IMG/VR virus record: IMGVR_UViG_3300036944_000605 | Coordinates: 1 to 47,010 of that record | Origin: a virus | Strand: one strand, 5' to 3' | DNA length: 47,010 nt | In this document: piece after piece, positions 1-47,010 of the stretch | Layout of the letters: each line of letters starts with the position of its first letter | Position numbering within the stretch: the first letter of the stretch is position 1 | Program-made: the position numbers and the translations under genes | Notes under the pieces: generated by a model | What the model was told of the DNA's origin: nothing | The model's input: only the letters and a program-made list of their open reading frames with translations | The model's database searches: none

Positions 1-95
1 CCGTCCTTGAGTAGCACCGTGATAGTTGCGGCTTGCAAGTCTCTGCCATAAATTAGCATCAGTGCTTCCATGATGCGTTTCATTTCTTGGTTCAT
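1..95 (-). CDS. partial small hypothetical protein, N-terminal 31 residues only
   Basis: The reading frame starts at ATG 95-93 and runs off the left edge without a stop. The visible residues begin MNQEMKRIMEALMLIYGRD and look like one amphipathic helix; I recognise no family. A good Shine-Dalgarno sequence (AGGAGAAGAACAC before ATG) fixes the start. The ATG overlaps the TGA of the upstream 44-residue gene as ATGA, so it belongs to the same leftward polycistron and is probably translationally coupled. Its length and function cannot be judged here. Confidence 0.6.
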   Translation of the reverse strand, partial: MNQEMKRIMEALMLIYGRDLQAATITVLLKD

Positions 96-226
96 GTGTT
101 CTTCTCCTGCGCTGGCTGTGCTAAGGTTGATTTGATGGTAAATGGGCCAAAATTCCCTATTAGCCTGTGCCCCATGCTGGCAGCATATTTCAAAGCCTCA
201 AGCGTTATTGCTTCGTCTTTAGTCAT
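92..226 (-). CDS. small hypothetical protein, 44 aa
   Basis: ATG 226-224 to TGA 94-92 encodes 44 residues (begins MTKDEAITLEALKYAASMGH, ends LAQPAQEKNT). The start has the SD AGGAGAAGAACAC and overlaps the stop of the upstream gene; its own stop overlaps the next start (ATGA). The C-terminal LAQPAQE matches a segment of the adjacent 122-residue protein, and the underlying DNA is almost identical over about 20 bp. The gene therefore looks like a shortened derivative of a related gene, or shares a mobile coding segment with it. Function unknown. Confidence 0.55.
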   Translation of the reverse strand: MTKDEAITLEALKYAASMGHRLIGNFGPFTIKSTLAQPAQEKNT

Positions 227-591
227 GTGTTCTTCTCCTTAAGTTTGGTTTCAATTCGCTTCCATGTTTGTATGGTGCTAGGTGCTTGACACCAAGATGC
301 TTCTTCATCCGTCAGCCCTACCCACGGGCGCTGTTGTGGCTTGGTGTAGAGGTCATACGTGCCATCTGGCAGAATTTTTGCCGCGAACGAAATGCGCCCG
401 TCTTCCACCGTCATACTTGCCACCGGCTCCTGCGCTGGCTGTGCCAAGGTTTCTTTGATGGCGATGATGGCTTTGTTACTTATCTTAATAGCCGTGTCGT
501 TTATCGTGCAAGTCCCATCCTCCCGGTACGGGGGTGTTGATTCAAAAATACGCTGAAACGCCTCAAGCGCCAACTCCAACGCTTCTTTCAT
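223..591 (-). CDS. hypothetical phage protein with LAQPAQEPVAS motif, 122 aa
   Basis: An N-terminal helix (MKEALELALEAFQRIFES) is followed by a predicted beta-rich part holding LAQPAQEPVAS, a YTKP segment near residue 83 and GLTDEEA. The combination of LAQPxQEPVA, YTKP and LTDEE is one I remember from small proteins of Burkholderiales phages and prophages; no function is established for them. The start ATG 591-589 follows AGGGGG and overlaps the TAA of the upstream gene as TAATG. It is part of the leftward polycistron. Family assignment is from memory only. Confidence 0.65.
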   Translation of the reverse strand: MKEALELALEAFQRIFESTPPYREDGTCTINDTAIKISNKAIIAIKETLAQPAQEPVASMTVEDGRISFAAKILPDGTYDLYTKPQQRPWVGLTDEEASWCQAPSTIQTWKRIETKLKEKNT

Positions 592-860
592 TAAAACCCC
601 CTACTTTTAATCTTGAGGTGGTCATCAGCGCCGGGGCGCACATAACCGCTGTGGTCTGGTTTGTATATCGGTTGTAACCACAGTGAGTTAGTGGCTGGTG
701 GCACTGCATCTGGGTCACGCCGTGAAGGCACAAAGCCGGTACGCTCTTTTGCGTGGGCTTTGTCGCCCGTGGTGTTGGTGAACGAGGTCAGCGTAGCCTC
801 TGGGTTTACGCGCATGGCCTTCTTCTTCATCAAGTTTGGGTTACCTGCGTCTAACTTCAT
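591..860 (-). CDS. small basic hypothetical protein, 89 aa
   Basis: The protein is basic, apparently soluble, and has no membrane segment. It begins MKLDAGNPNLMKKKAMRV and includes a proline and charge rich tail. No family is recognised. The start overlaps the upstream stop (ATGA at 860-857), preceded by GAGG, and the stop overlaps the next start (TAATG). The arrangement within the polycistron supports translation, although the sequence itself is uninformative. Confidence 0.55.
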   Translation of the reverse strand: MKLDAGNPNLMKKKAMRVNPEATLTSFTNTTGDKAHAKERTGFVPSRRDPDAVPPATNSLWLQPIYKPDHSGYVRPGADDHLKIKSRGF

Positions 861-1135
861 TCTGCTGCCTCGTAAGTTAAGTCAAAAATATCCGGCTTGC
901 ATGGGTAAAGCTCGCCCCGCACCCCTCGAATGACCCAATCGTTCTCACTGACTTTCATGTCGCCCTCAAGCGTAGCAATCATTGCGTAACATGGAGTCGA
1001 TGGGTCTTGAAACTTTCCGGTGTTATATGTGCGGATGGTGTCCTCGCTGACAGCTTCATGAAACCAATAAGGCCAATCAAATCGGCGCGTGTACTGCACA
1101 GCTTCAATCACTATGGGTTTTTTACGGTACTTCAT
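857..1135 (-). CDS. PGDYG-like small phage protein, 92 aa
   Basis: It starts MKYRKKPIVIEAVQYT and ends with the pattern VIRGVRGELYPCKPDIFDLTYE. This N- and C-terminal signature is that of a widespread small phage protein family, often labelled PGDYG-like because the segment before V-x-G-V-x-G-E usually reads PGDYL; here it reads ENDW. The biochemical role of the family is not known to me. SD GAGG lies upstream, and the start overlaps the stop of a 31-residue ORF by ATGA. Family recognition is from memory and fairly secure because both conserved ends are present. Confidence 0.75.
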   Translation of the reverse strand: MKYRKKPIVIEAVQYTRRFDWPYWFHEAVSEDTIRTYNTGKFQDPSTPCYAMIATLEGDMKVSENDWVIRGVRGELYPCKPDIFDLTYEAAE

Positions 1136-1227
1136 ATCAATGCGTCCTCAAAATTGTCAGGGTTGAACTTGACCGGCGGCGCGTTAGCGGGCACCGGCAT
1201 GGGGTGTGGTGGAAAGGGCCAAGTCAT
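1132..1227 (-). CDS. very small hypothetical protein, 31 aa
   Basis: ATG 1227-1225 overlaps the TGA of the upstream membrane protein gene (ATGA), and the frame ends at TGA 1134-1132, overlapping the start of the PGDYG-like gene. The product (MTWPFPPHPMPVPANAPPVK, then a short acidic end FNPDNFEDALI) is proline-rich at the N-terminus. A longer in-frame reading to 1380 would lie over the membrane protein gene in another frame, so I prefer the coupled start. The ATGA junction on both sides is the main evidence. Function unknown. Confidence 0.45.
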   Translation of the reverse strand: MTWPFPPHPMPVPANAPPVKFNPDNFEDALI

Positions 1228-1388
1228 GGCGCGTACCAGTAGAAACCAAACGCAAAGCACATGACGGCGATGACCCCGACGAGGGCGCACAGCGTAACCA
1301 TGCCCTCCATCACGTCCCAAAACAAGTTCACTTCCTTGAAGCAACTGCAGTCGCGCCCTTGAGTACATTTTCCGTTGCAACTATTCAT
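1224..1388 (-). CDS. small cysteine-rich single-pass membrane protein, 54 aa
   Basis: The start ATG 1388-1386 is chosen because GAAAGGAGAAAGACC precedes it; an upstream in-frame ATG at 1442 lacks this. The first 20 residues carry four cysteines (C4, C8, C14, C16), then comes a hydrophobic segment at about residues 31-52 (VTLCALVGVIAVMCFAFGFY) that should span the membrane. The short cysteine cluster could bind metal or be disulfide-linked, depending on topology. Lies in the leftward polycistron and overlaps the next start. No family recognised. Confidence 0.6.
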   Translation of the reverse strand: MNSCNGKCTQGRDCSCFKEVNLFWDVMEGMVTLCALVGVIAVMCFAFGFYWYAP

Positions 1389-1401
1389 GGTCTTTCTCCT
1401 T

Positions 1402-2118
1402 TCAGTTCTCAAACATTTTTTGCAGTTCGCGGTACAGGGCAAACGCTTCCTTGACGTTGAGCGTTTCCAATACCTTCTGTGCGGTGAGAGGTGGGGGTGG
1501 CACGGGGGTAGTCTCTGGGACTGGGGTAGGCTGCGCGTACAACGCTGCCAAGCCTTGCGGGGTACTGTCTACCTTGGCCTGCCTCGGCGCTCGTTCTTTG
1601 TTCGCCACGTACTGCACCGGGGTGTAGTGGTCGGTGGCTGTGCGCATACCGCCGTTGGTGTCCACGATGATCTGCTTCTGACGAATCATTGCAGACAGTA
1701 GCGTGGTGGTTGACGTGGACTTGTACCCTTGCTTTTGCAGGTCGTGGATGGCCGTTGCCTTGGCTATGCCGGGGTTGCCCCGCACGTAGTCGAACGTGGC
1801 TTGACTGACGCCTGTTGTGACGCGCTTGTCTTGCTTGGGTTCTGTCGTTGCGATGTTGTCGGGAGTGTCTGCCTCCCAATCGCTGATTACTTTGCTGAGT
1901 GCTGTTTGCATATCGCCCATTTTTTTCTCCTGTTGATTTACGTACGCTTGCTGTGTTTCGGCGAGTATTCGCCGTGCTTCTAACGCCCCCGCTGACAGGG
2001 GTGGGGGTTCTCTGCGGTCAGGGTCTGCTACACCGTGCAGCAACATCTCCAATTTGTGTTGGGGTATGTATGGCACGGGGGGTAGCGGGTTGTGCCGCTT
2101 TCTTAGTTTGAATGTCAT
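1402..2118 (-). CDS. putative winged-helix DNA-binding protein, 238 aa
   Basis: Residues about 104-165 (from VSQATFDYVRGNPGIAKAT through LLSAMIRQKQII) have the helix-helix-recognition helix-wing pattern of a winged helix-turn-helix and a typical start of a wing (VDTNGGMRT). A basic N-terminus, a proline-rich linker (residues 198-210) and a C-terminal helix (212-236) flank it. The start at 2118 has AGGAGAAGTAA upstream. A second in-frame ATG (M67, 1920-1918) has an equally good SD, so a shorter form beginning just before the DNA-binding domain may also be made. It is a candidate regulator of this arm; that role is inference. Confidence 0.6.
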   Translation of the reverse strand: MTFKLRKRHNPLPPVPYIPQHKLEMLLHGVADPDRREPPPLSAGALEARRILAETQQAYVNQQEKKMGDMQTALSKVISDWEADTPDNIATTEPKQDKRVTTGVSQATFDYVRGNPGIAKATAIHDLQKQGYKSTSTTTLLSAMIRQKQIIVDTNGGMRTATDHYTPVQYVANKERAPRQAKVDSTPQGLAALYAQPTPVPETTPVPPPPLTAQKVLETLNVKEAFALYRELQKMFEN

Positions 2119-2151
2119 TTACTTCTCCTGTGAATGATTCTAGATTCCCAA

Positions 2152-2165
2152 CCCCCTTTCGGGGG
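2152..2165 (-). other. GNRA-capped hairpin in an intergenic leader
   Basis: In the leftward transcript this reads CCCCC-GAAA-GGGGG, a 5-bp G-C stem closed by a stable GAAA tetraloop, in the 58-bp gap between the 75-aa gene and the winged-helix candidate. No T-tract follows on the minus strand, so it is unlikely to be a Rho-independent terminator. It may be an RNA processing or stability element. This gap is one of the few real intergenic spaces in the polycistron. Confidence 0.4.
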
Positions 2166-2176
2166 AGGGGTGCAAT

Positions 2177-2404
2177 TTATAAAATTGTCACCGTCCAGCC
2201 CATTGCCTTGATGACCTGCTCGATGGACTTGTCGGGCGCGAGGCCTCGTGTGACCTCCGCTTCCTTCTTGCTCTTGAAGACGCGTATGCTTGTGAGGCTG
2301 CGTGGTACGTGCCATACGGCCCCGTCGTTCATCATGTCGAACAGTCGCTCAGTCCATGCCACTGAGTTGGCCATGCCGTCCTTAGTGTTGATGTCGTAGT
2401 TCAT
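2177..2404 (-). CDS. small hypothetical protein, 75 aa
   Basis: ATG 2404-2402 follows GAAGGAGAGAT and overlaps the stop of the zinc-knuckle gene (ATGA). The product begins MNYDINTKDGMANSVAWTER, and its C-terminal half (VFKSKKEAE, IEQVIKAMGWTVTIL) looks like a compact alpha/beta fold. A longer reading from 2482 has no SD and lies over the neighbouring gene in another frame, so I rejected it. Function unknown. Confidence 0.6.
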   Translation of the reverse strand: MNYDINTKDGMANSVAWTERLFDMMNDGAVWHVPRSLTSIRVFKSKKEAEVTRGLAPDKSIEQVIKAMGWTVTIL

Positions 2405-2541
2405 ATCTCTCCTTCTCCGTTGCAAGTGCGGCACGTAGTGCCTTCGTTGTGGCCTTCGCCGCTGCCGTTGCAGTCCGGGCAAATGCCGGGTTCGTACTCG
2501 GGCGCATCGTCGTCGCCCATGTATTCGCAGTCATAGTCCAT
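2401..2541 (-). CDS. DnaJ-type zinc-knuckle mini-protein, 46 aa
   Basis: An acidic N-terminus (MDYDCEYMGDDDAPEYEPG) is followed by two CxxCxGxG-type knuckles, CPDCNGSGEG (residues 21-30) and CRTCNGEGEI (37-46). This pair is the zinc-binding unit seen in the central domain of DnaJ and in many small phage and bacterial proteins. Without a J-domain it is not a co-chaperone in the usual sense; binding of a protein or nucleic acid partner is more likely. The start overlaps the end of the upstream 275-aa gene by 11 nt, and the stop overlaps the next start. Confidence 0.65.
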   Translation of the reverse strand: MDYDCEYMGDDDAPEYEPGICPDCNGSGEGHNEGTTCRTCNGEGEI

Positions 2542-3358
2542 CTTGCTTAGCCCTCCATGCTTGTAGCTCTGCTCGTACCTTGGCGTTGTACTTCCGTGCG
2601 TACTCGCGCCGCTTCTCCTTCTGTGCTTCCTCCTTCTCCAGTATGAGGGCGTCACGCCGCCCCGTGTTCTCCGGTGTGGGGTCGGCCAACGCCGCCTTGT
2701 CTGCCTCAATGATGGCGTTGCGTAGCTGCTCGATATGCGACAGTGCCCGTTCCCTCGGCTTACGCTTCTCCTTGCGTGGCTTGTACGGTGCTTCCTTGGG
2801 TGGTGCGTAGAACGTGCGTGGGAATAACACCAGCGGCTTGTCCTCGTTTAAGCGCCTGAAGCTGCGCTCGAACTGCACCTTGATGTCGTCGGGTATCCAG
2901 TCCGTCCAGTGCTCGCCATCGTTGGGTACGCCCCGCTCCTTGGCCAACTGCTTGGGGGTGTGTGTCCCTGCATCCCTGTACCCACGCAGCTTGTCGGCCA
3001 CCTTCTGCACCAGCGCGGTGTATGCCCGGTATGTGTCGAGCGCTTGCTTGCTAGGGGACTCCTCGAACCCCGCCTCGTAGGGGCTGCCGAACCCTATGGG
3101 GGACGCGTACAGCTCGAATGCCTTACGTGCCCTAGCCTTGGGCGTGTTGACTGCCTTGTACGCCTGATACACCAGCGGTGCCCATGCCTTGAGTTGCTGC
3201 TGTCGCTTGATGCGTTGCACGCGCTTGTCCTCACGCTCCTTGTTGATCTCCGCCTTGATGGTCTCGCGCATCTCCAAGTGATCGGGGTACTCCTCCATCA
3301 GGCGGTTGTGTAGCTGCTTAGCGGTCATCTTGCTAAGCGCTGTCCTGCTCGTTGTCAT
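2531..3358 (-). CDS. hypothetical protein, highly charged, 275 aa
   Basis: This long basic protein has predicted helices at both ends (about residues 35-75 and 205-270, rich in K, R and E) and a central part with NDGEHWTDWIPDDIKVQFE. The charge pattern suggests a nucleic-acid or protein-binding helical protein, but I recognise no family or catalytic motif. The start ATG overlaps the upstream TGA (ATGA at 3358-3355), with GGAGG ahead of it. It is the second largest product of the polycistron. Confidence 0.6.
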   Translation of the reverse strand: MTTSRTALSKMTAKQLHNRLMEEYPDHLEMRETIKAEINKEREDKRVQRIKRQQQLKAWAPLVYQAYKAVNTPKARARKAFELYASPIGFGSPYEAGFEESPSKQALDTYRAYTALVQKVADKLRGYRDAGTHTPKQLAKERGVPNDGEHWTDWIPDDIKVQFERSFRRLNEDKPLVLFPRTFYAPPKEAPYKPRKEKRKPRERALSHIEQLRNAIIEADKAALADPTPENTGRRDALILEKEEAQKEKRREYARKYNAKVRAELQAWRAKQDGL

Positions 3359-3573
3359 CGCACTACCTCCACTTCTGCATGCGTTTCAATCCACACCTTG
3401 GCTCCGCACGATAGCGGGTTCTCTGGTGCATACACGATCTTGCTCGGGCCGTGCACGGCCACCTCGTTGCACTTGGTGTTCGACTTGTATGTCTTGACCG
3501 TGAGCACGGGCAGGTCTGCACCCTTGGCGTTGGCACGGATGTTGTGCTGGTTGACGTGTATCAATGTCTTCAT
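3355..3573 (-). CDS. conserved small phage protein (GPSK..LSCGAKVWIET family), 72 aa
   Basis: It starts MKTLIHVNQHNIRANAKG and contains LPVLTVKTYKSNTKCNEVAV, then GPSKIVYAPENPLSCGAKVWIET. I remember this pattern (IHVN, LPxxTVKT, GPSK/R, PLSCGAxVWIET) from a very common small protein of actinobacteriophages, jumbo phages and uncultured phages. No function has been assigned to it that I know of. SD AAGGAGC precedes the start, which overlaps the previous stop (ATGA). Probably all-beta and soluble. Confidence 0.75.
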   Translation of the reverse strand: MKTLIHVNQHNIRANAKGADLPVLTVKTYKSNTKCNEVAVHGPSKIVYAPENPLSCGAKVWIETHAEVEVVR

Positions 3574-3902
3574 ATCAGCTCCTTTGGTATGTCGATGTTG
3601 TCGCCCAGCTTGGACGTTACGTAGCAGCGCATGGCTGCGATGAGGGGTGTTGGTCCTTTCCGCAAGATGTCCCCTGCTCCATCCGTGTCATCCCACCACA
3701 TAAACGCATACCACTCGCCGGGGGCTTCCCTGTGCAAGGCCAAACCTTCACGCTCAATGATCGGCCCGGCTTGTGCCCAATTGGTCGAGTATTTTGCCGC
3801 CCTATTATTTCGCCAACAAACCTCATAACCGGCGAGATAATTGCCTTCACACTTCGCCACCGCCCAGTCAAGGGCGGCTCCGGTCAGTTCATTCGTATTC
3901 AT
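3570..3902 (-). CDS. NinX-like / DUF2591 protein, 110 aa
   Basis: The sequence MNTNELTGAALDWAVAKCEG, a YSTNWAQAGPIIEREGL segment near the middle and the end TPLIAAMRCYVTSKLGDNI match the DUF2591 family that includes lambdoid NinX. Proteins of this family are small and non-essential, and their molecular role is unclear. An in-frame ATG five codons upstream is less likely because AAAGGAGATAGT lies between the two and is well spaced for the start at 3902. Sits directly after the metallopeptidase gene in the same polycistron. Confidence 0.8.
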   Translation of the reverse strand: MNTNELTGAALDWAVAKCEGNYLAGYEVCWRNNRAAKYSTNWAQAGPIIEREGLALHREAPGEWYAFMWWDDTDGAGDILRKGPTPLIAAMRCYVTSKLGDNIDIPKELI

Positions 3903-3913
3903 ACTATCTCCTT

Positions 3914-5053
3914 TCATTCGGCATAAGCCATATCAAACAAAGTGCACAAGATGCTGTCCGTATCGTTGTGCCCACACATGCCCATCGCCATCGTGATGAC
4001 CTCATCAGTCAGCTTCTTGCGGTCGATGAACTTGATCGCCATCTCTTGGTCTTCTGGGTACACCGACGCAGCCATGAGCCTGATGACACCCGTCATAAAC
4101 CCCTGCTGCGCATCCAGCAGGCACTCGTACAAGTACTCATCCTCGTCGAGCATGACTGCGGTGTCGTCCTCAAACATAGGCCACTTGCCGTACTGGTCGT
4201 TGGTGGGGCACGTCTTGGTGCCCGTGTCCTTGTAGTTGGCCCACGAGTTGAACATCACCACGTCGTCCTTGTCAGGCACAGTCGGGTCACGGTCAGTCAC
4301 AAGAGCATCCCAGTCAATGGCAAGCACAGCCTTGGCCAGCACGTCGAAGTGAATCATGTCGAGCTGCTCACGCTCGCTGTGCTCGTACATATACCCACAG
4401 CTCACGTTGGTGCACTCAGGGATGATGTCGGTGAACTCGGCGGTATCCGTGTACACCCCTGTGTTGTCGGGCGAGTACATCAGCGTCTCGTCGGTGTCGT
4501 TGAGTGCAGCAGCCAGTGCGTCAGCGAATGCGTCAGAGCAGCAGCGCCCATACCCTTGATGGCTGATAACGCTGTCCGTACCCTTGCGGTCGAATGCAAT
4601 GGCGCGGTCGAACTGTGCAAGCAGCTGCGGGTATGCACTGGCCACGTGTTTGGAGCCGATGCCGCCGCATTCCTCGCCTTGTGTGAAGATGTAGTACCCC
4701 GGCACAGATGCGTGAATCATGTGCATCAGCAGCGCACAGCCCACCCCATCATCCGCACCGAGCGCTGCGCCATCCGCATACCAGATCGAAGTCGTCTTGC
4801 GTATCTTGTTGGCCCCGGTCTTGCGGTGCACGGTATCGACGTGTGCTACGAACAGCGTCTTGTGGTCACTGTGTGTGCGGTTGTCGATGTGTACGTTACC
4901 CGCAGCATCCTGCCACGCTGCATCACGCAAGCGCTCAGGCAGTCGGTCGATCAACCACGCTGTGAAGCCTAGTGTGGCAGCCGAGTTGTGTGGGCGCATC
5001 AGTGACAGGGCACGATGCAAGGTCTTGTAAAGCATTGTCTGTTTCTTTTTCAT
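3914..5053 (-). CDS. zinc-dependent peptidase of the M28/M20/M42 type, 379 aa
   Basis: Motifs in family order are HVDTVH (H71, D73), GADDGVG (D101), GEECGGIG (E127, E128), FDRKG (D155), YTDTAEF (200-207) and SCGYMYEHSERE (H225). These match the metal ligands and the general-base glutamate of co-catalytic di-zinc aminopeptidases and carboxypeptidases. There is no signal peptide, so it should act in the host cytoplasm. The C-terminal 140 residues, acidic and without known motif, are an extra. The start 5053 is after the palindromic operator; the longer reading to 5143 would translate through the operator and overlap the upstream gene. Substrate unknown. It heads the long leftward polycistron. 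Confidence 0.85.
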   Translation of the reverse strand: MKKKQTMLYKTLHRALSLMRPHNSAATLGFTAWLIDRLPERLRDAAWQDAAGNVHIDNRTHSDHKTLFVAHVDTVHRKTGANKIRKTTSIWYADGAALGADDGVGCALLMHMIHASVPGYYIFTQGEECGGIGSKHVASAYPQLLAQFDRAIAFDRKGTDSVISHQGYGRCCSDAFADALAAALNDTDETLMYSPDNTGVYTDTAEFTDIIPECTNVSCGYMYEHSEREQLDMIHFDVLAKAVLAIDWDALVTDRDPTVPDKDDVVMFNSWANYKDTGTKTCPTNDQYGKWPMFEDDTAVMLDEDEYLYECLLDAQQGFMTGVIRLMAASVYPEDQEMAIKFIDRKKLTDEVITMAMGMCGHNDTDSILCTLFDMAYAE

Positions 5054-5072
5054 AGTGTTCTCTCTTTGTTTC

Positions 5073-5089
5073 TGTGACACGGTGTCACA
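5073..5089. promoter_or_regulatory. palindromic operator-like site A
   Basis: TGTGACAC-G-GTGTCACA is a perfect 8-bp inverted repeat with one central base. It fills the short gap between the 564-aa gene and the metallopeptidase gene, ending 20 bp before the peptidase ATG. It is one of six near-identical sites on this arm. Its symmetry and position suggest a binding site for a dimeric regulator; as RNA it could also form a 6-bp stem near the ribosome-binding site. Confidence 0.7.
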
Positions 5090-5090
5090 C

Positions 5091-6785
5091 TTATTCCAGC
5101 GGCAGCTCTTGCTGCACTTGGGGTATCTCGTACTCGTCGGCATGGTCGGGGTGGATGATCTTGCCGCACTTGGTAGTCACGCTGTCCACATCCTCGCAGG
5201 CATACCACTCACCGCTGTGCTCACACTGCCACGCTTCATCACGCAGGCAGTACTCGTCGTTCTCCAGCACCACGCAGTCATCACGCTGCTCATAATCACC
5301 GGCCTGTGTGTAGCAGATGTCCTCGTCGTCGCTGCGGTAGTACACACCCGCGCTCTCGATGTACACCGCGTCGTCGTTGTGCACATAGCCCCCATCATGT
5401 AACTCCACGATGTCGTTATCGGACAGCCAATCGGGGTCGTAGTACTCGCCGTCCACCTCGATGGCGTCATTATTGGGTATCGCATACTGCTCACCCCTGC
5501 GACCGCGCACCACGATGTATTCGTCGTTGTAGCAGCTCTCGCACACGATCTCGTCGCCGTGCCTGCCGACGCTGAACGTATCGTCCTCGGACATACCTCC
5601 ACTGCAGCAAACGCACGAGTACCGACTACCGCGAGAGTCAGCGTTGCCCATCGTCTCGTTGCACACATACTCGCCGTTCTCGTCGTCAACGATCTTCAAG
5701 TGGTCGGTGTACACATCCACGTCCTTGTCTTCGCCGTCGAGGTACGGTGCCACGAACCCGCAGTCGTTCATTGCGTCGATGCGCTTGAGCTTGAACCCTG
5801 ACCAGCCGCATGCCTTGCGGTACCCCTGATCTTTGAGCCATGCGTTGAGCCTGTCGTCGGTGTCCGAGTAGCTCTGTTGGTTGTAGCCCCGGTACGAGCG
5901 CACCCACACGTCGTCGTTGAGCAGCACCCGCCCGGTGATGTGGGCACCCTCCTTGACGTACGCCATATGCCAGCCATACTGCGGGTCGTAAACTTCGTAG
6001 GGGTGGCGTTTGGTGCCGAACCCGCCTGCCCCGCCGCTCATGCAGGAGCCGGGGCCGTTCTCGATGATCTCCAGCATCTCAGGCATGGTGCGCACGATAC
6101 CGATCTGAGCCTCGACATACAGTGCGCCGATGTCCCGTATGGTGTTGGAGCTGAGCGATGGGAAATGCCGCGCCAGATACTTGGTCACGCTGGTTACAAG
6201 CTGGCGATCGGCCTCGCCGTACTTCTCGTCACGGGTATAGGCGATCTTGTGCGCACCCTCCTTGCTGTTGTGCGGCCACTCCAGTACCAACTGCTCCACG
6301 TCCGCCGGTGATGCGTACTCCCACGCCCTGAAGATGCTGCCGTGTATGTCGGGGTTACACACAACCTCGCGCTCGAACCAAGGACGATGGCGGCGTGCGA
6401 CCTTGGCAATGTCCTCCACTATGCGGGTGGGGCGCTTCATGGCACGCAGCCTGTCGGCGAACACGTCAGCGTAGTACGCCTGTGACTTGGGCTTGGGGAA
6501 CCGATGCTCTTGCAGCTCCTGCGCATACGCCTGCAGCTGATTGAAGTCGTAGTCATAAGACCCACCCTCGACCAGTTTCCGGTAGTAGATGTAGATGTAG
6601 TTGACCAGTCTGTCCTCCTTGTAGTCGCTGCGTGGGTTGCGGTTGATCTGGGCGCCCAAGTGCTCTAATTTGTAGAAGCAATCCGGCTCCTCCATGAAGG
6701 AGCTGTGCTCCGCGTAGAACCCGCCAGTGCGGGCATACATTTCCATTGCCATCATGATGGCGTCTGCTTTCTGTTTGTGTTTCAT
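5091..6785 (-). CDS. large hypothetical phage protein with zinc ribbon and acidic repeats, 564 aa
   Basis: The N-terminal 240 residues are helical. Residues about 244-380 (starting GPGSCMSG, with HPYEVYDPQYGWHMAYV, a WVRSYRGY segment and GFVAPYLDG) resemble, from memory, a conserved uncharacterised domain of large phage proteins. A zinc ribbon follows (C391/C394 and C415/C418). Residues about 440-535 hold tandem acidic units of the type DxVxLExxxYYxxDD. The start at 6785 follows CGAGGAATAGAAA. The gene has its own operator and leader hairpin upstream and is monocistronic or co-transcribed with the peptidase. Function unknown; it might be a decoy or scaffold of nucleic-acid-like charge, which is speculation. 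Confidence 0.7.
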   Translation of the reverse strand: MKHKQKADAIMMAMEMYARTGGFYAEHSSFMEEPDCFYKLEHLGAQINRNPRSDYKEDRLVNYIYIYYRKLVEGGSYDYDFNQLQAYAQELQEHRFPKPKSQAYYADVFADRLRAMKRPTRIVEDIAKVARRHRPWFEREVVCNPDIHGSIFRAWEYASPADVEQLVLEWPHNSKEGAHKIAYTRDEKYGEADRQLVTSVTKYLARHFPSLSSNTIRDIGALYVEAQIGIVRTMPEMLEIIENGPGSCMSGGAGGFGTKRHPYEVYDPQYGWHMAYVKEGAHITGRVLLNDDVWVRSYRGYNQQSYSDTDDRLNAWLKDQGYRKACGWSGFKLKRIDAMNDCGFVAPYLDGEDKDVDVYTDHLKIVDDENGEYVCNETMGNADSRGSRYSCVCCSGGMSEDDTFSVGRHGDEIVCESCYNDEYIVVRGRRGEQYAIPNNDAIEVDGEYYDPDWLSDNDIVELHDGGYVHNDDAVYIESAGVYYRSDDEDICYTQAGDYEQRDDCVVLENDEYCLRDEAWQCEHSGEWYACEDVDSVTTKCGKIIHPDHADEYEIPQVQQELPLE

Positions 6786-6791
6786 TTTCTA

Positions 6792-6857
6792 TTCCTCGTT
6801 ACAAGTGCAGCCTGAGACGGCAGGCTGCGAACCGTTTTTCTGTGACACCGTGTCACG
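6792..6857 (-). promoter_or_regulatory. leader block B: operator palindrome plus 5' hairpin
   Basis: The block contains the palindrome GTGACAC-C-GTGTCAC (6842-6856) and, nearer the gene, a hairpin with stem GCAGCCTG/CAGGCTGC (6807-6828, 6-nt loop), followed in the leftward transcript by the SD CGAGGAA and the ATG at 6785. A 65-bp block of identical length lies at 7473-7537. The stems differ only by compensatory changes, which indicates that the RNA structure matters. It could be a transcript-stabilising hairpin or the target of a translational regulator. Confidence 0.65.
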
Positions 6858-6884
6858 TTTTCAGCCGCTTCACGGTTTTGTTTC

Positions 6885-7106
6885 TTACACTTCTTGCGCT
6901 TCCATCGCGGCTATTGCATCGGCCACGTCCTTGGTTACCTGCGCCAGCACCACGGCCTTGGTGCCCTTGTAGCCCATGCCTTTCAGGATGGCGTAGGCCG
7001 ACTGGCCTCGGCCCATCTTCATACCCTTTGTCTCCAGTTTGAGGGCGGTGCGCAGCGTGGCTAGGCGGTAGGCGCTGATTTGGTGGGGGGTTGTGAGTGC
7101 TGTCAT
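6885..7106 (-). CDS. small basic hypothetical protein, 73 aa
   Basis: A compact basic protein (central KGMKMGRGQSAYAILKGMGY) ending in an alanine-rich acidic helix (VADAIAAMEAQEV). The AYAILKGMGYKG pattern could form a small helical DNA-binding unit, but I do not recognise a family. SD AAGGAGAAACC precedes ATG 7106, which overlaps the stop of the upstream gene (ATGA). It is last in a three-gene unit controlled by leader block C. Confidence 0.6.
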   Translation of the reverse strand: MTALTTPHQISAYRLATLRTALKLETKGMKMGRGQSAYAILKGMGYKGTKAVVLAQVTKDVADAIAAMEAQEV

Positions 7107-7285
7107 TTGGTTTCTCCTTGGTTGTCGAAATCTATCTGGCGATGGCCCGCTTCTGCCATTGCGTCGTTCACCCGCTCGGGGTCAGCGAACACCATCTCTT
7201 GCGGTAGGAACACACACACTGCACACCCTGCGGCAGTTAAGCGGCGCAGGCACTGCACATCCTCATATGTCAGCTCGTAGTTCAT
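7103..7285 (-). CDS. small hypothetical protein, 60 aa
   Basis: It begins MNYELTYEDVQCLRRLTAAG and has a hydrophobic central strand (CAVCVFLPQEMVF), then an acidic helix (PERVNDAMAEAG). It looks like a small soluble alpha/beta protein. Both start and stop overlap the neighbours by ATGA, so translation is probably coupled within the three-gene unit. No family recognised. Confidence 0.6.
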   Translation of the reverse strand: MNYELTYEDVQCLRRLTAAGCAVCVFLPQEMVFADPERVNDAMAEAGHRQIDFDNQGETK

Positions 7286-7467
7286 CGTGCGCCCCTTCCG
7301 GTACGCTTGGTGGTGTGCTGGGTGTACGCGCCCCAGTAGTCGCTGATTACCTCGGCCTCGCGCTGCTTACGTAGGCGCTCCTTCTTGTCGAAGTTGGTGC
7401 GCTCGGCGATCTCGTTGCGCAGTGCCCGCAGACGGGCAAGTTGCTCTGCTTTTATCGTGGTTGTCAT
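7282..7467 (-). CDS. small hypothetical helical protein, 61 aa
   Basis: It is first in its unit. The product begins MTTTIKAEQLARLRALRNEI and continues as charged amphipathic helix to about residue 48, then a short basic tail (HTTKRTGRGAR). The repeated leucine and arginine spacing would suit a coiled coil or a small nucleic-acid-binding helix. ATG 7467-7465 follows the CGAGGAA element shared with leader block B. Function unknown. Confidence 0.6.
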   Translation of the reverse strand: MTTTIKAEQLARLRALRNEIAERTNFDKKERLRKQREAEVISDYWGAYTQHTTKRTGRGAR

Positions 7468-7472
7468 GGTTT

Positions 7473-7537
7473 TTCCTCGTTACAAGTGCGGCGTGAGTCG
7501 GCACGCCGCGAACCGTTTTTCTGTGACACGGTGTCAC
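7473..7537 (-). promoter_or_regulatory. leader block C: operator palindrome plus 5' hairpin
   Basis: Same order and length as leader block B: palindrome GTGACAC-G-GTGTCAC (7523-7537), spacer GAACCGTTTTTCT (plus-strand reading), hairpin stem GCGGCGTG/CACGCCGC (7488-7509), then the SD CGAGGAA. Versus block B, four of six differences fall at paired stem positions and preserve pairing (A-T to G-C and C-G to G-C); the others are one loop base and the operator centre. A TACAAT -10-like element on the minus strand at 7561-7556 would place the palindrome just downstream of a start site; no good -35 is seen. Confidence 0.65.
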
Positions 7538-7946
7538 ACTTTCTCGTATGAACACATTGTACCCTATCTATTTTGGTCCCACATTGTGAAATGGCAGGGA
7601 TGATAGGTTGCTTGCCTAAATTTCTGCCAGCGCGAAACCCCAATGAATACGCGGGTTTCAGGGGTATAGGGGCAAGACATCCAGCTAATTTGGGGAACAT
7701 ATGTATACCCCCCGTAGGTTGTACCCACGAGTGTTCGTACGTACACTTACATGTGTTCCTATATATATAACTACTTTTCTTTAAGTATATATATAGCTGG
7801 CTGTTTTGCCCTGCTCGCGCTGAAAGTGAGCATTGGCGCGGGTTTCCGCGTGGCAGAAATTTAGTACACCAGACTATCGACCGTGACAGTCTGCCAAATA
7901 CTGGTGAAGTGTACGTAGGTACACTTGGTGACACATCTATTGAGTG
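7538..7946. other. 409-bp noncoding region rich in inverted repeats; candidate origin or control region
   Basis: No credible gene is found; the frames here cross the palindromes and lack SD sequences. It contains a long inverted repeat (arms about 7616-7648 and 7831-7864, listed separately), an 11-bp stem of alternating T and A (CTATATATATA, 7759-7769, with its complement 7786-7796), a 20-bp palindrome AAGTGTAC-GTAG-GTACACTT (7907-7926), and a lone operator half-site GTGACAC (7929-7935). AT-rich easily melted stretches beside strong inverted repeats fit a phage replication origin or a regulatory hub. The sequence does not decide between these. Confidence 0.45.
7616..7864. repeat. 249-bp segment bounded by imperfect inverted repeats
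   Basis: The left end CTAAATTTCTGCCA (7616-7629) is the exact reverse complement of 7851-7864. After a 5-bp mismatch the match resumes over AAACCC, and AATG recurs after a small gap, giving arms of about 28-34 bp. No target-site duplication is obvious, so a MITE-like element is possible but unsupported. A long-range stem or the boundaries of an origin are equally plausible. The left arm can alternatively fold locally (GAAACCC 7634-7640 with GGGTTTC 7653-7659). Confidence 0.55.
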
Positions 7947-8153
7947 TTATTTGGCTTGGTACACCACATCGAGTGCCTTGCGAGCAAGGTCGCGCCAGTA
8001 GTCTTGGCTGATGAGGGATTCCCTTTTCCAGTCGGGCGCGTCGATGGTCTCTTGCGCATAGCGCATCATTGCTTCGAGCACGAAGGCTGCTGCCAGCGGG
8101 TTGTCCTCCATGAAGCACTTGATTGCGAGGGGTTGGTTGATACGTTTTACCAT
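7947..8153 (-). CDS. small hypothetical protein, 68 aa
   Basis: It begins MVKRINQPLAIKCFMEDNPL and continues with two predicted helices (AAFVLEAMMRYAQETI, SLISQDYWRDLARKALDVVY). The protein is soluble and slightly amphipathic; no family is recognised. AGGAGAACCAA precedes ATG 8153. It is probably a single-gene unit: operator D and a 10-bp leader hairpin lie upstream, and the 409-bp noncoding region lies downstream. Confidence 0.6.
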   Translation of the reverse strand: MVKRINQPLAIKCFMEDNPLAAAFVLEAMMRYAQETIDAPDWKRESLISQDYWRDLARKALDVVYQAK

Positions 8154-8183
8154 TTGGTTCTCCTATACGGGCAAGATCGCCCC

Positions 8184-8244
8184 GCAAGCGCAGCACGCTG
8201 CGCTTGCAGAGAGTCCTAAAAGTGTGACGCCGTGTCACACTTTT
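8184..8244 (-). promoter_or_regulatory. leader block D: extended palindrome plus 10-bp hairpin
   Basis: The palindrome GTGACGC-C-GTGTCAC (8224-8238) is the variant copy, with one arm base changed, but its outer symmetry extends further, AAAAGTGTGAC (8218-8228) pairing with GTCACACTTTT (8234-8244). Between it and the SD lies a hairpin with stem GCAAGCGCAG/CTGCGCTTGC (8184-8207, 4-nt loop). The extended arms with terminal A and T runs could also act as a bidirectional terminator after the membrane protein gene. Operator-then-hairpin-then-SD order matches blocks B and C. Confidence 0.6.
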
Positions 8245-8247
8245 CTC

Positions 8248-8394
8248 TCAGTCGTGAAGGGCTACAACTATGCACGCTGAGCCCCATGTGAGCAGCACTA
8301 AGTCAAGGTAGTGTCCCTCGGGTATGAGGGTGTGCAGGGCAACGCCTACGAAGGCCACGCCTACCATTGCGAGACAAGTCTTGAGTTGGTTCAT
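8248..8394 (-). CDS. small two-pass membrane protein, 48 aa
   Basis: ATG 8394-8392 follows AGGAGAACCAA, the same leader as the 68-aa gene. The product MNQLKTCLAMVGVAFVGVAL has one hydrophobic segment (about 7-22) and a second at about 30-46 (LDLVLLTWGSACIVVAL), joined by a short polar loop. It should sit in the host inner membrane. Upstream is a 162-bp leader with operator E and hairpins. A superinfection or host-membrane role is possible but unsupported. No family recognised. Confidence 0.6.
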   Translation of the reverse strand: MNQLKTCLAMVGVAFVGVALHTLIPEGHYLDLVLLTWGSACIVVALHD

Positions 8395-8422
8395 TTGGTT
8401 CTCCTGATGCGCATAGATGAAA

Positions 8423-8552
8423 CCTATCGACGCGGCTTTGCGATAGGGTATAGCCAAAGGCTATGGGGTTTGGGGATGCGATAGACACGAAACGAAACAC
8501 CGGCAAAGCCCCGATCACAGGACTCGCCGGAAAAACCGTGACACCGTGTCAC
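8423..8552 (-). promoter_or_regulatory. leader E: operator palindrome and structured 5' leader
   Basis: GTGACAC-C-GTGTCAC (8538-8552) lies 143 bp before the membrane protein ATG. The leader between them holds two hairpins: ATAGCC-AAA-GGCTAT (8450-8464) and CCTATCG (8423-8429) pairing with CGATAGG (8441-8447). A short CCGGC/GCCGG stem lies beside the operator. The long leader is unusual for this compact arm and contains no SD-supported ORF. Confidence 0.5.
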
Positions 8553-8556
8553 AGAT

Positions 8557-8949
8557 TCAGAATGCAGCCTTCGCAGCCTTCACGTCACCACCGAATGCCT
8601 CCAGCAGGGCCGCAATGGCCGCTTTCTGAGCCTTGGTGAGCGGGGTGGCCTTGGGGCTTACCTTGGGGCTCTTCGTCGCTGCACGGCGTGTGCTGCCTTC
8701 CAGCATCAACATGATGTCGCGCAGTACCTGCCGAGCATTGTTGCTCAGGGTCGTGTCCGAGCCATCAAAGACTACGCGCCCAGTGCCCTTGGTGTTGAGG
8801 GCGCAGCCCGTCTTGATGCTCACCCATTCCATGATGGCGGGACGGGCAGCTTCGCTGGTTGGATACCCTGCTGCAATGACTTGCTCTATGAGCAAAACGC
8901 GGGCCGATGCAAAGGTGTTCAGGGCGGTAAAGAGTGCTTGCTTGTTCAT
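8557..8949 (-). CDS. hypothetical protein with basic C-terminal tail, 130 aa
   Basis: It is the first gene of the leftward arm, next to the control region. The N-terminal 85 residues look globular (MNKQALFTALNTFASARVLL, then a WVSIKTGCAL segment and VFDGSDTTLSNNARQVLRDIML). Residues about 86-110 are Lys, Ser and Thr rich, and the last 20 are alanine-rich helix. The lysine-rich tail suggests nucleic-acid contact, so an early DNA-binding protein is conceivable. TGGAGAATCACT precedes the ATG, directly after operator F. I recognise no family. Confidence 0.6.
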   Translation of the reverse strand: MNKQALFTALNTFASARVLLIEQVIAAGYPTSEAARPAIMEWVSIKTGCALNTKGTGRVVFDGSDTTLSNNARQVLRDIMLMLEGSTRRAATKSPKVSPKATPLTKAQKAAIAALLEAFGGDVKAAKAAF

Positions 8950-8965
8950 AGTGATTCTCCAAAGT

Positions 8966-8980
8966 GTGACACGGTGTCAC
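8966..8980. promoter_or_regulatory. palindromic operator-like site F
   Basis: GTGACAC-G-GTGTCAC lies 16 bp before the ATG of the 130-aa gene, immediately upstream of its SD. It is the copy closest to the divergent control region. No leader hairpin separates it from the gene, as for site A. A TACAAT element on the minus strand (9027-9022) may belong to the leftward promoter, but a matching -35 is not clear. Confidence 0.65.
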
Positions 8981-9085
8981 GGTATCGTCGGCAGAGCCAT
9001 TCCCTACCAATCGACAACCAAATTGTAGGAAATGGGGGTATATCTGGCCCTTTTGGCGGCCCCACCGTGGGGGTATGACCCCTTT

Positions 9086-9114
9086 TTGACGTAGCGTCGC
9101 ATTGCCGCCATAAA
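9086..9114 (+). promoter_or_regulatory. candidate sigma70-type rightward promoter
   Basis: TTGACG (9086-9091) and CATAAA (9109-9114) are separated by 17 bp, a good -35 and an acceptable -10. It would drive the HNH-like gene at 9203 and possibly the terminase operon. The first 11-bp palindrome starts inside its -10, as expected for a repressible promoter. A 13-bp palindrome CCCCAC-C-GTGGGG (9060-9072) lies just upstream. Confidence 0.5.
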
Positions 9115-9184
9115 CACTGTTTCGCGGGCGCACAGCGTATTTCAAACAATGTTTACAAAAATCTGGTACACTCAAACACTGTTA
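9112..9184. promoter_or_regulatory. three tandem 11-bp palindromes, operator-like
   Basis: AAACA-C-TGTTT (9112-9122), AAACA-A-TGTTT (9144-9154) and AAACA-C-TGTTA (9174-9184) begin 32 and 30 bp apart, about three helical turns, so they face the same side of the DNA. The first overlaps the candidate -10. Such an array between divergent transcription units is typical of a cooperative phage repressor. No repressor gene is recognised nearby. Confidence 0.6.
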
Positions 9185-9202
9185 ACACCAACGAAAGCAG
9201 AT

Positions 9203-9787
9203 ATGTACACCGTTTTACGATCACGGATGGTTAGACGAGCACAGCCCCCTACCCGGCGAAGATGCCTATGTCTATGCGAATGTGGGCGAAAGTTCTTTGC
9301 ATGGGCAGGTAGTTTGAAGTCCGGCAATACGCAGTCTTGCGGGTGCGTTAGAAATACACGAACAGGTGCTATATCAAAAAAATATAGCCAACCCTATAGT
9401 TCCAGAAGCCACCCCCTAAATTTTCTGTACAACAGATGGAGCCACGTATTGGATAGGTGCATGAACGAGCGCAGTGCGCACTACAGAGACTATGGGGGTC
9501 GAGGAATATACGTATGTGAGGAGTGGTTAAATTTTGAAACATTTCTACGTGATATGGGACTCCCCGAATACGGACGCACAATAGATCGCATAGATAACGA
9601 TGGCCCCTATGCTCCGTGGAACTGCCGCTGGGCGTCACCAAAAGAACAACGTGCGAATCAAAGACCTAGAACAGAGACATCAAAAGCGGAAGCAAAACGT
9701 ACTAGGAATGAAAGACGAGAAGCAGCGCTGGCAAAGCTAAGAGAAGATTTGCTAGGCGAGTCTACGGAACCCACCCCCTTGTTGTAG
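9203..9787 (+). CDS. HNH-like homing-endonuclease-family protein, 194 aa
   Basis: The N-terminal part has a cysteine cluster (CLCLCECG, then SGNTQSCGC). The C-terminal core has YNRWSHVLDRCMN, YGGRGIYVCEEWLNF and IDRIDNDGPYAPWNCRWAS, the signature of a common free-standing phage endonuclease-like family related to HNH and AP2-type DNA-binding proteins. A basic helical tail follows. I chose ATG 9203; the ATG at 9149 lies inside the second palindrome and would translate the operator array. The gene is rightward between the control region and the terminase genes, a usual insertion site for such elements. Activity not shown. Confidence 0.7.
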   Translation: MYTVLRSRMVRRAQPPTRRRCLCLCECGRKFFAWAGSLKSGNTQSCGCVRNTRTGAISKKYSQPYSSRSHPLNFLYNRWSHVLDRCMNERSAHYRDYGGRGIYVCEEWLNFETFLRDMGLPEYGRTIDRIDNDGPYAPWNCRWASPKEQRANQRPRTETSKAEAKRTRNERREAALAKLREDLLGESTEPTPLL

Positions 9788-9811
9788 AAATGCAACACCT
9801 AAAAAATTTCT

Positions 9812-9844
9812 AAAAAAAATCCCCAGAACCTTGCGGGCTGGGGA
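9812..9844 (-). terminator. Rho-independent terminator on the minus strand
   Basis: On the minus strand, stem TCCCCAG/CTGGGGA (9844-9820, 11-nt loop) is followed by eight T (9819-9812). It would stop leftward transcription entering the control region from the late genes. On the plus strand the tract is A-rich and upstream of the stem, so it should not block rightward reading. Confidence 0.55.
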
Positions 9845-9878
9845 TAAGTTCAAGGGTCACCTGAACGAGGAGAAGCAA

Positions 9879-9911
9879 ATGGCAACGAGTTGCACAATCA
9901 CCGGGGCATAG
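9879..9911 (+). CDS. possible 10-residue leader peptide
   Basis: ATG GCA ... TAG encodes MATSCTITGA and is preceded by a strong SD (GAGGAGAAGCAA). It ends 44 bp before the small terminase start. Such a well-placed SD before a tiny frame could be a leader peptide or the remnant of a gene cut by insertion of the upstream HNH-like gene. No further support. Confidence 0.25.
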   Translation: MATSCTITGA

Positions 9912-9955
9912 TGTACACTGTGCGTAACGAGGCTGCTATATACAAGGGCTTACGC

Positions 9956-10525
9956 ATGTTAGATCACCTGATAGATTTTGACCCCGAGGTGTTTGAACAC
10001 ACATCTCACGCCGCACTGAGCGCCGAAAAGGCAAGCCCAGAGCAACTGCTTGACGCCAAAATCGCCACCAACGACTGGTTGAAAAACCTAGGCGCTGTGG
10101 ACTCAGAAGAAATTGCCAAGCCCTTGGACACCAAGGCAGCGCAGACAGCCTTCACCAACATCATCTCGGCAGCACCCCCAGAGAACACCGCAGTGGCCAT
10201 CGCCAATGTGAAGACGCCTGCTGCAGTGCAGCATCTGGTAGGTATGCTGACCGCCTACGACTGGGAGTTCGTCAACCAAGCCAAGGAACTCAGGGGCTAC
10301 GTAGTCGCCCAGCTGGTCGAAGAGACCAAGAGTACCAACGCCAACATCCGCCTCAAGGCGCTTGGGTTGCTGGGCAAGGTAACAGAGATCGGGTTGTTCA
10401 CCGAGAAGATCGAAATCAAGAAGGAAGAGCTTACCGACAGCGAGCTGGACTCCCGGATTAAGGAAAAGCTCAACCGGTTCATGGGTGTGGTGGACGTGCA
10501 GGACGTGATGGTCAATGAACCTTGA
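9956..10525 (+). CDS. terS: putative terminase small subunit, 189 aa
   Basis: It precedes and overlaps the large terminase gene by 11 nt, the standard position of terS. It is helical, with a conserved C-terminal stretch LVEETKSTNANIRLKALGLL, then GKVTEIGLFTEKIE and LDSRIKEKLNRFMGVVDV, which I remember from small terminase subunits of aquatic podoviruses. It would bind the packaging site and regulate the large subunit. I chose ATG 9956 (AAGGG seven bases upstream) over the ATG at 9890, which has no SD and overlaps the small leader frame. Recognition rests on context plus the C-terminal motif. Confidence 0.7.
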   Translation: MLDHLIDFDPEVFEHTSHAALSAEKASPEQLLDAKIATNDWLKNLGAVDSEEIAKPLDTKAAQTAFTNIISAAPPENTAVAIANVKTPAAVQHLVGMLTAYDWEFVNQAKELRGYVVAQLVEETKSTNANIRLKALGLLGKVTEIGLFTEKIEIKKEELTDSELDSRIKEKLNRFMGVVDVQDVMVNEP

Positions 10526-12056
10526 CAAAATAACCACGCTCAGCAAGGCAGAGTTAGAGGCGCTCGTGCGGGCGCTGCCCACGATGTCGCTCCAAGACAA
10601 GATGGAGCTGTTCGACGACTTGGAAATCCGCGAGAAACGCGCGTCCCTTATGGCGGCGCAAAACAACATGCTGGGCTTTGCCCAAGCGGTATACCCCGGA
10701 TTCAAAATTGGGCCACAGCACCGCAAGCTGGCCAAGATATTTACGGACGTGATCGAAGGCAAGAAGAAGCGCGTCATCATCAACATCGCTCCGCGTATGG
10801 GCAAGTCCGAGTTCAGCTCTTACCTATTCCCTGCCTATTTTTTAGGCAAGTACCCCGAGAAGAAAATTATCATGGGCACGCACACAGCCAGCTTGTCCGA
10901 AGACTTTGGACGACGTGTTCGCAACTTGATCGACTCGGAGGATTACCATGCTATCTTTTCTGAAACGCGGGTGGCAGCAGATCAAAAGGCTGCTGGAAAA
11001 TGGTCAACTGCGGCTGGAGGCCAATACTACGCCGCTGGTGTTGGGGGCGCTCTTGCCGGTCGTGGCGCTGACCTGTTTGTTATTGACGACCCCCATTCTG
11101 AGCAGGATGTAAAGGTCAACAGCCGTCTGGCGTTCGATACCGCGTGGTCTTGGTTCCAAACAGGCCCCTTGCAGCGCTTGATGCCGGGTGGGGCGATCAT
11201 CATTGTCATGACAAGGTGGTCACTTTTAGACCTTACGGGCCGATTATTGACATATCAGGCAAAAAATCCCGACTCGCTGCCGTGGGAAATCGTGGAGTTG
11301 CCCGCCATCTTGAACGAGGATGAGGACAACGAGAAGTCGCTCTGGCCAGAACAGTGGCCGCTGGAGACGCTGAAAGCCACCAAGGCCAGTATCGAGCCCC
11401 GGTACTGGAACGCCCAGTACATGCAGCAGCCAACCAGTGAGAACTCCGCGCTTGTGTCCCGCAAGAATTGGCGAGTATGGGAAAGCGAGAAGCCGCCAAA
11501 GTGTGACTACATTTTGCAGAGCTGGGATACGGCACACGAAGTGAAAACCACCTCCGACTACAGCGCCTGCACAACGTGGGGCGTGTTCTACAACGAAGAA
11601 GAGGGCGACAGCCCACAGATCATCCTGCTGGACGCGTTCAAAGACCGCATGACTTTTCCAGAACTCAAGCAAGTAGCGCTGAAACACTGGAAAGAATGGG
11701 ACCCAGACGCGTTCATCGTCGAGAAGAAGGCCGCTGGCGGCCCGCTGATACAAGAACTGCGTGCGATGGGCATTCCCGTTCAGGAATTTAGCCCAAGCCG
11801 GGGCAACGACAAAATGGTGCGCTTGAACGCCGTGGCTGATCTATTTACCTCTGGTAAAGTCTGGGCACCAGACACACGCTGGGCGCGGGAAGTCATCGAA
11901 GAGATTGCAGCATTTCCCGTTGGGGAAAACGACGACTACGTGGACACGACAACACAAGCCTTGCTGCGATATCGCCAAGGCGGTTTTATTTCGCTAGACT
12001 CCGACGAGCAGGACGACCCCCTACGACTGGCACGTCGGCCAACCGCATACTACTAA
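10515..12056 (+). CDS. terL: terminase large subunit, 513 aa
   Basis: This is the packaging motor ATPase and headful or site nuclease. Walker A is APRMGKSE (92-99), Walker B LFVIDDP (187-193) and the coupling region IIIVMTRW (228-235). The C-terminal RNase H-like nuclease shows SWDTA (D338), IVEKK (E403) and DDYVDTTTQAL (D474, D477). Length is normal for the family. The start overlaps terS, with AGGACGTG upstream. It works with the portal encoded immediately downstream. Confidence 0.95.
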   Translation: MNLDKITTLSKAELEALVRALPTMSLQDKMELFDDLEIREKRASLMAAQNNMLGFAQAVYPGFKIGPQHRKLAKIFTDVIEGKKKRVIINIAPRMGKSEFSSYLFPAYFLGKYPEKKIIMGTHTASLSEDFGRRVRNLIDSEDYHAIFSETRVAADQKAAGKWSTAAGGQYYAAGVGGALAGRGADLFVIDDPHSEQDVKVNSRLAFDTAWSWFQTGPLQRLMPGGAIIIVMTRWSLLDLTGRLLTYQAKNPDSLPWEIVELPAILNEDEDNEKSLWPEQWPLETLKATKASIEPRYWNAQYMQQPTSENSALVSRKNWRVWESEKPPKCDYILQSWDTAHEVKTTSDYSACTTWGVFYNEEEGDSPQIILLDAFKDRMTFPELKQVALKHWKEWDPDAFIVEKKAAGGPLIQELRAMGIPVQEFSPSRGNDKMVRLNAVADLFTSGKVWAPDTRWAREVIEEIAAFPVGENDDYVDTTTQALLRYRQGGFISLDSDEQDDPLRLARRPTAYY

Positions 12057-12065
12057 GGACACCCA

Positions 12066-14600
12066 ATGGCTGTTGATAAAGGCTTGTACCAAGCCCCCCA
12101 AGGAATCGAATCTCTGGCTCAGGAGGAGGAAGCGATCGAGATTGAGATCGTAGACCCCGAAGAGGTACACATCAAGCTCGGTCCGCTGGAGATCGACATC
12201 GAAGAAGCCGAAGATAGTGCGTTTGGAGACAATCTGGCCGAGGAGTTGGACGAAGGCGCACTGACTAAGGTGGCCGGGGAGCTGTCCAGCGACATCGACA
12301 ACGACCGCAACAGCCGCAAGGACTGGGAAAAGACGTACACCGAGGGCCTGAAGCTGCTCGGTTTGAACTACGAAGAGCGCACGGAGCCGTGGAACGGGGC
12401 GTCTGGTGTGTTCCACCCCATGATTACTGAGGCTGTGGTGCGGTTCCAGAGCGAGACCATCACGGAGATGTTCCCAGCAGCAGGGCCGGTGCGTACCAAG
12501 ATCATCGGCAAAGAGACGCCAGAGAAAATGCAGGCAGCGCAGCGTGTCGAGGCTGACATGAACTACGAGCTGACGGAAGTTATGCGCGAGTTTAGGCCTG
12601 AGCAAGAGCGCATGCTATGGAGTTTACCAGCGACGGGCTCGGCGTTCAAGAAGGTGTACTTCGACCCAAGCCTGAACCGTCAGGTTTCGATGTTTATCCC
12701 CGCCGAAGACATCATCCTGCCCTACGGCACGACGGATTTGGACACTTGCTACCGCATCACGCACGTCATGCGCAAGACCAAGAACGAGATCATCAAGCTG
12801 CAGAAGGCCGGGTTCTACCGCGATTGCGACTTGGAAGAGCCAACCAAGCAGTCTACAGACATCCAGAAGGCCAAGGACAAGGAAACTGGCTTCACGGACA
12901 TCAACGACGAGCGCTACACTCTGTACGAAGTGCACGTTGACCTAGATATCGACGGCTACAACGACGAAGAAGACGGTGAAGAGACGGGTATTGCCCTGCC
13001 GTACGTCGTGACTATGGTTAAAGACTCTAATCAGGTACTTGCAATTCGCCGTAACTGGCTGGAAGAAGATGATCTCAGACTCAAACGCCAACATTTCGTC
13101 CACTACCAGTACATTCCCGGCTTTGGGGCGTACGGTTTCGGTCTCTTCCACCTCATCGGCGGGTTTGCGAAGTCGGCTACCAGTATTATGCGACAGCTCG
13201 TGGACGCGGGCACACTTTCCAACCTCCCCGGTGGTCTCAAATCCCGTGGACTCAGGATTAAAGGCGACGACACGCCAATCGCTCCGGGAGAGTTCCGAGA
13301 CGTAGACATCGGTTCGGGTGCGCTGCGCGACAACATCCTGCCGCTACCATACAAAGAGCCAAGTCAGGTTCTGTACACGCTGCTGGGCAACATCGTTGAA
13401 GAAGGCCGTCGCTTCGCCTCCACGGCGGACATGAACGTGAGCGACATGTCGGCTCAGGCACCGGTGGGTACCACGTTGGCGCTGCTGGAGCGCCAGTTGA
13501 AAGTGATGTCGGCAGTCCAAGCCCGTCTGCACTACAGCTTCAAGCAGGAACTGCGCTTGCTGGCAGGCATCATCCGCGACTACACGGACACGAACTACGA
13601 GTACGAGCCCGACGGTAACGAGAACGAGCCGCCAGCCCAAGGCGCGAAGCAAAGTGACTACGACCACGTAGACGTTATCCCCGTCAGCGACCCCAACGCG
13701 GCCACAATGAGCCAGCGCGTCGTCCAGTACCAAGCAGTCATGCAGATGGCGCAGTCGGCACCGGATATCTACAACATGCCACAGCTACACCGCAATATGC
13801 TGGAAGTGCTGGGCATCAAAAACGCAGACAAGCTGGTACCCCTGCCGGATGACATGAAGCCTTCTGACCCAGTGTCGGAGAACATGGCTGTCCTCAAGGG
13901 CGAGCCGGTCAAGGCGTTCATCTACCAAGACCATCAGGCCCACATGCAGGTGCACATGTCGATGCTGCAAGACCCGACGGTCATGCAAGCGATTGGCCAG
14001 AACCCCAAGTTCCCGATGATTCAGGCAGCGCTGATGGCCCACGTTGCAGAGCACACCGGCTACATGTACCGCAAGCAGATCGAAGCGCAGATGGGCATCC
14101 CGATGCCAGCCGAAGACGAGAAGCTGTCCCCAGAGATTGAGCAGGCGTTGTCCGGCATGCTGGCGCAGGCGGCACAGCAGTCGTTGCAGCAGAACCAACA
14201 GCAGGCACAGCAGCAGCAGGCACAGCAGCAAGCTCAAGACCCGTTGGTGCAGATGCAGCAGCAAGAACTGCAGCTGAAACAGGGCGAGTTACAGATCAAG
14301 CAGGGCCAGTTGCAGTTGGAACAAATGGTCGCACAGGCTGAAATACAGCTGGAGCAGCAGAAACTGGCAGCGGATATCACTGCGAAAGCGGACACCAACA
14401 AGCTGAAAATTGCAGAGTTGCAGGCAAAAATGCAGCTCGACGGCACCAAGATCGGTGCACAGATCAAGGAAAGCCAGCAAAAGCAGGCCTTTGAACAGGA
14501 ACGTGCAGGCATCCAGATCGGCACGCAGATAGCCAAAGACCAGCGCGATCAAGCGCTACAAACGGCCCAACCAGCCGCATCAAAAGGAGAGACTGAGTGA
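12066..14600 (+). CDS. portal protein, P22-like large form, 844 aa
   Basis: The dodecameric portal forms the DNA entry vertex and the seat of the terminase. Conserved stretches include WEKTYTEGLKLLGLNYEERT near residue 88, PWNGASGVFHPMITEAVVRF and, later, FGLFHLIGGFAKSATSIMRQ with LVDAGTLSNLPGG, typical of the large P22-type portals. From about residue 700 the protein becomes a long Gln- and Ala-rich coiled coil, matching the barrel region of such portals. It lies 9 bp after terL. The size supports the podovirus-like assignment. Confidence 0.9.
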   Translation: MAVDKGLYQAPQGIESLAQEEEAIEIEIVDPEEVHIKLGPLEIDIEEAEDSAFGDNLAEELDEGALTKVAGELSSDIDNDRNSRKDWEKTYTEGLKLLGLNYEERTEPWNGASGVFHPMITEAVVRFQSETITEMFPAAGPVRTKIIGKETPEKMQAAQRVEADMNYELTEVMREFRPEQERMLWSLPATGSAFKKVYFDPSLNRQVSMFIPAEDIILPYGTTDLDTCYRITHVMRKTKNEIIKLQKAGFYRDCDLEEPTKQSTDIQKAKDKETGFTDINDERYTLYEVHVDLDIDGYNDEEDGEETGIALPYVVTMVKDSNQVLAIRRNWLEEDDLRLKRQHFVHYQYIPGFGAYGFGLFHLIGGFAKSATSIMRQLVDAGTLSNLPGGLKSRGLRIKGDDTPIAPGEFRDVDIGSGALRDNILPLPYKEPSQVLYTLLGNIVEEGRRFASTADMNVSDMSAQAPVGTTLALLERQLKVMSAVQARLHYSFKQELRLLAGIIRDYTDTNYEYEPDGNENEPPAQGAKQSDYDHVDVIPVSDPNAATMSQRVVQYQAVMQMAQSAPDIYNMPQLHRNMLEVLGIKNADKLVPLPDDMKPSDPVSENMAVLKGEPVKAFIYQDHQAHMQVHMSMLQDPTVMQAIGQNPKFPMIQAALMAHVAEHTGYMYRKQIEAQMGIPMPAEDEKLSPEIEQALSGMLAQAAQQSLQQNQQQAQQQQAQQQAQDPLVQMQQQELQLKQGELQIKQGQLQLEQMVAQAEIQLEQQKLAADITAKADTNKLKIAELQAKMQLDGTKIGAQIKESQQKQAFEQERAGIQIGTQIAKDQRDQALQTAQPAASKGETE

Positions 14601-14791
14601 TTTCCCAATTCGCAGACGTACTGCGCCAGAAAATACGTGAAGACATGAACAATTACGCGGACGACTTGGCGGGTGGGGCATGTCGTACCTTTGATGAGTA
14701 CCAAAAACTTTGCGGGGTTATTCAGGGCCTAGCCTACGCAGAGTCACACCTACTGGCCCTGCTAAAGAAAGTTGAAACCTCCGATGAGTGA
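14597..14791 (+). CDS. small conserved head-module protein, 64 aa
   Basis: The start overlaps the portal stop (GTGATTTCC with TGA; GTG start). The product begins with residues ISQFADVLRQKIREDMNNYA and continues as two helices; FDEYQKLCGVIQGLAYAES resembles small proteins found directly after portal genes in other podoviruses. It could be a packaging or assembly cofactor; no function is established to my knowledge. Its end overlaps the co-chaperonin start by 8 nt. Confidence 0.65.
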   Translation: MISQFADVLRQKIREDMNNYADDLAGGACRTFDEYQKLCGVIQGLAYAESHLLALLKKVETSDE

Positions 14792-15218
14792 AATCCTACT
14801 ACCACCGGGCATCGTCCTACCAAAAGCCTTGCAGCCGACTGAAAAGCCGGACGAGCAAGCTTCCGACGAAGAAAAAGCGAAGCTGTTGCCGGTACCCACC
14901 GGTTACAAGATGCTGTGCATCGTCCCCGAAGTCTCCAAAAAGATCGACGGCACGGAGCTAGACCTTGAGAAACCTTGGGACGTTGCACACCGCGAAGAGC
15001 AAACCACCTCGGTTCTGTTCGTCTTGCGTGTCGGCCCCGACGCATACAAGGATGCTGCCAAGTTCCCCAACGGGCCTTGGTGTAAAGCCGGTGACTTCGT
15101 TATGGTGCGCACGTACACGGGTACACGCTTCAAAATGTACGGCAAAGAGATGCGGCTTATCAACGACGACCAGATTGAAGCTGTCGTCCAAGACCCCCGT
15201 GGTATTTCACACGTCTAG
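14784..15218 (+). CDS. GroES-like co-chaperonin, 144 aa
   Basis: Residues about 38-140 show the Cpn10 layout: PVPTGYKMLCIVPE, a region of about 20 residues in the place of the mobile loop, TTSVLFVLRVGPDAYKD, then GDFVMVRTYTGTRFKMYGKE, where GDxVxxxxYxGxxFK is the GroES strand pattern, and LINDDQIEAVV at the end. Phage Cpn10 homologues such as T4 gp31 replace host GroES on GroEL so that the capsid protein can fold. Position between the portal and scaffold genes fits that role. I took ATG 14784; an upstream in-frame TTG at 14772 is less likely. Similarity is from pattern recognition and needs a structure search. Confidence 0.7.
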   Translation: MSEILLPPGIVLPKALQPTEKPDEQASDEEKAKLLPVPTGYKMLCIVPEVSKKIDGTELDLEKPWDVAHREEQTTSVLFVLRVGPDAYKDAAKFPNGPWCKAGDFVMVRTYTGTRFKMYGKEMRLINDDQIEAVVQDPRGISHV

Positions 15219-15226
15219 GAGCAATC

Positions 15227-16150
15227 ATGCCTGAAGCATTCAAATTTCCCCACGAAAAAGAAGACGAGAACGTCGAGATCGAAATCACTGACGGTGAAGT
15301 AGAAATCGAAGTTGTCGATGACACCCCCGAGCGCGACCGTGGCCGCAAGCCACTCGACCGGGAAGTAGCCGACCCAACTGACGAGGAAATCGAGTCGTAC
15401 TCCGACAAGGTGCGTAACCGCATCAAGGAGCTGACCCACGCCCGTCACGACGAGCGTCGCGTAAAGGAAGCCACCCTGCGTGAAAAGCAGGAGCTGGAGA
15501 CCTTTGCCCAGCGTATTTTGGAAGAGAACAAGACCCTGCGCGGGTACGTTGACCAAGGTACGAAGCAAGTCGTAGCATCAAACCTGACGGCAGCCGAGGC
15601 AGAGATGGTCCAAGCCCGCCGTCAGCTCAAGGAAGCCACGGAAGCTTTTGACACTGACGCCATCATTGCAGCACAGGAAGCGATGACGGACGCCAAGTTC
15701 AAACTGGAGGCTGTGAAGAACTATCGACACACCCCTTTACAAACAGAAGAAACTGTAGTACAAACGCAGCAACCGGCACCTCAACGGGTGCAACCTGACG
15801 AAAAATCTCTGCGCTGGCAGGCAAAAAACCAGTGGTTCGGGGCTGATGGGTTTGAAGACGTTACCAGCTACTCGCTAGGGCTGCACCAAAAGCTAGTGAA
15901 TTCGGGTCTTGACCCGCGTAGTGACGAATATTTCGAGCAAATTGATGCTCGTGTGAAGAGTAAGTTCCCCGAGGTATTTGGGAATAGCAAGAGTGAAGCC
16001 AACAGGCGTCCTGCATCGGTGGTCGCTCCAGCGACACGTTCGTCTGGAGTTCGCAAGGTTCAACTTACTACGTCAGCGGTAGCGCTAGCGAAGAAATTTG
16101 GAATGACCCCGCAGCAATACGCTGCTCAAGTAGCAAAATTGGAGGCTTAA
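15227..16150 (+). CDS. capsid scaffolding protein, 307 aa
   Basis: It is a highly charged protein with an acidic N-terminus, a long predicted coiled coil (about 60-165) and a basic C-terminus ending LAKKFGMTPQQYAAQVAKLE. This charge asymmetry with a basic C-terminal helix is typical of podovirus scaffolds, which bind the inside of the capsid by that end and leave on maturation. SD TAGGAGCAATC precedes the ATG. It lies between the co-chaperonin and capsid genes, in the usual scaffold position. Confidence 0.8.
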   Translation: MPEAFKFPHEKEDENVEIEITDGEVEIEVVDDTPERDRGRKPLDREVADPTDEEIESYSDKVRNRIKELTHARHDERRVKEATLREKQELETFAQRILEENKTLRGYVDQGTKQVVASNLTAAEAEMVQARRQLKEATEAFDTDAIIAAQEAMTDAKFKLEAVKNYRHTPLQTEETVVQTQQPAPQRVQPDEKSLRWQAKNQWFGADGFEDVTSYSLGLHQKLVNSGLDPRSDEYFEQIDARVKSKFPEVFGNSKSEANRRPASVVAPATRSSGVRKVQLTTSAVALAKKFGMTPQQYAAQVAKLEA

Positions 16151-16151
16151 C

Positions 16152-16604
16152 ATGGCTGATTCTCGTACATCTCGTGATCTCTCTTCCCGCGACAAAAGTG
16201 CTCGCATTGTGTATACCCCTTCGAGCACACTGCCCGACCCCACGCCTGAGCCCGGCTACACCTATCGGTGGATTGGAACTCATGTACTGGGTGTAAGTAA
16301 TCCAACCAACGTGTCAGGTAAATTGCGCGACGGATGGGTTCCTGTGAAGGCAGTAGACCACGAAGAGCTTATGTTGGTTGGTAATGAGAAGACGGGCAAC
16401 GTCGAAATCGGGGGACTCATGCTTTGCAAGATGCCTACCGAGCGTGCGCAAGCCATCGCTGATTACTACAACAACGCTGCGCAGGCCAATATGGAGTCTG
16501 TGGACAACAACTTTATGCGCCAACAAGACCCGCGTATGGCGACTTTGTTCTCTGAACGTAAGTCAACCACCACTCGCGGAAACTTTGGTTCCGGTTCTAA
16601 ATAA
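16152..16604 (+). CDS. conserved head-associated protein, 150 aa
   Basis: The gene starts one base after the scaffold stop. Residues include GYTYRWIGTHVLGVSNPTNV, WVPVKAVDHEELM and GGLMLCKMPTERAQAIADYY. The GYxYRW...WVPV...GGLMLxKMP pattern recurs, from memory, in proteins encoded between scaffold and capsid genes of uncultured podoviruses. No enzyme motif is visible. It may be a minor head or assembly protein. Confidence 0.65.
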   Translation: MADSRTSRDLSSRDKSARIVYTPSSTLPDPTPEPGYTYRWIGTHVLGVSNPTNVSGKLRDGWVPVKAVDHEELMLVGNEKTGNVEIGGLMLCKMPTERAQAIADYYNNAAQANMESVDNNFMRQQDPRMATLFSERKSTTTRGNFGSGSK

Positions 16605-16618
16605 TTGGAGTTTTTTAT

Positions 16619-17230
16619 ATGGCATCAACTGCTTCCCCCTACGGCTTCAAACCCGTAAATGAGCTGGGCGGGCTACCTTATGCAGGTAGCACGCGCATGT
16701 TCCCAATCGCGTCTGGTTACGCTGCCAACATCTACAACGGTAGCATTGTGTCTATCGTTGCTGGCGGCACCGTCCAGATTGTTACCACCAGCGGCGACCC
16801 AGCTTCTGGCGCAACCTTCCCCGCAGGCACTATCGGCATTTTTGTCGGCTGTACCTTTACCAACCCATCCACCAAGCAAAAGCAGTTTTCGCAATACTGG
16901 CCAACCGGCACGGTTGCTTCCGACGCTCTTGCGTATGTTGTGGATGACGATCGTGCTGTGTTCCAAGTCCAGTCCGCTGGTTCTTTGGCCGCTGCTGATC
17001 TGGGTGCCAACGTGTTCTTGAATGCTGTGCAGTCTACCTCCACAGGTAGCACTACTTCGGGCAACTCAAACACCGCCGTGACTGCTTCGCCTATCACCAC
17101 CACCGCTGCTTTCCGCATCGTTGGTTTCGTGGACATGCAAGGCTTCTCGACTGTGGGCGATGCTTACACCGACGTGCTGGTCAAGTTCAACCCCGGCTAT
17201 CACAGCTATTCCAACGCCGTCGGCATCTAA
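16619..17230 (+). CDS. putative head decoration or capsid-accessory protein, 203 aa
   Basis: It begins MASTASPYGFKPVNELGGLP and is Gly, Ala, Ser and Thr rich with beta-strand character (FPAGTIGIFVGCTFTNPSTK; AYVVDDDRAVFQVQ; AAFRIVGFVDM). The ASPYGFxPVxxxGG start is one I remember from structural proteins encoded just before the major capsid protein in related phages. It probably decorates or stabilises the capsid; this is inference from position. SD TTGGAG is 9 bases upstream of the ATG. The coding sequence has high-expression style codon choice like that of the capsid gene. Confidence 0.65.
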   Translation: MASTASPYGFKPVNELGGLPYAGSTRMFPIASGYAANIYNGSIVSIVAGGTVQIVTTSGDPASGATFPAGTIGIFVGCTFTNPSTKQKQFSQYWPTGTVASDALAYVVDDDRAVFQVQSAGSLAAADLGANVFLNAVQSTSTGSTTSGNSNTAVTASPITTTAAFRIVGFVDMQGFSTVGDAYTDVLVKFNPGYHSYSNAVGI

Positions 17231-17241
17231 GGAGCTAAATC

Positions 17242-18159
17242 ATGGCTGTTTCACGCGCACAACTACTTAAAGAACTGCTCCCCGGCTTGAACGGACTTTT
17301 TGGTCTGGAATATGCCCGCTACGGCGAAGAGCACAAGGAAATCTACGTCACCGAGACATCGGAGCGTAGCTTTGAAGAAGAGACCAAACTGGCGGGCTTC
17401 GGCGCTGCACCGGTGAAGAACGAGGGCCAAGCCATTGCTTATGACAATGCGCAGGAAGCCTTCACTGCCCGGTACAACCACGAAACCATCGCTTTGGGCT
17501 TTGCCATCACCGAAGAGGCTATGGAAGATAACTTGTACGACTCCCTGTCGGCTCGTTACACCAAAGGTCTGGCTCGCGCTATGGCTTACACCAAGCAAGT
17601 TAAGGCTGCCGCTGTTCTGAACAACGGTTTCACTAACTCTGCTGCGTACTACGGCGGCGACGGCGTGCCTTTGTTCTCCACGGCTCACCCCTTGGTTAAC
17701 GGCGGCACCAACTCCAATCGCCCCACTACTGGCGCTGACTTGAACGAGACTTCTCTGGAAGCCGCCGTTATTCAGATCGCTCAGTGGGTGGACGAGAAGG
17801 GCCTGTTGATCGCTGCTAAGCCCAAGAAGCTCATCATCCCTACGGCTCTGATGTTCGTTGCTACCCGTCTGTTGGAAACCAGCCTCCGCGTTGGCACTAC
17901 CGACAACGATATCAACGCGCTGAAGAACAACGGTTCCATCCCCGAAGGCTACGCCGTCAATCACTATCTGACCGATGTGAACGGCTGGTTCCTGACGACC
18001 GATGTGCCCGACGGTATGAAGCACTTCGAGCGTGTGGCTTTGGACACAAAAATGGATGGGGATTTTGATACGGGCAACGTCCGTTACAAGGCTCGTGAGC
18101 GTTACAGCTTCGGCTGGAGCGACCCATTGGGTATGTTCGGTTCCCCCGGTTCGGTCTAA
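17242..18159 (+). CDS. major capsid protein, HK97 fold, Mu gpT-like, 305 aa
   Basis: Sequence features include LAGFGAAPVKNEGQAIAYDN near residue 51, the ALGFAITEEAMEDNLYDSL helix region, and the C-terminal ERYSFGWSDPLGMFGSPGSV. These resemble the Mu-type group of HK97-fold capsid proteins. Length is typical of an unprocessed form without a large delta domain, consistent with a separate scaffold gene. SD AAGGAG precedes the ATG. A strong terminator follows, so it is the last and probably most abundant message of the head operon. Confidence 0.9.
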   Translation: MAVSRAQLLKELLPGLNGLFGLEYARYGEEHKEIYVTETSERSFEEETKLAGFGAAPVKNEGQAIAYDNAQEAFTARYNHETIALGFAITEEAMEDNLYDSLSARYTKGLARAMAYTKQVKAAAVLNNGFTNSAAYYGGDGVPLFSTAHPLVNGGTNSNRPTTGADLNETSLEAAVIQIAQWVDEKGLLIAAKPKKLIIPTALMFVATRLLETSLRVGTTDNDINALKNNGSIPEGYAVNHYLTDVNGWFLTTDVPDGMKHFERVALDTKMDGDFDTGNVRYKARERYSFGWSDPLGMFGSPGSV

Positions 18160-18175
18160 GCTCTCGTAGCTTAGT

Positions 18176-18203
18176 AAAAGGGCTCCTTCGGGAGCCCTTT
18201 TTT
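18176..18203 (+). terminator. strong Rho-independent terminator after the capsid gene
   Basis: Stem GGGCTCC-TTCG-GGAGCCC (18180-18197) with a stable UUCG loop is followed by six T. It closes the terminase-to-capsid operon, 16 bp after the capsid stop. Confidence 0.9.
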
Positions 18204-18301
18204 GTTGCGTTTTCACCACAAAATCCCACAAACAACCGTAGCAAAACTCATGTAGGATTCCGTTGCAGCAAGGTCGCTGTACTTAATTTTTGGAGAATCC
18301 C

Positions 18302-18616
18302 ATGTTTTTTACCGTATCTGTTGACATGGCCGACGGCGGCCACTTTGAGTTTTCCACCGAGTCCATCCTGAAGTTCCTGCAGACAGTGAACGCACTGGGC
18401 CACCCAAACCTTGAGGCTGTAGAAGACGAAGATTTTGAAGACGACGATGGTGACGCCATCCCCGACGATCTTGCCCACTACTTTGACGACGGCGAAGAGT
18501 ACGCGTACAACCCAGACGAAGACTGCTACTGCTGGTATGACGAAGAGCACGACGCTTGGTACCGCCTCGACATCGAGACCGGCGACTGGCTGCTGATCGA
18601 AAACGAGATGAACTAA
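18302..18616 (+). CDS. small very acidic protein, 104 aa
   Basis: It begins MFFTVSVDMADGGHFEFSTE and is strongly acidic from residue 40 (EDEDFEDDDGD, DDGEEYAYNPDEDCYCWYDE), ending AWYRLDIETGDWLLIENE. The second half resembles a small beta sheet rich in Tyr and Trp. No family is recognised. SD TGGAGAATCC supports ATG 18302 over an in-frame TTG at 18290. It lies after the capsid terminator, with no clear promoter of its own; a DNA-mimic role could be imagined from its charge but is unsupported. Confidence 0.65.
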   Translation: MFFTVSVDMADGGHFEFSTESILKFLQTVNALGHPNLEAVEDEDFEDDDGDAIPDDLAHYFDDGEEYAYNPDEDCYCWYDEEHDAWYRLDIETGDWLLIENEMN

Positions 18617-18618
18617 GC

Positions 18619-19029
18619 CTACTCTATAGGGACAAAAGGGGGCGGTTCGCCCTCAACTATAGGTACGTTGTTCTTGTAGGGGCTCTTTTCGAGCCCCTTT
18701 TCGTTGTAGTGGTGTATGCGGTGGCAGTTGGAGCACAGGATTACGCACTTCTTGATCTCCTCGTACGCCTTCGTGAACCTGCGGTCGGCAACTAGGTCGT
18801 TGACCCCGTACTTCTTGGTTCCGGGCGGGTGGTGAAAGTCGATGACCGCCGGGTGCGCAAACCCACAGACAGAGCAGGACAACGTATTCTTGAACTGCTG
18901 CCACTCTCTTCTACCCGTAGCCCCATCCACTTTGGCTTTAGCTTTTATACCCTCCTTGTTCTTTTGATAATGTTTAGCCGACGCCTTCTTGTGCATGGCT
19001 TTTCTGGCGGCGGGGTCTTTGTGGGGCAT
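18619..19029 (-). CDS. HNH homing endonuclease, minus strand, 136 aa
   Basis: The zinc and catalytic pattern is CSVCG (C52, C55), IDFHH (H66, H67), then CVILCSNCHRIHH (C99, C102, H103, H107), a classic HNH with zinc-ribbon cysteines. A basic N-terminal helix region (MPHKDPAARKAMHKKASAKH) should contact DNA. The gene is opposite to all its late-region neighbours, which marks it as a mobile insertion. The start 19029 is used because the longer frame to 19110 would cross a strong rightward promoter. Its 3' end carries a rightward terminator and ends 2 bp from the convergent acidic-protein gene. Confidence 0.85.
   Translation of the reverse strand: MPHKDPAARKAMHKKASAKHYQKNKEGIKAKAKVDGATGRREWQQFKNTLSCSVCGFAHPAVIDFHHPPGTKKYGVNDLVADRRFTKAYEEIKKCVILCSNCHRIHHYNEKGLEKSPYKNNVPIVEGEPPPFVPIE
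18679..18701 (+). terminator. Rho-independent terminator inside the HNH reading frame
   Basis: GGGGCTC-TTTTC-GAGCCCC (18679-18697) followed by TTTT ends rightward transcripts of the acidic-protein gene. It lies within the 3' end of the minus-strand HNH gene, so it is read there as codons. Confidence 0.7.
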
Positions 19030-19033
19030 GCCC

Positions 19034-19061
19034 TTGACTCTACCAAAACTTCGTGTATATT
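19034..19061 (+). promoter_or_regulatory. strong sigma70-type promoter for the late small-protein operon
   Basis: TTGACT (19034-19039) and TATATT (19056-19061) are each five of six matches to consensus, with 16 bp spacing. It begins only 5 bp from the HNH start codon and drives the gene at 19152 and those after it. It is the best promoter match I found in the window. Confidence 0.7.
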
Positions 19062-19151
19062 GCACCCATCTGGGACTTCCAGTGCGCCAAACTGCCCCAG
19101 CAGACGACATACCGATTGACGCACTTAGCTTGTATGTAAGGAAAACACATC

Positions 19152-19625
19152 ATGGGATTCGCAACTCACCTCGGCCCTTGGCTGCTCGGCACCGTTAAAA
19201 ACACCACCGGCACCACTGCTGGCACCGTGCAAAACACTGGCTGCACAATCGTCGCCCAAGCGTTTAACCTGACCGCCGCTCAAGTAGCTACGGGCAGCAT
19301 CACCCCCGCTAGCAACATCCCCGCTGGCTCGTTGATTACCTCGGTTCAGATTCTGACCACTACTTTGTTTGCTTCGGCAACTACGTTGCAAGTCAGCATC
19401 GGCGGCATCGCTGTAGCAGCCGCTACCACCATCACTTCCGCTGGCACCTATCCCGTGACCATCGCAGCGGGGTTTACGCCTACTCAGGCCAACACCGGCA
19501 CTACCGATGACGCCATTTTGTTCACCACCACGGGCTCTTCTGTGACTGGCGCTGCAACTGTGGTGATTGCGTACATGGTGCGCGACTCCAGCGGCAACAT
19601 GTCTCAGCCTGCCAACCAACAGTAA
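19152..19625 (+). CDS. putative beta-rich virion structural protein, 157 aa
   Basis: It begins MGFATHLGPWLLGTVKNTTG and is rich in Thr, Ala, Gly and Val, with alternating hydrophobic strands (SLITSVQILTTTLFASATTL; AATVVIAYMVRD). Such composition is usual for capsid decoration or head-fibre proteins. SD TAAGGAAAACACATC precedes the ATG, and a strong promoter lies about 90 bp upstream, so high expression is likely. No specific family name is recalled. Confidence 0.6.
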   Translation: MGFATHLGPWLLGTVKNTTGTTAGTVQNTGCTIVAQAFNLTAAQVATGSITPASNIPAGSLITSVQILTTTLFASATTLQVSIGGIAVAAATTITSAGTYPVTIAAGFTPTQANTGTTDDAILFTTTGSSVTGAATVVIAYMVRDSSGNMSQPANQQ

Positions 19626-19633
19626 TTGATCTC

Positions 19634-19655
19634 GGGGGCTTCGGCCCCTGTTTTA
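19634..19655 (+). terminator. possible weak terminator
   Basis: GGGGC-TTCG-GCCCC (19635-19648) is followed by TGTTTTA. The stem is short and the T-run broken, so it probably attenuates rather than stops transcription into the next gene. Confidence 0.45.
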
Positions 19656-19668
19656 TAGGGGATTGATT

Positions 19669-19953
19669 ATGATGCAAACAGACGTTAAAGCCGCGCACCT
19701 TGACGCAAGCGGCGTTGTTTTTGCTGGCCCTACTCGGGTTAAGGGGTACTCTATATCCCCCGGAGGGACGGCTGGCGAGATTGAGTTTTATGACAACGTG
19801 AGCGCGGCAAGCGGCGTAATTCGCCTGACGCTAAATATCTCAGTAAACCAAGCGCTTGACTCATTGGCCATTCCCGGTGAGGGCATTAAGTTTTACGACG
19901 GGGTTTATGTCTCATTACCAGCTAACGCACATTTGACCGTTTACTATGGCTAA
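19669..19953 (+). CDS. small virion-type protein, 94 aa
   Basis: It begins MMQTDVKAAHLDASGVVFAG, has PTRVKGYSISPGGTAGEIEFYD and ends LTVYYG. This RVKG...G.AG.IxFxDG...VTVFYG pattern is familiar from small beta proteins in phage structural modules, whose role I do not know. AGGGG lies upstream of ATG 19669; an in-frame TTG at 19663 is a less likely start. It overlaps the next gene by 8 nt. Confidence 0.65.
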   Translation: MMQTDVKAAHLDASGVVFAGPTRVKGYSISPGGTAGEIEFYDNVSAASGVIRLTLNISVNQALDSLAIPGEGIKFYDGVYVSLPANAHLTVYYG

Positions 19954-20191
19954 GAGCGCAGCATGGACTCGCAAGGAAGGCAAAAACCCCGAGGGTGGCT
20001 TGAACGCCAAGGGGCGCGCGTCGGCCAAAAAACAAGGCATGAATTTGAAGCCTCCCCAGCCGGAAGGCGGAAGCAGGCGCGACTCTTTTTGCGCAAGGAT
20101 GACTGGCATGAAGAAGAAGCTGACCAGCGAGAAAACAGCCAAAGACCCGAACTCTCGTATAAACAAGAGTCTCAAAGCTTGGAACTGCTAA
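19946..20191 (+). CDS. small basic protein, DUF6321-like, 81 aa
   Basis: AWTRKEGKNPEGGLNAKGRA, then a GMNLKPP segment and SRRDSFCARMTGMKKKLTSE, ending RINKSLKAWNC, match a small basic family that I recall as DUF6321, frequent in phages of aquatic bacteria. The basic charge suggests nucleic-acid binding or packing inside the virion. The start overlaps the upstream gene. The family name is from memory. Confidence 0.7.
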   Translation: MAKSAAWTRKEGKNPEGGLNAKGRASAKKQGMNLKPPQPEGGSRRDSFCARMTGMKKKLTSEKTAKDPNSRINKSLKAWNC

Positions 20192-20192
20192 C

Positions 20193-20396
20193 ATGACCGA
20201 ACACCATGACACCGTGAAGCACATCCTTGACTGGGTGTCTATCGCTACAGCACTAGGAGCTTTTGTGGAACTACTGCCTGCGCTAGCTGCAGGGCTTAGC
20301 GTGGTGTGGACATTGATGCGGATTGCAGAGATGGTTACCGGCAAGCCTTTCGCGGAGATCGTCCGCTGGAAGAAACCCGATGCCGTCGACAAGTAA
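20193..20396 (+). CDS. small membrane protein, holin-like candidate, 67 aa
   Basis: It has a polar N-terminus, a hydrophobic region at about 13-47 (ALGAFVELLPALAAGLSVVW) that could cross the membrane once or twice, and a basic C-terminal tail (IVRWKKPDAVDK). The layout resembles small phage holins or membrane accessory proteins. It sits among virion genes 12 kb from the endolysin, which argues against a lone holin role. It starts 1 bp after the previous stop. Confidence 0.55.
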   Translation: MTEHHDTVKHILDWVSIATALGAFVELLPALAAGLSVVWTLMRIAEMVTGKPFAEIVRWKKPDAVDK

Positions 20397-20772
20397 GAAG
20401 CAACACAACTTCATGGCGGCTGTGGCCAATAGCCCTGCGTTTGCCAAGAAAGTAGGAGTTCCACAGTCCGTGGGACAAGACTTTACCAAGGCCGATAAAG
20501 GCCGTAAATTTTCAGAAGGTGGTGACACGATGGCTACTAAAATGAACCCCGGCTTCATGGCAATGATGGCCAAGAAAAAAGACGGCGCTAAGAGTGGTGC
20601 TAAGGGCAGCATGCCCGCCGCACTAGCAAAACACGCTGCCAAACCCGCATCCAAAGCCCACGCAGGTCTTAAAAGCGGCGGTTACGTAAAAGCTGCTGAC
20701 GGCGTAGCTCAGCGCGGCAAGACCCGTGCACAGCAGTTCTGCATGGGTGGCACGGCCAAGGGCAAGAAGTGA
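20380..20772 (+). CDS. conserved basic phage protein, 130 aa
   Basis: The start MPSTSKKQHNFMAAVANSPA, continuing FAKKVGVPQSVGQDFTKADKG, is a very common opening of small basic proteins in podovirus structural modules. The rest is Lys, Ala and Gly rich (MAKKKDGAKSGAKGSMPAAL, then KSGGYVKAADG). A role as an internal head or DNA-associated protein is plausible but unproven. Within the frame, ATG 20530 begins a Lys-rich half that may once have been separate. Overlaps both neighbours. Confidence 0.7.
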   Translation: MPSTSKKQHNFMAAVANSPAFAKKVGVPQSVGQDFTKADKGRKFSEGGDTMATKMNPGFMAMMAKKKDGAKSGAKGSMPAALAKHAAKPASKAHAGLKSGGYVKAADGVAQRGKTRAQQFCMGGTAKGKK

Positions 20773-21011
20773 TTGCCTGCCGTGGCATGGGGGACATCAA
20801 CCCCGCTAAAGTGCCAAAAGGAAAGAAGATGGCCAAGGGTGGCGGCGTCAATGCGGCGGGCAACTACACCAAGCCGGAAATGCGCAAGCGTATCTTCAAC
20901 AGCGTCAAGGCAGCAGCAACGCAAGGCACTGGTGCTGGCGAATGGAGCGCGAGAAAAAGCCAGTTGGTAGCAAAAAAATATAAAGCTGCTGGCGGGGGCT
21001 ATCGTGACTGA
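20769..21011 (+). CDS. conserved small basic protein, 80 aa
   Basis: A GTG start (20769) overlaps the previous TGA as GTGA. The product carries RGMGDINPAKVPKGKKMAKG, then YTKPEMRKRIFNSVKAAATQ and WSARKSQLVAKKYKAAGGGY. The YTKPxxRKRxFxxxKA...GxWSARKAQxLAKxYKxxGGGY pattern is shared by many marine and freshwater phages in their structural module. It is basic and helical; function unknown. Confidence 0.7.
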   Translation: MIACRGMGDINPAKVPKGKKMAKGGGVNAAGNYTKPEMRKRIFNSVKAAATQGTGAGEWSARKSQLVAKKYKAAGGGYRD

Positions 21012-21462
21012 GGCCACAAAGACCTGCACAGATTGCGGTGAGACAAAGCAATTGTCCTCTTTTCGCAGTCGCGGCGGGCAAATGACACACCTGTATAAGA
21101 GCCACTGCAACACTTGCCTCTACAAAAGGCATAAGGACTGGGCGGAAGTTAACCAGCACCGAGTGGCCGAGTACCGTGAAAAAGACCCGTGGACTTTGGC
21201 TAAGCGTTGTTCTCGTCGAGGAATTACCCCGGAACAGTTTGTGGATAGATACGAGCGGCAAGAAGGTTGTTGCGCCATTTGCAGAAACGAAATTGCTTTG
21301 ATAGACAGCGCAATCGACCACAACCACGAAACCGGCGAGTTTCGTGGCGTACTTTGCAAACAGTGCAACCGGGCGCTGGGGATGTTTAAAGATAGCCCCG
21401 TTGTTTTGCGCAGTGCTTTAGAATACCTCGACGCTTTTGGGAGTTATGGCAATGGCACTTAA
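21004..21462 (+). CDS. endonuclease VII-like HNH nuclease, 152 aa
   Basis: A zinc site C90, C93 (CCAIC) and C118, C121 (LCKQCNRALG) encloses the DHNHETGEFRG motif (105-115), the signature of the recombination endonuclease VII family (T4 gp49). A separate N-terminal zinc pattern (C8, C11, C35, C38) is added. It may resolve branched DNA before packaging or be a homing-type copy inserted in the late module; its place between tiny structural genes favours the second. GTG start, overlapping the previous stop. Confidence 0.85.
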   Translation: MTEATKTCTDCGETKQLSSFRSRGGQMTHLYKSHCNTCLYKRHKDWAEVNQHRVAEYREKDPWTLAKRCSRRGITPEQFVDRYERQEGCCAICRNEIALIDSAIDHNHETGEFRGVLCKQCNRALGMFKDSPVVLRSALEYLDAFGSYGNGT

Positions 21463-21691
21463 AGCACCTCAAAAATCCCTAAAAGACTGGGGCGACCAGA
21501 AGTGGCGTACCAAGTCCGGCAAACCGTCGTCCAAGACGGGGGAGAGGTACTTACCCGAGAAGGCTATACAATCCCTTACCCCTGCTGAGTACGCTGCAAC
21601 CACAAAGGCCAAACGTGCTGGTAAGGCGGCGGGTAAACAATTTGTTAAACAGCCGCCAAAGGTAGCGGCAAAAACTGCGGGGTATAGATAA
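21452..21691 (+). CDS. small basic protein, DUF5872-like, 79 aa
   Basis: KSLKDWGDQKWRTKSGKPSS, then a KTGERYLPEKAIQSLTPAEY segment and KRAGKAAGKQFVKQPPKV, match a basic family that I recall as DUF5872. Members occur in phage and bacterial genomes; the role is not known to me. GGGAG is well spaced to the ATG at 21452, slightly better than to the in-frame ATG at 21446. It overlaps the endonuclease gene end, and its stop overlaps the next start (TAATG). Confidence 0.7.
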   Translation: MALKAPQKSLKDWGDQKWRTKSGKPSSKTGERYLPEKAIQSLTPAEYAATTKAKRAGKAAGKQFVKQPPKVAAKTAGYR

Positions 21692-22167
21692 TGGCAACCA
21701 ATCGCACCGTCTCCAAAAAAGAACTGGAAGACTCAGGGCTCTCTTTGCGCGACTTCTTGAACAAAGAACGCGGGCTGACACGTAAAGCACCAGAAGGCAC
21801 AAAGTTCGGTGTAAACGTAGCTCGACCAACCGCCTCAGACCGCGCCACTATGCGTGCACAGGAAAACGCAGACAAAGGGCTTGATGAAGACGGCCAGCCC
21901 CTCCAGCGCACCGCCGGGTATGTTCGCCGCGACCAGTACCGTGAAAGCGGGAAAGCTGCCGTAGACAAAATGGGTGACGCAGATCGCCGCGACAAAACAA
22001 TGGCGGAGTACACCCCACGACGCGATGCTAATGCAGCGGCCCGTGCCCGCCTTAGCACCGGAAAAAGCGACGAAGCAGGTAACGCTATGAAACGCGGCGG
22101 CGCTGTTAAAGCAACCCCGAAACGTGCCACAGGTTATCGCGGCTACGGCATCGCTAAGAAAGTTTAA
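21691..22167 (+). CDS. hypothetical basic protein, 158 aa
   Basis: The protein is hydrophilic and low in hydrophobic residues (begins MATNRTVSKKELEDSGLSLR, ends ATGYRGYGIAKKV). A MKRGGAVK segment near residue 130 resembles the KRGG/KxGG tails of other small proteins in this cluster. It is probably disordered in part. It overlaps the previous gene by one base. No family recognised. Confidence 0.55.
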   Translation: MATNRTVSKKELEDSGLSLRDFLNKERGLTRKAPEGTKFGVNVARPTASDRATMRAQENADKGLDEDGQPLQRTAGYVRRDQYRESGKAAVDKMGDADRRDKTMAEYTPRRDANAAARARLSTGKSDEAGNAMKRGGAVKATPKRATGYRGYGIAKKV

Positions 22168-22169
22168 TC

Positions 22170-22862
22170 ATGGTAGTCTCCGGCACCACCGCGTTTAACC
22201 TAGACCTCACCGAACTGGTAGAGGAGGCGTTTGAGCGCACGGGTTCCGAGCTGCGTACTGGTTACGATTTGAAGACCGCTCGCCGGTCTTTGAACTTGCT
22301 TTTTGCCGACTGGGCCAATCGCGGTGTGAACATGTGGACGTTCGAGCAGGGCTCCATTGTTTTGGTCCCCGGCCAAGCCACCTACGACCTACCGGCTGAC
22401 ACTGTTGACTTGCTTGAGCACGTCATCCGCACAGGGGCGGGCAGCGCGTCTACACAGGCCGATTTAACGATCACGCGCATCAGCGTGTCCACGTACGCCA
22501 CAATCCCCAACAAGCTGCAGCAGGCCCGCCCCATTCAGGTGTGGATTGAGCGCTTGCAGTCCGCTCCGCGCTTTACGGTTTGGCCAGTTCCAGACAGCTC
22601 GCAGACGTACACGTTCGTGTACTGGCGCATGCGCCGCATTGATGACGCCGGTACCGGTGTGAACACGATGGATGTGCCGTTCCGCTTTATCCCCTGCATG
22701 GTGGCGGGCTTGGCGTACTACCTGTCTTTGAAAGTACCCAACGGCCTGCAGCGCACGGATTTGTTGAAGCAGCAGTACGACGAGGCATGGCAGCTGGCCA
22801 GTGAAGAAGACCGCGAGAAGGCTTCGGTGCGTTTTGTGCCGCGTCAGATGTTCATCAACTAG
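22170..22862 (+). CDS. head-to-tail adaptor / neck protein, 230 aa
   Basis: FNLDLTELVEEAFERTGSEL, then ARRSLNLLFADWANRGVNMW, VLVPGQATYDLPADTVDLLE and a late IPCMVAGLAYYLSLKVP resemble the gp4-like adaptor family of P22-type podoviruses, which docks under the portal. Length and the place in the neck gene group agree. It is followed by a zinc-ribbon structural protein and a second neck-type gene. Family assignment is from pattern memory. Confidence 0.7.
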   Translation: MVVSGTTAFNLDLTELVEEAFERTGSELRTGYDLKTARRSLNLLFADWANRGVNMWTFEQGSIVLVPGQATYDLPADTVDLLEHVIRTGAGSASTQADLTITRISVSTYATIPNKLQQARPIQVWIERLQSAPRFTVWPVPDSSQTYTFVYWRMRRIDDAGTGVNTMDVPFRFIPCMVAGLAYYLSLKVPNGLQRTDLLKQQYDEAWQLASEEDREKASVRFVPRQMFIN

Positions 22863-22864
22863 GT

Positions 22865-23254
22865 ATGGGCAATAGGTTTTCTTCGGGTAAAAATGCGGTC
22901 GCCATGTGCGACCGTTGCGGGCAGCGCTACAAACTGACCGAGCTGAAGAAGGAAGTTCAAAAGCAGCGAGTATTCAATCTACTCGTCTGCCAGCAGTGCT
23001 GGGACCCAGACCACCCGCAGTTGATGCTGGGCACATTCCCCGTAGACGACCCACAAGCAGTGCGGAATCCCCGAGTAGATACCACATATGAGGTATCCGG
23101 TCCGATGTCAGATGGGTACAATAGTGGCGGCTCTAGGGATATTCAGTGGGGCTGGGGGCCGATTGGCGGTTCTTCAGGTTTTGATGCGGTCTTGACTCCG
23201 AATTATCTGGTCGGGACAACGAGCTTAGGTACAGTAACCGTAACGGTTTCATAG
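22865..23254 (+). CDS. conserved structural protein with zinc-binding N-terminus, 129 aa
   Basis: CDRCGQRYKLTELKKEVQ and VCQQCWDPDHPQLMLGTFPV provide two CxxC pairs (zinc ribbon), followed by VDDPQAVRNPR, SRDIQWGWGPIGG and a C-terminal GTVTVTVS strand. The CDRCG...CxxCWDPDHPQ...DDPQAVRNPR signature is very common beside neck genes in uncultured podoviruses. A small virion or assembly role is likely; none has been demonstrated that I know of. Confidence 0.75.
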   Translation: MGNRFSSGKNAVAMCDRCGQRYKLTELKKEVQKQRVFNLLVCQQCWDPDHPQLMLGTFPVDDPQAVRNPRVDTTYEVSGPMSDGYNSGGSRDIQWGWGPIGGSSGFDAVLTPNYLVGTTSLGTVTVTVS

Positions 23255-23263
23255 GAGTTAATC

Positions 23264-23443
23264 ATGGCATACACAAAATCAGCAGACGGTATCGTGTCGA
23301 AAGGCAAGACCGACGCCAAAGTCCGCCCCAACAGCGGCCCCAATGTTAAGGCTACCTGCGGCGGCATGAAAAGCGCTGGTGTCTCAGACGCATCACGTTT
23401 GAAGCTGGGCCGTAATCTCGCTCGTGTGGCTAACCAAAAGTAA
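23264..23443 (+). CDS. small basic protein, 59 aa
   Basis: ATG 23264 with SD TAGGAGTTAATC to TAA 23443 encodes a protein beginning MAYTKSADGIVSKGKTDAKV and ending LGRNLARVANQK, basic and probably disordered, with a GGMK motif. It shares size, charge and SD quality with the other tiny basic genes here. It is likely a virion or DNA-associated accessory protein; no family is recognised. Confidence 0.65.
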   Translation: MAYTKSADGIVSKGKTDAKVRPNSGPNVKATCGGMKSAGVSDASRLKLGRNLARVANQK

Positions 23444-23452
23444 GGAACAGTC

Positions 23453-23719
23453 ATGGCAACGCAAAGTATGAAACGAATGGGTAAAGAAGTTGGCCCGGCC
23501 AGCTTGTACGCTAAGCCCCACACCATGTCCGGCAAGACTGTTACGGCGTCTAAAAACCCCGGCAAGGAACCTAACCGCAGCAAGCTGGAAGCCTACGACG
23601 TAAGCATCGGCAACATCAGCAAATCCGCTGGTAACGAGCCCACTAAGACTTCCGGTATTGTCACCCGTGGAAATGGCTGCGCTACCAAAGGCATCACGGC
23701 ACGAGGCCCGATGGCATGA
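23453..23719 (+). CDS. small basic protein, 88 aa
   Basis: MKRMGKEVGPASLYAKPHTM, then an NPGKEPNRSKLEAYDVSIGN segment and TKTSGIVTRGNGCATKGITA, mark a Lys and Gly rich protein ending RGPMA. The TRGNGCATKGxxARGPMA end recurs, from memory, in related phages. SD AAGGAACAGTC precedes it, and its stop overlaps the next start (ATGA at 23716). Probably a structural accessory protein. Confidence 0.65.
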   Translation: MATQSMKRMGKEVGPASLYAKPHTMSGKTVTASKNPGKEPNRSKLEAYDVSIGNISKSAGNEPTKTSGIVTRGNGCATKGITARGPMA

Positions 23720-24387
23720 ATTACAGTGCGCTAGTCACAGCGATCTCCGACTACACGGAGAACACGTTTCCGACATCTGCGATGAACACGTTCATTACGC
23801 AGGCAGAGCAGCGCATCTACAACACCATTCAGTTCCCCTCGCTTCGCAAGAACGTCACGGGCACGGTGACGGCCAGCAACAAGTACCTGTCCTGCCCGGA
23901 TGACTTCTTGGCGGTGTACTCAATTGCGGTGTTCCCCGTGGCCGGTGGCGATTACACGTTCCTGCTGAACAAGGATGTGAACTTCATCCGCGAGGCTTAC
24001 CCAAACCCAACGAGCACCGGGCAGCCAAAGTACTACGCATTGTTCGGCCCAACAACCACCTCTGGTTCACCACCTGTGCCGACAAACGAGTTGTCGTTCA
24101 TCCTCGGCCCAACGCCGGACACAACGTACACCGCAGAGCTGCACTACTTCTACTACCCAGAGTCGATCACTACGGCCCTGACTACGTGGCTGGGCGACAA
24201 CTTTGATTCTGTACTGCTGTACGGTTCTCTGGTGGAAGCCTACACCTACATGAAGGGCGAGCAGGACATCATCGGCTTGTACAACGACAAGTTCAAAGAC
24301 GCCATTATTTTGGCCAAACGTCTGGGTGATGGTATGGAGCGTCAAGACGCCTACCGCAGTGGCCAATACCGCCAACAGGTGACCTAA
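23716..24387 (+). CDS. neck / tail-adaptor protein, 223 aa
   Basis: Features include FITQAEQRIYNTIQFPSLRK near residue 26, CPDDFLAVYSIAV, a middle beta region ending FILGPTPDTTYTAELHYFYY and the C-terminal LLYGSLVEAYTYMKGEQDII. The pattern of an N-terminal helix, QRIxNxIQxPxLR and ALLYGxLxEAxxxMKGE is that of a neck protein family found with the gp4-like adaptor in podoviruses. The two proteins probably form successive rings under the portal. Confidence 0.7.
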   Translation: MNYSALVTAISDYTENTFPTSAMNTFITQAEQRIYNTIQFPSLRKNVTGTVTASNKYLSCPDDFLAVYSIAVFPVAGGDYTFLLNKDVNFIREAYPNPTSTGQPKYYALFGPTTTSGSPPVPTNELSFILGPTPDTTYTAELHYFYYPESITTALTTWLGDNFDSVLLYGSLVEAYTYMKGEQDIIGLYNDKFKDAIILAKRLGDGMERQDAYRSGQYRQQVT

Positions 24388-24388
24388 C

Positions 24389-24805
24389 ATGGCAATTGTC
24401 CAAACTCAATGCACCAGCTTCAAGAAGGAGCTGTATCAGGCCATCCACGACTTGTCAACGGATACCATCAAGATGGCGTTGTATACGGCTAACGCTAACC
24501 TCGGTGCGGACACAACCGTCTACAGCTCAAACAGCGAGGTGGTAGCGGCGGGGTACACAGCAGGGGGCAACACGCTGACTGGGGTGACAATCAACTCCTC
24601 GGGCTACACAGCCTACGTAAATTTTGCCAACACGAGCTGGACTGCGGCTTTGACGGCACGCTGCGCACTGATCTACAATGCGAGCAAGGCTAACCGAGCT
24701 ATCGCCGTCATTGACTTTGGCGCGGACAAGACCTCGATTGTCACGTTCTTGGTTACAATGCCCGCCAACACTTCAACCACCGCACTTATCAGGAGTTCAA
24801 ATTGA
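24389..24805 (+). CDS. small beta-rich virion protein, paralogue 1, 138 aa
   Basis: It begins MAIVQTQCTSFKKELYQAIH, followed by TIKMALYTANA, and ends in a strand-rich Thr, Ala and Ser region (VTFLVTMPANTSTTALIR). The CTSFKxEL...HDLxTDTIKxALY opening is known to me from phage virion proteins next to fibres. The gene at 25003 begins with the same CTSF motif, so the two are probably paralogues. A decoration or fibre-base role is likely. Confidence 0.65.
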   Translation: MAIVQTQCTSFKKELYQAIHDLSTDTIKMALYTANANLGADTTVYSSNSEVVAAGYTAGGNTLTGVTINSSGYTAYVNFANTSWTAALTARCALIYNASKANRAIAVIDFGADKTSIVTFLVTMPANTSTTALIRSSN

Positions 24806-24993
24806 TCGTTACGACTACCAAAGGCGACATGGACGACTCCTTGCTGGTTAAGCAAGAAGGCTCACTGGACAACGACATCGAGACCACGACATGGACAGAG
24901 TATTGGCTTGAGGGTGAGTTGGTTCACCGCTCAGTACATGTAACCCTGAAACAAGCCCCTACCTTTGCAGGCGCTGAAATCGCCACTTTTTAA
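24802..24993 (+). CDS. small conserved protein with TTG start, 63 aa
   Basis: The frame starts at TTG 24802, directly behind a strong SD (AGGAG, six bases), and overlaps the previous TGA (TTGA). No in-frame ATG lies near; the next is ten codons in. The product carries IVTTTKGDMDDSLLVKQEGS, then TTTWTEYWLEGELVHRSVHV. The TTxGxMDESLLxKxEG...EYWxxGELVHRSVHV pattern is recurrent in podovirus fibre regions. Function unknown. Confidence 0.7.
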   Translation: MIVTTTKGDMDDSLLVKQEGSLDNDIETTTWTEYWLEGELVHRSVHVTLKQAPTFAGAEIATF

Positions 24994-25002
24994 GGATTTA
25001 TC

Positions 25003-25518
25003 ATGGCAAATACTCAAGCAATGTGTACGTCGTTCATGGGGCAGTTGCTCACAGGTAGACACAACTTTGGCACCGGCGTAGTCCGTGCCACCACCACTGC
25101 GGATACGTTTTATGCAGCATTGTTTTTGGCGTCAGCGACCATCAACGCTGGAACAACCGCCTACACCGGTACCGTTGGCACGACGATAATGTCAGGTGAA
25201 GTTTCTAACGCAGGTACAAACTACACTGCGGGCGGGTTTCAGATCACTTCGTTTAATGCGCCTACAGCCACGAACTCTTCTACTACCGCAGGTGTTGCGT
25301 TTACTACTCCTACCGTTAGCTTTGTGTACACAAACGTGACGCTGGCCACCGCTTTCGATACGGTATTGATTTTTAATCAAACCCAAGGCGTAGCTTCAAA
25401 CTACCCCGCAGTCAGTGTGCACACTTTTGGTTCTCAAACCATTACTGCTGGCACGTTCACATTGACAATGCCCAGCAATACCACCACGACTGCCCTGCTG
25501 CGCTTGGCTACGACCTAA
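25003..25518 (+). CDS. small beta-rich virion protein, paralogue 2, 171 aa
   Basis: It begins MANTQAMCTSFMGQLLTGRH and is followed by long Thr, Ala, Val and Phe rich strands (GVAFTTPTVSFVYTNVTLAT; TFTLTMPSNTTTTALLRLAT). The opening and the TMPxNTxTTALxR ending match the 138-aa protein two genes upstream, so it arose by duplication, with an insertion in the middle. It is probably a virion surface or fibre-base protein. A 14-bp palindrome lies 8 bp downstream. Confidence 0.65.
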   Translation: MANTQAMCTSFMGQLLTGRHNFGTGVVRATTTADTFYAALFLASATINAGTTAYTGTVGTTIMSGEVSNAGTNYTAGGFQITSFNAPTATNSSTTAGVAFTTPTVSFVYTNVTLATAFDTVLIFNQTQGVASNYPAVSVHTFGSQTITAGTFTLTMPSNTTTTALLRLATT

Positions 25519-25525
25519 ACGCGGG

Positions 25526-25539
25526 CAGCCTTAAGGCTG
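25526..25539. other. perfect 14-bp palindrome before the fibre gene
   Basis: CAGCC-TTAA-GGCTG lies between the paralogue 2 stop and the large fibre gene. As RNA it gives a 5-bp stem without a T-tract, so termination is unlikely. Possibly a regulatory or processing site. Confidence 0.35.
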
Positions 25540-25587
25540 TGTAAATCATGGCTACTGCATTTGCGCACTTAGGGGCGGTAGCTTAGC

Positions 25588-28500
25588 ATGCCAGCAGTTG
25601 TAATAGCCCTAACCTCGGGCCCGCAGACAAAGTGGTTTGTCCCTGCGGACTGCAACAACATCCAGATCGAGATTATCGGTCCCGGAGGAGTAGCTGACGG
25701 CTCTGGCTCCTCTGGTGGCGGCGGTGCGTATACAAAGTTAACCTCGTTAGCAGTAACACCGGGGACATACCTTACCTACAACGCCAGCGGCGGCTCCGGT
25801 GCTGCTGCATGGATAAGCAACACGGGGGTAGCGCCACTAAACACGTCGCAAGGAGCGTTGGCCGCAGGGGGGAGCGCATCATCTGAAGGGCTAGCGTCTA
25901 GCTGTATCCCATCGGCAGGGGCTTTTAGTGGTGGCCCAGCAAATACTGGCGGTAGTGCAGGTGGCGGGGATTCACTTGGTGGCGGCGGGGGTGCTGCGGG
26001 GCCAAACGGCGCAGGTAAAGCCGGAGGAAATTCTTTCGGGGGAACGCCCGGTGCTGGCGGTGGCGGTGGTGGAGCAAATGGCGGCTCTTCAACCGCAGGC
26101 GGAGACGCTGTATCTGACTTTGTTGGTGGGGCGGGGGGTAATGGGCGTGGCGGTTCAGGAGGGGGCGCTGCAGGGAGTCTCTCGGTTGGAGGCAACGCTA
26201 CAGCGGGTTCCGGCGGTGGCGGTGGCGGTGGCTCTGACGGGTTTAACGGTGGAGCAGCTGCCCAAGATAACATTTGGACCGACTATTTAGGTAATGTTTA
26301 CGGCCCCGGCGGCGGTAGTGGTGGGGGTGGCGGAAGTGGTGGAAGTGGCAACACCCCCGCAAGTGCAGGTTATGGCGGCGGTAATACGCAGAACCAAGGC
26401 CTAATCATTATCACCTACACCCCCGTGGCAATAACGGGCGGGCCGTACACCGAAGCGTTTACCATCCCTTATGGTTTAACGAGCAGTATTCCTTGGCGCA
26501 CACCGCTGGGGGTCACCTCTGTACAGGTAGAGGCAATTGGCGGAAGCGGCGTACCACTAAACGCTATATCCGGTCGCGGGGCCGGTGGCGGCGCCTATGC
26601 AAAAACTACGTCTCTTACCGTAACCCCTGAAGACGTAGCGTACGTCCGCCCCGCCCCAATAATCATCCCTGCCGTATACGGAACGGCTGTTGACTCTTGG
26701 TTTAACAGAAACGCTAACTCCGCGCCGGGTACTACAACTGCCGGTGTGCTTGCGAAGGGTGGCGCGTCAGGGCTTGGAGGAACCGCAGCGAGCTCTATTG
26801 GTGTAGACCTGACGTACAGCGGTGGTAACGGCGGCTTAAACAACACTACGGCGTCGGGTGCTAAGTTTCGTGGCGGTGGCGGTGGCGGTTCAGCAGGGCC
26901 AAGTGGTGCAGGTAAGAACGGCGGCAATGGTTGGAACACAGGCACCGGTTCTGGCACGGGCGGAGGTGGCGGCGGCTCCAATGGTGGCTCTTCGACCGCA
27001 GGTGCAAACGCTCCCAGCGCAACTGTTGGCGGAGCTGGGGGTAACGGTACTGGGGGGACTGGCGGTGGCGCGGGCGGCACCTCTACAACAAACGCTGTTA
27101 ACGGCACCACAAATACAGGAGCAGGCGGTGGTGGAGGTTCTGCAAGCGCAACATCGTCTAGATACAACGGAGCATTCGGGGCTACATCGACGGTATGGAC
27201 GGTCAACGGTGTAACTTACGGGCCGGGCGGTGGTGGAGGTGGTGCCGGGTGTACTGCAACTACTACCGGGGCAGGACGCAGCGGAGATAACTACGGCGGA
27301 GGCGGCGGAGCAGGCATTTCAAGTAATGCAGCAGGGCAGAGCCAAGGCCTTGTCATCATCACCTACAGTGCGGTAGCCCCAACCGTGGTAACGGTGGCTA
27401 TTACAGGTGTAGCAGCCGCTGGTGTTGTTGGTACCGTAGCTGAAACTAACGCCCCGACTGAGAATGGCAACGTAGCTTTTGGTGCAGTTGGTACTGTAGG
27501 AAAAACCCGTACAAAAGCTCTCACAGGCGTAGCAGCTGCTGGCGCCGTAGGCACGTTATCCCCAAGCATCTCAGTTTCAATCGTTTCGAGCTGGGGTTCT
27601 GGTGCGTGGGGCTCAGGCACTTGGGGTGGGGCTATCGCAGCAGCTACTGGCGCAGTCGGCTCTGTCACGGAAACCAACTCGCCAACTGAGAACGGCAACG
27701 TAGCTTCTGGGGCAGTTGGCACTGTGGGGAAAACCCTTACAAAAGCCCTTACAGGTGTAGCTGCCTCGGGTGCAGTTGGCACCGTAAAAAGTAGTCAGGC
27801 GCTTGTGGGCAGAAGTGCTGCAGGTGCAGTCGGCTCCGTATCTGAAACTATCGCAGTAGCACTTACAGGCGTAGCCGCTGCAGGCGCAGTTGGCTCAGTT
27901 GCGGAGACCCTCACAAAAGCACTCACGGGCGTATCCGCATCTGGAGCGGTCGGCTCCGTCACGGAAACAAACTCTCGCGCTGAAAATGGCAATGTAGCCT
28001 TTGGTTCGGTTGGTACCGTAACAAGTAGCCAAGCTCTATCGCGGACCCTCACAGGCGTGGCCGCTGCAGGCGCAGTAGGTTCCTTAACGCCAAGCACTTC
28101 TGTCTCCATAGGCTCCAGTTGGGGTTCGGGTACTTGGGGGTCTGGTTCTTGGGGTGGAAGCGCGGCAATATCTGGGCAGGTTGGGGCTGTAGCCGAGACC
28201 CTGACAAAAGTTCTTACGGGCGTAGCTGCATCCGGTGCCGTCGGTTCTGTATCAGAAACGCTCACAAAGGCGCTCACGGGAGTTGCAGCCGCAGGAAACG
28301 TCGGCACAGTAACTGAAACCAACTCCCGAGCTGAGAACGGAAACGTAGCGTTTGGTTCGGTCGGTACTGTAACGAGTAGTCAGGTTTTATCTAGGGCACT
28401 TACCGGTGTAACAGCCACGGGCGGTGTCGGTCAACTTGCGCCTAGCACTACAGTTTCAATCGTCCCAGCATGGGGTTCCGGCGCTTGGGGGTCTGGTTCT

Positions 28501-30036
28501 TGGGGTGGCTCTACTATTGCAGCCACAGGAAACGTCGGCACAGTTGCAGAGAACATAACAAAAGCGCTTGCTGGCGTAGCTGCATCAGGCGCTGTCGGGT
28601 CAGTATCGGAAACCTTAACAAAAGCCCTCACAGGTGTGGCTGCCTCCGGGGCTGTCGGCTCCGTAGCAGAGTTCATATCGCAGGCCCTTACAGGTGTAGC
28701 TGCTTCTGGCGCCACGGGCGTAGTATCGAGTAGTCAAGCTCTTGTGGGGCGGGCTGCTTCCGGGGCTGTTGGCTCCTTAACACCAAGCATTTCCGTTTCA
28801 ATCGTCCCAAGCTGGGGCTCGGGTGCTTGGGGTTCTGGTTCTTGGGGCGGAACTATTGCAGCCGCTGCAGGCGCAGTCGGGTCAGTAACCGAAACTAACT
28901 CTCCGACCGAAAACGGAAACATAGCTTTTGGTGCAGTCGGCACCGTAACAAGCAGCCAAACTCAGTCTCGGGCACTCACAGGGGCAACCGCTTCCGGTGC
29001 AGTTGGGCAGCTCACGCCCAGTACTACGGTTTCCATAACTAAAAGCTGGGGCTCGGGCTCTTGGGGTTCTGGGTCTTGGGGTGGGAGTATTGCAGCGGCG
29101 GCAGGAAACGTCGGCAATGTATCGGAATCTGTAACACGGGCACTCACAGGGGTAGCCTCCTCCGGCTCGGTCGGTCAGCTTGCACCTAGCACTACGGTCT
29201 TTATCGTTCCGGCATGGGGCTCTGGCGCTTGGGGCGCAGGCAGTTGGGGTGGGTCTACCGCAGCGGCCAATGGTAGCGTCGGGCAGGTTGTCTACGGCCC
29301 TCAACTATCTGGTGTCCTTGCCTCTGGAGCAGTTGGAACACTCGGGTTCAACAAGTCGTTTGCTCTCACAGGCGTAGCAGCTTCTGGGGTTGTCAATAGT
29401 GTAGGAAAAACTAGCACTACCGCATTGAACGGGGTGTCTGCCTTCGGCGAGGTGGGGGATGCTAGGCTTAGAACACTAAGGGGTGTGGTCGCCATTGGTG
29501 CAGTGGGTGACTTGGCAAACGACCGCACGGTCGCACTAACAGGGGTGACCTCCGATGCCGCAGCCGGGTATATCACCGCAGTAAAAGCGCTGGTACTGCA
29601 AGGCGTACAAGCCACAGGTAGTGTCGGCGTCCTCGGAGTTACAAAGTCTTTCTGGGACATCATCGACGATGCGCAGAATGCTGACTGGGCAGTAATACAG
29701 GATGGCCAGACCCCGAACTGGGCCGGTATCAATGACGCGCAGAATCCCGGCTGGGCACCGATTTCCAACCCCCAGACTCCGGGCTGGACTGGGGTTGACG
29801 ATTCTCAAAACGCTGGATGGCAACCTGTGGTTGACACACAGTCACCCAACTGGAGTACACTAAGCAGTGCGCAGAGCGCAAATTGGGGAACCGTGCCAAA
29901 TACACAGGCGGCTGGTTGGTCTCAAGTGAGTGATGCGCAAACGGCCAATTGGCAACCAACCGAAACCACGCAACCGGCAAACTGGGGCGAAATCAGCACG
30001 GAGCAAAGTGCTGACTGGCAAGAAGTAACAACTTGA
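25588..30036 (+). CDS. giant repetitive tail fibre / adhesin, 1482 aa
   Basis: Residues about 1-280 and 285-595 are two copies of a glycine-rich module, each ending GLIIITYTPV or GLVIITYSAV, with runs such as GGGGGGSDG like polyglycine-II adhesins. Residues about 600-1350 are some 20-aa units of the type ALTGVAAAGAVGSVxETLTK, interrupted six times by a WGSGxWGSGxWGG block. Residues 1356-1482 are eleven 11-residue units starting with Trp and carrying an invariant Gln. It is probably the receptor-binding fibre or a surface adhesin of the virion. Long near-identical DNA repeats make it prone to recombination and to assembly error. SD weak (AGGGG). Confidence 0.75.
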   Translation: MPAVVIALTSGPQTKWFVPADCNNIQIEIIGPGGVADGSGSSGGGGAYTKLTSLAVTPGTYLTYNASGGSGAAAWISNTGVAPLNTSQGALAAGGSASSEGLASSCIPSAGAFSGGPANTGGSAGGGDSLGGGGGAAGPNGAGKAGGNSFGGTPGAGGGGGGANGGSSTAGGDAVSDFVGGAGGNGRGGSGGGAAGSLSVGGNATAGSGGGGGGGSDGFNGGAAAQDNIWTDYLGNVYGPGGGSGGGGGSGGSGNTPASAGYGGGNTQNQGLIIITYTPVAITGGPYTEAFTIPYGLTSSIPWRTPLGVTSVQVEAIGGSGVPLNAISGRGAGGGAYAKTTSLTVTPEDVAYVRPAPIIIPAVYGTAVDSWFNRNANSAPGTTTAGVLAKGGASGLGGTAASSIGVDLTYSGGNGGLNNTTASGAKFRGGGGGGSAGPSGAGKNGGNGWNTGTGSGTGGGGGGSNGGSSTAGANAPSATVGGAGGNGTGGTGGGAGGTSTTNAVNGTTNTGAGGGGGSASATSSRYNGAFGATSTVWTVNGVTYGPGGGGGGAGCTATTTGAGRSGDNYGGGGGAGISSNAAGQSQGLVIITYSAVAPTVVTVAITGVAAAGVVGTVAETNAPTENGNVAFGAVGTVGKTRTKALTGVAAAGAVGTLSPSISVSIVSSWGSGAWGSGTWGGAIAAATGAVGSVTETNSPTENGNVASGAVGTVGKTLTKALTGVAASGAVGTVKSSQALVGRSAAGAVGSVSETIAVALTGVAAAGAVGSVAETLTKALTGVSASGAVGSVTETNSRAENGNVAFGSVGTVTSSQALSRTLTGVAAAGAVGSLTPSTSVSIGSSWGSGTWGSGSWGGSAAISGQVGAVAETLTKVLTGVAASGAVGSVSETLTKALTGVAAAGNVGTVTETNSRAENGNVAFGSVGTVTSSQVLSRALTGVTATGGVGQLAPSTTVSIVPAWGSGAWGSGSWGGSTIAATGNVGTVAENITKALAGVAASGAVGSVSETLTKALTGVAASGAVGSVAEFISQALTGVAASGATGVVSSSQALVGRAASGAVGSLTPSISVSIVPSWGSGAWGSGSWGGTIAAAAGAVGSVTETNSPTENGNIAFGAVGTVTSSQTQSRALTGATASGAVGQLTPSTTVSITKSWGSGSWGSGSWGGSIAAAAGNVGNVSESVTRALTGVASSGSVGQLAPSTTVFIVPAWGSGAWGAGSWGGSTAAANGSVGQVVYGPQLSGVLASGAVGTLGFNKSFALTGVAASGVVNSVGKTSTTALNGVSAFGEVGDARLRTLRGVVAIGAVGDLANDRTVALTGVTSDAAAGYITAVKALVLQGVQATGSVGVLGVTKSFWDIIDDAQNADWAVIQDGQTPNWAGINDAQNPGWAPISNPQTPGWTGVDDSQNAGWQPVVDTQSPNWSTLSSAQSANWGTVPNTQAAGWSQVSDAQTANWQPTETTQPANWGEISTEQSADWQEVTT
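27592..29252 (+). repeat. coding repeats: ALTGV-type 20-aa units and six WGSG blocks
   Basis: Six copies of the block with core TGGGG(T/C)TC(T/A/G)GG encode WGSGxWGxGxWGG, near 27592, 28121, 28470, 28813, 29046 and 29215. Between them, units of about 60 bp encode ALTGVAAxGAVGxV(S/A/T)E-type repeats. Codons vary more than residues, which shows the repeats are old and selected at protein level. Confidence 0.8.
29653..30033 (+). repeat. eleven tandem 33-bp units encoding an 11-residue Trp/Gln repeat
   Basis: The unit is W-x-x-(I/V/L/T)-x-x-x-Q-x-(A/P)-(D/N/G), for example WDIIDDAQNAD and WAPISNPQTPG. Eleven full copies and a six-residue partial copy form the C-terminus of the giant fibre. Trp and Gln are kept in every unit while the DNA differs, so selection acts on the protein. 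Confidence 0.9.
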
Positions 30037-30044
30037 GGTAACAC

Positions 30045-31223
30045 ATGGCATTTACACCAACCACCAATCTTAGCTTACCCCTTATTGACACCGGCACCGA
30101 GTCCGGCACTTGGGGAGAGCTTGTCGATAACGGCCTTACCTCCTACTTGGACATCGCCATTGCTGGCGGCTTGGCTATCCCCATTGCGGGTACCGGCACA
30201 ACGGTGACCCTTACCAACACCGCAGGTACGAGTTCCGCCACCGGCATCATCTCTACTGGAGCCACGGGGAGTACGGCTCAGTACGCCATCCTCAACATTA
30301 GTGGCGCTAAGACAGGCGCGTGTACTCTGGTGCTTCCTAGCTCAAGCCGCGAGTACACCATCAACAACGCAGGTACAAGCACTGGTGGGCCGTTCCTACT
30401 GACGGTTAAGGGCGCTGCTACTACCGGCGTCACCTTGCAGGACGGGGAAAAAGCAATCGTTGCATGGAATGGAACTGACTACGTAAAAGTGGCGGGGCTC
30501 TCACAGACCAACAATGTCAGCTACACCTCGTTTTTGACAGAAACATCAACGACAACAACAAACAAGCCTACATTGCAGTTTGAGCGCACGGGCGCGCAAC
30601 CAAACAGTACGGGTAACGCTGGGTATGTCAGCTTTAAGACCAACGGACCCAGTGCCATTGGAACCTATGAGGCAGCTAAGATTGAGGTCACTTACTTAAA
30701 TCAACTAAGCATACTTGGTCAGGGCACGATGGTAATAGCTATCGGCAATAGCACCGGCTCATACTCAACTCGAATTGAGCTTGACGGGGGGGATATAAAG
30801 AGTATCGCCGGTGGGAGTTTCACATGGGGGTCATCGGGGTCCCAATCTATGGTGTTTGATGCTGACACTAATTTGCAACTTGCGACTGGTGCGCTCATGC
30901 CTTACGCGCCCGCCCCCGCCTCCATTAGTGCCGCAACAACACTAACGGCTGCAAATATCCAAGCTCAAATAATTAATACCACAGGTACAACGTACACGGT
31001 AACCATGCCCACAGGGGCAAATATTGAAACTGTGGCAGGTTGGATTGCAGCAAACATTGCCTATGACTTCTACGTCATCAATACCGCGTCGGGAACTATC
31101 ACGGTAGCCGTAAATACAGGAGTCACGGCTCTGGGCAGTTTAACCATTGCAACAGGGGTATCTGCCCATTTTCGGATGCGCAAAACGGCCAACAATACTT
31201 TTATCCTTTACCGCTTAAGCTAA
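30045..31223 (+). CDS. fibre-like virion protein, 392 aa
   Basis: The N-terminus FTPTTNLSLPLIDTGTESGT followed by WGELVDNGLTSYLDIAI is a common start of phage fibre or tail-tip proteins (NLxLPxxxTGxxSGTWGxxxN), taken to be the virion-attachment part. Beta-rich Thr and Gly stretches follow, with a late VTMPTGANIETVAGWIAANI region that may be a trimeric head. No chaperone cleavage motif is visible. It probably binds to the giant fibre or forms a second fibre. Confidence 0.75.
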   Translation: MAFTPTTNLSLPLIDTGTESGTWGELVDNGLTSYLDIAIAGGLAIPIAGTGTTVTLTNTAGTSSATGIISTGATGSTAQYAILNISGAKTGACTLVLPSSSREYTINNAGTSTGGPFLLTVKGAATTGVTLQDGEKAIVAWNGTDYVKVAGLSQTNNVSYTSFLTETSTTTTNKPTLQFERTGAQPNSTGNAGYVSFKTNGPSAIGTYEAAKIEVTYLNQLSILGQGTMVIAIGNSTGSYSTRIELDGGDIKSIAGGSFTWGSSGSQSMVFDADTNLQLATGALMPYAPAPASISAATTLTAANIQAQIINTTGTTYTVTMPTGANIETVAGWIAANIAYDFYVINTASGTITVAVNTGVTALGSLTIATGVSAHFRMRKTANNTFILYRLS

Positions 31224-31236
31224 CCAAGAAATTACC

Positions 31237-31560
31237 ATGACAAACTTCACCACCACCATTGTCGAGATTCACACCCTTTCTCAAGTTGAAGGGAAAGAAA
31301 ACGTGGTAGTCACAGCTCTGTGGCAAGTTATAGGCGAATGTGATACTCACGTTGCAATTAGCCAAGGCAAAAGCCAGTTCACGCTATTGCCTGACGCCTT
31401 GGGTTTTACGCCCTACGAAAATTTGACGGAAGCCCAAGTCATCGGGTGGATTCCAGAACACCAGATTGCTAGGGCACAGCAGCGCGTGCAAACGCAGCTC
31501 GACACCCTGATTTCACCCCCGGAGAGCCCTGCTTCTCAACCGCTCCCTTGGGTGGGCTAA
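31237..31560 (+). CDS. fibre-associated conserved protein, DUF7936-like, 107 aa
   Basis: The pattern NVVVTALWQVIGECDTHVAI ... FTPYENLTEAQVIGWIPEHQ ... PLPW near the end matches small proteins encoded after fibre genes, which I recall as DUF7936. Some relatives may help fibre assembly, but I know no proof. Its stop overlaps the next start (TAATG). Confidence 0.65.
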   Translation: MTNFTTTIVEIHTLSQVEGKENVVVTALWQVIGECDTHVAISQGKSQFTLLPDALGFTPYENLTEAQVIGWIPEHQIARAQQRVQTQLDTLISPPESPASQPLPWVG

Positions 31561-32042
31561 TGATCGACCCGATCACCGCTTTTGCGGCTGCGCAGGCAGC
31601 CATCAAAGGAGTCCAAGCCGCCATCAAGATGGGCAAGGACTTGCAAGGCATCAGCGGTGATTTGATGAAGTTCTTTGAGGCCAAGGACGTAGTGGCCAAG
31701 GCCGCTGCCGAGCCGAAGAAGGGTACGTTTGGGCAGTCCGATACCGCCAAGGCATTTGAGACCGTGATGCACGCCAAGCAGTTGCAGGATGCCGAGAACG
31801 AACTCAAGCAGCACATGATCTGGACGGGGAACGCCGATGTCTGGCAGGCCATCATGATTGAGCGAAACTCAATCGTGTCTAAACGCAAGTCCGAGGAGAT
31901 AGCGATGGAAAAGGCCAAAGCTAAGCGCAAGCAAGAAATTGAGGACGTGGTGCTCGTGGTTCTGCTGGCCATCTGCGCTGCACTGGTAGTCGCCCTAGTC
32001 GCTTGGGGTACGACGGAATACGTTGCATTTATGAGGAAATAA
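31560..32042 (+). CDS. helical protein with C-terminal membrane anchor, 160 aa
   Basis: MIDPITAFAAAQAAIKGVQA opens a helical, Lys and Ala rich domain (to residue about 125), followed by a hydrophobic segment at about 128-150 (VVLVVLLAICAALVVALVAW) and a short tail. The MIDPIxAxAAAxAAxxGVxxAI opening is frequent in podovirus genes placed before holin and endolysin. It could be a spanin-like or membrane accessory protein of lysis; no lipobox or signal peptide is seen. ATG 31560 is preferred over the in-frame ATG four codons upstream. Confidence 0.6.
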   Translation: MIDPITAFAAAQAAIKGVQAAIKMGKDLQGISGDLMKFFEAKDVVAKAAAEPKKGTFGQSDTAKAFETVMHAKQLQDAENELKQHMIWTGNADVWQAIMIERNSIVSKRKSEEIAMEKAKAKRKQEIEDVVLVVLLAICAALVVALVAWGTTEYVAFMRK

Positions 32043-32043
32043 T

Positions 32044-32538
32044 GTGGAAACCTTACTCAACTTACTCAAAGGCATCGCACCCGCTGTTGCGACTGCTGTC
32101 TCGGGGCCTCTCGGTGGTCTTGCTGTTACTGCTTTGGCCGATAAATTTGGCGTGGCTGATTCTGTGGACGCTGTGGCTAAAGCAATTGCGGGAGACCCGG
32201 ACGCAGCGGCCAAGCTGGCTGAACTAGACCTGCGCCAATTTGAGCTGGAGAACCAAGACCGGGACAGCGCCCGCCACATGCAGGAGACCGCCCTCAACCA
32301 AGAGGACAAGTTTGCCAAGCATTTCATCTACTGGTTTGCGTGGTTCTGGAGCGTCGGCTCAATGGCTTACTTCTTTGCCATCACGTTTGGTACGGTGCCC
32401 GCCAGCGGCAAGGATTTTGGCAACATCATCTTGGGCTTTTTGCTTGGTACTGCGGTGGCCACAATCATCAGCTTCTTCTACGGAAGCTCTAAGTCCAGCA
32501 AGGACAAGTCTGACGCTATGAAAGGGAGTTTCAAATGA
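32044..32538 (+). CDS. holin-like membrane protein (GTA holin 3TM-like), 164 aa
   Basis: A GTG start at 32044 with GAGGAAATAAT upstream. The N-terminal half is helical with GDPDAAAKLAELDLRQFELE and QDRDSARHMQETALN, then hydrophobic segments at about 93-112 and 123-146 (FGNIILGFLLGTAVATIISF) and a basic tail. This layout resembles the GTA_holin_3TM family. It lies directly before, and overlaps, the endolysin gene (ATGA at 32535), which is strong context for a holin. Confidence 0.75.
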   Translation: METLLNLLKGIAPAVATAVSGPLGGLAVTALADKFGVADSVDAVAKAIAGDPDAAAKLAELDLRQFELENQDRDSARHMQETALNQEDKFAKHFIYWFAWFWSVGSMAYFFAITFGTVPASGKDFGNIILGFLLGTAVATIISFFYGSSKSSKDKSDAMKGSFK

Positions 32539-32957
32539 CCCCCCATTTCACTCTTGCCGAGCTGACCCACACCGACCACCGTACGCTGGACAACACCCCC
32601 AATGACGCAGAGCAGGCAAACCTTCAACGCTTGGCTGAGTTCTTGGAACTGGTCAAGTCTGCCCTCGGAGGTAAGCCCATCATGGTCAACTCTGCATTCC
32701 GATCTAAAGCAGTCAATGATGCCGTTGGTTCCAAAGATACGTCCCAGCATCGACTGGGCTGTGCTGCGGATATCCGTGTTCCCGGAATGACCCCCGATGC
32801 GGTTGTACGCGCCATTATTGGCGCAAACCTACCCTTTGACCAGATCATCCGTGAGTTTGATGCGTGGACGCACATCAGCGTACCCAACACCCCAGCACTG
32901 AAACCCCGCCGACAGGCTCTCATCATTGACAAGGCTGGGGCTCGCGCTTTTTCGTAG
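32535..32957 (+). CDS. endolysin, peptidase M15 family, 140 aa
   Basis: SAFRS (53-57), SQHRLGCAADIRV (H72, D79) and WTHISV (H113) are the zinc ligands and substrate-loop motifs of M15A (VanY-like) D-Ala carboxypeptidases and L-Ala-D-Glu endopeptidases used as phage lysins. It would cut peptidoglycan peptides after holin opening. No signal peptide is seen, so release depends on a holin. Its start overlaps the holin-like gene, and its 3' end overlaps the convergent GIY-YIG gene by 35 bp. Confidence 0.9.
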   Translation: MTPHFTLAELTHTDHRTLDNTPNDAEQANLQRLAEFLELVKSALGGKPIMVNSAFRSKAVNDAVGSKDTSQHRLGCAADIRVPGMTPDAVVRAIIGANLPFDQIIREFDAWTHISVPNTPALKPRRQALIIDKAGARAFS

Positions 32958-33777
32958 CCCAGTATGCTTTCTTGTTCTCCGACAACTTTGCGCGGTATTC
33001 TGGGGTGTCCCACATGGCCCGCTTAGCCTTGTACTCTGGCGAGTTGAGCGTGGCCTTAAGGCGCTCCCTGCGCTGGGCTAGTGCTACGGGGTCACGCATC
33101 TTTTCAGCACGTTTAGGCTGGGCGGCTTGTATTCCAACAATTCGTTTCGCATCAAACTCGGCGTCAATTCCATTACGTTCGCCCCACCCCTTCATAGCTG
33201 GATTAGCTTTGAGACGCTCTGCATGGGCAAGTCTATTTTCAGAGCTAAAGTTTTTGGTGCTCCCTGTGCGTTCTGCGATTCGTGCAGCCCTAAACTCGGC
33301 ATCTTCCCACTTAGCTTTGATCTTTGCCCTAACCTCGGGACGTTTAGCAGGGTTAGCATCACCTAAAAATTTAGCTTGTACATCAGGGGATGCCATCCTT
33401 TCTTTTTTGCGTAGCCGACTAGCTTCACTACGAATAGGATGGGCAGGGTCTAGCATTAACTGGCGAAGTTTTTCTCTTTGCGCCAAAGGCATTGAGTGCG
33501 TTCCATCGCCACCAGAAGTTAGATTAGTAAGCGGCCCTGTTCCTGTTTGTACTCGACCAAAAGTCTCAATGAGGTTACACTCTAATGCAACGCCTTCTTC
33601 AGTGGAAGCAACTGGAATAAGCTCAACAATGACGCGTTCTGCACCAACTTCTTCAAGTTTTTGCCTGCATAGCCAGTTGCGCCCACCGTTGTTTAACGGG
33701 TTTGATCTGCGTTTGTTTTTTGTAAAACCAACATAGAAGGGGGTGCTATGGGTATCTTTCCAAATATATACGTACAT
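32923..33777 (-). CDS. GIY-YIG homing endonuclease, minus strand, 284 aa
   Basis: MYVYIWKDTHSTPFYVGFTK carries the GIY (VYIW) and YIG (FYVG) strands at residues 3-6 and 14-17. KNKRR, an ALECNLIETFGR helix with the catalytic Glu, and GPLTNLTSGGDG complete the nuclease domain. Residues about 110-280 hold repeated basic helices of the NUMOD3-like type that wrap DNA in such enzymes. ATG 33777 has GGAGAACACC upstream. The gene faces against the late genes, splitting the lysis cassette from the gp10-like gene, as expected for a mobile endonuclease. Confidence 0.85.
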   Translation of the reverse strand: MYVYIWKDTHSTPFYVGFTKNKRRSNPLNNGGRNWLCRQKLEEVGAERVIVELIPVASTEEGVALECNLIETFGRVQTGTGPLTNLTSGGDGTHSMPLAQREKLRQLMLDPAHPIRSEASRLRKKERMASPDVQAKFLGDANPAKRPEVRAKIKAKWEDAEFRAARIAERTGSTKNFSSENRLAHAERLKANPAMKGWGERNGIDAEFDAKRIVGIQAAQPKRAEKMRDPVALAQRRERLKATLNSPEYKAKRAMWDTPEYRAKLSENKKAYWATKKREPQPCQ

Positions 33778-33815
33778 GGTGTTCTCCAAGTTTATGACAC
33801 TTTGGGCATTGTACC

Positions 33816-36149
33816 ATGAGTCTCCAGAAAGTCGTGTTGCGCCCCGGAGTCAACCGGGAGAACACTCGGTACACCAACGAGGGCGGTTACTACGAGTCGA
33901 ACTTGGTTCGTTTCCGCCAAGGCACGCCTGAGAAAATCGGCGGCTGGACGCTTATTTCCCCGAATACGTACGAAGGCATTTGCCGTTCTTTGTGGAATTG
34001 GACTACGCTAGTAGGCGCTAATCTGGTTGGCGTGGGCACAGAAGAGAAGTTCTATATCGAGCAGACGGGCGCTTACTACGACATCACGCCTATCGCCAGC
34101 ACGACCTCGTTGGGTACAAACCCCTTCAATGGAAACGGAACCATCGTTACCGTAACTGATGCTAACTACTCCCCTGCGGTAGGGGACTATGTTATTTTTA
34201 ATGGCGTGTCTGGCTTGGCCATCAGCGGCCAATACCAAGTTATTTCTGTCCCCACGGGCACTACATACACCATAGCAGCAGCAGTTTCCGGCATCGGGGG
34301 CGGTTCCGTAGCATACGCTTCGTACTTGGTAGGCGCTGTTACAACTACTACGTTGGGTGCTTTGGGTTGGAACACGGGTAGCTGGAACGACGGCACATGG
34401 GGCGGGGTTGGGCAAGTGACGAAAACACGCGGTGTCACCCTGTGGACGCAATACAACTTTGGCGAAAACCTGCTGTTCGGCCCCAAAACGGGCGCTATGT
34501 ACATGTGGAACGCCTCAACGGCACCTAACCTAGCCACACCCACTGCGGCGGCTATCACCAATGCAACACCGGGAGTCGTAACGCTTAGCACTACAGGCAC
34601 CACTTCCGTGCAGAGTTTGGCCAACGGTACGGCCATCATGTTTGAGACTACGGGCGCACTGCCACTCCCGTTGAAACCATTTACAACGTACTACACAACA
34701 AGCACCGGGGCTAACACATACACCCTGTCCCTAACTTCCGGCGGCGCGGCGATCAACACGACTTCCGCAGGTTCAGGAACCCACTCCGTTTCTATCCGTG
34801 CTATCCCTGTGTCGGCACTGACCGGCGCTTCGGACGTACCGTTGACACAGAACACCCTGCTTGTGTCCGACGCTAGCGATTTCACGTTTGTGTTTGGGTC
34901 TAATGACTACTTGAGCACTACGTACGACCCGATGCTTGTGCGCTGGTCTGACCAAGAGAGCCTGACAAACTGGACTCCGGCGATAACGAACCAGTCTGGC
35001 AGCTTGCGGCTGTCGCACGGCTCACAAATCCAAGCGGTACTACAAGCGCGGCAAGAGATTTTGGTTTTTACTGACGCTGCGGTTTACTCGCTGCAGTATC
35101 TTGGCGCACCATTCGTCTGGGGTTCTCAGATTTTGTCGGACAACATCTCGATTGTGGGTATCAACGCGGCTGTGTTTGCCAACGGCACCGCTTTCTGGAT
35201 GGGTCAGGACAAGTTCTACAAGTACGACGGTCGAGTGCAAACCCTACGCTGCGACCTGCTCCGCTTTATTTTTGACGACATCAACCGCACGCAATACAGT
35301 CAAGTTTTTGCCAGCACCAACGAGGGCTTCAACGAGGTCTGGTGGTTCTATTGCACGAGAGGCAGCACTACGATTGACCGCTACGTGGTGTACAACTACA
35401 CGGAAGATGTCTGGTACTACGGCTCAATGGCACGCACGGCATGGTTGGACTCGTCGCTGAGAAACTACCCTATGGCGGCAACCTATGCCAACAATCTGGT
35501 TTACCACGAGAACGGCGTGGACGACAACATTACCGGAACTGCCGTAGCAATCGACTCGTCCATAACCACATCGCAGTTTGATATAGGGGACGGCCACAAC
35601 TTCGCGTTTGTGTGGCGCATGCTGCCTGACTTGACGTTTGTTGGTTCTACGGCGGGGACTACCCCTAGCCTAAGCATACAGCTCCAACCGTTGCAGAACT
35701 CTGGCTCCGGGTACAACAACCCCAAGTCTGTCGGAGGGTCGTACGACCAATCAACGCCGTCCCCCGAGCAGAAAACACAGTTTTACGATGCAGCTGTAGT
35801 TGTGCAAAAAATGGTTGTTGGGCTACTACCCGTAGACCTGTACTACGACTTGAATGGGGATGGTGTAATAAGCTTACTGGACGCCACCGGGTTTTTAAAC
35901 CTATCCACGGGAACCACGCTAGCATACACACCAAACCCAGCGTCAATCTACACTTCTATTGCTGGCGAAGCCACAGGTACCGTAGTAGCTACCCAGACAT
36001 ACCCAGTCAGCCTAGATACCTTTACTGGCCAGTTGAATATCCGTGTGCGCGGTCGTCAGATGTCCATGAAAATTTCATGCAATACGCTGGGCACGCAGTG
36101 GCAGCTAGGCGCTCCCCGTGTAGACCTCCGCCCGGACGGAAGACGCTAA
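33816..36149 (+). CDS. packaged-DNA stabilisation protein, P22 gp10-like, 777 aa
   Basis: It begins MSLQKVVLRPGVNRENTRYT and continues GGYYESNLVRFRQGTPEKIG; the GVN(R/K)E...YxxxGGWYESxxVRFRxGxPEKIGGW pattern is the hallmark of the large gp10-like tail-hub proteins. Beta-rich, with LWTQYNFGENLLFGPKTGAM and a late GQLNIRVRGRQMSMKISCNT. In P22 this protein closes the portal and forms the platform for the needle and tailspikes. No strong SD precedes the ATG (38 bp from the divergent GIY-YIG start). Confidence 0.8.
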   Translation: MSLQKVVLRPGVNRENTRYTNEGGYYESNLVRFRQGTPEKIGGWTLISPNTYEGICRSLWNWTTLVGANLVGVGTEEKFYIEQTGAYYDITPIASTTSLGTNPFNGNGTIVTVTDANYSPAVGDYVIFNGVSGLAISGQYQVISVPTGTTYTIAAAVSGIGGGSVAYASYLVGAVTTTTLGALGWNTGSWNDGTWGGVGQVTKTRGVTLWTQYNFGENLLFGPKTGAMYMWNASTAPNLATPTAAAITNATPGVVTLSTTGTTSVQSLANGTAIMFETTGALPLPLKPFTTYYTTSTGANTYTLSLTSGGAAINTTSAGSGTHSVSIRAIPVSALTGASDVPLTQNTLLVSDASDFTFVFGSNDYLSTTYDPMLVRWSDQESLTNWTPAITNQSGSLRLSHGSQIQAVLQARQEILVFTDAAVYSLQYLGAPFVWGSQILSDNISIVGINAAVFANGTAFWMGQDKFYKYDGRVQTLRCDLLRFIFDDINRTQYSQVFASTNEGFNEVWWFYCTRGSTTIDRYVVYNYTEDVWYYGSMARTAWLDSSLRNYPMAATYANNLVYHENGVDDNITGTAVAIDSSITTSQFDIGDGHNFAFVWRMLPDLTFVGSTAGTTPSLSIQLQPLQNSGSGYNNPKSVGGSYDQSTPSPEQKTQFYDAAVVVQKMVVGLLPVDLYYDLNGDGVISLLDATGFLNLSTGTTLAYTPNPASIYTSIAGEATGTVVATQTYPVSLDTFTGQLNIRVRGRQMSMKISCNTLGTQWQLGAPRVDLRPDGRR

Positions 36150-36150
36150 T

Positions 36151-36450
36151 ATGGCACAGAAAAATGTAGTGGCCCCACGGCTGCCCGCTGTAACGCAAGC
36201 GTATGACCCAGTAATGATGAGTCAGCTGTTGAGCATATTGCGGCTGTACTTTAACCAGATGGACAACGCGGGGCCTATTGCAGCGTCGTCCCAATTCAAC
36301 GGTACCGATGTTGTGGCGGGGCTTAGTTTTGCACCGAATGCCGGAGCGTCTACCCCCAGTTTGCCAACTCAAGCCGATCTCGCTAATCTACGCGTTGGGG
36401 ACATCTATTACGATACCTCAGCAAGCAACGTACTGAAAGTAAAAACATGA
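36151..36450 (+). CDS. small conserved tail-hub-adjacent protein, 99 aa
   Basis: The product carries YDPVMMSQLLSILRLYFNQM, then FAPNAGAS and LRVGDIYYDTSASNVLKVK. The LxxLLxxLRLYFNQLDN...LxxxRVGDxYYDTSxxNVLKVK pattern regularly follows gp10-like genes in related phages. It is a small virion or assembly protein of unknown function. The gene starts one base after the gp10-like stop and overlaps the next start (ATGA). Confidence 0.7.
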   Translation: MAQKNVVAPRLPAVTQAYDPVMMSQLLSILRLYFNQMDNAGPIAASSQFNGTDVVAGLSFAPNAGASTPSLPTQADLANLRVGDIYYDTSASNVLKVKT

Positions 36451-38465
36451 GCCTCCAACTCACCGCAAACCACCTAGCTGCTCAGGGTCGCAACGGCGAC
36501 TCTATGTTGATGCACGTCACGCCTCGGGAAGTCTCCGGGCTGCAGGCGCTTGCACAGAACTACGGCGGTTCATTGACGGTCAACCCCCAAACGGGTTTGC
36601 CAGAGGCCAACTTCCTTGACGATATTGGTCTTGGCGAGGTAAACAAGTTTGTGCCCGCCATTGCTGGCGCGGGGCTTTCGTTCTTCTCCGGCGGCGCGAT
36701 CGACCCGATGACTGCTGCAGGTATGGTTGGTGGTTTGGCAGGACTCACTTCTGGAAACTTGGCAGAGGGCATCAAGGCGGGTCTGGGTGCGTACGGTGGG
36801 GCCAGTCTGACAGGTGCTTTGGGCGCAATGGGTGGAGCTTCCAATGCCAGCGCTGCGGCGCAGGCCGCAGATGCAGGAGCAACCGGACCTCTTTCGGGTT
36901 CCGCTTTCAGTAACGCCGCCGCAGCGCCGGATGTAGGTGCCGGGTTTGATGCAGCCACGGGTTCTTTTACCGCAGCCAAAGACTTCCTGAAAGACAACAA
37001 GTACGCTGTAGGTGCCGCCGCGCTCCCCGCGCTTATGGGTGCTATGGAGGAAGACTCCGGCCCAACCGCGCTCAAGAACAAAGGCTACATCCGCCGCTAC
37101 GCTAAAAACCCCGTGACCGGCGCACTGGAGCAAGTTGAAGCCGTGCCTGTGGATGACTGGGGCTCTCGTCCTGCAGTCGAGTTTGGCGGCGTGGGCAAGC
37201 CCGTTAAGTACGATGAAGGCGGCGTCGTGGGTGACACGCCCAAGATAAAACAAGACCCGTTTGGGGGCGGCTACCTCGTCTATAACGAAACCACCAAAAA
37301 GTACGACCGCGTGGATGCAAGTGGTAAGACTACTCCCGCCGCAGCGCTTAATTCTGCAGGGGCACCTGCCGTTGAGTTTGCTGCCCCGCCCAAACGCCCG
37401 CCCGTGATGCGTGACCCTAATGACACCCGTACGGACTCCCAGAAAGCCTACGACTACCTCATGGGCAAGACCGGCGCTACCAACCCGATGCTGTTCTATC
37501 ATGACCAAGGCGCGGGTACAACCGGGCCAGCAGACGCTGCGGTACCGCTGGATATCAACACACGCACGGGCGGTCGCTACGTAATAAACAAAGACACGGG
37601 CTCCTACGACTGGGTACCAGACGTTTCTACCGATTTAGGTTTGGCAGCTCTCGAAGCGGGGCAAAATCGCGGTAACGGGTACACAGCTCCCGATCAATCC
37701 AGTGAAACCTTAGGAAACATGGGGCTTGTCGCACTCAGTAAAGTTGACAACCTTTTTAGCCCACCCGTGACGGCTGAACAAGCTGCGGGGGTAGACGTGC
37801 GCGATTTCAATGGAATCCCCGTAGCAAGTGACTTCGGTTTAACCGCACAAGCCCTCGCGGACTCTCACGACTTTGGCCCGACGGCACAAGCCAACGGTTT
37901 CGGAACTATCGGCGTTAACGGCTACGGTAGTGAGTCTGGCGTTGGGGGTGACGGCGGGCGTTCGGGTAGTGATGGTGGGGTCGGTGGCGGCGCTCCTTCT
38001 GGCGGAAGTGCTGCCGGTGCAGCTGCTCGCGGTGGTATGGGTTTCGGCGGTACAGGAAGTGGCGTTGGTGGTGGTGGTAAGTATGGTGGCGGCGGCGACC
38101 CTTCTGGTGGTGGTCGAGACGGTAACGGTTCCCCTATGGCCGCTGGTGGCCTCACTGCGCTGGCATCTGGCGGGCTCGGTTCGCTGGGCGGCTACTCTGA
38201 TGGCGGGCAACTGCTCAAAGGCCCCGGTGATGGTGTTTCCGACAGTATCCCCGCTACAATCGGCAGGGGCAAACCAGCCCGACTGGCAGACGGAGAGTTT
38301 GTGATTCCCGCACGTATTGTTTCCGAACTGGGCAACGGTTCTACCGAGGCAGGCGCTAAGCAACTGTACGCAATGATGGCACGCATCCAAGCAGGACGCG
38401 CTAAGACAACAGGTAAAAACCAAGTGGCAAAGAACAGCAAAGCTGCTCGCCACCTACCCGCATAA
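36447..38465 (+). CDS. internal virion / ejection-type protein, 672 aa
   Basis: MLMHVTPREVSGLQALAQNY and a GGSLTVNPQTGLPEANFL segment near the N-terminus are typical of large podovirus internal proteins. Residues 60-140 are glycine and alanine rich and hydrophobic (FVPAIAGAGLSFFSGGAIDP), and 490-560 glycine-rich. The C-terminus GPGDGVSDSIPATIGRGKPA, then ARLADGEFVIPARIVSELGN and AKQLYAMMARI is a conserved phage end motif. It probably is ejected with the DNA or forms part of the core. Confidence 0.65.
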   Translation: MSLQLTANHLAAQGRNGDSMLMHVTPREVSGLQALAQNYGGSLTVNPQTGLPEANFLDDIGLGEVNKFVPAIAGAGLSFFSGGAIDPMTAAGMVGGLAGLTSGNLAEGIKAGLGAYGGASLTGALGAMGGASNASAAAQAADAGATGPLSGSAFSNAAAAPDVGAGFDAATGSFTAAKDFLKDNKYAVGAAALPALMGAMEEDSGPTALKNKGYIRRYAKNPVTGALEQVEAVPVDDWGSRPAVEFGGVGKPVKYDEGGVVGDTPKIKQDPFGGGYLVYNETTKKYDRVDASGKTTPAAALNSAGAPAVEFAAPPKRPPVMRDPNDTRTDSQKAYDYLMGKTGATNPMLFYHDQGAGTTGPADAAVPLDINTRTGGRYVINKDTGSYDWVPDVSTDLGLAALEAGQNRGNGYTAPDQSSETLGNMGLVALSKVDNLFSPPVTAEQAAGVDVRDFNGIPVASDFGLTAQALADSHDFGPTAQANGFGTIGVNGYGSESGVGGDGGRSGSDGGVGGGAPSGGSAAGAAARGGMGFGGTGSGVGGGGKYGGGGDPSGGGRDGNGSPMAAGGLTALASGGLGSLGGYSDGGQLLKGPGDGVSDSIPATIGRGKPARLADGEFVIPARIVSELGNGSTEAGAKQLYAMMARIQAGRAKTTGKNQVAKNSKAARHLPA

Positions 38466-38474
38466 GGAACAGTC

Positions 38475-39419
38475 ATGGCTGACCAAACAATCCAACAACA
38501 AGTAGGCTTTGCGCCTGAGATTGCCCCTTACGGGCAAGGTGTACTGGCCGGTGCTGCCACACAAGTGGGCAAAGAAAACCCCTACCAAAGCTACGCTGAC
38601 TGGGCAAGGTCTCAAGGTCTCAGCGGCGATCAGGTCGCCCAGTTTACCGACCTGCAGAAAACAGCTTTCCAAGGCGCTCAGGACTTAGGTCAGAACCAGT
38701 ACTCGAAGGATGCCGCTGCCGGACTGCAAAGTTTGTCAGGCCAGACGTTCGATCAAAACGCGGCGCAGCAGTACATGAACCCGTACATGCAGAGCGTGGT
38801 GGACATCCAGAAACGCGAAGCACAGCGCCAGTCCGGTATTCAGGGCACGCAGCAAGCTGGGCAGGCAACTTCTTCCGGTGCTTTGGGCGGCAGCCGAGAC
38901 GCCATCATGCGGGCAGAGCGCGAGCGTAATCTTGGCATGCAGATGAACGACATCCAAGCCCAAGGAAGCCAAGCCGCCTACACCAACGCCCAGAACCAGT
39001 TCAACACCCAACGCCAAATGGGCCTGCAAGGATACGCAGCGCTCGGCTCACAGGGGCAGAATCTGTACGGGCAGACCACAAACAACCTAGGTATACAAGG
39101 CCAGATGGGTGGGGTACAGCAGCAGCAAGTCCAAAACCTGCTCAATGTCGGTCAGCAGAACTACGCAGCGGAGCAGAACGACCCTTACAAACGGATTGGC
39201 TTCATGTCCGATATTGTGCGCGGGTCTCCCATGTCCGGCCTCGGTTCTACCATGTACACACAAGCCCCATCAACGCTTAACCAAGTAGCGGGTCTGGGAA
39301 CCGCAGCCGCCGGTCTGTACGGCGCGTACAACAAAGCCCAAGGGAACGCTAAGGGCGGAGCGATTAAAGACAAGAAGCCCGCCGGACTGCAGGCGCTGAT
39401 GCTCCACAAGATGGCATAA
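38475..39419 (+). CDS. internal virion core protein, 314 aa
   Basis: It is a Gln, Ala and Gly rich helical protein with YMNPYMQSVVDIQKREAQRQ near residue 96, followed by GGSRDAIMRAERERNLGMQM, and many Gln pairs. The YMNPYMxxVVD motif is found in internal core proteins of podoviruses. SD AAGGAACAGTC precedes it. Likely a partner of the neighbouring ejection-type proteins. Confidence 0.65.
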   Translation: MADQTIQQQVGFAPEIAPYGQGVLAGAATQVGKENPYQSYADWARSQGLSGDQVAQFTDLQKTAFQGAQDLGQNQYSKDAAAGLQSLSGQTFDQNAAQQYMNPYMQSVVDIQKREAQRQSGIQGTQQAGQATSSGALGGSRDAIMRAERERNLGMQMNDIQAQGSQAAYTNAQNQFNTQRQMGLQGYAALGSQGQNLYGQTTNNLGIQGQMGGVQQQQVQNLLNVGQQNYAAEQNDPYKRIGFMSDIVRGSPMSGLGSTMYTQAPSTLNQVAGLGTAAAGLYGAYNKAQGNAKGGAIKDKKPAGLQALMLHKMA

Positions 39420-39428
39420 GGAAACACC

Positions 39429-41255
39429 ATGTCCATTATGAACCCCAGCATGAACAAGATGATCGCCGATCTGGTGGGCATGCCGCCACAGCAGTTGGCA
39501 CAGTACGCTGCACAAAACAAAGACGACACTATGAAGTTCCTCGCCGCCAAAGCGGCCAGTGACATGCAGAAAAAACAAATGGCTATGAGCGCAGCGCAGC
39601 AACAGCAGGCTGCCGCCCCTCCCGTGGCCGATCAAGTTGTAGATCAAATGGCTCAGGGTTTACCCGAAGAGTCAGGCATTGGCGCTTTGCCTGCCCCCAA
39701 CATGCGCGGGTACGCTGCGGGCGGTATCGTGGCTTTTGCCGATGGTGGGTTTAACAGCGATCTGTTCCGCAGGTTCCTAGAGAGTGTCGGTAGGACGGGC
39801 TCTGATTTTGCAAACGCGGACCCTATCACCAAAAAAGACCTACTGAACCAGTTTGGCCGAGCCACGTCTGGCCCCCAAATGTCTGTACCTGCACCAAGCG
39901 TACCCAGCGCCCCTGCAGCACCCGGAAACCCATACGCCCCAGCAACACCCGGCACAAGCTACGCAGACACAAAAAGCGCCCGAGGTGGAAGTATGCTTCG
40001 CCCCCTAGGAGCGGCAGCAACTAGCGGTGCTGGATTGGGCGTGCTTGCGGGCGGAAGTTTGCTGTCGCGGGCAGCCGCAGGTAACCTAAGTTCTCGCAGC
40101 GACGAAGAGCTGGATACGTTGTCCGAAGCAGGTGGCGGTGACGACACAGCGCTTGCCGCCGCGATCATGCGCGAAGACCGGAACACCCCAAGAAAAGCTA
40201 AGCCTGTAGAAAAAGAAAACTACCGTGGGTCAAAAGACGTTCCTTACACAGGCGCAGGCACGCCATCGTCTGCGACTGCGGCAATACGCAAAGGCGCTGT
40301 TCCACAAACAAGGCAGGGAGCCGGTTCCGGTGCTGTTGATGCACCCCGTACAGGTGCCTCCGGCGCAGGGATAAGCGCACTTGCTGCGCAGCAACCTGAA
40401 GAAACTTCGGAAGCAATGTTTGACCGTGTGTTGAAAAAGATGCCTGACGCCCGCGCGAACCTGCCAAAAGAAATTCAGGAAGCCGAAGACATCAAGACGG
40501 CACAGGCAAACAAAGAGCTGAAATCCGAAGAGGATGCAAAAGCGGGTTTAGCGTCTTTGCTGGGTAAGAGAGAAGCGCGTATCGGCGCGAGGGAACAGCG
40601 CATCGCTGACAAGAGCAGCAATGATGTCAACATGTCCCTGATCGACGCTGGTCTGGCCATGATGCAGTCCACCGGCAAGGGCTTAGCCGGTATTGCCGAA
40701 GGCGCTGGTGTGGGCATGAAACGCTACGCCGAAGAGTCTCGTCTGACGGAAGCAGCACGTCAGAAGGCCGAGGAAGCACGCGACGCGTACGACGACCTGA
40801 AATTCAACCGCGAAGACATGTCCCGCAAGCAAATCCTAGCTGCTGAAGGCAAGATTGCCGACGCCCGTGTCTTAACCAAGACCGCCACCATAGCTGAGAT
40901 TGCTCGACGCGAAGACGTTAACCTTAAAACAGCTGGAAAAATCTTTGAAGCAGAAGCCGCCAAGCAACTGCAGGGACAGACCCAGCGGTTCCAAGCCGGA
41001 GAAAATGCAAAAAACAGGGCTACGCAAGTTTCGGTGGCCAATGCACCTAATGGTCAAATGCAACTAGCCGCAGCGTTGGGCAACGGAAATCTTGAAGCTG
41101 GTATGCGCAAGATGACCGAGATCGCCGCAGGCAAGTTCAACATACAGGAAGCGTACTCTAACTACCTGCGGACTATGGGGCCGGGTGGTATGGGCGTGAG
41201 CCCACAAGAGTTTGCTGCACAGATTCGTGCGCTAGCCCCGCAAATACGCCCATAG
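39429..41255 (+). CDS. internal virion / ejection-type protein, 608 aa
   Basis: The N-terminus (SIMNPSMNKMIADLVGMPPQ) and IGALPAPNMRGYAAGGIVAF at about residues 81-100 match a motif set (P-x-NM-x-GYAxGGIVAFAxGG) that occurs in large virion proteins of such phages. The middle is low complexity, and residues about 320-520 form a long charged coiled coil. It probably extends the internal core or ejection conduit. SD AAGGAAACACC. Confidence 0.65.
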   Translation: MSIMNPSMNKMIADLVGMPPQQLAQYAAQNKDDTMKFLAAKAASDMQKKQMAMSAAQQQQAAAPPVADQVVDQMAQGLPEESGIGALPAPNMRGYAAGGIVAFADGGFNSDLFRRFLESVGRTGSDFANADPITKKDLLNQFGRATSGPQMSVPAPSVPSAPAAPGNPYAPATPGTSYADTKSARGGSMLRPLGAAATSGAGLGVLAGGSLLSRAAAGNLSSRSDEELDTLSEAGGGDDTALAAAIMREDRNTPRKAKPVEKENYRGSKDVPYTGAGTPSSATAAIRKGAVPQTRQGAGSGAVDAPRTGASGAGISALAAQQPEETSEAMFDRVLKKMPDARANLPKEIQEAEDIKTAQANKELKSEEDAKAGLASLLGKREARIGAREQRIADKSSNDVNMSLIDAGLAMMQSTGKGLAGIAEGAGVGMKRYAEESRLTEAARQKAEEARDAYDDLKFNREDMSRKQILAAEGKIADARVLTKTATIAEIARREDVNLKTAGKIFEAEAAKQLQGQTQRFQAGENAKNRATQVSVANAPNGQMQLAAALGNGNLEAGMRKMTEIAAGKFNIQEAYSNYLRTMGPGGMGVSPQEFAAQIRALAPQIRP

Positions 41256-41310
41256 TGGCATAATACTCAGGCTGCGCTAGGGCAGCTTACACACTGCTAA
41301 GGACATAGAA

Positions 41311-44300
41311 ATGGCGCAAAGCGTTCCCCTCCCAGACGGTTCAGAAGTAACTATCAGAGCGGGGGAGACGCCCGAGTCTGCCTATGCTCGTGCAAAGCAG
41401 ATGTACCCTGAAGCTTTTGCCGTTGCAAAAGCACCCGAAGACGGTCCAAAGTCGGGCTTCATGCCCGCGCTCAAAGCGGGGTTCTCAGGACTCAAAAGCG
41501 ATGTAGCTGCACTCGCTGGCCGTACAGGCTTGATGGGGCTCCCAGAAGCCGAGAAGTACATTGCCGAGCAAAAGAAGTATCAGAGGGACACCTTTGCGCC
41601 GACTAAAGAAGGGTTTTTTGAAGCCCCGCTGGCCAACATCAAAGAGCTGGCTGGCGGTTCCATCCCCTACATGGTGGCCCCTCTTGCCGCTGGTGCAGCC
41701 GCACTTCCCGTAGCTGGCGTAGCCGGTACTGTGTTAGGTTTGGGTGCCGCAGGCGCTGCATCTGCCGCACAATTCACCGGCTCGGGCCTGACTCGCCAAA
41801 TGGAACCGGGCGAAGGCATGGCTAACAAAAGCCTTGGCGAAACCGATCTAGTCAATGCCGCGCTGGCGTCCATCCCTATGGCTGCGCTGGATACCGTGAG
41901 TATGCGGATGATTCCCGGCCTCGGTAAAATGTTTGAGCGGGCGGGCGTGAACCTGACCGCCAAAGCCGCCAACGACTTGGCCAAGGAAGGTATCAAGAAA
42001 ACGGCTGCGGACTACCTGCTGTCCACCGGCAAGACGATGGGTGTTGAGGGTCTGACCGAAGCCAGCCAACAGGTGTTCGAGCGTATGCAGGCGGGTCTGG
42101 CCATTGACAACCCAGCGGCCCGTGCAGAATACTTTGAAAGTTTCCTAGGCGGCGCTACTCTCGGCGGCATCTTGGCCCCTGTTGGCCGGTACGTTGAACG
42201 CGGTCAAGAGCAAACCCGTTTTGATGCAGGTGCCCGTGAGAAACAAATAGCCGACCGCGCCGCAGCCCAGACTGCCGCACAACAGGCCGCTGCCGAAGAA
42301 CAAGCACGGGTCGCTCAGGCCGAAGCCCAAGCAGCCGCCCAGAAGCAAGACCCCCAGTATGCGCTTCAGGCGCAACAAGACTACCTAGCTGCCGAACAAA
42401 CGCAGGCAGGTCTGCTGGCACAGCTCAAAAAGGGAACCAAAGAAGCGCCTTTGCTCGAAGCGGACAAGCAGGAAAATGCGGCCATCCAGCAGCAGTTGAA
42501 AGAGCACGCCGTCACCCTCAAGAAAACAGCGGCTGAGTTCAATGCAACCAAACGCTTCTTGCCCGTTACCACCGCGCCCACAACCACCGGCGAAACCCCA
42601 GCAGGCGAAGTCGCGCCCGCCGCACAACCCGTAGCTATCTCCCCTGAAGAAACGATCAAGCAGATCGAAGCGCAGATCGAAGCCTTGCAAACGCAGGCGC
42701 AAGGCGCAACCCCTGAACAGATCATCGAGTTCGGTGCCCAGCACAAAGAGCTGAAAAACCAGATCGCCAAAATCAAGCGCGTCACCGGCGCTATGAACAA
42801 GGCCAAGGAACTTGGCAAAATAGACCTCGCTGCCAAGCACGCCAAAACGCTGGCCGACCTGCAAAGCAAAGTGGTCATGCCTGCTGTTGAAACGGCAAAA
42901 CCTAATAGGTACGATGGGTCATCAACCCCTGCAACAGAAGAAGTCGCTACTACCGAAGCTACTACCGCACCAAAAGCCCGCAAGCCGAAGGCACCCAAAC
43001 CACTCAAGCCCTACACCGGTATTACCGAACAGGGGCTCATGTTCCCTGAGACTGGCGAAGCGGAGTCTGTTGTTAATTTGGGGCAAGGCAAGAACCCGAA
43101 TCAATCGCGTAAAGAACTCATCGCGGAGTTTCAAGCCGCCAAGCAGGTACGTGACCGCTTGGGTATGCAGAACGCTATCGAGAAAATGCGCACTCTTGCG
43201 CAGCGTTCGGACGCTCGCTCGGAAGCAGCACGGGGTAATGGGGTTCCTCAAGGCGAGCTGTCAAAAGGACTCCCCGCAATGATGGGGCAGAAGCTGACCG
43301 CCACAGGCTCACAAGCTCCTTCACGCGAACTAATCAACGCCGCCAAGATCGAAGTAACCCCAGAGACGCTGCGTCGTCAGGTCGAGTCTTTGCCCGAAAA
43401 CCTGTCGCCAGAGAACGAGCAGTTGGTGAACCGGATGCTGGGTAACTTCGACGAGTTCACTGCTGACCCAGAGCGTGCCCTGCTTGCGGCTGGTTTTCTG
43501 CAGGATGCGCGTATTGGTGCTCAGACTGCGCGGTCGCGTGACGTTGCACAAGAGTTGAGCCGGATTGAGGCGTCTAAGGCTTCTCCGACGTTGTTTAGTG
43601 AAGAAGAGACACCCGTTATCGAAGGCCCCCGCCAGCCGTTGCCTGTAACAGGGTACTCGGAAGAAAAAGCAGGCCCTGCCAAGCCTCCAGCCAAACCCGC
43701 CCTCGTACGGACGCCCCAAAAAGTCCCGCTGGCTGAACTTGAAGCAGCCGATGCTGCCAAACGCAAAGACCAGAACGAGCGTGCCGAGCGCCTTTCCGCC
43801 ATCCCCGGTGAGTCCATTTCGTTTGAGGCCTATAGAACGGCGCGTGACACCGTTGGGGATGTAGACACCGTATCCGCCAGATTGGAAGAGTTGAGCAAAA
43901 AAGCTGCTGACGAGTCTTTGCCAAAGGCAACCCGTAATAAAGCCCGCCGAGACGAACTTGCAATTCAGCGTTCGCAGAAATATATTGCCGGTTCAAACGA
44001 AGGCCTTGCAGCAACAAGAGCCGAAGCTGAAATAGCTTTGTCGAAACTTCTGGCCAAGATAGAAAACCAAGCGAGCCTAGTTGCGGAGAACCCAACCCCG
44101 TCACGCAAAAAAGAGTTGGCAAAATCAAAACGTGAGAAAAAGAAACTTGAGAGCCAAGTCAAAAGCTATAAGGAACGTGCGCAGCGCACCGCCCTAAACA
44201 CACCTACGGAAAAAGCAGCCAAAGCCGCTGACGCTCGTGCAGAGCGTTTCATGCGCCTACAAGAAGCGTTGGCCATCGAAGGTACTACAGGTGCGCTCCC

Positions 44301-47010
44301 TGCCCGTGAAGTCGGCCCCACAGTTCGCAAGGCGCAGGCTGCCGGTAATATCCTCAGCGGAGACACTGATACCACGAGGGAACGCACTATTGACCCCGGC
44401 CTCAAGCCAGAGCAGGGCGGCGCTGTCAGGCAACCCACGCCTGCAGAAATGCGGCAGATTATCCGGGAAGCCAGCGAGCTTGCCAACGCAAGAGTGAAAG
44501 CCAATGCACCACTGACAGCGGCACAAATCCGTGATCTGGATGTCGCCAACCAAGGCAGCCTGCTGGAAGCGGCGTTTAACATGCGTTCGGGGTTGGAGCG
44601 CAACAAGCGTGAGCTGCAAGAGAAAATGGACTTCTCGGCAAAGTCCCCTAACCTCAACGAAAAAAATACCATCCTACGCAAAGAACGCGAGATAGAGATG
44701 GAGCGCATCAACGGTGACCTGTACGTTGCCAGAGAAAATGAGAAAAAGCTGACCAAACTTTTTAGCGGTGAAGCGCCCGCAGAAGAAGCTCCCAAGACGG
44801 TAAAGAAAGCCAAGAAGACTCGCGCCCAAAAAGCAGTTGAGCAGGTTGAAGACGAGACTTTTGGTTTTGAATTTTCTCGCGGCAAACCGACAAACGCGTC
44901 TACAGTTGAGAGCGTTACAGCCGAGCTTGCCAAAGCAGGCGTCGTGATACCAAAAGAAAAAACGCACAGCGATAAAAAACCCGCAAAACTGACTGTGTTT
45001 AAGTCCGTTGACGACTTTACAAAAGCGTACCCGACAACCAAAGGTAAGGTTCCGTCAGATGCTAAAGGGCTTGTGTACAAAGAACAAGCCTTCTTATTTG
45101 CGGACAACATCGGTAAGGGCGAAGCGCTCGGTGTTATGCTGCACGAAGTCGGAGCGCACATCGGCTTCCGTAACTTTTTTAATCCGTCGCAGTACAACGC
45201 TATTTCCACCACGGTTAAAAACTGGGCTAAGCGTAATGACGGTTCTATTGAGTCCAAAATTGGTAAAGCAGCGCTTGCCCGTGTAGAAGCTGCGGAAACC
45301 CCCGCTGACCAAGTAGACGACGAAATTATTGCGTACGCCGTAGAAGAAGCTGTTAAGGCGGGTATCCAACCAACAGGTGCCGTTAACCGAACCGCCATAC
45401 ACAACTGGTTAAAAATGGTGGTCGATGCGTTTAAGAAAGCGCTCGCGGAATTTGGTATAAATCCCTCAGGCCTTAAAGCGGGCGACCTAGTTAACTTTGC
45501 TTACGGTTGTGCCCAATTGGAATTGCAAGGCACATGGCACGGCTCAGACGCCAAGTTTACGGCGTTTGATACAGCTTTTGCGGGGGAGGGTGAAGGGGCT
45601 TTTGATCGCCGCTTTGAACGCGAAAAATCGCTCGGTGTTGGGCCGTATGTAACCGCAGATAAAGACTACGCTGAGTATTATCAAACCGCAGTTACTTTTG
45701 GTAAGGCTTCCAACGCTACAGGTTACGGAGACATGTCGTACCAGCAGTTCCGTGACTTGGATGAGAAGTTTATTTCAACTAACGTTAGCGATTTGTCCCC
45801 CGAAGAACTGCGTACAAGATATGAATCTAATCTTTTGACACGCTATTTGCGCGGCGTGCAAGAAGGGGATTCAATAAACCCAAAAGAAAACAAAGCTGCA
45901 TCTGCGTATATTGCTGAAACTAAAGCACGTTTAGGAAGCGACATTGCCGACACCAAACAACGATTAGCCAAGTCCTTGATTGGGACTGGACTAAAAACAA
46001 TTAATGCAAAAGCACTATTAGAAAAAAATTTGGCAGGCACGCAAGCACGACTGGACGCCGTTAAAACCCTTGATGTCTCAAAAATAAAAGGACTCAAAGA
46101 GCGCCCCAAACAAGGCAACTTGTACCGCACATTGGATGCTGTTCCAGACGAGCGTGTGTACCAAGTTAACTCCTATTTTACGGTTGGCGATAGGCCAAAA
46201 CTTGATGCTTTACTGGAACAGTACGGCGACCAGTACGCTACACAACAAGCTGAAAGAGAAGGCAAGTACCCCGCCAATGGGTTGTTTTTTGACATGAGGG
46301 AAAAACTTGGCGTTGACGAGGCAACGCGAGTTCTCAAAGCTGCGGGCATAGATGCCATTGAGCAAAATAACGAAGGTGGCGCATACGTTGAGCGTGCTTT
46401 TATTGGCGTTAAGCCTGAAATATTGGGAACCAATTTGCAACCTATTGGCCCCGCTAAAGGCCCGTTGTTTTCCCGCGTTGCTAAGTACGAGTCCAACGAC
46501 GCTCTGTCCGAGTTGGCTGATCTGGTTGTTGCACGCCCCAAGACGTTGCGCGAGAAAGCGGGCTCCAACGTAGCGTTGCAACTAGAAATGCAAGTCGCCG
46601 ACATGCGCGCCGGTGTCATCAAGGCGCTGAACAACGCTGTGGAAGACCCGAACACTATGGGCAGTACACGGGAGTTCCGCCAAGCCATATTCAGCATTAC
46701 CGCTGCCGATCAGCATGGGGCCGTTACCCAGATGTCGCTTACCAACGGCCCGCCTGAAACGTTCAAGGACTCCAAAGGCTACTACGGAGTCCGCAGCTCC
46801 ATGAAGAACGGTGTGGGCGGCGTGTTTGAGGCTATCCAAGAAATCCCAGACAGCTACGGCAACACTGAAGCCAAGATGGGTCTGGCGTCCATATACATGA
46901 TTGCTCAACGTGCAATGAACAAGGGCTTGAAGAAGCTGGACTTAGGCGCTCTGGGTGTTACCGAAGCACAACTGTCAAGCGCTATGGCTGCGGCCAATGC
47001 CGACCCCAAG
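41311..47010 (+). CDS. giant polyvalent virion protein with zincin-like and ADP-ribosyltransferase-like domains, at least 1900 aa, 3' end missing
   Basis: One frame stays open from ATG 41311 (AAGGACATAGAA upstream) to the right edge. Residues about 114-160 are small-residue hydrophobic (SIPYMVAPLAAGAAALPVAG), as in ejected membrane-active proteins. A long Gln, Ala and Lys rich coiled coil follows. Residues about 1260-1390 include VMLHEVGAHIGFRNF (H1278, E1279, H1283), a metallopeptidase-like motif. Residues 1409-1690 include TWHGS (H1410), GEGEG, GVGPYVTADKDYAEYY (1442-1457) and, later, NGLFFDMREKLG and AAGIDAI, the pattern of polyvalent-protein ADP-ribosyltransferases. A further conserved helical domain follows. 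It is probably injected with the DNA and may act on host targets. Confidence 0.8.
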   Translation, partial: MAQSVPLPDGSEVTIRAGETPESAYARAKQMYPEAFAVAKAPEDGPKSGFMPALKAGFSGLKSDVAALAGRTGLMGLPEAEKYIAEQKKYQRDTFAPTKEGFFEAPLANIKELAGGSIPYMVAPLAAGAAALPVAGVAGTVLGLGAAGAASAAQFTGSGLTRQMEPGEGMANKSLGETDLVNAALASIPMAALDTVSMRMIPGLGKMFERAGVNLTAKAANDLAKEGIKKTAADYLLSTGKTMGVEGLTEASQQVFERMQAGLAIDNPAARAEYFESFLGGATLGGILAPVGRYVERGQEQTRFDAGAREKQIADRAAAQTAAQQAAAEEQARVAQAEAQAAAQKQDPQYALQAQQDYLAAEQTQAGLLAQLKKGTKEAPLLEADKQENAAIQQQLKEHAVTLKKTAAEFNATKRFLPVTTAPTTTGETPAGEVAPAAQPVAISPEETIKQIEAQIEALQTQAQGATPEQIIEFGAQHKELKNQIAKIKRVTGAMNKAKELGKIDLAAKHAKTLADLQSKVVMPAVETAKPNRYDGSSTPATEEVATTEATTAPKARKPKAPKPLKPYTGITEQGLMFPETGEAESVVNLGQGKNPNQSRKELIAEFQAAKQVRDRLGMQNAIEKMRTLAQRSDARSEAARGNGVPQGELSKGLPAMMGQKLTATGSQAPSRELINAAKIEVTPETLRRQVESLPENLSPENEQLVNRMLGNFDEFTADPERALLAAGFLQDARIGAQTARSRDVAQELSRIEASKASPTLFSEEETPVIEGPRQPLPVTGYSEEKAGPAKPPAKPALVRTPQKVPLAELEAADAAKRKDQNERAERLSAIPGESISFEAYRTARDTVGDVDTVSARLEELSKKAADESLPKATRNKARRDELAIQRSQKYIAGSNEGLAATRAEAEIALSKLLAKIENQASLVAENPTPSRKKELAKSKREKKKLESQVKSYKERAQRTALNTPTEKAAKAADARAERFMRLQEALAIEGTTGALPAREVGPTVRKAQAAGNILSGDTDTTRERTIDPGLKPEQGGAVRQPTPAEMRQIIREASELANARVKANAPLTAAQIRDLDVANQGSLLEAAFNMRSGLERNKRELQEKMDFSAKSPNLNEKNTILRKEREIEMERINGDLYVARENEKKLTKLFSGEAPAEEAPKTVKKAKKTRAQKAVEQVEDETFGFEFSRGKPTNASTVESVTAELAKAGVVIPKEKTHSDKKPAKLTVFKSVDDFTKAYPTTKGKVPSDAKGLVYKEQAFLFADNIGKGEALGVMLHEVGAHIGFRNFFNPSQYNAISTTVKNWAKRNDGSIESKIGKAALARVEAAETPADQVDDEIIAYAVEEAVKAGIQPTGAVNRTAIHNWLKMVVDAFKKALAEFGINPSGLKAGDLVNFAYGCAQLELQGTWHGSDAKFTAFDTAFAGEGEGAFDRRFEREKSLGVGPYVTADKDYAEYYQTAVTFGKASNATGYGDMSYQQFRDLDEKFISTNVSDLSPEELRTRYESNLLTRYLRGVQEGDSINPKENKAASAYIAETKARLGSDIADTKQRLAKSLIGTGLKTINAKALLEKNLAGTQARLDAVKTLDVSKIKGLKERPKQGNLYRTLDAVPDERVYQVNSYFTVGDRPKLDALLEQYGDQYATQQAEREGKYPANGLFFDMREKLGVDEATRVLKAAGIDAIEQNNEGGAYVERAFIGVKPEILGTNLQPIGPAKGPLFSRVAKYESNDALSELADLVVARPKTLREKAGSNVALQLEMQVADMRAGVIKALNNAVEDPNTMGSTREFRQAIFSITAADQHGAVTQMSLTNGPPETFKDSKGYYGVRSSMKNGVGGVFEAIQEIPDSYGNTEAKMGLASIYMIAQRAMNKGLKKLDLGALGVTEAQLSSAMAAANADPK

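Follow-up and report, generated by a model that had tools for sequence, protein, structure and literature searches.

The window, by which is meant the whole 47,010-base stretch of viral DNA analysed here, ends in a giant open reading frame whose product is best explained, with good confidence, as an injected polyvalent protein that combines a processing zincin with an exchangeable ADP-ribosyltransferase (ART) cargo. The protein belongs to a known class, the polyvalent proteins, of which it is a new and divergent member, and one of its features is possibly new. Homology, domain order, residue conservation, the exchange of cargo and the gene context were observed directly, and packaging, injection, the processing step and both catalytic activities are argued from knowledge of the family. 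On that view the protein would be a late product that is packaged inside the virion of a short-tailed phage and passes into the host along with the phage DNA. Its constant structural part would consist of the N-terminal ~400 residues together with a C-terminal LPD38 region (missing in the window), and the effector part would comprise a zincin-like domain carrying HEXXXH, behind which lies an exchangeable slot with, in this case, an ART-like domain. The most likely course is that the zincin cleaves its own polypeptide, which would free the cargo or switch it on, and that the ART ADP-ribosylates a host macromolecule as infection starts.

The giant gene and its setting

The giant ORF (41311..47010; on the + strand, as are all features of this gene and of the virion genes given with a range in dots below) starts with an ATG and runs for 1900 sense codons with no stop before the contig end. 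A record look-up gives the IMG/VR record a length of 47,010 bases, all of it in the window, and the gene is truncated because the record itself stops there. Complete ORFs found among relatives in IMG/VR scans encode 2875-3432 amino acids, and the 1900 residues of the window align within residues 1-2394 of the 3112-residue protein of relative L002. About 720 residues appear to be missing at the C-terminus, such that the window would hold the N-terminal ~70% of a polyvalent protein with a predicted full length of ~2,600 amino acids. The full-length relatives close with LPD38 (PF18857; Pfam E 3e-25 to 5e-31), a domain present in complete relatives and absent from the cut sequence of the window; in the intact gene it would be expected some 420 residues past the contig end. 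Across relatives the protein is alignable from residue 1 to ~415 and again over residues 1185-1900, the middle mostly not. Whole-protein searches with the giant protein against Pfam, PHROG, NCBIfam and PDB sequences gave no useful match. Taken domain by domain, the family appears to join several unrelated activities in one large polypeptide (zincin, ART and LPD38), as is characteristic of polyvalent proteins. The sole candidate membrane segment is a hydrophobic Ala/Gly-rich stretch of 31 residues at aa 120-150 (41668..41760; peak Kyte-Doolittle 1.72), and an equal threshold is reached there in only three of seven relatives, which leaves the membrane-active part proposed in the earlier, sequence-only reading of this DNA as a weak claim.

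Upstream of the giant ORF are terminase, portal and head protein genes, a gene for a virion structural protein (33816..36149; phrog_3287, annotated in relatives as stabilization/needle protein) and an ejection cluster that is syntenic with those of the sequenced phages DSL-LC04, Pag-Yong1 and HTVC027P. The first cluster gene (36447..38465) has homologous parts in all three phages, the second (38475..39419) has homologues in them and a weak hit to the DNA ejection protein family phrog_4287, and the third (39429..41255; 608 aa) is fast-diverging and was matched to them by its corresponding position. The annotations given in these phages to the gene that closes the cluster are DNA transfer protein, large polyvalent protein (in Pag-Yong1) and putative structural protein, and in L011, a close relative, the long ORF that follows the giant gene is encoded on the opposite strand. 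Judged by this gene order, the virion cluster ends with the giant ORF, which lies near late virion genes as expected of a polyvalent-protein gene; the sequence-only reading had likewise ended an internal-virion operon with this long frame. The suggestion made at the same time that the system might be undescribed did not survive, given that the class was defined by Iyer et al. 2017 (PMC5512222) and that the syntenic gene already carries the annotation 'large polyvalent protein'.

The nearest terminases, at ~50% identity, are those of Pelagibacter phages, phage 023Pt_psg01 and phage DSL-LC04. Isolate phages are nearly without close relatives of the protein, with only two weak peptidase matches among 50,697 records, and a genome-contig scan found no peptidase relatives in bacterial genomes. 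For a podovirus group of which very few members have been cultured, the ejection cluster can now be said to include a HEXXXH zincin and an ART of divergent sequence. Elsewhere in the window, a 1482-aa ORF among the virion genes (25588-30036) is without a PHROG or Pfam match, positions 23716-24387 give an SU10 adaptor protein match (PF24175, E 2e-22), and a predicted M28-type peptidase (PF04389, E 2e-7; phrog_4191) is encoded at 3914-5143 on the minus strand.

The zincin-like domain, the slot and the FSR motif

Sequence and structural model together support the domain at aa 1185-1404 (44863..45522) as a zincin-like metallopeptidase of the HEXXXH kind. Fundamental to this assignment is the candidate active-site helix HEVGAH (aa 1278-1283, 45142..45159; H1278, E1279, H1283), which spaces its histidines by four residues and is therefore HEXXXH, not HEXXH, a variant that is known for a set of polyvalent zincins from Iyer et al. 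2017 (PMC5512222). It is followed by the helix DDEIIAYAVEE (45316..45348), which carries E1338, the candidate third zinc ligand, together with Y1342, E1345 and E1346. These four residues and H1278, E1279, G1281 and H1283 are invariant in 51 relatives, and a dN/dS of 0.08-0.27 (against two relatives) places the peptidase under purifying selection. In the AlphaFold model of the domain (mean pLDDT 85, pTM 0.80) a helix, three strands, the HEXXXH helix and the helix with E1338 follow one another in that order (elements H15-24, E43-46, E67-72, E75-79); the predicted HEXXXH helix with a Glu in a later helix, and the three-stranded sheet with an N-terminal helix, reproduce the polyvalent zincin topology already described (PMC5512222). 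Searches for the domain in Pfam and NCBIfam gave no match, a PDB fold search found no match for the model among solved structures, and PDB sequence searches with the peptidase and ART alignments returned chance-level matches only. In a viral fold library the peptidase matched, at E 4e-18 and 57% identity, a protein labelled 'Large polyvalent protein associated domain' and, at E 4e-4, one with a MuF C-terminal domain.

Next to the peptidase lies a slot that, among relatives, holds an ART-like domain of the window type (E-type), a second ART-like type (D-type), an LPD23 module (PF18838, E 2e-20) or a third module, which starts SRRTFLRG, or else is nearly empty, with just ~20 residues. When slot content is placed on the peptidase tree at least 7 changes are needed, and well-supported branches alone force at least 3 for the E-type; L039 (E-type), for instance, clusters with L084 and L088 (D-type) at a support of 100/99. 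As these comparisons have it, the slot is exchangeable, its contents varying while the peptidase stays. In L126, around 5676-6191, the slot module begins MSRRTFLRGAVAAVG and is without a Pfam match, and the same kind of MSRRTFLRGAVAAVG module is found in L123, L127, L129, L130, L136 and L143; its start looks like a Tat signal, with SRRxFLK and a hydrophobic stretch.

The peptidase may itself have moved. DNA identity between the window and L002 is ~37% before the first FSR motif (aa 1188-1190, 44872..44880), which marks the edge of the conserved module, jumps at this motif to ~95%, a level kept to about residue 1450, and then drops to mostly 80-90%. Between window positions 44872 and 45660 the peptidase-coding DNA is ~96% identical to that of L002, with a dS of 0.09 compared with 0.7-1.2 elsewhere, and this combination of high identity and low dS against the flanks suggests that the peptidase segment was recently exchanged.

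A second FSR motif (aa 1720-1722, 46468..46476) marks the downstream edge of the slot, and this copy follows full and almost empty slots alike. In 31 diverse members FSR was counted 46 times, where shuffled sequences would give 7.5, and (F/Y)S(R/K) lies 65-120 residues upstream of HEXGXH in 23 of 30 proteins, against 0.74 expected from other stretches of the same proteins, these counts being indicative in that the relatives are not independent. Unrelated polyvalent proteins have LFSR or LYSR before the zincin and DIR(F/Y)S(R/I) after the ART, strings for which (as DIRFSR/DIRYSR) no paper was found in the openly accessible literature. A role as a DNA recombination site was rejected, since the FSR codons vary synonymously, so that it is the amino-acid sequence rather than the DNA that is under selection. 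The motif is a candidate processing site of the built-in peptidase, with a structural edge strand as the simple alternative, and the zincin self-processing long guessed for polyvalent proteins thereby becomes a site-specific prediction, namely a cut at or near FSR, which if true would account for the way in which one conserved delivery protein carries different enzymes. The wider proposal, that peptidase and slot form a self-contained cargo bay in which FSR is cut by the HEXXXH peptidase and the enzyme is swapped between phages, a design general to phage polyvalent proteins, is put forward tentatively and is on balance doubtful.

Why should the zincin act upon its own polypeptide at all? It could instead be an effector protease directed at host proteins, with the ART as a separate effector, an alternative that Iyer et al. 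name and for which N4 virion RNA polymerase provides a parallel, having a zincin-type motif yet being packaged unprocessed (PMC5512222). A constant peptidase beside a changing cargo, with FSR at both ends of the unit, fits processing better, and a host-directed protease is accordingly considered unlikely.

The ART-like domain

The slot of the window is occupied by an ART-like domain at aa 1405-1718 (45523..46464), with the motifs WHGS (1409-1412), GEGEG (1425-1429), GVGPYVTAD (1442-1450), NGLFFDM (1656-1662) and AGIDAI (1678-1683). Within these, H1410 of WHGS (45538..45540) is the candidate strand-1 catalytic His and Y1446 of GVGPYVT (45646..45648) the candidate strand-2 Tyr, such that, with strands assigned by homology, the domain would have the His and Tyr of ART-PolyVal in their proper places. 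E-type sequences have WHGSDAxF and YVERA(F/Y)I, with 8 residues inserted between GEG and GxGPY, and D-type sequences have WHGTxxxF, GEGAQAFGxGTY and NYVDF; both H1410 and Y1446 are invariant across the two types in 27 ART relatives. The types are homologous (hhalign Prob 99.6), the Glu of YVERA pairing with the Asp of NYVDF, and the candidate strand-5 acid E1694 of YVERAFI (46390..46392) stands where ART-PolyVal and the D-type slot-mates have Asp.

Compared with a profile of Pfam-certified ART-PolyVal sequences, the window-type ART gives an hhalign Prob of 86-92 and a score of 48.9, against 14.0 +/- 2.5 and a maximum of 24.3 for 100 column-shuffled controls, with a match that spans the His/Tyr half and does not take in strand 5; the peptidase profile, as negative control, did not match the certified ART sequences. 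As a single sequence, the stretch aa 1400-1506 gives PF18760 with an E-value of 0.038 and 15.2 bits, below the gathering score of 31.2 bits, a score that no tested member of the window family reaches (best relative 19.9 bits); the certified sequences themselves give E 5e-16 to 3e-22. The sub-threshold match covers the equal stretch in 15 of 19 ART-slot sequences scanned, and L004, L012, L013 and L045 give no PF18760 match. The D-type aligns weakly with the certified ARTs (hhalign Prob 4.6), so that its link to the certified family runs via the window type and the single-sequence PF18760 matches. The ART model has no PDB fold match and, with a pLDDT of 36-54 over the His/Tyr strands, is too poor to weigh. 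It is very likely, on these comparisons, that the slot domain is homologous to ARTs, and ADP-ribosyltransferase would be its presumed activity; ART-PolyVal-like, rather than strict member, is the fitting name because of the Asp-to-Glu change and the sub-threshold PF18760 score.

The sequence-only reading had likened a series of HGS, GEGEG, GxGxYVTxD, NGLFFDM and AGIDAI, preceded by HEVGAH, to the polyvalent ART layout and a zincin. All of these motifs lie where it had placed them, the Tox-ART-HYD2/ART-PolyVal layout is supported, and the zincin-like part stands as the HEXXXH variant with E1338 conserved downstream. Of the profile similarities it had called for, that of the ART to certified ART-PolyVal was found, with PF18760 itself below threshold and the zincin unmatched in Pfam and NCBIfam, and the His and Gly residues on which it relied (H1278, G1281 and H1283 in the peptidase, H1410 in the ART) are retained in the 51 peptidase and 27 ART relatives compared.

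Both domains might still be inactive remnants within a very large gp16-like ejection protein that builds a DNA conduit, their folds acting as packing or spacer modules. This would suit a giant gene that is the last and largest of the ejection cluster, whose place in HTVC027P and DSL-LC04 is taken by proteins of 1342 and 1068 aa without HEXXXH or HGS motifs, and ejection proteins do differ widely in size and domain content (PMC8954989). However, the candidate catalytic residues are invariant where their surroundings fall to ~20% identity, and the ART, with a dN/dS of 0.11-0.18 (against two relatives), is under purifying selection as is the peptidase, which makes inactive remnants improbable. 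That the ART-like domain is of another fold, sharing WHGS/GxGxY by chance, would accord with the missing fold match and the sub-threshold Pfam score and is very improbable in view of a profile score well over the 100 shuffled controls, homologous slot-mates that also match PF18760, and an equal zincin-ART order with a certified ART in phage Y11.

Comparison with known systems

Iyer et al. 2017 (PMC5512222) had already set out the polyvalent class, the model of injected effectors, the zincins with HEXXXH and the H-Y-D type of ART; their proteins are likewise giant, multidomain and encoded near virion genes, with zincin, ART, LPD38 and HEXXXH. The window family differs in an ART too divergent for the Pfam cut-off and in its bracketing FSR motif, the words 'FSR' and 'linker' both being absent from the text of that paper (PMC5512222). 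As a model of action for an injected ART there is phage T4 Alt (PMC5512222), which, unlike the giant protein, is of the R-S-E class, not H-Y-D, and is no polyvalent protein. The N4 virion RNA polymerase is also an ejected protein of ~3,500 aa with a zincin-type motif (PMC12633501, PMC5512222), but it carries an RNA polymerase and its motif is HEXXH, the likeness noted here being one of size and motif.

A further comparison is with UMO75972.1 of Planktothrix phage Pag-Yong1, which is syntenic, is annotated 'large polyvalent protein', matches LPD38 (E 5e-35) and, weakly, PF18760, and is homologous over its C-terminal ~800 aa to the C-terminus of the L002 protein (23% identity, E 1e-34); unlike the window protein it is, by motif search, without the window-family HEXGXH/WHG module. 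Pseudoalteromonas phage vB_PalP_Y7 (locus L147, 126-14153) encodes a 4675-aa protein annotated DarB-like, whose ART shares 95% identity with the one in Shewanella phage vB_SbaS_Y11. These two phage proteins, annotated as DarB-like or methyltransferase, have peptidases only ~27-30% identical to that of the window, and that of Y11 also contains ddrB-ParB, LPD5 and LPD1; yet both Y11 WIF21962.1 and Y7 WPJ30526.1 present the same arrangement as the window protein, a HELGGH zincin and then an ART-PolyVal domain (certified in Y11), together with a KFSR motif.
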